Source: Parvularia atlantis
Lineage: Eukaryota; Opisthokonta; Rotosphaerida
Length of the DNA: 27,316 nt
Reading direction: 5' to 3'
Assembly: GCA_943704415.1 (NCBI GenBank)
Contig: CALSCO010002277.1
Location: 1 to 27,316, forward strand
A program made the position numbers and the translations under genes. Shown one piece after another: positions 1 through 27,316 of this stretch. The notes under the pieces were generated by a model that ran no database searches, had not been told where the DNA came from, and was given only the letters and a program-made list of their open reading frames with translations. Positions within the stretch are counted from its first letter, which is position 1, and the number at the start of each line of letters is the position of its first letter.

Positions 1-3000
1 ATGAACCGCCGAATGCAGCCGGTAGGACAAGGTGGGATTGTTCTGGATGCAAGGCGTATGAGTACCAGTTCTGTTGCGCGTACCGGCTACATGACGCGGA
101 AAATTGGCGGTCGCCTCGGGCGCGCGGCTGTCGACGACAAGGCCGACGGGCGCGGCGCGGCCATGCCGCCGTCGGAGCTGGACGTGGCTCCGGCCGCCGC
201 GGCCACGGCCAGCAAGAGCGCGGCATCCAGGTCCGCCACGCACACACACACACACACACTGACCGCCGCCGCCGCTGCTGCTGCCCGCGCAGACGCGTGA
301 ACCCGGCCGCGCGCTTCTTCTTCGTCCGCGGCTATCTCGACGCGCCGCTCGCCGACGGCTTCTACGCGCAGCCGCGCGACCGCTTCCGCCTGCTCAGCCT
401 GAACGAGTTCCGCACGCTGCGCCCGCCTCCGCAAGAGGCCGACGGCGCGGCGGACGTGGACGAGCCGGGCGAGAGCAGGACGCGGGCCGCCGTGCACGAA
501 CCGCGGCGCCGCCGCAGCACCGCCTCGTCGTCCACCGCCAGCGCGGCGAGGTGCACTGCACGCGCCCATGCTCGATCGAGCTGTCGCTCACGCCCGCCCG
601 CCCGCCGCCGCCGCCGCCGCCAGCACGCCCGTGGTCGCCGAGATCGACCTCGACGCCGAGCCGGCCGCCGACGCCGAGGCCGAGGAGGCCGCGCTCGCCA
701 GCCGCTCGCCACGTCAGCGGCGGCCGTCGTGGAAGCGCCGCGAGAGCACGGGCGACGCGGGCGCACGCAGCGGGTCGGACGGCGCGGCGGCCCTGCTCAG
801 TGACCCCGTCATCGCCGCGGCCCTCGGCCTTGCGGGCATTCCGCGCCCGGCCGGCGCCGCGCCCGACTACGTTGTGGCGATCGAGCGCAGCGACAGCGAC
901 CTCGAGCGGTTTCGCCACGCCGCCGTGCAGCGCCTCGAGTCGGTGCGGTCGCGGCGGTTCCACGCGCGTGTGATGGAGCTGGTGGCGATGGTGCGCGCGC
1001 GCCTGAGCCACCACCACACCGACAGCATCTTCTGGGCCGAGGTCACCGAGCACACGGCGCGATCGCAGTCGGTCGTCGTGCCGCTCGGGTGGCTGCGCAG
1101 CGGACTGGCGGACGAGTGTGCGCTCATGTTCAAGCTGCTGTGCGACGCCTGCGCGATCGACTGCCGCGTCGTGCGCGGGCGTGGGCCGCACGACCGCGAG
1201 CACGCGTGGAACTTTGTGCGCGAGGAGGGCGAGCGCTGGCACCTGGTCGACGTCGTGCTCAACGTCAAGCACCCGTGCCCGTCCGAGGCCGCCGCGCTCT
1301 ACACGATGCTGCGCGGCCGCGTCAACGGCGCCCCGAGCGACGAGCACCCGTTCCAGCCCGAGCTGCACGTGCACGGCACCGACACCGCCGAGGACAGCCG
1401 CGAGGCCGAGCTGGTCGTGTGCGACACGCCCGAGACGGTCGTGCGCACGGGCGGCGTTGCGGTCGTGTGCCCGTGCGATGACATGGAGGAGTTTGGCCTG
1501 ATGGTGCAGTGCGCGCACTGCGCCGGGTGGTCGCACGCCGTGTGCCTGCGCATGGACCGCCAGACGGCCGACACGGTCGACTACCGCTGCTGGCTCTGCA
1601 CCTGCCTGGACGACGCCACGGCCCGCGCCAAGATCTTCGCGCTCGACCGCCACCAGCACGTCGTCGCGCTGCACGCCAAGCTGCTTATGCGCCGCCAGGA
1701 ACTGCTCCTCCTCGACGCGCAGCAGGAGCACCAGCAGCCGCACCAGCAGCACCAGCAGCACCACGCCTCGCTGAACGACAGCGACCGCGCGCGCTCCGCC
1801 AGCCTCGACGGCCTCGCCGCCGGCAGCACGACGCTGCTCATGTCGCCGTCGGCGTACGCCCAGGCGATCGGGCTGAGCAGCCCCGGCCTAGGCGGCAGGA
1901 GAGCGTCATCGTCGTCGGCGACGTCGGTCGTGTCGGCAGGGACGTCATCGGCCGTCGCGACCTCGCCCGTGCACCACCACCACCATCATCACCACCACCA
2001 CTACCACCATCATCACCACCACCACGTGCTGCACAAGCCCGGTGCGCCCCCGGCCGTCGTCACAACCGCGTCGACCACGACCACGACTAGCTCGGTGCCT
2101 TTGCCCGCCGCGCGCGCGCGCACGACCAGCGGTGCCGGCGTGGTCTCCGTCTTGGCCGACCCTGAGACGCCGCTCAAGCTCCGCCTCGTGCTCAAGGCGC
2201 CATCGGCGCAGCCGTCGGGCACGGCCGCCTCACCGCCGTCGGGACGCAGCCACTCGCTGCCCTCGCTGCTTACACAGCGCCGACCGGTGCGAGCGTTCGC
2301 GCGCCCTGGTCATCGGCCGCCGGCGCTGACCCACTCACGCGTGCGCGCGCGCGCGCGCGCGCAGTCCGCCCCGCAGCGTCCGCTGCCCCTCCACGGCAGC
2401 AGAGACGACGAGAGGTGCGTGCCGCGCGGTCCTGCCGTGCGCTGCTGCAGCTCAGCGCCCCCGCGTGCGCACAGCCCGCCCGCGAGCCCCTCGGCCAGCA
2501 GCGCGCTGCAGCCGTACCAGCCGCACGCGCGCCTGTCGTTCCCCGGCAGCGGGATCGGCCCGTCGGCCGCCGCCGCGCGCGACAAGGTCGCCATCCCGCC
2601 GCGCCCGCCTTTCTCGGCCTTCCTGCTCTTCACGCGGACTGTGCGGCGGCAGCTGTACGCGGCGCGGATGCAGGCCGATAGCGTGCGCATGCTGCATGTG
2701 GCGTCGCAGCGGTGCGCGCCGGTGCGGGTGCGGGCGCACGCGGGCGTGCTGACGCGGGCGTGCGCAGCTGGAAGACGATGACGGCCAACGAGCGTTTGGG
2801 CTTTGAGCTGCTGGCCGAGGCCGACATGGACCGCTACGACAAGGACTTTGCGGCCTACACCGAGCAGCGGCGCGTGATCGCCGCCAGCGCCAACAGCCGG
2901 GCGGCCGCCGCCGCCGCCGTAGCAGCCGCATCGGCCGCCGCCGCAGCAGCCGTGGCCAACTCGACCGTCGTGTCGCGCGCCAGCTCGCTCTCGCATCGCG

Positions 3001-4132
3001 CCTCGCCTTCGCCCGCGAGCTCGCCCCGCAGCTCCGTGTCGCTCGAGGGGAGTGCGCCGGTCTCGTCGACGGCGTCGGGCCGGCACATCAGCGCGTTCAA
3101 CAGCCTCGCCGCAGTGATCCGGCGCGAGATGCAGGGTGCGCATGGACACGCGCGCGTGCGTGCATTTGTCACTGACACGCGCGTGCCGCTGGCGCAGCCC
3201 GCGGCCTCACGCCCACGCTGGCCGACATTAGCCGCGCGACGGCCGACCGCTGGCACGGCATGTCGGACGACGAGCGCCAGGCGCTGCTGCTGCAGGTGTC
3301 GCGCGACCGCGACGACTACGACCGGGTGCGCGCTCCTGCGGCGCGGTGAGACTTGCGCGGCTGACAAGTGCGTTTTCCGTCGGGGCCAGGTGCACCAAGG
3401 CGGCGCCCTCAAGCGCAAGACGTCGTCGTCGCACGGACCCGGCGCGCGCAACAAGGCCGGCACGCCGCCGCCGCTCTCGCCCGCGAGCGACACGTCGCCG
3501 TCGCCGATGTCGCCGCCGCACGGCATGCAACAAGCGGTGCGCGCTCCCGTGCGGCGCCCATGGGCCAGTGACTGTGACTCACGCGGCACATGCGCGCGTG
3601 CGCGCGCGCACGCGCGCCAGTCCTCGCCGTTCTCGATCCGGCGCCGGCGGCGCACGAGCACGGCCGACTACGACATCGACAACATCATTGTGCCGATGGA
3701 CATGGCCCCGGTACGACGCGTGCGGGCTGTCGCGCGTGTGCACAAACGCTTACGCTTACGCGCATTTAGGCGGCGATCGAGCCCATCCGCGTCAAGGAGG
3801 TCTACACGCCGACGTGGCGCGTCTCGGACGACGGCGCGCCCGGCACGGCGTACTTTGGCGGCGCGAGCGTGGCCGCGACGCCGTCGACGTCCGTGCTGGC
3901 GTCGCCGCTGACGTCGCCCGCGCCGCTGGTGGCGCTACCGCCGCCGGTCATGCCCGTGGTCAAGAGCGAGGCACTGCCGTCGGGTGAGTGGTCGGCCGAT
4001 GGCGACGAGCCGGAGGAGGACGACTCGGACGCCAAGTTTGAGCAGCTGCACGAGCCCTTTGAGCGGGCGGAGCGGGCACGGCTGCCGATCGCGGTGATCA
4101 ACCGGCGTCCGTCGGCGCCGAAGCTGCTTTAG
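1..4132 (+). CDS. EDR1/transglutaminase-like, PHD, double HMG-box, PEHE-domain chromatin protein
   Basis: Ten exons fit: 1-230, 293-550, 624-2286, 2365-2414, 2475-2711, 2768-3135, 3198-3325, 3390-3536, 3621-3710 and 3770-4132 (TAG). Phases close exactly, giving 1177 aa if ATG 1 is the start; ATG 58 or 172, or an upstream exon, is possible. Domains in order: an EDR1 (CTR1-type) domain opening with FFVRGYLDAPLADGFY (300-350) and containing a transglutaminase-like core with Cys (1117-1119), His in HAWNFV (1201-1203) and Asp in LVDVV (1249-1251); a Cys4-His-Cys3 PHD finger (1468-1599); Gln/His and poly-His linkers; an HMG box split by an intron (about 2596-2872); a second HMG box (about 3075-3325, LADISRATADRWHGMSDDER); and a PEHE domain (3621-4110) with YDIDNIIVPM, TPTWR and a terminal HEPFERAERARL block. 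In KANSL1/MSL1 the PEHE domain binds MYST acetyltransferases, so a scaffold role in a histone-acetyltransferase complex is inferred. Whether the N-terminal fold is an active enzyme is unknown. The domain calls are firm; the combined function is not. Confidence 0.85.
241..259. repeat. (CA)n microsatellite in first intron
   Basis: Nine CA units lie inside the proposed intron 231-292 of the PEHE gene. They run directly into the CTGAC branch-like motif, followed by a GC-rich stretch and the CAG acceptor. Length variation here would change only intron length. The donor of this intron (GTCCGC) is weaker than the usual GTGCG. Confidence 0.85.
1972..2025 (+). repeat. Poly-histidine tract in the PEHE protein
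   Basis: In frame, the sequence encodes ten His, one Tyr and seven His from mixed CAC/CAT codons. It lies in a long Ser/Thr/Pro-rich linker between the PHD finger and the first HMG box. A Gln/His-rich stretch precedes it at about 1717-1764. The codon mixture suggests selection on the peptide or an old repeat rather than fresh slippage. In other nuclear proteins such tracts favour speckle targeting or metal binding; neither can be shown here. Confidence 0.9.
2343..2362. repeat. (GC)10 dinucleotide run in an intron
   Basis: Ten GC units sit immediately upstream of the CAG acceptor of intron 2287-2364 in the PEHE gene, where a pyrimidine tract would be expected in most eukaryotes. The tract could adopt Z-DNA, but this is inference from composition only. 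Confidence 0.8.
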
Positions 4133-5712
4133 AAACTGATGATGTACGAGGTCGGAGCGGAAGGGACGAGGATAAAGCCGACCACGTGGCCACTTTGCTT
4201 GCGTGACGTGCACGTCCCGCCACGGCCGAGCATCTCTCATCGCCGCGTCACGGCCCACGCGTCACGTCGCCGAGCGCGCCATCGGGGCGCGCGCGCGGGC
4301 GCGCAGTTCGCGCAACACGCCACTCGCACGGCCGCCCACGAAGCACTGTTTGCACGCGCCGGCGGTCTCAGCCGCCCGCGCCCGCCCGCAAAGGAGGTGC
4401 GCGTCCCCCCCCCCTCCTTGCGCCGACTGGTGCGCCGTTTCACGCGCGCACGCGCGCCCAGGAGGAGGCCGCCCGTCGCCCGCATTCCGCGCGGGCCGAG
4501 CGGGATCAGCGCGCGACGCCCCCAGCATGACTTCCGCTGAGCGAGCAAACGACGCGCAAGGGGTGGCCTGCTCGTGTGTGACCCGGTCTCGCGCGAGGGG
4601 CCGGCGTCAAGGGGCCCACTTTCGCCGGCACCGCCGCCCCCTTCGCCCACCATCACCGCCGCCGCCGCCGCCGCCACTTTTCACCGGCCGCGCCGCGTCG
4701 CGACGTATCGCCCCGCCCGTCGCGCCCGCCCCGCCCGCGTCAACGCACGCCCCGGCCGCCAAGCGCCTCCTCGACCCGCGACACTCGCCCGGGGCGACAC
4801 GACGTGCCAGCGCACAAGCCGCCTATCTACGCTCGCTATCACTACCGTCTTTGGCGCCGCTTCACCCGCCGGCCGCCCCAAGTCCAGGAGGACCGCCGTG
4901 TGACGCCGCTCCTTTCTGCTGCGCGCAGGCTGCGAGGGCTCACTCCGCGCGAGCCGCCGCCGCCGTCTGCACGAGCCGCCGCCCAGCCGCCAGGGGCACC
5001 GCCCGCAAGCCAGCAGTCCCATCGCCAGGCGCAGGCCGGCTCCCCCCTCATCGGCGGCACGCAACACAGCCGCCCAACTCCCATCGCCACTTTCGCACTG
5101 TCGCGCTGCCTTGCCCCGCGAGACCGCCGCCGCCACCGCCGCCACAGCCGCCGCCGCCGCCAGTGCCGCCTCGCCCTCCCGCCCGCGCACCTGCCGACCG
5201 TGTTCGTCGACCGCGTGAACAACAGGTGCGCGCGCGGTCGTGCTGGGTCTTCTCGCTCGCGGTGCACTTGGTGCTCGCACTGTTGGCGGGTGTGGAAGGG
5301 CTCACCCGTCTGGACGCTACTGGACGTTTCTGGGCTGATTCCCTTTCCCACCGTCGAGCATCACCCCGGGGCTGGGAGTGCTTGGTGGAGTGGTCGTGGG
5401 CACCAACTGGGCAGGGCACTTGAACCGTGGCCGTGCGCTGTTCTGACACGGACTGTGCCGCCGCAGCTCAGCCTGCTGACGCCCGCCCCGATCGATCGAT
5501 CAGCCGCCACCTCACGCCTGCAGTCGCCCCGGGAGATCGGCACATCACCTCCTGGTCCCTTTCCGCAAGCCGAGCAGCGAACGGTGCCAGCCCACGTCAC
5601 CGCCAAGTCACCGCCCGTTGCACCGTCGGCCCCCCTCGATCGGTCGTCCGTCTGCGTGCGCACGCCCCACACCGTCCACACCACCGACACCACACCCACT
5701 TGCCCGCCAAGC
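4133..5712. other. C-rich intergenic spacer or leader, no gene recognised
   Basis: About 1.6 kb between the PEHE gene stop and the ATG of the downstream gene. It is C-rich on the + strand, with a run of nine C near 4408 and repeated CCG/CCN blocks; the longest open frames are Pro/Arg/Ala-rich compositional shadows without domain signals. A GATAAA at about 4170 could serve 3' processing of the upstream gene. Donor-like GTGCG motifs (for example 5226, 5431) and a CTGAC...CAG ending at 5466 hint at an intron in a 5' leader, but no pair is compelling. A short palindrome of three GATC units lies at 5491-5502. The stretch from about 5230 to 5430 is less GC-rich, as expected near a promoter. I found no tRNA-like A/B boxes. 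Confidence 0.6.
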
Positions 5713-6630
5713 ATGAGCCCGCCGCAGCAGCTCATGAAGCTCTCGCTCAGCCTTGTCGGCGGCGCCGGGCACGGCGGCGACGGCCCCGGCGCGACCTGGA
5801 CCGGCACCGGCGCGGGCGCCGCCGCCATTGCGTCGCGCGTCGTCATGATCGACAAGGGCGCGCTCATGCAGGCCGCCTGCAGCAGCGGCTCGTTCAACCC
5901 GTTCGACCTGGCCTTTGGCGCGTTCAACGCCGCGGTCGACGCCGGCATCTCGCGCGAGCACGCCCCCGTCGTCGCACAGGCGCTCGTCGCCGGCATCCGC
6001 TACGACCCCGTCGCCGAGTCGCGCTGCGACGTGACTTTGCCCGCCAACGACACCGTCGCCGCCGCCGCCCCGCCCGTCCGCGTCGCCGGCCGCCGTGTGG
6101 CTCAGGACATCATCTGCGCCGTGCCGCTCTCGGTCATTCCCGCGCCCTGCCACGGCGACGGCTCGGCCAGCGACGACTCGGCCCTCGGCATGGACGTCGA
6201 GCAGGACGTGGCGGTGGACGCGGACGACGGCACCGCGCCCGCATCGTGCGACTGCTGCCGGTGTCGCGGCTGCGACATCGACCACGACGCCGACACGCGC
6301 ATCCAGGACAAGACCGACGACGCGCACGTGGCCGCGTCGTTGCTTGACATCGTTGAGGAGCCCGCGCCCGTGCCGGCCGACGTCGACGTGCCCGTGCTCG
6401 TGCTCCAGCGGCGCCGCTCGATCGGCTCGGGCCGGTACATCATGTCGTTCGCCAGCGCGTCTGCGGCCGCCGCGCCCCTCGCGCCGTCCGCTCCCCTGGC
6501 AGCGCGGGTCGCCGCCGGTCTCGCCGCCGCCGTGCGGGCAGTGCCCCTGCGCCGGCTCGCACGCCGCCCGAGCAAGCCCTACGCCCGCCCGGCCGTGCTG
6601 CTGCGCCCGCGCATCTCGATCTACGCCTGA
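5713..6630 (+). CDS. Uncharacterised intronless protein, 305 aa
   Basis: A single open exon from ATG 5713 (MSPPQQLMKLSLSLVGG) to TGA 6628-6630. The frame is open for another 900 nt upstream but holds no ATG there, so this start is well defined. Codon positions look coding: GC-rich third positions, and peptide such as NPFDLAFGAFNAAVDAG and LVAGIRYDP with mixed hydrophobic and acidic residues. There is a central Asp/Glu-rich region, a cysteine cluster CDCCRCRGCD (6247-6276) that could bind metal, a LLDIVEEP segment, and a basic Arg/Ala-rich C-terminal 90 residues ending PRISIYA. No signal peptide or membrane span is obvious. I do not recognise the family. It is the only gene here without introns, and it follows a long C-rich leader and precedes an AATAAA at 6710, which suggests a regulated or recently acquired transcript. 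Confidence 0.7.
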   Translation: MSPPQQLMKLSLSLVGGAGHGGDGPGATWTGTGAGAAAIASRVVMIDKGALMQAACSSGSFNPFDLAFGAFNAAVDAGISREHAPVVAQALVAGIRYDPVAESRCDVTLPANDTVAAAAPPVRVAGRRVAQDIICAVPLSVIPAPCHGDGSASDDSALGMDVEQDVAVDADDGTAPASCDCCRCRGCDIDHDADTRIQDKTDDAHVAASLLDIVEEPAPVPADVDVPVLVLQRRRSIGSGRYIMSFASASAAAAPLAPSAPLAARVAAGLAAAVRAVPLRRLARRPSKPYARPAVLLRPRISIYA

Positions 6631-6709
6631 CGACCCGCGCCGCATGGAATGGCTCAAATGAATGCCTGCTCTGTAAGTCTTGTACTTTGCGCAGCCCTGT
6701 GGGCGTGTC

Positions 6710-6715
6710 AATAAA
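6710..6715 (+). promoter_or_regulatory. AATAAA polyadenylation signal
   Basis: A canonical AATAAA lies 80 nt past the stop of the unknown intronless gene, in a locally AT-richer 3' flank. It is the clearest 3'-end signal in the window. Transcripts ending here would stop just short of the convergent TIR gene. Confidence 0.7.
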
Positions 6716-6738
6716 AGGTACCTTATGGCGTTGATACT

Positions 6739-6775
6739 GGAGCAGTCACGCGGCAGGGGAGCAGTCACGCGGCAG
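6739..6775. repeat. 18-bp direct duplication over the TIR gene stop codon
   Basis: The 18-bp unit starting GGAGCAGTCACG occurs at 6739-6756 and 6758-6775. The second copy carries the stop codon (complement of 6765-6767) of the ARM-TIR-SAM gene; the first copy repeats the same TGA just downstream of it, outside the coding region. Confidence 0.85.
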
Positions 6776-9114
6776 AGCTCAGCAGCTTGCGCAGGTGCGC
6801 GCTCAGCACGAGCTGGTCCGCGAGCTCGGTCACGCCCAGGCGCGGGAGCAGGCCCTCGAACGCAAACTGCGGCGACGTCTTGGCGATCGCGGCCAGCTCC
6901 AGCAGCGCCACGCCCGTCATCGTGCCAAAGTGCTGCGAGACCACGTCCTCACCCACGCGCGCCGTTCGCACGAGCCACTCGGTGACCTGCGCCGACGTCC
7001 ACTCCTCGATGGCCGAGCGGCGCAGGCCCGGTGCCCGCGCGTGGTCGCTCGTCGCGACCGTATTCTGTCCGTGCGTGTCACGCGGCAGCGCCTGCCCGCA
7101 CCAGGTGAGCGCACCTGGAAGTTCGAGAGAGCGTTCGCGGCCGCGAGTGCGCGCCCGCGGTGGCCGAGTTCGCGGATTAGGCCCTGCATGCGCTGATCAA
7201 AGTCCCTCGTCTCGCTGAAGTCGTAGTATAGCCTCGAGCCTGCGTCGAGCGCGTGAGAGGGCGTCCCGCGAGAGCGCCGAGCGCGTGAGAGGGCGTCCCG
7301 CGAGAGCGCCGAGCGCGTGAGAGGGCGTCCCGCGAGAGCGCCGAGCGCGTGAGAGGGCGTCCCGCCAGAGCGAGTCGCGTACCAATGATCATGCCAAGCC
7401 ACCCAACCGGCTTGAACGACTTTTCGACGATCAGTGGCACAATGTCCTTGCGCTTCGAAAAGGCGTAGTCGGCCTCGGAGCGGCAGTTGGGCGACTCGAG
7501 GTACAGTCGCGACGCGCACACCTGCCGCGGGCATCAACCGGGGCCAGTCAGCGCGACGGTCACGCACGAGGATCACCGACGCATCCTCGACCGCCTTGGC
7601 CATCGCCTCAAGCGTGCTGCCGCGCATCTGCTCCACGTCAATCCAGACCTGCAAGGGACACACTTAGCGTCCGGCCGCGGTCGAGAAACAGCAGCGCGCA
7701 CCGTGTACCCGGCGCGCTGCAGCGCCTCCTTCACACGCAACACCGTCGGCTGGCTGTTCCAGTTGTACGAGAGCATGACATGCCCGAGCGTCGGCACGGA
7801 CACCTCACCGCTGCCGGGCGCCAGCGCCACCGCGCTCGTCCCGTCGATCTCCCACAGACAGCCGAGAGCGTTCTTGTAGCCCGGGTGTGACGGCGTCGCG
7901 GCCATTGCGCGGATCGCCTCGATCGCGTCGGCGTTCTGGAGCATGCGCTCCTTGTTGTCCTTGAGGAACGCGAGCGCCCAGAGCGCACCGACCGCCGCGC
8001 CCTTGTCCTCTGCGTGCGTGCGTGCGTGCGCGCGGTCAAAGCGGTGCTCAGCCGGGCAGCGGCGGCCGCACCGTCGCTCATGTGCTCAGTCGCCGTTACG
8101 ACGCGCAGCAGCTGCTTGAGCACGTCCGACCGGCCGATGCTCTCCTTGAGCGCGTTGCCCGCGGCGATGCGCTGGATCGAGCACGAGATGTCGGCCGCGC
8201 TGAAAAAGTTGCGCTCGCCCTGTCGGCGCGCCGTCAGCCCACGCCGCGTGGTGCGCGCATCGCCGAGCGGCACCTGCAGCACGTCCTGCAGCCCCGAATT
8301 GAAGTAGCCAATCATGTCGGGGCCGATCTTGTCCAGGCGCTTCTGGTCCTCCGTGCCGAGCACATTGGCAAGCACCATGGCGATCGAGAACGAGGCAAAG
8401 TCGCTGCCCTTGGCGTGCAGCTGCAGCAGCGTCTGCATCGCGCATTAGAGAGCAGCGAGAGCGGCGAGGCGCCGGGCACACGCACCTTGAGCGTGTTCTC
8501 CTTGGCGACCTCGTCGCGCACAGCCGGATCGTTGGTGAGGAAGTAGATGGCGTGCACGGCGCGGACGATCGCGTTGGTCGCGTCGCCCTGGTCGAGGATG
8601 GCGATGAGCAGCTTGATGACGTCGGTGTTGACCATGAGCGCGCGCAGGTCGGCGTCGCGCGCGCAGTTGGCCAGCATCAGCGCCGCGTGCTCCTGCGCGT
8701 CGTTGTTCTTGTGTGCGCGCAGCACGACCGTGACGACGGGCAGGCCGCCGGCCTCGTGGATCGCGCGGCGGTACGCGCTGTTGTAGTACGAAAGCGAGCG
8801 CAGGCACAGCACCGCGGCCGTCGCGGCTTCGTCCACCGTCACGCGCTTGGCGCCGCCGAGCCCGCCACCTGAGACGCTCGTGCCGCTCTTGACGACGCCC
8901 ACAAGCGGCTTGATCGCGCCCGCGCGCACGACGTCGTCGGGCTGGGCGTCGTTGTTGTTGTCTCAGTTTCGCAGTGCGCGCACACGCTGCCTCTCCAGAC
9001 GGCACAGCGCACCTGCTGCTTATCCCACGCGATCGCGCGCAGCATCCGCGCCGCCTCGGCGACCTCGGCCCGGTCAGGCACCGCCAGGTGCCGCACAAGC
9101 TCGTCCGCGCTCAT
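6765..9114 (-). CDS. ARM-repeat, TIR, SAM protein (SARM1-like, permuted)
   Basis: Nine exons on the complement: 9114-9013, 8941-8486, 8432-8274, 8219-8072, 8009-7702, 7648-7568, 7521-7383, 7239-7115 and 7064-6765. They close in phase to 605 aa. The N-terminal 350 residues are armadillo-type helices ([46 protein letters not shown]). A TIR domain follows: [65 protein letters not shown]. The Glu of NCRSEA (7474-7476) sits where TIR NAD+ hydrolases keep their catalytic Glu. The C-terminal about 80 residues resemble a SAM domain ([37 protein letters not shown]). SARM1 orders the same parts ARM-SAM-SAM-TIR. NADase or immune-type signalling, held in check by the ARM region and oligomerised by SAM, is inferred by analogy. 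ATG 9114 is the first Met; an upstream exon cannot be excluded. The domain calls for ARM and TIR are strong, for SAM moderate. Confidence 0.88.
7251..7366. repeat. 32-bp tandem repeat inside a TIR-gene intron
   Basis: Units start at 7251, 7283 and 7315 with a diverging fourth at 7347. The first three look identical. They fill intron 7240-7382, making it 143 nt, about 2.5 times the usual size. On the coding (minus) strand every unit carries CTCACGCGCTCG, which includes the CTCAC branch-like motif, so the intron holds four equivalent candidate branch sites. Confidence 0.92.
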
Positions 9115-9255
9115 CGCCGTCTGACGCGCCCGGAAAAGCGACAGCGTCTGTCACAGATCTGGAACATTCGCGGCGCTTCGAGAGCGGTCTGCTCACGGCT
9201 CTCTCGCGCACACAGGCCGCGCCTTCGCCCCCGTCGCCCAGCCCACCCGCAAGCC
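9115..9255. promoter_or_regulatory. Divergent promoter region, ARM-TIR-SAM / ATP synthase gamma
   Basis: Only 141 bp separate the two predicted ATGs, so one short region must drive both genes. No TATA box is visible. A CTCAC...ACACAG stretch (about 9190-9215) looks like an intron 3' end on the + strand and might belong to a leader intron of the ATP synthase gene. Confidence 0.5.
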
Positions 9256-9338
9256 ATGCTCGGCGGTCTCGCGCGTCTCAGCCTGCGCGCCGGCGCCGGC
9301 GCCGTGTCGGCCACGCCGCTGGGCAGGTGCGCGGCAGT

Positions 9339-9373
<35 letters not shown>

Positions 9374-10688
9374 AAAAACGAGCGGGCCGCGTGGGCTGAC
9401 CCAGCCCGCACGCGCCGCGCCCGCCAGCCTGCTGCCGCAGCGCGGGATGGCCACGCTCAAGGAGCTCAAGCTGCGCATCTCCTCGACCAAGAACATCCAG
9501 AAGATCACCAAGTCGATGAAGATGATCGCCTCGACCAAGCTGCTGCGCGCGCAGCGCGACATGGACAAGGCGCGCGTGTACGGCAAGGCCTCGGCCGGTG
9601 CGGCTTGCCGCCTTTCCCCCCGCGCTGACCGTGCGCGCTGACCGTGCCGGCATCCCGTCAGACTTCTACGTGAGCGCCGGCACCAAGAGCGGCGCCACGG
9701 GTGAGAAGCAGCTCGTCGTCGCCGTCTCGTCGGACAAGGTGCCGGCGCCCGTTTTTCCGTGCGGCACACGGCGCTCACGGCGGCGCGTGCGCAGGGTCTC
9801 TGCGGCGGCATCCACGGCTCGATCTCGCGCAAGACCCGCGCGCTGGCGCAGGTCAACCCCAACATGGACATCATCGTCATCGGCGACAAGTCCAAGGCGC
9901 AGCTCATGCGGTGCGGGGCAGTGCCGTGGTCGCGACGGCCGTGCGGCGCGCGCGCGCTCATCGGCACGGCGCACAAACAGCACGCTGAGCAGCAAGATCA
10001 TCTGCGCGTTCAACGCCGTCGGGTCCAAGCCGCCGAGCTTCCTTGACGCGATGCTCATCGGCGACGTCATTCTGCGCGCGCCCACGCCCTACAGCAGCAC
10101 GACGCTGATCTACAACCGGTGCGCGTGCGCCCCCGGTGCAGCGCGTGTACGTGTGGGCTCACGGCCGCCACGCACAGCTTCAAGTCGGCCATCCAGTTTG
10201 ACACGACCGAGCACCCCGTGTTCTCGATGAGCCAGCTGCTGGCGTCGGGTGCGTGCTGCCTCCACCGTCGCGTGCTGCGACGCGTGCCTGATGTGCGCAC
10301 GGCGCCGCGCAGACAAGATCGACGCGTACGAGGTCGAGGACGACGTGCTCCAGTCCCTGCAGGAGTTCAACCTGGCAAACTCGATCTTCTCGACCATGGC
10401 CGACGGGTACGCGGCCGAGATCGCCGCCAAGATGTCGGCCATGGAGAACGCGACCAATAACGCTGGTGCGCTGCCCGCGCCTGCGCGTGCCCGCGTGACC
10501 TGGCGCTGACGCGCGACGGCTCGCGCGCGCAGGCGACCTCATCGGCAAGCTCACCATCGTCTACAACCGCTCGCGCCAGGCCGCCATCACGACCGAGCTG
10601 GTCGACATCATCACGTAAGCGCGCGCGTGCGCCGCGTACCCGCATGCTCTGACGCGTGCCGCCGTGCAGGGGTGCCTCGGCGCTGTGA
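9256..10688 (+). CDS. ATP5F1C: Mitochondrial F1-ATP synthase gamma subunit
   Basis: Nine exons: 9256-9326, 9428-9597, 9662-9738, 9795-9910, 9981-10118, 10178-10248, 10313-10465, 10533-10614 and 10670-10688 (TGA). They close in phase to 298 aa, the length of the human protein. It begins with a mitochondrial presequence ([15 protein letters not shown]) followed by the family hallmark [19 protein letters not shown] and [10 protein letters not shown]. Later hallmarks are [16 protein letters not shown] in mid-protein, [14 protein letters not shown] and a C-terminal ELVDIITGASAL. The subunit is the rotating central stalk of F1 in the mitochondrial matrix, coupling proton flow to ATP synthesis. It is split by eight introns, is head to head with the TIR gene and runs tail to tail towards the helicase gene 116 bp away. 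Nothing suggests loss of function. Confidence 0.97.
9340..9378. repeat. (GA)n plus A10 in first intron of the ATP synthase gene
   Basis: About fifteen GA units pass into ten A within intron 9327-9427 of the gamma-subunit gene, upstream of the CTGAC branch-like motif. This is the purest purine tract in the window and makes the intron (101 nt) longer than most. Confidence 0.9.
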
Positions 10689-10804
10689 GCGGTGCAGCGC
10701 GTTCGCTTGGAGGCGCGCCCGGGAGGCTGAGAGGTCGCGTGTGTGCCGTTGTGTCTCTTGTGGCGTGGTCATTCAACAGCAAGCAATCGAGACACAGACA
10801 CAGT

Positions 10805-13800
10805 TCAGCGCTGAGCCCCGCTGCCCCCGATCAGCTGCTCCCACACCTTCTTCTCCCACGGCACGAAGCGCCCGTCCGGCTGCTGCACGCGCACGTTGGA
10901 CGCGACGCTGATCTTCATCACGCGGTCGCTGATCTCGTATGTCCCGACCGGGTGCCCGCCCTTGCACATCACCAGACCCTTCAGGCCGTAGAACGCCATG
11001 CCGCGGCACTTGTCCTCGTCCAGCTGCGGGCGCGCGCGGGCGCACAGCGTCAAGCGAAGGCGTCCGGCGCGCGCGTGAGGCGGGCGCGCAACCTTGAACG
11101 TGACGTCGTTGGGCTTGCGCGGGTTGGCGTTGGGCAGGTGCGTCATGGCCGAGAACGGCGCGACGGGTGCGTCGCACGTGCGGCACACGATGACCAAGCC
11201 CTTCTCGCTGCGGCGGGTGGCGTGAGCGACGCCTTCCCCTGTACGACCCGCCCCACGCACGACTCGAGCGTGGATTTGGCGATGCGGTCGTACACGGTCT
11301 CGACCCGCGTCGACAGCACCATGTCCTCGCCCTCGTCTGCAGCGCCGCCGCACGGTGAGCAAGCGCGCACACCAAGAGCCCGCGCGCAGGCACGCACCGC
11401 CGTTCTCGCCGTGCTCCTTCAGGCCCAGCGGCTGCATCTTTGGGAACAGGTTCTTGTCTGTAAGGCCGAGGCGCTGCACGCGCTCCGACAGCGGCCGATG
11501 CGCGTCCGTCACGAAGCCGACGCGCGTCTTGAACGCTGCGGCGTGAGCGTGAGTGCAAGGGTGTGGGCGGTACACGGCCCGGGCGCACCAGGCGTCGCCA
11601 ATGCCGGCGCTGCCGTGCTTGTGCTGTTCGCCTTGCTGTCGTCCTCTTCCCAGGCCAAGTCGGCGTTGGCCGGCGCCGTGTCGGCGTCCAGCGTCCAGTC
11701 CTGCCGGGCGAGCGGTGGGCCAACGCGCGTCTGGCACAGGCCAGCGCACCTTGGAGTCGACCGTAAGGTTGAGGAACGATTTGGTGATTTCGTTCAGCTT
11801 GCGCGGCTTGGCGATCAGCTCAAGCAGGCTGGCGCCCGGCCGTCAGCTGCACGTGCGGCGGTCGACGACATCCGACGCACCGGCGCTTCATCGTGAGCGA
11901 GCGCTCGCGCAGCTGCTCGCGGTCAAACAGGTCCTTGATGACCAGCTGCTCCAGGTCGTCGCTTGGACGCGTCGCGCGTCAGTCCCCTCGCGCGCAGCGC
12001 GGGCAAGGCGCGCACCGGATGCTGTTGATCAGCTGCACGTCGCGCTCGCCAAAGCGCGCGTCAAAGTTGAACTCGTAGTTGCCGATGCGCACGCCGGCGT
12101 AGCTGTGTGTGCGCGAGGCACGGCGCGGCTCAGTAGATGCCGCAGCGCGCACCGCGGCACCGCACGTCGTGTTGTCGTTGCTCGGCATCAGCTCCGTCTG
12201 CGTGTGCGTGAAGAGCATGCACAGCAGCGCCGGCAGCAGCGGCCGGCCCTCGAGCAGCGTTGTGTTGGACGCCTGCGCGCTGTTTAAGCGGCGCACGCAA
12301 GCGCACGGGTGCCCGCACCTGCAGGTCGCTCGACATGCCTGACGACGTCGCGAGGCTCGGCGAGACCATCACGTAGCGCTCCGCGTACGAGGGGTCCTTG
12401 CAGAACACAACGCAGTTGACCGAGTCGTTGTGCACCTGGAGCGCTGGCGTCAGCGCTCCCCGCAGCCACAGCAAAGCGGCGCCGCACCTTGATGTTGGAG
12501 AAGCCGGCAAACTTGGTGAAGCGCAGCTGGAACGGGAACTCAAACTCATGCGCGCCGATGTAGTCCTTCGGGTCGCGCGAGATGGTCCTGGCGCGGGCGC
12601 AGGTCGTCAGTGCGCGCAAGCCGCAGCACCTGATGATGTACTTCTCGTTTGCGAGGCGGTTGCGCCGGCGCTCCATCTGCCAGCACTTGTACGCGTGGTA
12701 CACGGCCATGGGCACGTCGGGGATGACGATCTGTGTGCTTGTCAGGCGCCGCGCTCACCAGACGGCGCGCTCCGCTCACCTTGCCCGTGCGCGGGTCACG
12801 CGTGAGCGACAGGTCACGCCCGTCCGGGCCCTTGACTGGGTTCTCAAACTCGATGAAGCACTTGGCGCCCTCGATGAACAGCTTGGAGATCTTGCCGCAC
12901 CGGCGGAAGTACGCCTCGATGTGCTTGTCGACGTTGTGCGGGAACGAGATCGAGCTGCGCCCGGGCAGTCAGGCGGCGCACACACGCAGTGCGCGAAAAA
13001 AATAATAACGGCGCACCTGCGCAGGATGATCGTGCGCCACGGGTCATAGTTGAGCGTCTGGTTGAAGCCCGCGTCCTTGGCGTACATCAAGTCGCGCTGG
13101 GCGGCGCCGTCGCGCGGGCTCAGCCACCTCGCAGCACGAAGAGCAGCGCGCGCCGCGCACCTTGTCGCTGGGCATGCTGAGGAGGAAGTTCGGATAGAAC
13201 GCGGCGCACAGGAGCAACTTCAGCAGCGTGAGATCGGCCTGCGCGCGCCGGCATCAAGGGGGAGACGGGCTCGCCCTCAGCGGCGCCCGTCACCTCGTCA
13301 CGGCGGAACAGCTGGTCAACGTCCACGTCGGCGCCAGTAGTCTGGCTGAGCACGGTCCAGTACGTCTTCTTGATCTCCTCGGTCTGGCCGCGAGAGGCAG
13401 CGTGGGCGGCGCGCGGCGCAAGTTGGGCGCGAGCGCACCGCACGCTCGGGGATCTGGATGCCCACGCCGTCGAGGCGGTTGGTCAGGTCCTTCATGATGT
13501 CCTCAGCCTCGCGCATCTTCTGCAGGTTGATGAAGTAGCGCCGCGCCCAGTTGCGCTCGTCACGCGTGTTGAGGCGGCCGATGCGCTTGAGGAACTGCAT
13601 TACGGCGCGGCGAGCGTCACACACAGCACGGCACCGCCGCGCCGCACCCTCCACGTCTCGAACGCACGCATGCCCGCGATCGCGTCGCTCCAGGATCCGC
13701 CGGCCCACTGCAGCTTCATTTTAAAAAACTGCGGGTGGACGGTCAGCCGCCAACCCGCACGGCGCATGCACGCAGCACCTCAAAGTCACGCTGGAACGGG

Positions 13801-14797
13801 CGCGAGAACACGCCAGTGCCCGTGAGCGACATGCACGCCGCCATGATCAGCGCCTCCTGCGGCAGGTCGAACGCGATGCCTGTGCGCAGCAGCGTGTGAG
13901 CGCGTCTGCAGCGCAGCGAGTCCGTCTGAGCGCACCAAACACGACCAGGCGCGCGAGGCGGATGTCGACTGGCAGTGCAGCGTAGATCTCGCCCAGGCGC
14001 GTGAGACGGCCGGTGGGGTCGTTGACGGTCTGCTTGAGAAAGTTGACGACGTTGCCGGTTGGCTCGTTGGCCAGCGCACCTGGGCGGCCGGGCAAGCGCG
14101 CGCGCGTGTCAAACAACATGTCTGGTCGCGCGGCACGGGCGCACCGGCCTCGGTCAGGATCGTCAGGCTCTCCTCAATGTTGGAGATGTTGGGCGGCTGC
14201 ATCGCCAGCTGGAGCACGTCGCGCGGGTCGCCCACCTTGAGCACCTTGACCTGGAGGATCAGGTGGTCGAGCGACGTGCGCTGGATCTCGGGCGTGGCCT
14301 GCTGGAACATCTGTTGCTCGAAGAAGCGCGAGGGGATGAGACGGAAGCACACGCCGTTTTGCACACGACCCGCGCGGCCCGAGCGCTGCACGCAGGCCGA
14401 CTGCGACGCCCATGCCAGCCGCAGGCCCTCCAGCTTTGTGTTTTGGTCGCAGTACACCTCCTTGACCAGGCAAAAGTCGACGACGTAGCGCACGTCGGGC
14501 ACCTGGCGCCGACGGGGTTGGTACGCGCCTGCGGCCGCCGTGTGGCGCACCGTGATCGACGACTCGGCGATGTTGGTCGCGATGATGATCTTGCGCATGC
14601 CCCGGTCGGCGCCGCGGAAGACACGTTGTTGCTCGTCGCTGTGGCCCCGCACAAGCGGCGTAAGCGTGGCCAAGCGCAGCCGCGCGCGCACCTGTTGAGG
14701 GTCGAGTGCAGCGGGAGCACGATCAGGCTGCGCTTAAGGTCGGCGTCGTCGATGCGCTCGTCGATCAGGTCGTACAGCTCCTGGATCTCGGCCAGAC
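10805..14797 (-). CDS. TDRD9/Spindle-E-like DExH RNA helicase, C-terminal part, with zinc module
   Basis: Exons on the complement: 14797-14692, 14638-14551, 14502-14145, 14079-13936, 13879-13779, 13728-13648, 13594-13439, 13383-13294, 13238-13161, 13096-13017, 12954-12780, 12730-12630, 12587-12488, 12435-12319, 12272-12166, 12102-12016, 11961-11881, 11828-11750, 11700-11589, 11535-11398, 11336-11261, 11207-11093 and 11023-10805. The second RecA domain is clear: GLAEIQELYDL, LIVLPLHSTLN, TNIAESSIT (motif V), QRSGRAGR (motif VI). A winged-helix/ratchet region follows, as does the TDRD9-specific succession LQKMREAEDIMKDLTNR, FYPNFLLSMPSDK, an RRM-like HIEAYFRRCGKISKLFIEG and LLCMLFTHTQTELMPSND. 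After that comes a segment I do not know from TDRD9: VCRTCDAPVAPFSAM and FYGLKGLVMCKGGHPVGTYE, resembling the Yippee/Mis18 or RIG-I C-terminal zinc folds. Motifs I and II (Walker A, DExH) are absent because the gene stops at 14797. In animals TDRD9 acts in piRNA silencing; the role here is unknown. Confidence 0.85.
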
Positions 14798-14859
14798 CTG
14801 CGAAGCGCATCCCCCCCCCAAAAGGGATGGTGCGCTCCTGCTGACAGCGGCGGGGCCAG
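14798..14859. other. Junction where two head-to-head genes both lose their 5' halves
   Basis: On the left, the helicase coding sequence begins abruptly at GLAEIQ, in mid-RecA2. On the right, TRRAP begins at its residue ~1,600 equivalent. The 62 bp between contain a CAG acceptor for each gene (complement of 14798-14800, and 14858-14859), so each first visible exon expects an upstream exon, yet no room exists. A run of nine C lies at 14812-14820. Homopolymer C/G also ends the window at 27311-27316, consistent with contig edges. A misjoin or collapsed gap is most likely. Confidence 0.75.
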
Positions 14860-17800
14860 CTCGTTGCGCAAGTTTGTCTCATCGCCCTTCCGTCCGGCGA
14901 TGGCCAAGTTCTACAACCGCCACACGAAGGAGACGGTCGACTACTTTTACGGTGCGTGCAGCGGTGCGGCGCGCGAACACGTGCACATATGACGTCGACC
15001 GCAGCGCACGTCACGGGCGACGACGCTGCGGACTATATGCGTCTGTTTGTGGCGTCGCTGGCGATGGAACCGTCGGACGCGCTGCGGTGCGCCGTGCGCC
15101 CGGGGCGCACGCGTTGGCTGACCGCGAGCGGGCACAGCGCGGAGGTGATGCGCCGCCCGGGCGACCTAAAGTTTGACCCGACCAACAACGACGGGTCGCT
15201 GCACGTGCGTTGCGGCCGTGCGCGCGCGACCGCGGCGTGACCGAGTGGCGGCACGTGCGCGCACAGGTGGTGCAGATCATCCGAGCCATCTGCTCTGCGT
15301 CCAACTCGGCATGGTGGCTCGTCCAGAACCGGGCCTTGCTGGACGGGCTGGTGGAGGTGTGGCGCCACTGCCTCAGCCAGGTCGCGAGCGACGAGCCGCC
15401 GCAGTACCCGTACGCGCGCACGACCAAGTACATCCTCGAGTGGTGTGCAATCTCGGCCGGTCTGCGTGTGCGCTGTCGTTGCACTCACGGTGCGTGCCTG
15501 GTGCAGCTTTGTGCGCTTCTGCCATGCCGTGCCGGACGAGACGGAGCTGCTGTTTGACATGGTCTCGGTGCGTGCGCACTGCGCGCCTTTTGCAGTGGCG
15601 GCGGTTAACTCGCACGCGTATGGCACACCACGCAGGCGTTTGCCTACCCTTCGCTGATCGACATGTCGCACCTGCGGCGCTTCTTTCACGTCGACCTCGC
15701 GCTCCGCGCCAGCCCGCAGCGCAAGCAGCAGATCCTGCGCAGGTTCCTCGTCGTGCTGCGCCGCGAGGCGCGCCTAGCTCGCCGGGCTGTGTGCGCATAG
15801 CTGACACGCTCGCAAGCAGGAGACGATCGCGACGCAGAGCCACGCGGTGGAGGCACTGCACATGCTCATCATCCCGATGCTTGTCGTGTCGTGCCGGCGC
15901 AAGGACATTGACCAGATCCTCGACGGCGAGACCGTGCAGGAGATCTACAGCGCGATCGTGACAAACAAGGTGCGCCGTGCATGCGGCTCGCTGCTGATGC
16001 AGGTTGACCGTGCTGCGCAGGACTTTGTGCACCTGAGCAGCACGCAGGCGCACATCGGCCGTTTCAAGGAGCCGCTGCGCATCGAGCTGCTGCAGCTGCT
16101 CACACTCATGACGCGCTACGCGCACGTGCAGCTGTTCAACTACCGCAAGGACGTGGTAATCGTAGCCGAGAACCACCGCAAGGTGCGCGCACGCGCCAAC
16201 GCACAGCGGTCGCGGTAACGCCGCGCTGCAGATCGAGGACTCGACGACGAAGTTTGCTGCCTATGTGCTCTACGCGCGCTTCATTGAGGTGCGCGGCGGT
16301 GTGCTTGCCGCACGACGGCAAGGTGATCCCGCTGTGCAGGCCTACGAGAGCCCGCCGCCGATGGTCATGTCGGTGTTCCTCGCCCTGCTAAAGTCGCACC
16401 AGTCCGAGTCGCGCGTGCTCGTGCGCCAGGCGCTCGACGTGCTGACACCCGTGCTGGCGAAGCGGTGTGCCGGCCGTCGCCCGAGCTAGCCGGCCGGTCT
16501 ACTCATGCTCGCGCAGGTTCCCCGTGGAGAACCGCAGGATGCCCGAGTGGATCCGCCGCATCAAGAAGATCGTGTCGGAGGAGGGCCACACGCTGCCGCA
16601 GCTTGTGCTCATCTGGCAGCTGCTCGTGCGCCACCCAGACATCTTCTACGAGCACCGTGAGAACTTTGTGCCGCAGATCGTACGTGCAGGCGCCGCCCGT
16701 GGCCGTGCTCACCCGCCGCTGCACAGATCAACTCGCTCATGCGCATCGGCTTCACGCTGAGCTCGGCGCCCGAGAATCGCAAGCTCGCCGTTGACCTGGC
16801 CGAGCTTATCCTCAAGTGGGAGAAGCGCCGCATCACTGCGCTGGCCGCCGAGGAGGTGCGCGCACAAAGCGCCTTGGCCTGCATGCAGGCGGCTGACAGC
16901 TGCGTTGTGTGCACACACAGACGGACATGGACACGGGCCGTCGGGTGCGCGCTCCTCGTTGGGCGTGGCGTGAGTGGCTGCTGACCGCGCGCATGCGTGC
17001 AGCGCGCGCTGCCAGAAGACGGTGGCGCGGTCATGTCGCCGCCGAAGCGCATGCGCGGCGATCTCGGCGCGTCCCCCGTGGGCTCAATGCCCAACCCGAC
17101 GACGCCTACACCGACGACGCCCAACACGCCCGGTGCGCGGCATCTGCTTGCCTTTGTGCGTGCCCAAAACTCACCCATTGTCGCAGGCAACATGAGCGAC
17201 TCGCACTACCGACCGAGCGCGGCGCTGGTCGAAGTCGTGATCAACTTCCTGATCCGTCTCGCGTGCTCGCTCAACGAGCCGCTCGAGCGGAAGGGTGCGC
17301 TTGATGGCACAGCGCCTGCACCCCCCTCTTATCAACGCTGCCAGGTCTGGCGAGCCGCTGCGTGGATCTGCTGCACGACTTTATCCAGCCCGACACCTTC
17401 CCCGACGTCGCCGTGAAGCTCAACTACCTCGAGAAGGTGCGTGCGCGTGTGTGCGTGTTGCAACGATCTCACGCGGGCGTTCGTCGCAGCTGTTCACGCA
17501 GCAGGACGTGACAAAGGACTTTGACATGATGTGTACCGCGCTGAAGATTCTGCACATGATCCTCGAGTCGCGCCCGGCCGGCTACTTTATCGCCGTGTTC
17601 CCGCAGGTGCGTGCGCGGCGTGCTCACACGAGGCCGATGTGTCACGCGTGCGACAGGTGCACAAGTTCCTCGAAAAGTGGCTGTTTAGCGACAAGCCCGC
17701 GCTCGTCGAGGCCATCTCTGCCGTGATGGTGCGCCTCGTGACCCGCGCACGGCTGCACCGACTGATGCCTGCCGATGACGCAGGTGCCGATCTACCGCAC

Positions 17801-20800
17801 GCTGCCCGTCGTGGAACAGGCTGTCGCGCAGAACGCACAGTCGGCTGAGAGCAAAGGTGCGTGCCGATGCCGCGCCGTTCTGTGCCACTGACCGCACACG
17901 CAGCGTTCCAGGCCGAGGCACTCGCCTTCCGCTCCAAGATCGACAACGGCATCATTGAGCGGCTGCAGGGCGCGCGACAGCTCATGTCGGCGCTGAGCCA
18001 CATCACGGCCATGACGAGCGCGTCCCAGTCTGCGGCGTCGTCCAGTGGCGCGCCCGGGGCCGGCGGCGTGTGGAACATTGACCGGTTCCTGCCCGACCTC
18101 GTCAAGCTCGTGCAGGTGCGCACGCGAGCCGCTGGTAAGCCAGGCTGAGCTAGCACGCGCTGCGCAGAGACTTGCCACCGACTACATCGCAGCGCGTGCC
18201 GCGCCCGGCGCCCAGCAACCGAACGCCGTCGCCGCTGCTGCCGCTGCTGCCGCGGCCGCCACTGCTGCTGGCGCAAATGGCGCCGCGCAAGTGACACCGG
18301 CGGTGCGTGCCCGCCGCCAGTCGTCTGGCCTGAGCGGCTGATGGTCGCGCAGGCTTCGGCCAACCCGGATGATGCGCCCATGAAGCTGTTCCCGGTCCTG
18401 TTCCCCGTGCTGCAGGGCCGCCTCGCGGCGATGGGCGAGCACCGCAAGGCGTTCCTGACTTCCGTGCTGTCGCTCGTGGACGCCAAGTCGGAGGTCTGGT
18501 GCTCCGTTATCCCGCACGCTGCCGGTGCCTGACGACGGCTGCGCAGTTTGAGCTCATCCGCCTCATAACGCAGGTGACGGCCGAGTGGATGTCGCTGCGT
18601 TGCGTCGCCCGTGCGCGCTTGCACAATCGCACGCACTCACCACCACTCGTTGTTGCGCGCGCGTGCGCAGACGGCGTGGGCTCGCTGCCGTCGCTCAAGG
18701 ACAAGACACTGCTGATGGTCAAGCTGATGACGTACGAGCGCAAGGACGACGACAAGCTGACCGAATCGTTCCTGCACATCGTGCGCGACGTGTACCTCAA
18801 CCCTGCGCTGCGCGGGTGTGTTTGCAGGTCGCGCGCGGGCCGTGTGTGACCGGGGCGCTCGCAGCACCGAGCTCACATCCAAGCTGGAGCCGGCGTTCCT
18901 GTTTGGCTTGCGCTGGAAGAATACGGCGCTGCGCAAGTGCGTCGGCGAAGCGCACCTAACGCAGCGGCTCACTGCGACCGCACGCCGCCAGGGAGTTTTT
19001 CGACGTCTTCCACGCGTCGATGGAGACGAGCATGTTCAAGCGCCTGTTCCACCTGATGGGCGTGCAGCAGTGGCAGAGCGTCTCCATCAGCACCACCTTC
19101 TGGCTGGAGCAGATCCTCGACGCCTTCCTCGCCGTGGCTCTGCGCCAGACGCCGCTCGGCGTGCCGCCCGAGGTCGTGCAAACGCGGCCGATCGCGAGCT
19201 TCGAGACGGGCGGGATGGAGCTGAAGCCGTCGGCCGAGTACGCTGTGGCGCCCGCGGCGCGCCATCCGCATGTAGCTGACGGCGTTTGGCCGCGCAGGCT
19301 TGTGGCGCTCGTGCGCGCACACCAGACGTTCCTGGCCGCGCACGCCAACACGACGCTCGACACGGTCGTCGACCCGCTGCGGCGGCTCTGCGTCGGCAGC
19401 CGCGTGATCACGCAGCGCGTGTGGGTGGACCTGTTCCCGCGCGTCTGGGACCGGCTGCTGCCCGAGGTGCGTGCCACTCAGTGCTCGCGGTGCCTGACCC
19501 GCGCTTCTGCGTGGCAGCAACGGCACGACCTGTGCAAGGCTACGATCGACATCCTCAAGAACGAAAACTACGCGACGTCGCAGGTGCAGCCGCGGCCCAA
19601 CGTGATCCAGGTGCTGCTCGAGAGCGTGACGCGGTGTTCGCCGCCGATGCGTCTTCCCGCCGCGCTGGTCAAGTGCGTGCGCCTGCTGACTATCGCGAGC
19701 GTGCACTGAAGCCCAGAGTCGCGCAGGTACGTCAGCCGAATCTACTGCGGCTGGCACACGGCTGTCGAGTATCTGCACGGGTGCGCCGCCGGGATGCTCG
19801 ATGGGCACGCGCTCAGCTCGACGTCACGCAGGCTCGTCTCGCGCCCGCGCACCGAGATGGACCTGGCGCAGCTGTCGGTGGACGACGACCAGGCACGCGG
19901 CCGCCTTCAAGCGGGTGTTGCGTGCGCCTGACGCGCGCTTGCAGGCCACGGAGAACGGCTGGGTGGCGCTCGGCGATCTCTACACGCTGCTGAGCGAGGA
20001 CGACTACTTTTGCGGGTTGTGGCGGCGCAAGGCGAGCTTTGGCGACACAAACGCGGCGCTGTCGTACGAGCAGACCGGGTGAGACGCGTGGCGGGGACGT
20101 GCCCTTTCGTCTGCTGACGGGCCTTGTGCAGCAACTGGGCGCGCGCACAGGAACTGTTCCTCAACGTGCAGAACAAGGCGCGGAGCGGGTCCATTCCGTT
20201 CTCCGAGGCCGAGTACCATCTGTGGCAGGACCACTCGATCCGGTGCGCGCTGCATGCTGGCCGCGACCACGTCTCTCACTGGCGCGCGCCACAGCTGCGC
20301 CAAGAACCTGCAGCAGTGGGACGTGCTGTCGGACTACGGCAAGCAGCAGAGCGACCGCGACCTGCAGCTCGAGTGGTGCGGCCTCTCAGCGCAGTGCCTT
20401 CATCAGACTGACGATTGCGGCGCCAGCTGCTGGAAGCTCGGCGACTGGCCGACCGAGTCGCAGCTGCTGCAAAACATCCTTATGACGCAGACAGACCTGC
20501 ACGACCCCAAGCTGCGCATCTTCGAGGCGATGGTGCTGCTGCAGAACCTTCAACAGAGCACGGACAACGCGGCCAAGATTGCCGAGGTGCGTGACCCTGC
20601 GCGCCCCGTGCAGCAACAGCTCAAACTGACCCACGCAAAAAAAAAAAAAAAAGGCCGTGCACCGCGTGATCGAGCGCGGCACGCAGTGGGCGATGCTTGC
20701 GTGGTCCGCGCTGCCAGAGATTGTGTCGCAGCCGCACATGAGCCTGCTGCAGACGTTCCAGCAGTTTGTCGAGCTGCAAGAGTCGATCTCGATCTACCAG

Positions 20801-22280
20801 TCGATCCTGCCGCCGTCGGGGACCGGTGCGCACGTGCAGCGATGAGCGATGGGGCTGACGCGTCGTTGTCGCAGCGCCGAGCGTGGCACAGATGGTGCAG
20901 GACCTGAAGGGCACGCTGGCGACGTGGCGCGAGCGCCTGCCAAACAAGTGGGACCCGATCAACGTGTGGACGGACCTGCTGACGTGGCGGCAGCACGTCT
21001 TCACGGCCATCAACACCGGTATGGTGGCGAGCGGGTGAGGTGGGCGCGCTGACATCGCGTGTCTGGCGCAGTGTTCCAGCAGCGCGTGCCGTCGGCGGAC
21101 GCGGCCAACGTGCACACGTATCTCGGCTATCACGAGACGGTGTGCTGCGGCCCGCACAACTGCCCGCCGCTGACATGCGCACGGGGTGCAGGCGTGGACA
21201 ATCAACCGCTTCAGCCACGTCGCGCGCAAGCACCAGCTGCTGGACGTGTGCCTGATGTCGCTCGCCAAGATCTACACGCTGCCCAACATCGAGATCCAGG
21301 ACGCGTTCTTCAAGCTGCGCGAGCAGGCCAAGTGGCGCGTGCTGCATTTGCGCGTGTGGCCAGCAGCGCTCTGACGCCTCGTGTCTCGCACACAGCTACC
21401 TGCAGCCGGGCGCGGACCTGTCGATGGGCCTGGACGTGATCAATAGCACCAATCTCTCGTACTTCAACGAGAAGCAGAAGGCCGAGTTTTTCTGCCTGAA
21501 AGGTCCGCGTGTGCAGCCGCTAGCGCAAGTTTTCCTCACGTGCTTGCTCAGGCATGTTCCTGGAGCGCCTCTCGACGAGCAACGGGCCTGGCAACGCGCA
21601 GCTCAGCGCGACGGCGCAAGAGGGTGCGCATTCTGCGCGAACGTGCTCAGGCGCCTCACGCACTGGCCGCTGCAGTCTACTGCCAGGCGACGCAGATTGA
21701 CGCGACGCTCGGCAAGGCGTGGGCTGTGTGGGGCAACTTCTGCGACCAGCTGCACCGCGACTCGGCGGCCAACGTTGCGCTCGGCGGCCAGGCGATGGTC
21801 TGCTACCTGAATGCGTGCCACACCGAACGGCCCGACCGCGCCAAGCGGGTGCGGCTGCGCGTCTGCGGGCTGGTGACACGTGCTGACGCCGGGTGTAGAT
21901 ACTCGCGCGCGTGCTCAGCCTGCTGGCGCAGGACGTGCAGCGCGACACGTCAATGGTGGCGCAGCACTTTGAGGACAACTGGGAGATGGTGCGCGCCCGT
22001 GCTGCTTGCGGTGACGCTGCGACACCCACTGACCGTGCCGTCACAGGTGCCGCACTGGTACTGGATCACGTACATCCCGCAGCTGCTCAATGCGCTCTCG
22101 CGGCCGGAGATGAAGCAGGCATTCCTTGTGCTGCAGACGTGCGCTGCCGACACACCGATGCGTAGTGCGGTCGGCTCCTGACACCGTCGTGCGCGCGCAG
22201 CATCGTCGACAAGAACGCCCAGGCGCTATACTGCGCCCTGCGCACGGCCCTGCTGGAGCTGCGCGAGAAGCTGCAGACGC

Positions 22281-22361
<81 letters not shown>

Positions 22362-25022
22362 TGCAGCAGCTTCATCTGCAACAACAACAGCAGCAGCAAC
22401 AACAGCAGCAGCAACAACTGCAGCAGCAGCAGCAGCAGCAGCAACAGGCCGACGGCGGCATGAACGACGGCCACGCCGCGACAGGCGACGGACAGACCAG
22501 TGCGCCGCACTTGTGGCAGCGATGTGCGCACGACGCTGACCGCCTGTCGCAGGCGCAACCGCACCCTCGCCAGCGGCATCCGGTACACCGACACCCGCAG
22601 CGGCCGCGGCCAACACCGCGGCGCCGATGCTGTCGTCGCCGCAACCCGCGACGCTGCAGCCGACGATGCCCGAAAACGCGCCGCTCAACGCGGTGTCGGA
22701 GCTCATGTCAAAGTGCGCGCCCGCGCCGAGCCTTCCGCCGCCGGTGCACGCTCACCTGCGACGCCCTTGCGCAGGCTCAAGTCGCACCACCCGCTGCTCG
22801 TGCTGTCGATGGAGTCGATGATCGAGGAGATGATCAGCAAGTTCAAGCCGCAGACGGACGAGGAGCTCTTCCGCATCGTGCTCACGCTCCTGGGCGAATG
22901 CTACCAGCAGGCCGTCGCGCGGCTCGGTGCGCGCACAGCTTGCAAAGCGGCCGGCGCTCACGGCACGTCGCGCGACAGGTGAACCGGCGCTGGCTGCCGA
23001 GGAGCGCCTGCCGCAGACACTCGAGGCCAACCTGCTCAAGATCTCCAAGTCATTCCTGAACACGTCTACCGCGAGCCAGAAGTTCAAGGAGCAGTTTGAC
23101 CGCGACTTTATCCAGGCGCGGAGCGCTGTCGCTCTCGCTTGCGCGCGATGCTGACCTGCGGCCGCGCGCCAAACGCAGAACAACCCGACGTTCCTCCAGG
23201 TGATCGAGAGCCTGCGGCGGTGGCGCGACCGGCTGCAGCTTGCGACCGAGCGGGTGCGCTTCGCTACCTGTCATTTGACGTGACGAAAAGATGACGCGCG
23301 CCCGCGCAGCTGTCGAGCCACGTGAGCATGGAGAACCTGAGCAAGCACCTGGCCGAGTTCCACCGCGCACGCTACGAGGACGTCGAGGTGCCCGGGCAGT
23401 ACATCTGGGCGCGCGACGCGGTCAACAATCAGGACTTTGTGAAGATTGACCGGTTCCTGCCGACCGTGCGCATCATCCGCAAGGTGCGCACCGCCCGCTG
23501 CCGTGCCGCTACGCGTCTGACGAGACTGTCGTACTGGGCCCCGCCAGCACGGCACATCGTACCGCCGCGTGACCATCCGCGGCACGAACGGGCGACTGTA
23601 CGCGTTTGTCGTGCAGCACTGGAGCGCGCGGCAGGCGCGTACGGAGGAGCGCGTGCTGCAGTTCTTCCGCCTGCTGAACGAGTGCGTCCGCAGCGCGTTT
23701 ATGTAGTGGCGCGTGCGCTCACCCGGTGCGCGCTGCGGCAGCGTGCTCGACCGGCGCAAGGAGACGCGCAAGCGCGGCCTGTTTTTCCATACGCCGGCGA
23801 TGGTGCCGCTGTCGCCGCACGTGCGCATCATTCAAGACGACCCGTCCTACGTGTCGCTGGTGCGTGGTGCGGGGCCCGTGTGGGTGCCGCCCGTGAGCTG
23901 ACACGCGCGTACGCGTCGCGCAGGAGGACGTGTACGAGGATCACTGTGCGCTCACGGGCATGTCTGCCGACGAGCCGATCGTGCACTTCCAGAGCCGGCT
24001 GCGCGCGTTCATGCAGCGCACCAACACGCGCGACAAGGTAGCGGGGCCGCGCGCCATCGATCGTTGTGCTACTGACGAGTGTGCGCGGCAGATCGAGCTG
24101 ATGACGCACCGGCTGGACGTGTACGAGGACGTGGTGCAAAACAAGGTGCCGAGCGACGTGCTCTCGCGCTTCATGCTGCGGTCATACGCGACGTTCACGG
24201 ACCTGTGGATGGGCCGCAAGCAGTTCACGCTGCAGTACGCGGCCGCGTCACTGCTGACGTGCGTGCGCGTCTGTGCCTGCCGCGAGCGCTCACGTGGCAC
24301 GCCTGCGCGCAGCTTCTCGTTCTTCATCGGCCAGCGCATGCCGCACAAGGTCAACATCGCGCTCAGCACGGGCAACGTCCTTGCGGGGTGCGGCTCTCGG
24401 GACGATGCGCGTGCGAGCAGAGAGCGAGCTTACACGGGCCGCGGCGACGCAGCGAGCTGCAGCCGCTGTTCAACGCCTCGTGCGACCTCGACTGCCCGGA
24501 GGCCGTGCCGCTGCGCATGACGCCCAATCTGCAGGTGCCGTTGCATGAAGTGTGCGAATGCGTCCCTGATGGCTTGCTGCGCAGCACTACATGACCAAGG
24601 TCGGCGTCGAGGGCGTATTTGTGGTGGCGATGATGTCGATCGCGCGCGTGCTCGTCGAGGTGGACCTGCAGCTGCCCGAGCTGCTGAGCGTGTTTCTGCG
24701 CGACGAGGTCATCTCGTTCCAGGCCGTCTCGCTCGCGCGCATGCAGCAGGGCCAGACCGTGACCGAGCCGTGGCTGTCGCAGCGGGTGCAGCACAACGTT
24801 GACGCGGTCATGGGGCGGCTGCGGACGCTCGCGTGCATGGAGCCGCCCGAGAAGGTACGCTCTGTGCTGCGCGCGTCTTTGTGTCGTGGCTGATCGACGG
24901 CGCCGCGCCAGGTCGGCATGACGCACTTCCCCGTGTTCCAGCCGATCCTGCGCATCATCAACGCCGCGACCAACAACCAGCAGCTGAGCCAGATGGACCC
25001 GACATGGCACCCCTGGATGTAG
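14860..25022 (+). CDS. TRRAP: TRRAP/Tra1 pseudokinase scaffold, 5'-truncated in this assembly
   Basis: About 57 exons starting at 14860, with TAG at 25020-25022 after DPTWHPWM (human ends DPAWHPWL). Landmarks: [10 protein letters not shown] (14882-14911), [18 protein letters not shown] (16550-16610), the micro-exon at 16921-16944, [31 protein letters not shown]-like [13 protein letters not shown] (about 19960-20020), [18 protein letters not shown], the FRB-like and PI3K-like region [16 protein letters not shown] (about 23435-23483) and the FATC end. As in all TRRAP/Tra1 proteins the kinase catalytic Asp and DFG are missing: [11 protein letters not shown] stands where the catalytic loop would be. 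Tra1 recruits SAGA and NuA4 acetyltransferases to activators in the nucleus. About 2,350 residues are visible; some 1,600 N-terminal HEAT-repeat residues are absent at the junction near 14.83 kb. Exon ends include 15442, 15567, 15969, 16679, 17436, 18115, 19237, 20586, 21848, 22499, 23483, 24258 and 24854. A poly-Gln insert interrupts the FAT region. Confidence 0.95.
15768..15819 (+). other. Candidate GC-AG intron in TRRAP
   Basis: Exon LVVLRRE ends before GCGCGC, and the next exon begins [14 protein letters not shown] after CTGAC...CAAGCAG. Treating 15768-15819 as the intron gives 52 nt, the modal size, in phase 0. The only GT alternative (from about 15789) would leave an intron near 31 nt, shorter than any other here. 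Confidence 0.6.
16921..16944 (+). other. 24-nt micro-exon in TRRAP
   Basis: Eight codons (TDMDTGRR) are bounded by ACACAG upstream and GTGCGC downstream, between introns of 65 and 58 nt. The peptide aligns with the acidic DSDMD stretch that follows the same helix in human TRRAP (KWELQRIKDQQPDSDMD), which supports inclusion. Skipping keeps the frame. Confidence 0.65.
19893..19944 (+). other. Candidate GC-AG intron in TRRAP
   Basis: Exon QLSVDDDQ ends before GCACGC, and the next exon begins [13 protein letters not shown] after CTGACGCGCGCTTGCAG. The intron is 52 nt, phase 0. GT alternatives would give an intron of 27-30 nt or break the phase. Confidence 0.65.
20637..20653 (+). repeat. A17 homopolymer abutting a splice acceptor
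   Basis: Seventeen A run straight into the G of the AG acceptor of TRRAP intron 20587-20654. The next exon ([14 protein letters not shown]) is conserved and in phase, so the acceptor must be there, preceded by CTGACCCACGC. Homopolymer length may be imprecise, but only intron length is affected. Confidence 0.8.
22283..22447 (+). repeat. (CAG)25 and Q-rich tract in TRRAP
   Basis: In frame, 25 uninterrupted CAG codons and a CAA (22283-22360) are followed by Leu/His-interrupted Gln runs with mixed CAG/CAA to 22447. It lies between [15 protein letters not shown] and a disordered Ala/Pro/Thr linker, in the FAT region ahead of the FRB-like part. On the other strand the same DNA reads as poly-Leu, which is only a shadow. 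Confidence 0.95.
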
Positions 25023-25080
25023 CGATGCGTGGGCTTGTGCGAGCGCTCATGTGCAGACAGAAACACCCGGGCGCGTGCGC

Positions 25081-27305
25081 TCACTTGGGGCGGAGGGCGG
25101 CCTCCATCAGCGCGTTGAGCTGCTGCAGGATCATGCGCGGGTCCTCGTGCGCGCCGGCTGCGATCAGCGCAGTGTCGAGCAGCTGCGACCGATGTGAGAT
25201 GGTGCGCGCAGTCGTGCGCGACACACCTGCTTGGCGACTAGGCGCGCGAGGTCGGGCGACGCGTCCATGCTGCGGTGCAGCGCGACGATTACCGGATGGC
25301 CAGGGTTGATCTCGAGTTTCTGAGCCACGCTTCAGCGCGCGGTATTCTGCAATCGAGCGCGCAACGCACGTGGTTCTTCGGCAAATGGCGCAGCATCGCC
25401 GCCATGCGCCGGTCGGCTGAGCGGCGGAAGGTCATGTCGGTCGCGCTGTCGTGGCCTGTGACGATGGCCGGGTGCTCCACGAGGCGCTTCGACACCTGCG
25501 GGCGAGGACGGCTCAGCCCACAAACGCACAAGGAGGTGCACGCGACCTTGACGTCAACGACTGAGCCCTCCAGCGTCTTCTTCAGCCAAACGATGAGCTC
25601 GTCCGTCTCCTGGCTCGTCAGCCGCGCGGCGTCGGGCTGCTCCTGCTTCGGCTCAGTGTCGTCCGGCAGCTGGACGTTCTCGGCATCGATGCGCACGAAC
25701 GGCTTGTCGTCAAACTTGCCCGCGGTCGTGAAGATCATCTCGTCGGGCACCTCCGTCAGCAGCAGCACCTCGATGCCGCGCGCCTTGAACGGCTCGTAGT
25801 ACGGCGAGGCGAGCGCCGCCTCGCGCGTCTGCGCCACCAGATAGTAGATGGCTTCGTGTGTGCGATTGTCAACAGCGTCGGTCTGCACGCGACAAGCAAG
25901 CACGCACCTTTCTGAAACGGCTTCATGCGGTCGGCGTACGCCGCGAGTGACGTGATGGGCAGCCACTCGTCTTCGTCGTTGTCCTTGTCCTTCTTCTCGG
26001 GCGCCTTGTCGTCCGCGGCGGTCTCTGCGGGCTGCGAGGAGGGGTCTACATGAGCGCGACGTTGTCGGCGGTGCGAGCAGCATCGCACCTCGGGTTCGGG
26101 CAGCTCGGCCGAGGTCGGGAAACGCAACAGCTTCAGGATGCGCTCCTGCGTGGGTGTAAGCACCGCGTGCACACGAGCACGCCGCATGCGTACCTTGTTG
26201 TCCGGGTCGTACCAGCAGCCTTCACGCAGGAAGTTTGCGAACTCGACCACAAACTTGTTGAACTGGTGCGGGTTGCGCTTGGCCTCGTCCTCGAACCAGC
26301 GCAGCACGCGGCTTGTGAGCACGACGCGCAGCTTGTTGATGAGCGCGCTGTCCTGCGGGCGCCTGTGAGTGCGCACACGACATACCCACTATACAGCCGC
26401 ACGTACTTGCAGCATCTCGCGCGACAGGTTGAGCGGGATGTCCTCCGAGTCGCACACGCCCTTGAGGAAGCGGAGCCACTTGGGCAGGAGCGCCTGGACC
26501 TTGGCCTGGATGAGCACCTGCACAACGCGGCCGCCGTCAGTGTAGAGCGGCAAGCGTGCCTGCAGAGCGAACCTTGCGGGCGTACAGGTTGATGCCGGGC
26601 TCGGTTTGACCCATGCTCAAGCTCTCCTGCAAAGGCCGTGTCAGCGTCGCGCACGGACGAGCGCTTCAGGCGTACCGGGCTGCGCTGCGGCACGTACAGC
26701 AGCGTGCGCAGGTTGATCGGCGCGTCGGCCGAGTAGTGCAGCGTGTACATCGGCTCATCAAATGCTGCGCATTCGCGAAGGTGACACTGAGCACGTGCGC
26801 GTCCAGCCTCGCGCGGGCGCACCGCGCGTGATGAAGCGGTAGAACTCGGTGTGCTGCTCCTTCGTGACTTTGTCCTTGTTGACCATCCAGAGCGGCGGGA
26901 GCGTGTTGATCTTGTTGCCGTTGAGCACGATCGGGAAGCCGACAAAGTTGCTGTACTTTTGCACGACGGCTGCCTCGCGCGCGGACGCCCTCAACACCCG
27001 CTTGCACATGCACACAGCGAGGGGCCACGCACACTCGACCGTGAACTTCTTGCAAAAGTCCTTGCTGTCGGCCTTGAGCTTGAGCTCAATCGACGTGCCG
27101 AACGGGACGCTGCGGTCGAGCTCTGTGAGCTCGTACGAGGCCGAGCTGGATGCGCGTCGTCAGCGGTATGGTGCACTCGTGGCCACCACAGCACACCCGT
27201 CCGATGTCCAGCGGTAGCCCGGGTGGTCGCCGACGGCCGAGCGCGTGGTCACCGTGATCCGATCGGCGACCATGAACGCCGAGTAGAAGCCGACGCCAAA
27301 CTGGC
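25081..27305 (-). CDS. TRAP1: Mitochondrial HSP90 chaperone TRAP1, 5' end beyond window
   Basis: Thirteen visible exons on the complement: 27305-27197, 27145-27033, 26969-26823, 26764-26676, 26626-26573, 26517-26407, 26352-26194, 26145-26089, 26031-25908, 25851-25547, 25495-25370, 25319-25227 and 25182-25081 (TGA). The first visible exon starts in the GHKL ATPase domain at [17 protein letters not shown]; the ATP-site Glu and Asp exons lie outside. Next come [38 protein letters not shown], the middle-domain [18 protein letters not shown] with catalytic-loop NLSREMLQ, and the C-terminal [10 protein letters not shown] and dimer helices ending [12 protein letters not shown]. The absence of a MEEVD tail and the match to TRAP1 ([11 protein letters not shown]) separate it from cytosolic HSP90. 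It folds client proteins in the mitochondrial matrix. An acidic/Lys insert ([14 protein letters not shown], about 26000-25960) is unusual for the family. The gene is tail to tail with TRRAP, with 58 bp between stops. Confidence 0.95.
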
Positions 27306-27316
27306 CTGTCGGGGGG
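27306..27316 (-). other. Intron 3' end at the window edge
   Basis: The complement reads six C, then GACAG, the acceptor before the GQFGVGF exon of TRAP1. The upstream exons are outside the window. The terminal G-run may mark a contig end. Confidence 0.6.

Follow-up and report, generated by a model that had tools for sequence, protein, structure and literature searches.

A candidate KANSL1-like scaffold gene with EDR1, PHD, HMG-box and PEHE-like segments in Parvularia atlantis

Introduction

Histone-mark readers, DNA-binding boxes and tails that dock acetyltransferases are found on separate proteins in animals. The EDR1 domain is known mainly from plant kinases, and this plant-kinase type of domain is not known from a chromatin scaffold of such kind. 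According to the available text of a review, PHF20 and KANSL1 are subunits of the same NSL complex, in which animal KANSL1 contacts MOF via its PEHE domain, and PHF20 and MCRS1 via its N-terminus (PMC6607013). For worm and Arabidopsis, the table of this review has no entry for either KANSL1 or PHF20, so both are missing there together (PMC6607013). Another report credits the Tudor2 domain of PHF20 with binding this protein to chromatin in human cells (PMC8867114). An EDR1-domain protein, TgTKL1, is able to act in the nucleus, according to the accessible text on this kinase (PMC5874906).

We analyzed a window of 27,316 nucleotides, the whole stretch of a P. atlantis contig, the start of which carries a gene that may join such parts in one chain. 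Our literature search found no publication joining EDR1, PHD finger, HMG box and CTR1, and nothing on KANSL1 together with choanoflagellates.

Results

Gene model

The gene occupies positions 1-4132 of the window, on the plus strand, as are all of its features described below. We modelled it with nine GT..AG introns of 56-84 nt, chosen by eye, and obtained a product of 1177 aa without an internal stop, terminated by TAG at 4130-4132. A continuous frame across ten exons, as claimed in the earlier note, was thus borne out. Exon 1 (1..230) is frame-consistent and has a third-position GC of 0.72, compared with 0.88-0.98 across exons 2-10; therefore it is the least certain exon. It may also be incomplete, since the gene starts at base 1 of the contig (27316 b) and its 5' end is possibly absent. 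Exon 2 (293..550), consistent in frame and third-position GC, contains FFFVRGYLDAPLADGFYAQ (315-371), which we take to resemble the N-terminal EDR1/CTR1 motif (an unscored likeness). Exon 3 (624..2286) encodes the EDR1 domain, the PHD finger and most of a linker rich in Ala, Ser, Leu and His. It is followed by a 50-nt microexon 4 (2365..2414), exon 5 (2475..2711) with the N-terminal half of HMG box 1, exon 6 (2768..3135) with the C-terminal half of this box and the start of HMG box 2, the frame-consistent exon 7 (3198..3325), exon 8 (3390..3536), which is mainly a Pro/Ser-rich linker, exon 9 (3621..3710), and exon 10 (3770..4132), which includes the stop codon. Introns 3 (78 nt) and 4 (60 nt) could be retained, because their lengths are multiples of 3.

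The GC content was 71-75% per kb over positions 1-4000. The frame 403-2781, which runs from before EDR1 through the PHD to the middle of HMG box 1, was open in none of 5000 first-order Markov resamplings, and the frame 624-2286 in 7 of 5000. The only match of positions 1-400 in a DNA search of the genome was the window itself. Positions 1-4132 are probably a real single gene. The fusion of EDR1 and PHD does not depend on the splice model, because both lie within one unspliced exon.

The earlier note had proposed one gene with EDR1, PHD, two HMG boxes and PEHE. The single open frame is consistent with this proposal, but the candidate PHD, HMG box 2 and PEHE segments scored under their Pfam cut-offs.

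EDR1 domain and PHD finger

The EDR1 domain was confirmed by the Pfam HMM search. The EDR1_CTR1_ARMC3 peptidase-like domain (PF14381; aa 246-374, 871..1257) reached 52.6 bits on the whole protein and 56.5 bits on a 319-aa piece, against a cut-off of 27, and covered profile positions 64-196 of 203. No other PF14381 match was found genome-wide. The motifs EHAWNF and LVDV occur in the translation as candidate parts of a Cys-His-Asp site. Comparison of EDR1 with PDB gave just two chance-level matches, and a single-sequence AlphaFold model of EDR1-PHD had a pLDDT of only 38. The whole-protein Pfam scan at E <= 0.5 returned no kinase, armadillo or Tudor domain.

The PHD finger (aa 443-488, 1462..1599), identified by Pfam and PDB matches, is PHF20/SET3-like. 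It is a complete C4HC3 finger with all eight zinc ligands, CPC..CAHC..H..C..CWLC, within 1468-1599. Its best PDB match was the PHD of PHF20 (32.3 bits, E 7.6e-7), followed by SHORT LIFE (29.6 bits), SET3 (29.5 and 29.4), EBS (27.8) and a second PHF20 chain (27.1); PHF20 thus appears to lead SHORT LIFE and SET3 narrowly among solved PHD chains. The ligands and the PDB match support the PHD reader of the earlier note, but Pfam cut-offs were missed (PHD_5 23.2-23.9, cut-off 27; PHD 16.4-17.1, cut-off 24). The AT-hook family of PHF20 was not found in the genome, and control genomes likewise gave no match. A PHD at C250 (33% identity, E 0.011) was considered as a relative and set aside; judged from ORFs read by eye, it seems to belong to another gene that has two PHD-like stretches.

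HMG boxes

HMG box 1 (aa 776-843, 2599..2858) is HMGB1 A-box-like and split by the intron 2712-2767. After splicing it scored 30.1 bits (cut-off 25.4) over profile positions 1-68 of 69, and was closest to HMGB1 (E 3.6e-12). Since splicing renders the box nearly complete, intron 5 is supported. HMG_box matched the whole protein in two stretches, which together scored 36.2 bits (cut-off 25.4). HMG box 2 (aa 916-979, 3075..3392) is split by the introns 3136-3197 and 3326-3389. We consider its assignment probable from the profile matches, which were under cut-off (HMG_box 18.8 of 25.4; HMG_box_2 19.9 of 22.4, E 0.0012); no PDB match was found for it at E 0.1. Of the two boxes that had been claimed, one therefore stands over cut-off and the other below it. 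A genome-wide HMG_box search gave 5 matches on 4 contigs, none of them inside the window, where introns split the boxes.

PEHE-like tail

The 3' end of exon 9 is YDIDNIIVPMDMAP (3669-3710), presumably KANSL1-like. It precedes a PEHE-like segment (3803..4084) composed of YTPTWRV (3803-3823), a loop (3836-3985) and DSDAKFEQLHEPFERAERARL (4022-4084). The segment scored 18.6 bits on exon 10 alone and 17.8 on exons 9-10, with a cut-off of 34. Removal of the 50-residue loop, chosen after the weak score was known, raised it to 26.8 bits (E 8.4e-6), still under cut-off. The match spans profile positions 2-47 of 127. None of nine shuffles of the trimmed sequence matched any family at E <= 10. The PEHE domain of the earlier note thus beats chance when trimmed and stays below the Pfam cut-off in every form; we regard the assignment as probable. 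PEHE was not listed by the whole-protein Pfam scan at E <= 0.5, and in PDB the PEHE segments hit nothing but unrelated proteins, all with low scores.

A genome-wide PEHE search at E <= 1 did not return exon 10 of this gene and returned a gene at C433. The latter has a PHD over cut-off (27.1 bits, cut-off 24), a GATA-like finger under cut-off (21.6 bits, cut-off 26.8) and a PEHE-like tail of 26.5 bits with its loop removed, only 21.5 with less of the loop removed. The two trimmed tails are 34% identical and have P-WR, SD, H-PFE and ER in common. No MSL1 chain was among the PDB matches of a profile built from both tails. The genome thus encodes two PEHE-like proteins, each with a PHD.

MOF-type enzyme, NSL parts and relatives

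The genome encodes a MOF/KAT8-type MYST acetyltransferase at C316, which matched KAT8 with 427 bits, KAT7 with 375, Tip60 with 353, KAT6A with 337 and ESA1 with 325; KAT8 was ahead of KAT7 by about 53 bits. MYST domains also occur at C91 and C312. In a quick, midpoint-rooted tree of 120 rows (119 of the 120 listed matches, the best of 5214, plus the query; P0001 was excluded for partial cover), C316 fell in a 14-row group (SH-aLRT 98) with P0002 and 12 rows including three named animals. Outside this group, however, were the rows with the shortest path to C316 and the most identical row (P0003, 80%). The tree therefore gives no more than a hint of a placement on the animal side of eukaryotes. 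MCRS_N (PF13325, MCRS1-type) was found at C585 (49.3 bits, profile 2-86 of 199), and zf-C3Hc3H (PF13891, KANSL2-type finger) at C350 (54.8 bits). PF13891 occurs in INO80D too and therefore is not specific for KANSL2. The KANSL3 hydrolase domain (PF20408) had no genome match at E 0.1 in an exon-by-exon search, which may overlook it; 10 of 14 control genomes were matched.

Residues 225-520 (EDR1-PHD) gave 4347 ortholog candidates, none at E <= 0.01, and residues 1024-1075 (YDIDNI-TPTWR) gave 4, none at E <= 1; the word and length filters of this search miss distant relatives. With the C316 acetyltransferase as query, 5214 proteins in this database matched at E <= 1e-20. EukProt and MMETSP entries were among the best 120 of these, so the database contains protists.

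Discussion

We propose that the gene encodes one nuclear scaffold of a MOF-type acetyltransferase complex, KANSL1-like but carrying additional modules on one polypeptide, and estimate the probability of this reading, from sequence comparison, at roughly 55%. The acetyltransferase-scaffold idea of the earlier note gains weight because PHF20, narrowly the best solved match of the PHD, is an NSL subunit like KANSL1 (PMC6607013), and because the genome encodes a MOF/KAT8-type enzyme together with two PEHE-like PHD proteins. The sub-cut-off PEHE score weighs against it, as do the PDB scores of SHORT LIFE and SET3 close behind PHF20, the absence of a Tudor domain from the Pfam scan at E <= 0.5 and the lack of a KANSL3 hydrolase match at E 0.1. 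The protein would reside in the nucleus, where its C-terminal tail may dock and stimulate MOF/KAT8. The PHF20-like PHD may tether the complex to nucleosomes that carry methylated H3 lysine 4, and the HMGB-like box, probably with the second box, would bind DNA in a bending manner with little sequence preference. Docked MOF would then acetylate nearby histone H4. The EDR1 domain, with its papain/transglutaminase-like fold, is probably a protein-binding module here. More tentatively, and with the odds somewhat against it, the protein may be a single-chain NSL module that combines KANSL1-type MOF docking and PHF20-type H3K4me reading, which animals divide between two subunits, with HMGB-type DNA binding and EDR1.

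The same domains could also belong to one chromatin or DNA-bending protein of EDR1/PHD/HMG type whose tail is a chance motif unrelated to MOF. The sub-cut-off match over about a third of the PEHE profile, its absence from the whole-protein scan and the closeness of the PHD to SHORT LIFE, SET3 and EBS speak for such a protein. Chance would, however, have to account for two tails in PHD proteins of one genome with trimmed scores of 26.8 and 26.5 bits (the second 21.5 with the milder trim), for their alignment with common motifs and for the shuffles, none of which matched; we consider this explanation rather unlikely.

In this gene model, built from genomic sequence, two or more genes or transcripts, EDR1-PHD and a downstream HMG-PEHE, might have been merged by in silico read-through. 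Stop codons are rare at such GC content; the low-complexity linker (1600-2711) was open in 208 of 5000 first-order Markov resamplings. Yet no in-frame stop separates the PHD from HMG box 1, whether introns 3 and 4 are kept or removed, and third-position GC is at least 0.85 in 450-base windows covering 1524-2423, which makes separate genes improbable. The position of the gene at a contig end would also fit an assembly chimera, with EDR1-PHD sequence fused onto an HMG-PEHE gene. A 792-aa frame and codon bias that continue through the linker, and the single genomic copies of PF14381 and of positions 1-400, make this very improbable.

If the proposed single-chain scaffold is real, it would record, as a natural gene fusion, that KANSL1 and PHF20 function together, and would suggest that their pairing forms a working core within the NSL complex. 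An NSL-type scaffold would then be seen to bring DNA-binding boxes of its own. The little-understood EDR1 domain would be part of an acetyltransferase scaffold, and its role could be tested in a chromatin context.

Within the same genome, the C433 protein is a parallel case, with a PHD, a putative DNA-binding finger and a C-terminal PEHE-like tail; it has a GATA-like finger where this protein has HMG boxes, lacks EDR1 and is 370 aa long in our model. Among described proteins, KANSL1 likewise has a long chain with low-complexity linkers and a C-terminal PEHE-like segment after a motif of, as we take it, the YDI(D/N)NI type, and a MOF-type enzyme is encoded in this genome. Unlike KANSL1, the protein described here has its own PHD, HMG boxes and EDR1, its PEHE match is sub-cut-off and partial (profile 2-47 of 127), and its MOF docking is putative. 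PHF20 and PHF20L1 are related through the PHD, for which PHF20 was the top solved match, whereas here this finger is joined to a PEHE-like tail. As in HMGB1-type proteins, two HMG boxes stand in series, but the second is weak and both are embedded in a large multidomain chain. The EDR1/CTR1 Raf-like kinases, Toxoplasma TgTKL1 and ARMC3 have the PF14381 domain in common with this protein, in which PHD, HMG and PEHE-like modules stand instead of a kinase or armadillo domain.

Gene structure and genomic context

The gene under study occupies the first 4132 bases (1-4132) of contig C554, which in its entirety (27316 bases) forms the window and belongs to an assembly of 16.25 Mb in 616 contigs. The presence of spliced genes identifies the source as eukaryotic. 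GC content was 64-75% per 1-kb window along the contig. Nine candidate GT..AG introns were chosen by eye, and all 512 on/off combinations were checked for an open frame. Removal of all nine gave a closed model of 1177 aa with the stop codon TAG at 4130-4132. In the closing combinations listed, introns 1, 2, 5 and 9 were always removed, while introns 6 and 7 were removed or kept jointly. Since the frame also closes when both are kept, splicing of introns 6 and 7 is backed by HMG box 2 and not by the frame. Introns 3, 4 and 8 each have a length divisible by three, and their retention is possible. The donor was GTGCG in six of the nine introns (GTGCA, GTACG and GTCCG in the others) and in 7/7 introns used in the model of a second PEHE-like gene on contig C433, chosen there from a set restricted to listed donor types.

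The earlier note had proposed one gene of ten exons. The frame does stay open once all nine introns are removed, but third-position GC is 0.72 in exon 1 versus 0.88-0.98 in exons 2-10, which leaves that exon in doubt, along with a start codon placed at base 1, where the contig happens to begin. Bases 1-400, used as a query against the genome, matched only the window itself and no second copy. We consider it likely that a single gene carries the EDR1-PHD-HMG-PEHE-like architecture.

Ordinary neighbours in open frames were an ATP synthase gamma-type match (8787-9638, + strand), a weak helicase C-terminal match (13786-14730, - strand) and an HSP90 match (25289-26218, - strand). A Tra1/TRRAP HEAT-ring exon (18960-19706; Tra1_ring, 106 bits) represents a further acetyltransferase-complex subunit on the contig. 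A long polyglutamine run lies in an open frame at about 22283-22450, and AT skew is strong around it (22001-23000).

Domains of the encoded protein

The same note had placed EDR1, PHD, two HMG boxes and PEHE in one protein. EDR1 (PF14381; 871-1257, + strand) was confirmed by Pfam search at 52.6 bits, almost double the cut-off, and a genome-wide profile search found no other match to this family. EDR1 and the PHD finger lie within one exon, and therefore their fusion is independent of the splice model. PF14381 proteins are described as akin to peptidases of families C71 and C93 within the papain-like superfamily, and are frequently fused to kinases (PMC10318531); for the domain studied here we find no grounds to propose catalysis. 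Toxoplasma has a nuclear kinase with an EDR1 domain, and the authors of that study note how poorly the domain's function is understood (PMC5874906).

The PHD finger (1462-1599, + strand) keeps all eight zinc ligands, and its closest solved structure was PHF20 (E 7.6e-7), although Pfam cut-offs were missed. The plant protein SHORT LIFE and the yeast protein SET3 were narrowly behind. In animals the PHF20 PHD reads H3K4me2 (PMC6607013). Chromatin binding of PHF20 has, however, been ascribed to its Tudor2 domain (PMC8867114), which makes the PHD less convincing as the chief chromatin anchor. The linker between PHD and HMG contains a histidine-rich run (1972-2025).

HMG box 1 was detectable only once intron 5 was spliced out, and then covered profile positions 1-68 of 69 at 30.1 bits, with HMGB1 as the nearest match. 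HMG box 2 held up less well: splicing raised it from 16.6 to 19.9 bits (HMG_box_2), yet it stayed below cut-off and had no match in PDB at E 0.1.

The PEHE-like tail

PEHE scored 18.6 bits in the last exon and 17.8 bits in exons 9-10 joined; a Pfam scan of the whole protein gave no PEHE at E <= 0.5. When a loop of 50 residues (aa 1080-1129), flanked by TPTWRVSDDG and EWSADGDEPE and picked after the weak score was known, was left out, the score was 26.8 bits (E 8.4e-6, profile positions 2-47 of 127). Nine shuffles of the trimmed sequence matched no family at E <= 10, but every form scored missed the cut-off of 34. YDIDNIIVPMDMAP lies upstream of this segment and resembles the KANSL1 lead-in, a likeness that we treat as a lead.

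Scanning the whole genome for PEHE at E <= 1 did not recover the exon in the window and gave a sole match, on C433 (17.8 bits, E 0.044). The spliced model of this locus (L012, about C433:2885-4420, - strand) encodes 370 aa. Its PHD scores 27.1 bits (cut-off 24), and its GATA-like finger reaches 21.6 bits against a cut-off of 26.8. The PEHE-like segment at the C-terminus scores 17.2 bits within the whole protein and 18.6 on its own. This segment reached 26.5 bits with its loop mostly cut and 21.5 after a milder cut, and the trimmed tails of the two genes align at 34% identity. Chance origin of these matches appears less likely, because there are two of them, both weak, each in a PHD protein.

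Candidate partners and interpretation

A genome-wide search for MYST acetyltransferase exons gave 8 matches over three contigs. The enzyme on contig C316 is of MOF/KAT8 type (KAT8 427 bits, KAT7 375, Tip60 353, KAT6A 337, ESA1 325). In a midpoint-rooted tree of the best 120 of 5214 database proteins it groups, with support, with named animals and with P0002. The latter, likewise of MOF type, is a database entry (source 'ena') with contigs of up to 54 kb and may come from a relative. The MYST exons on contig C312 (L013) have Cys/His-rich, PHD-like stretches upstream, seen by eye, and this gene is presumably MOZ-like. The genome also encodes an MCRS1-type domain, a KANSL2-type zinc finger and an MRG domain. 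The genome search gave no match for the KANSL3 hydrolase domain, nor for the PHF20 AT-hook family, for which the same search also matched 0 control genomes.

A word-based search of limited sensitivity found no ortholog of the gene product among 5.8 billion proteins. From its sequence, the product is best read as a KANSL1-like scaffold, putatively MOF-docking, with a built-in PHF20-like reader (probability about 0.55). The strongest form of this reading, a natural KANSL1-PHF20 fusion, would be a tentative proposal, rather less probable. C-terminally truncated PHF20 fails to pull down the NSL complex (PMC8867114). Both KANSL1 and PHF20 are absent from the worm and Arabidopsis entries in a review's table; in animals, according to the same review, the PEHE domain of KANSL1 binds MOF, and the KANSL1 N-terminus binds PHF20 and MCRS1 (PMC6607013).
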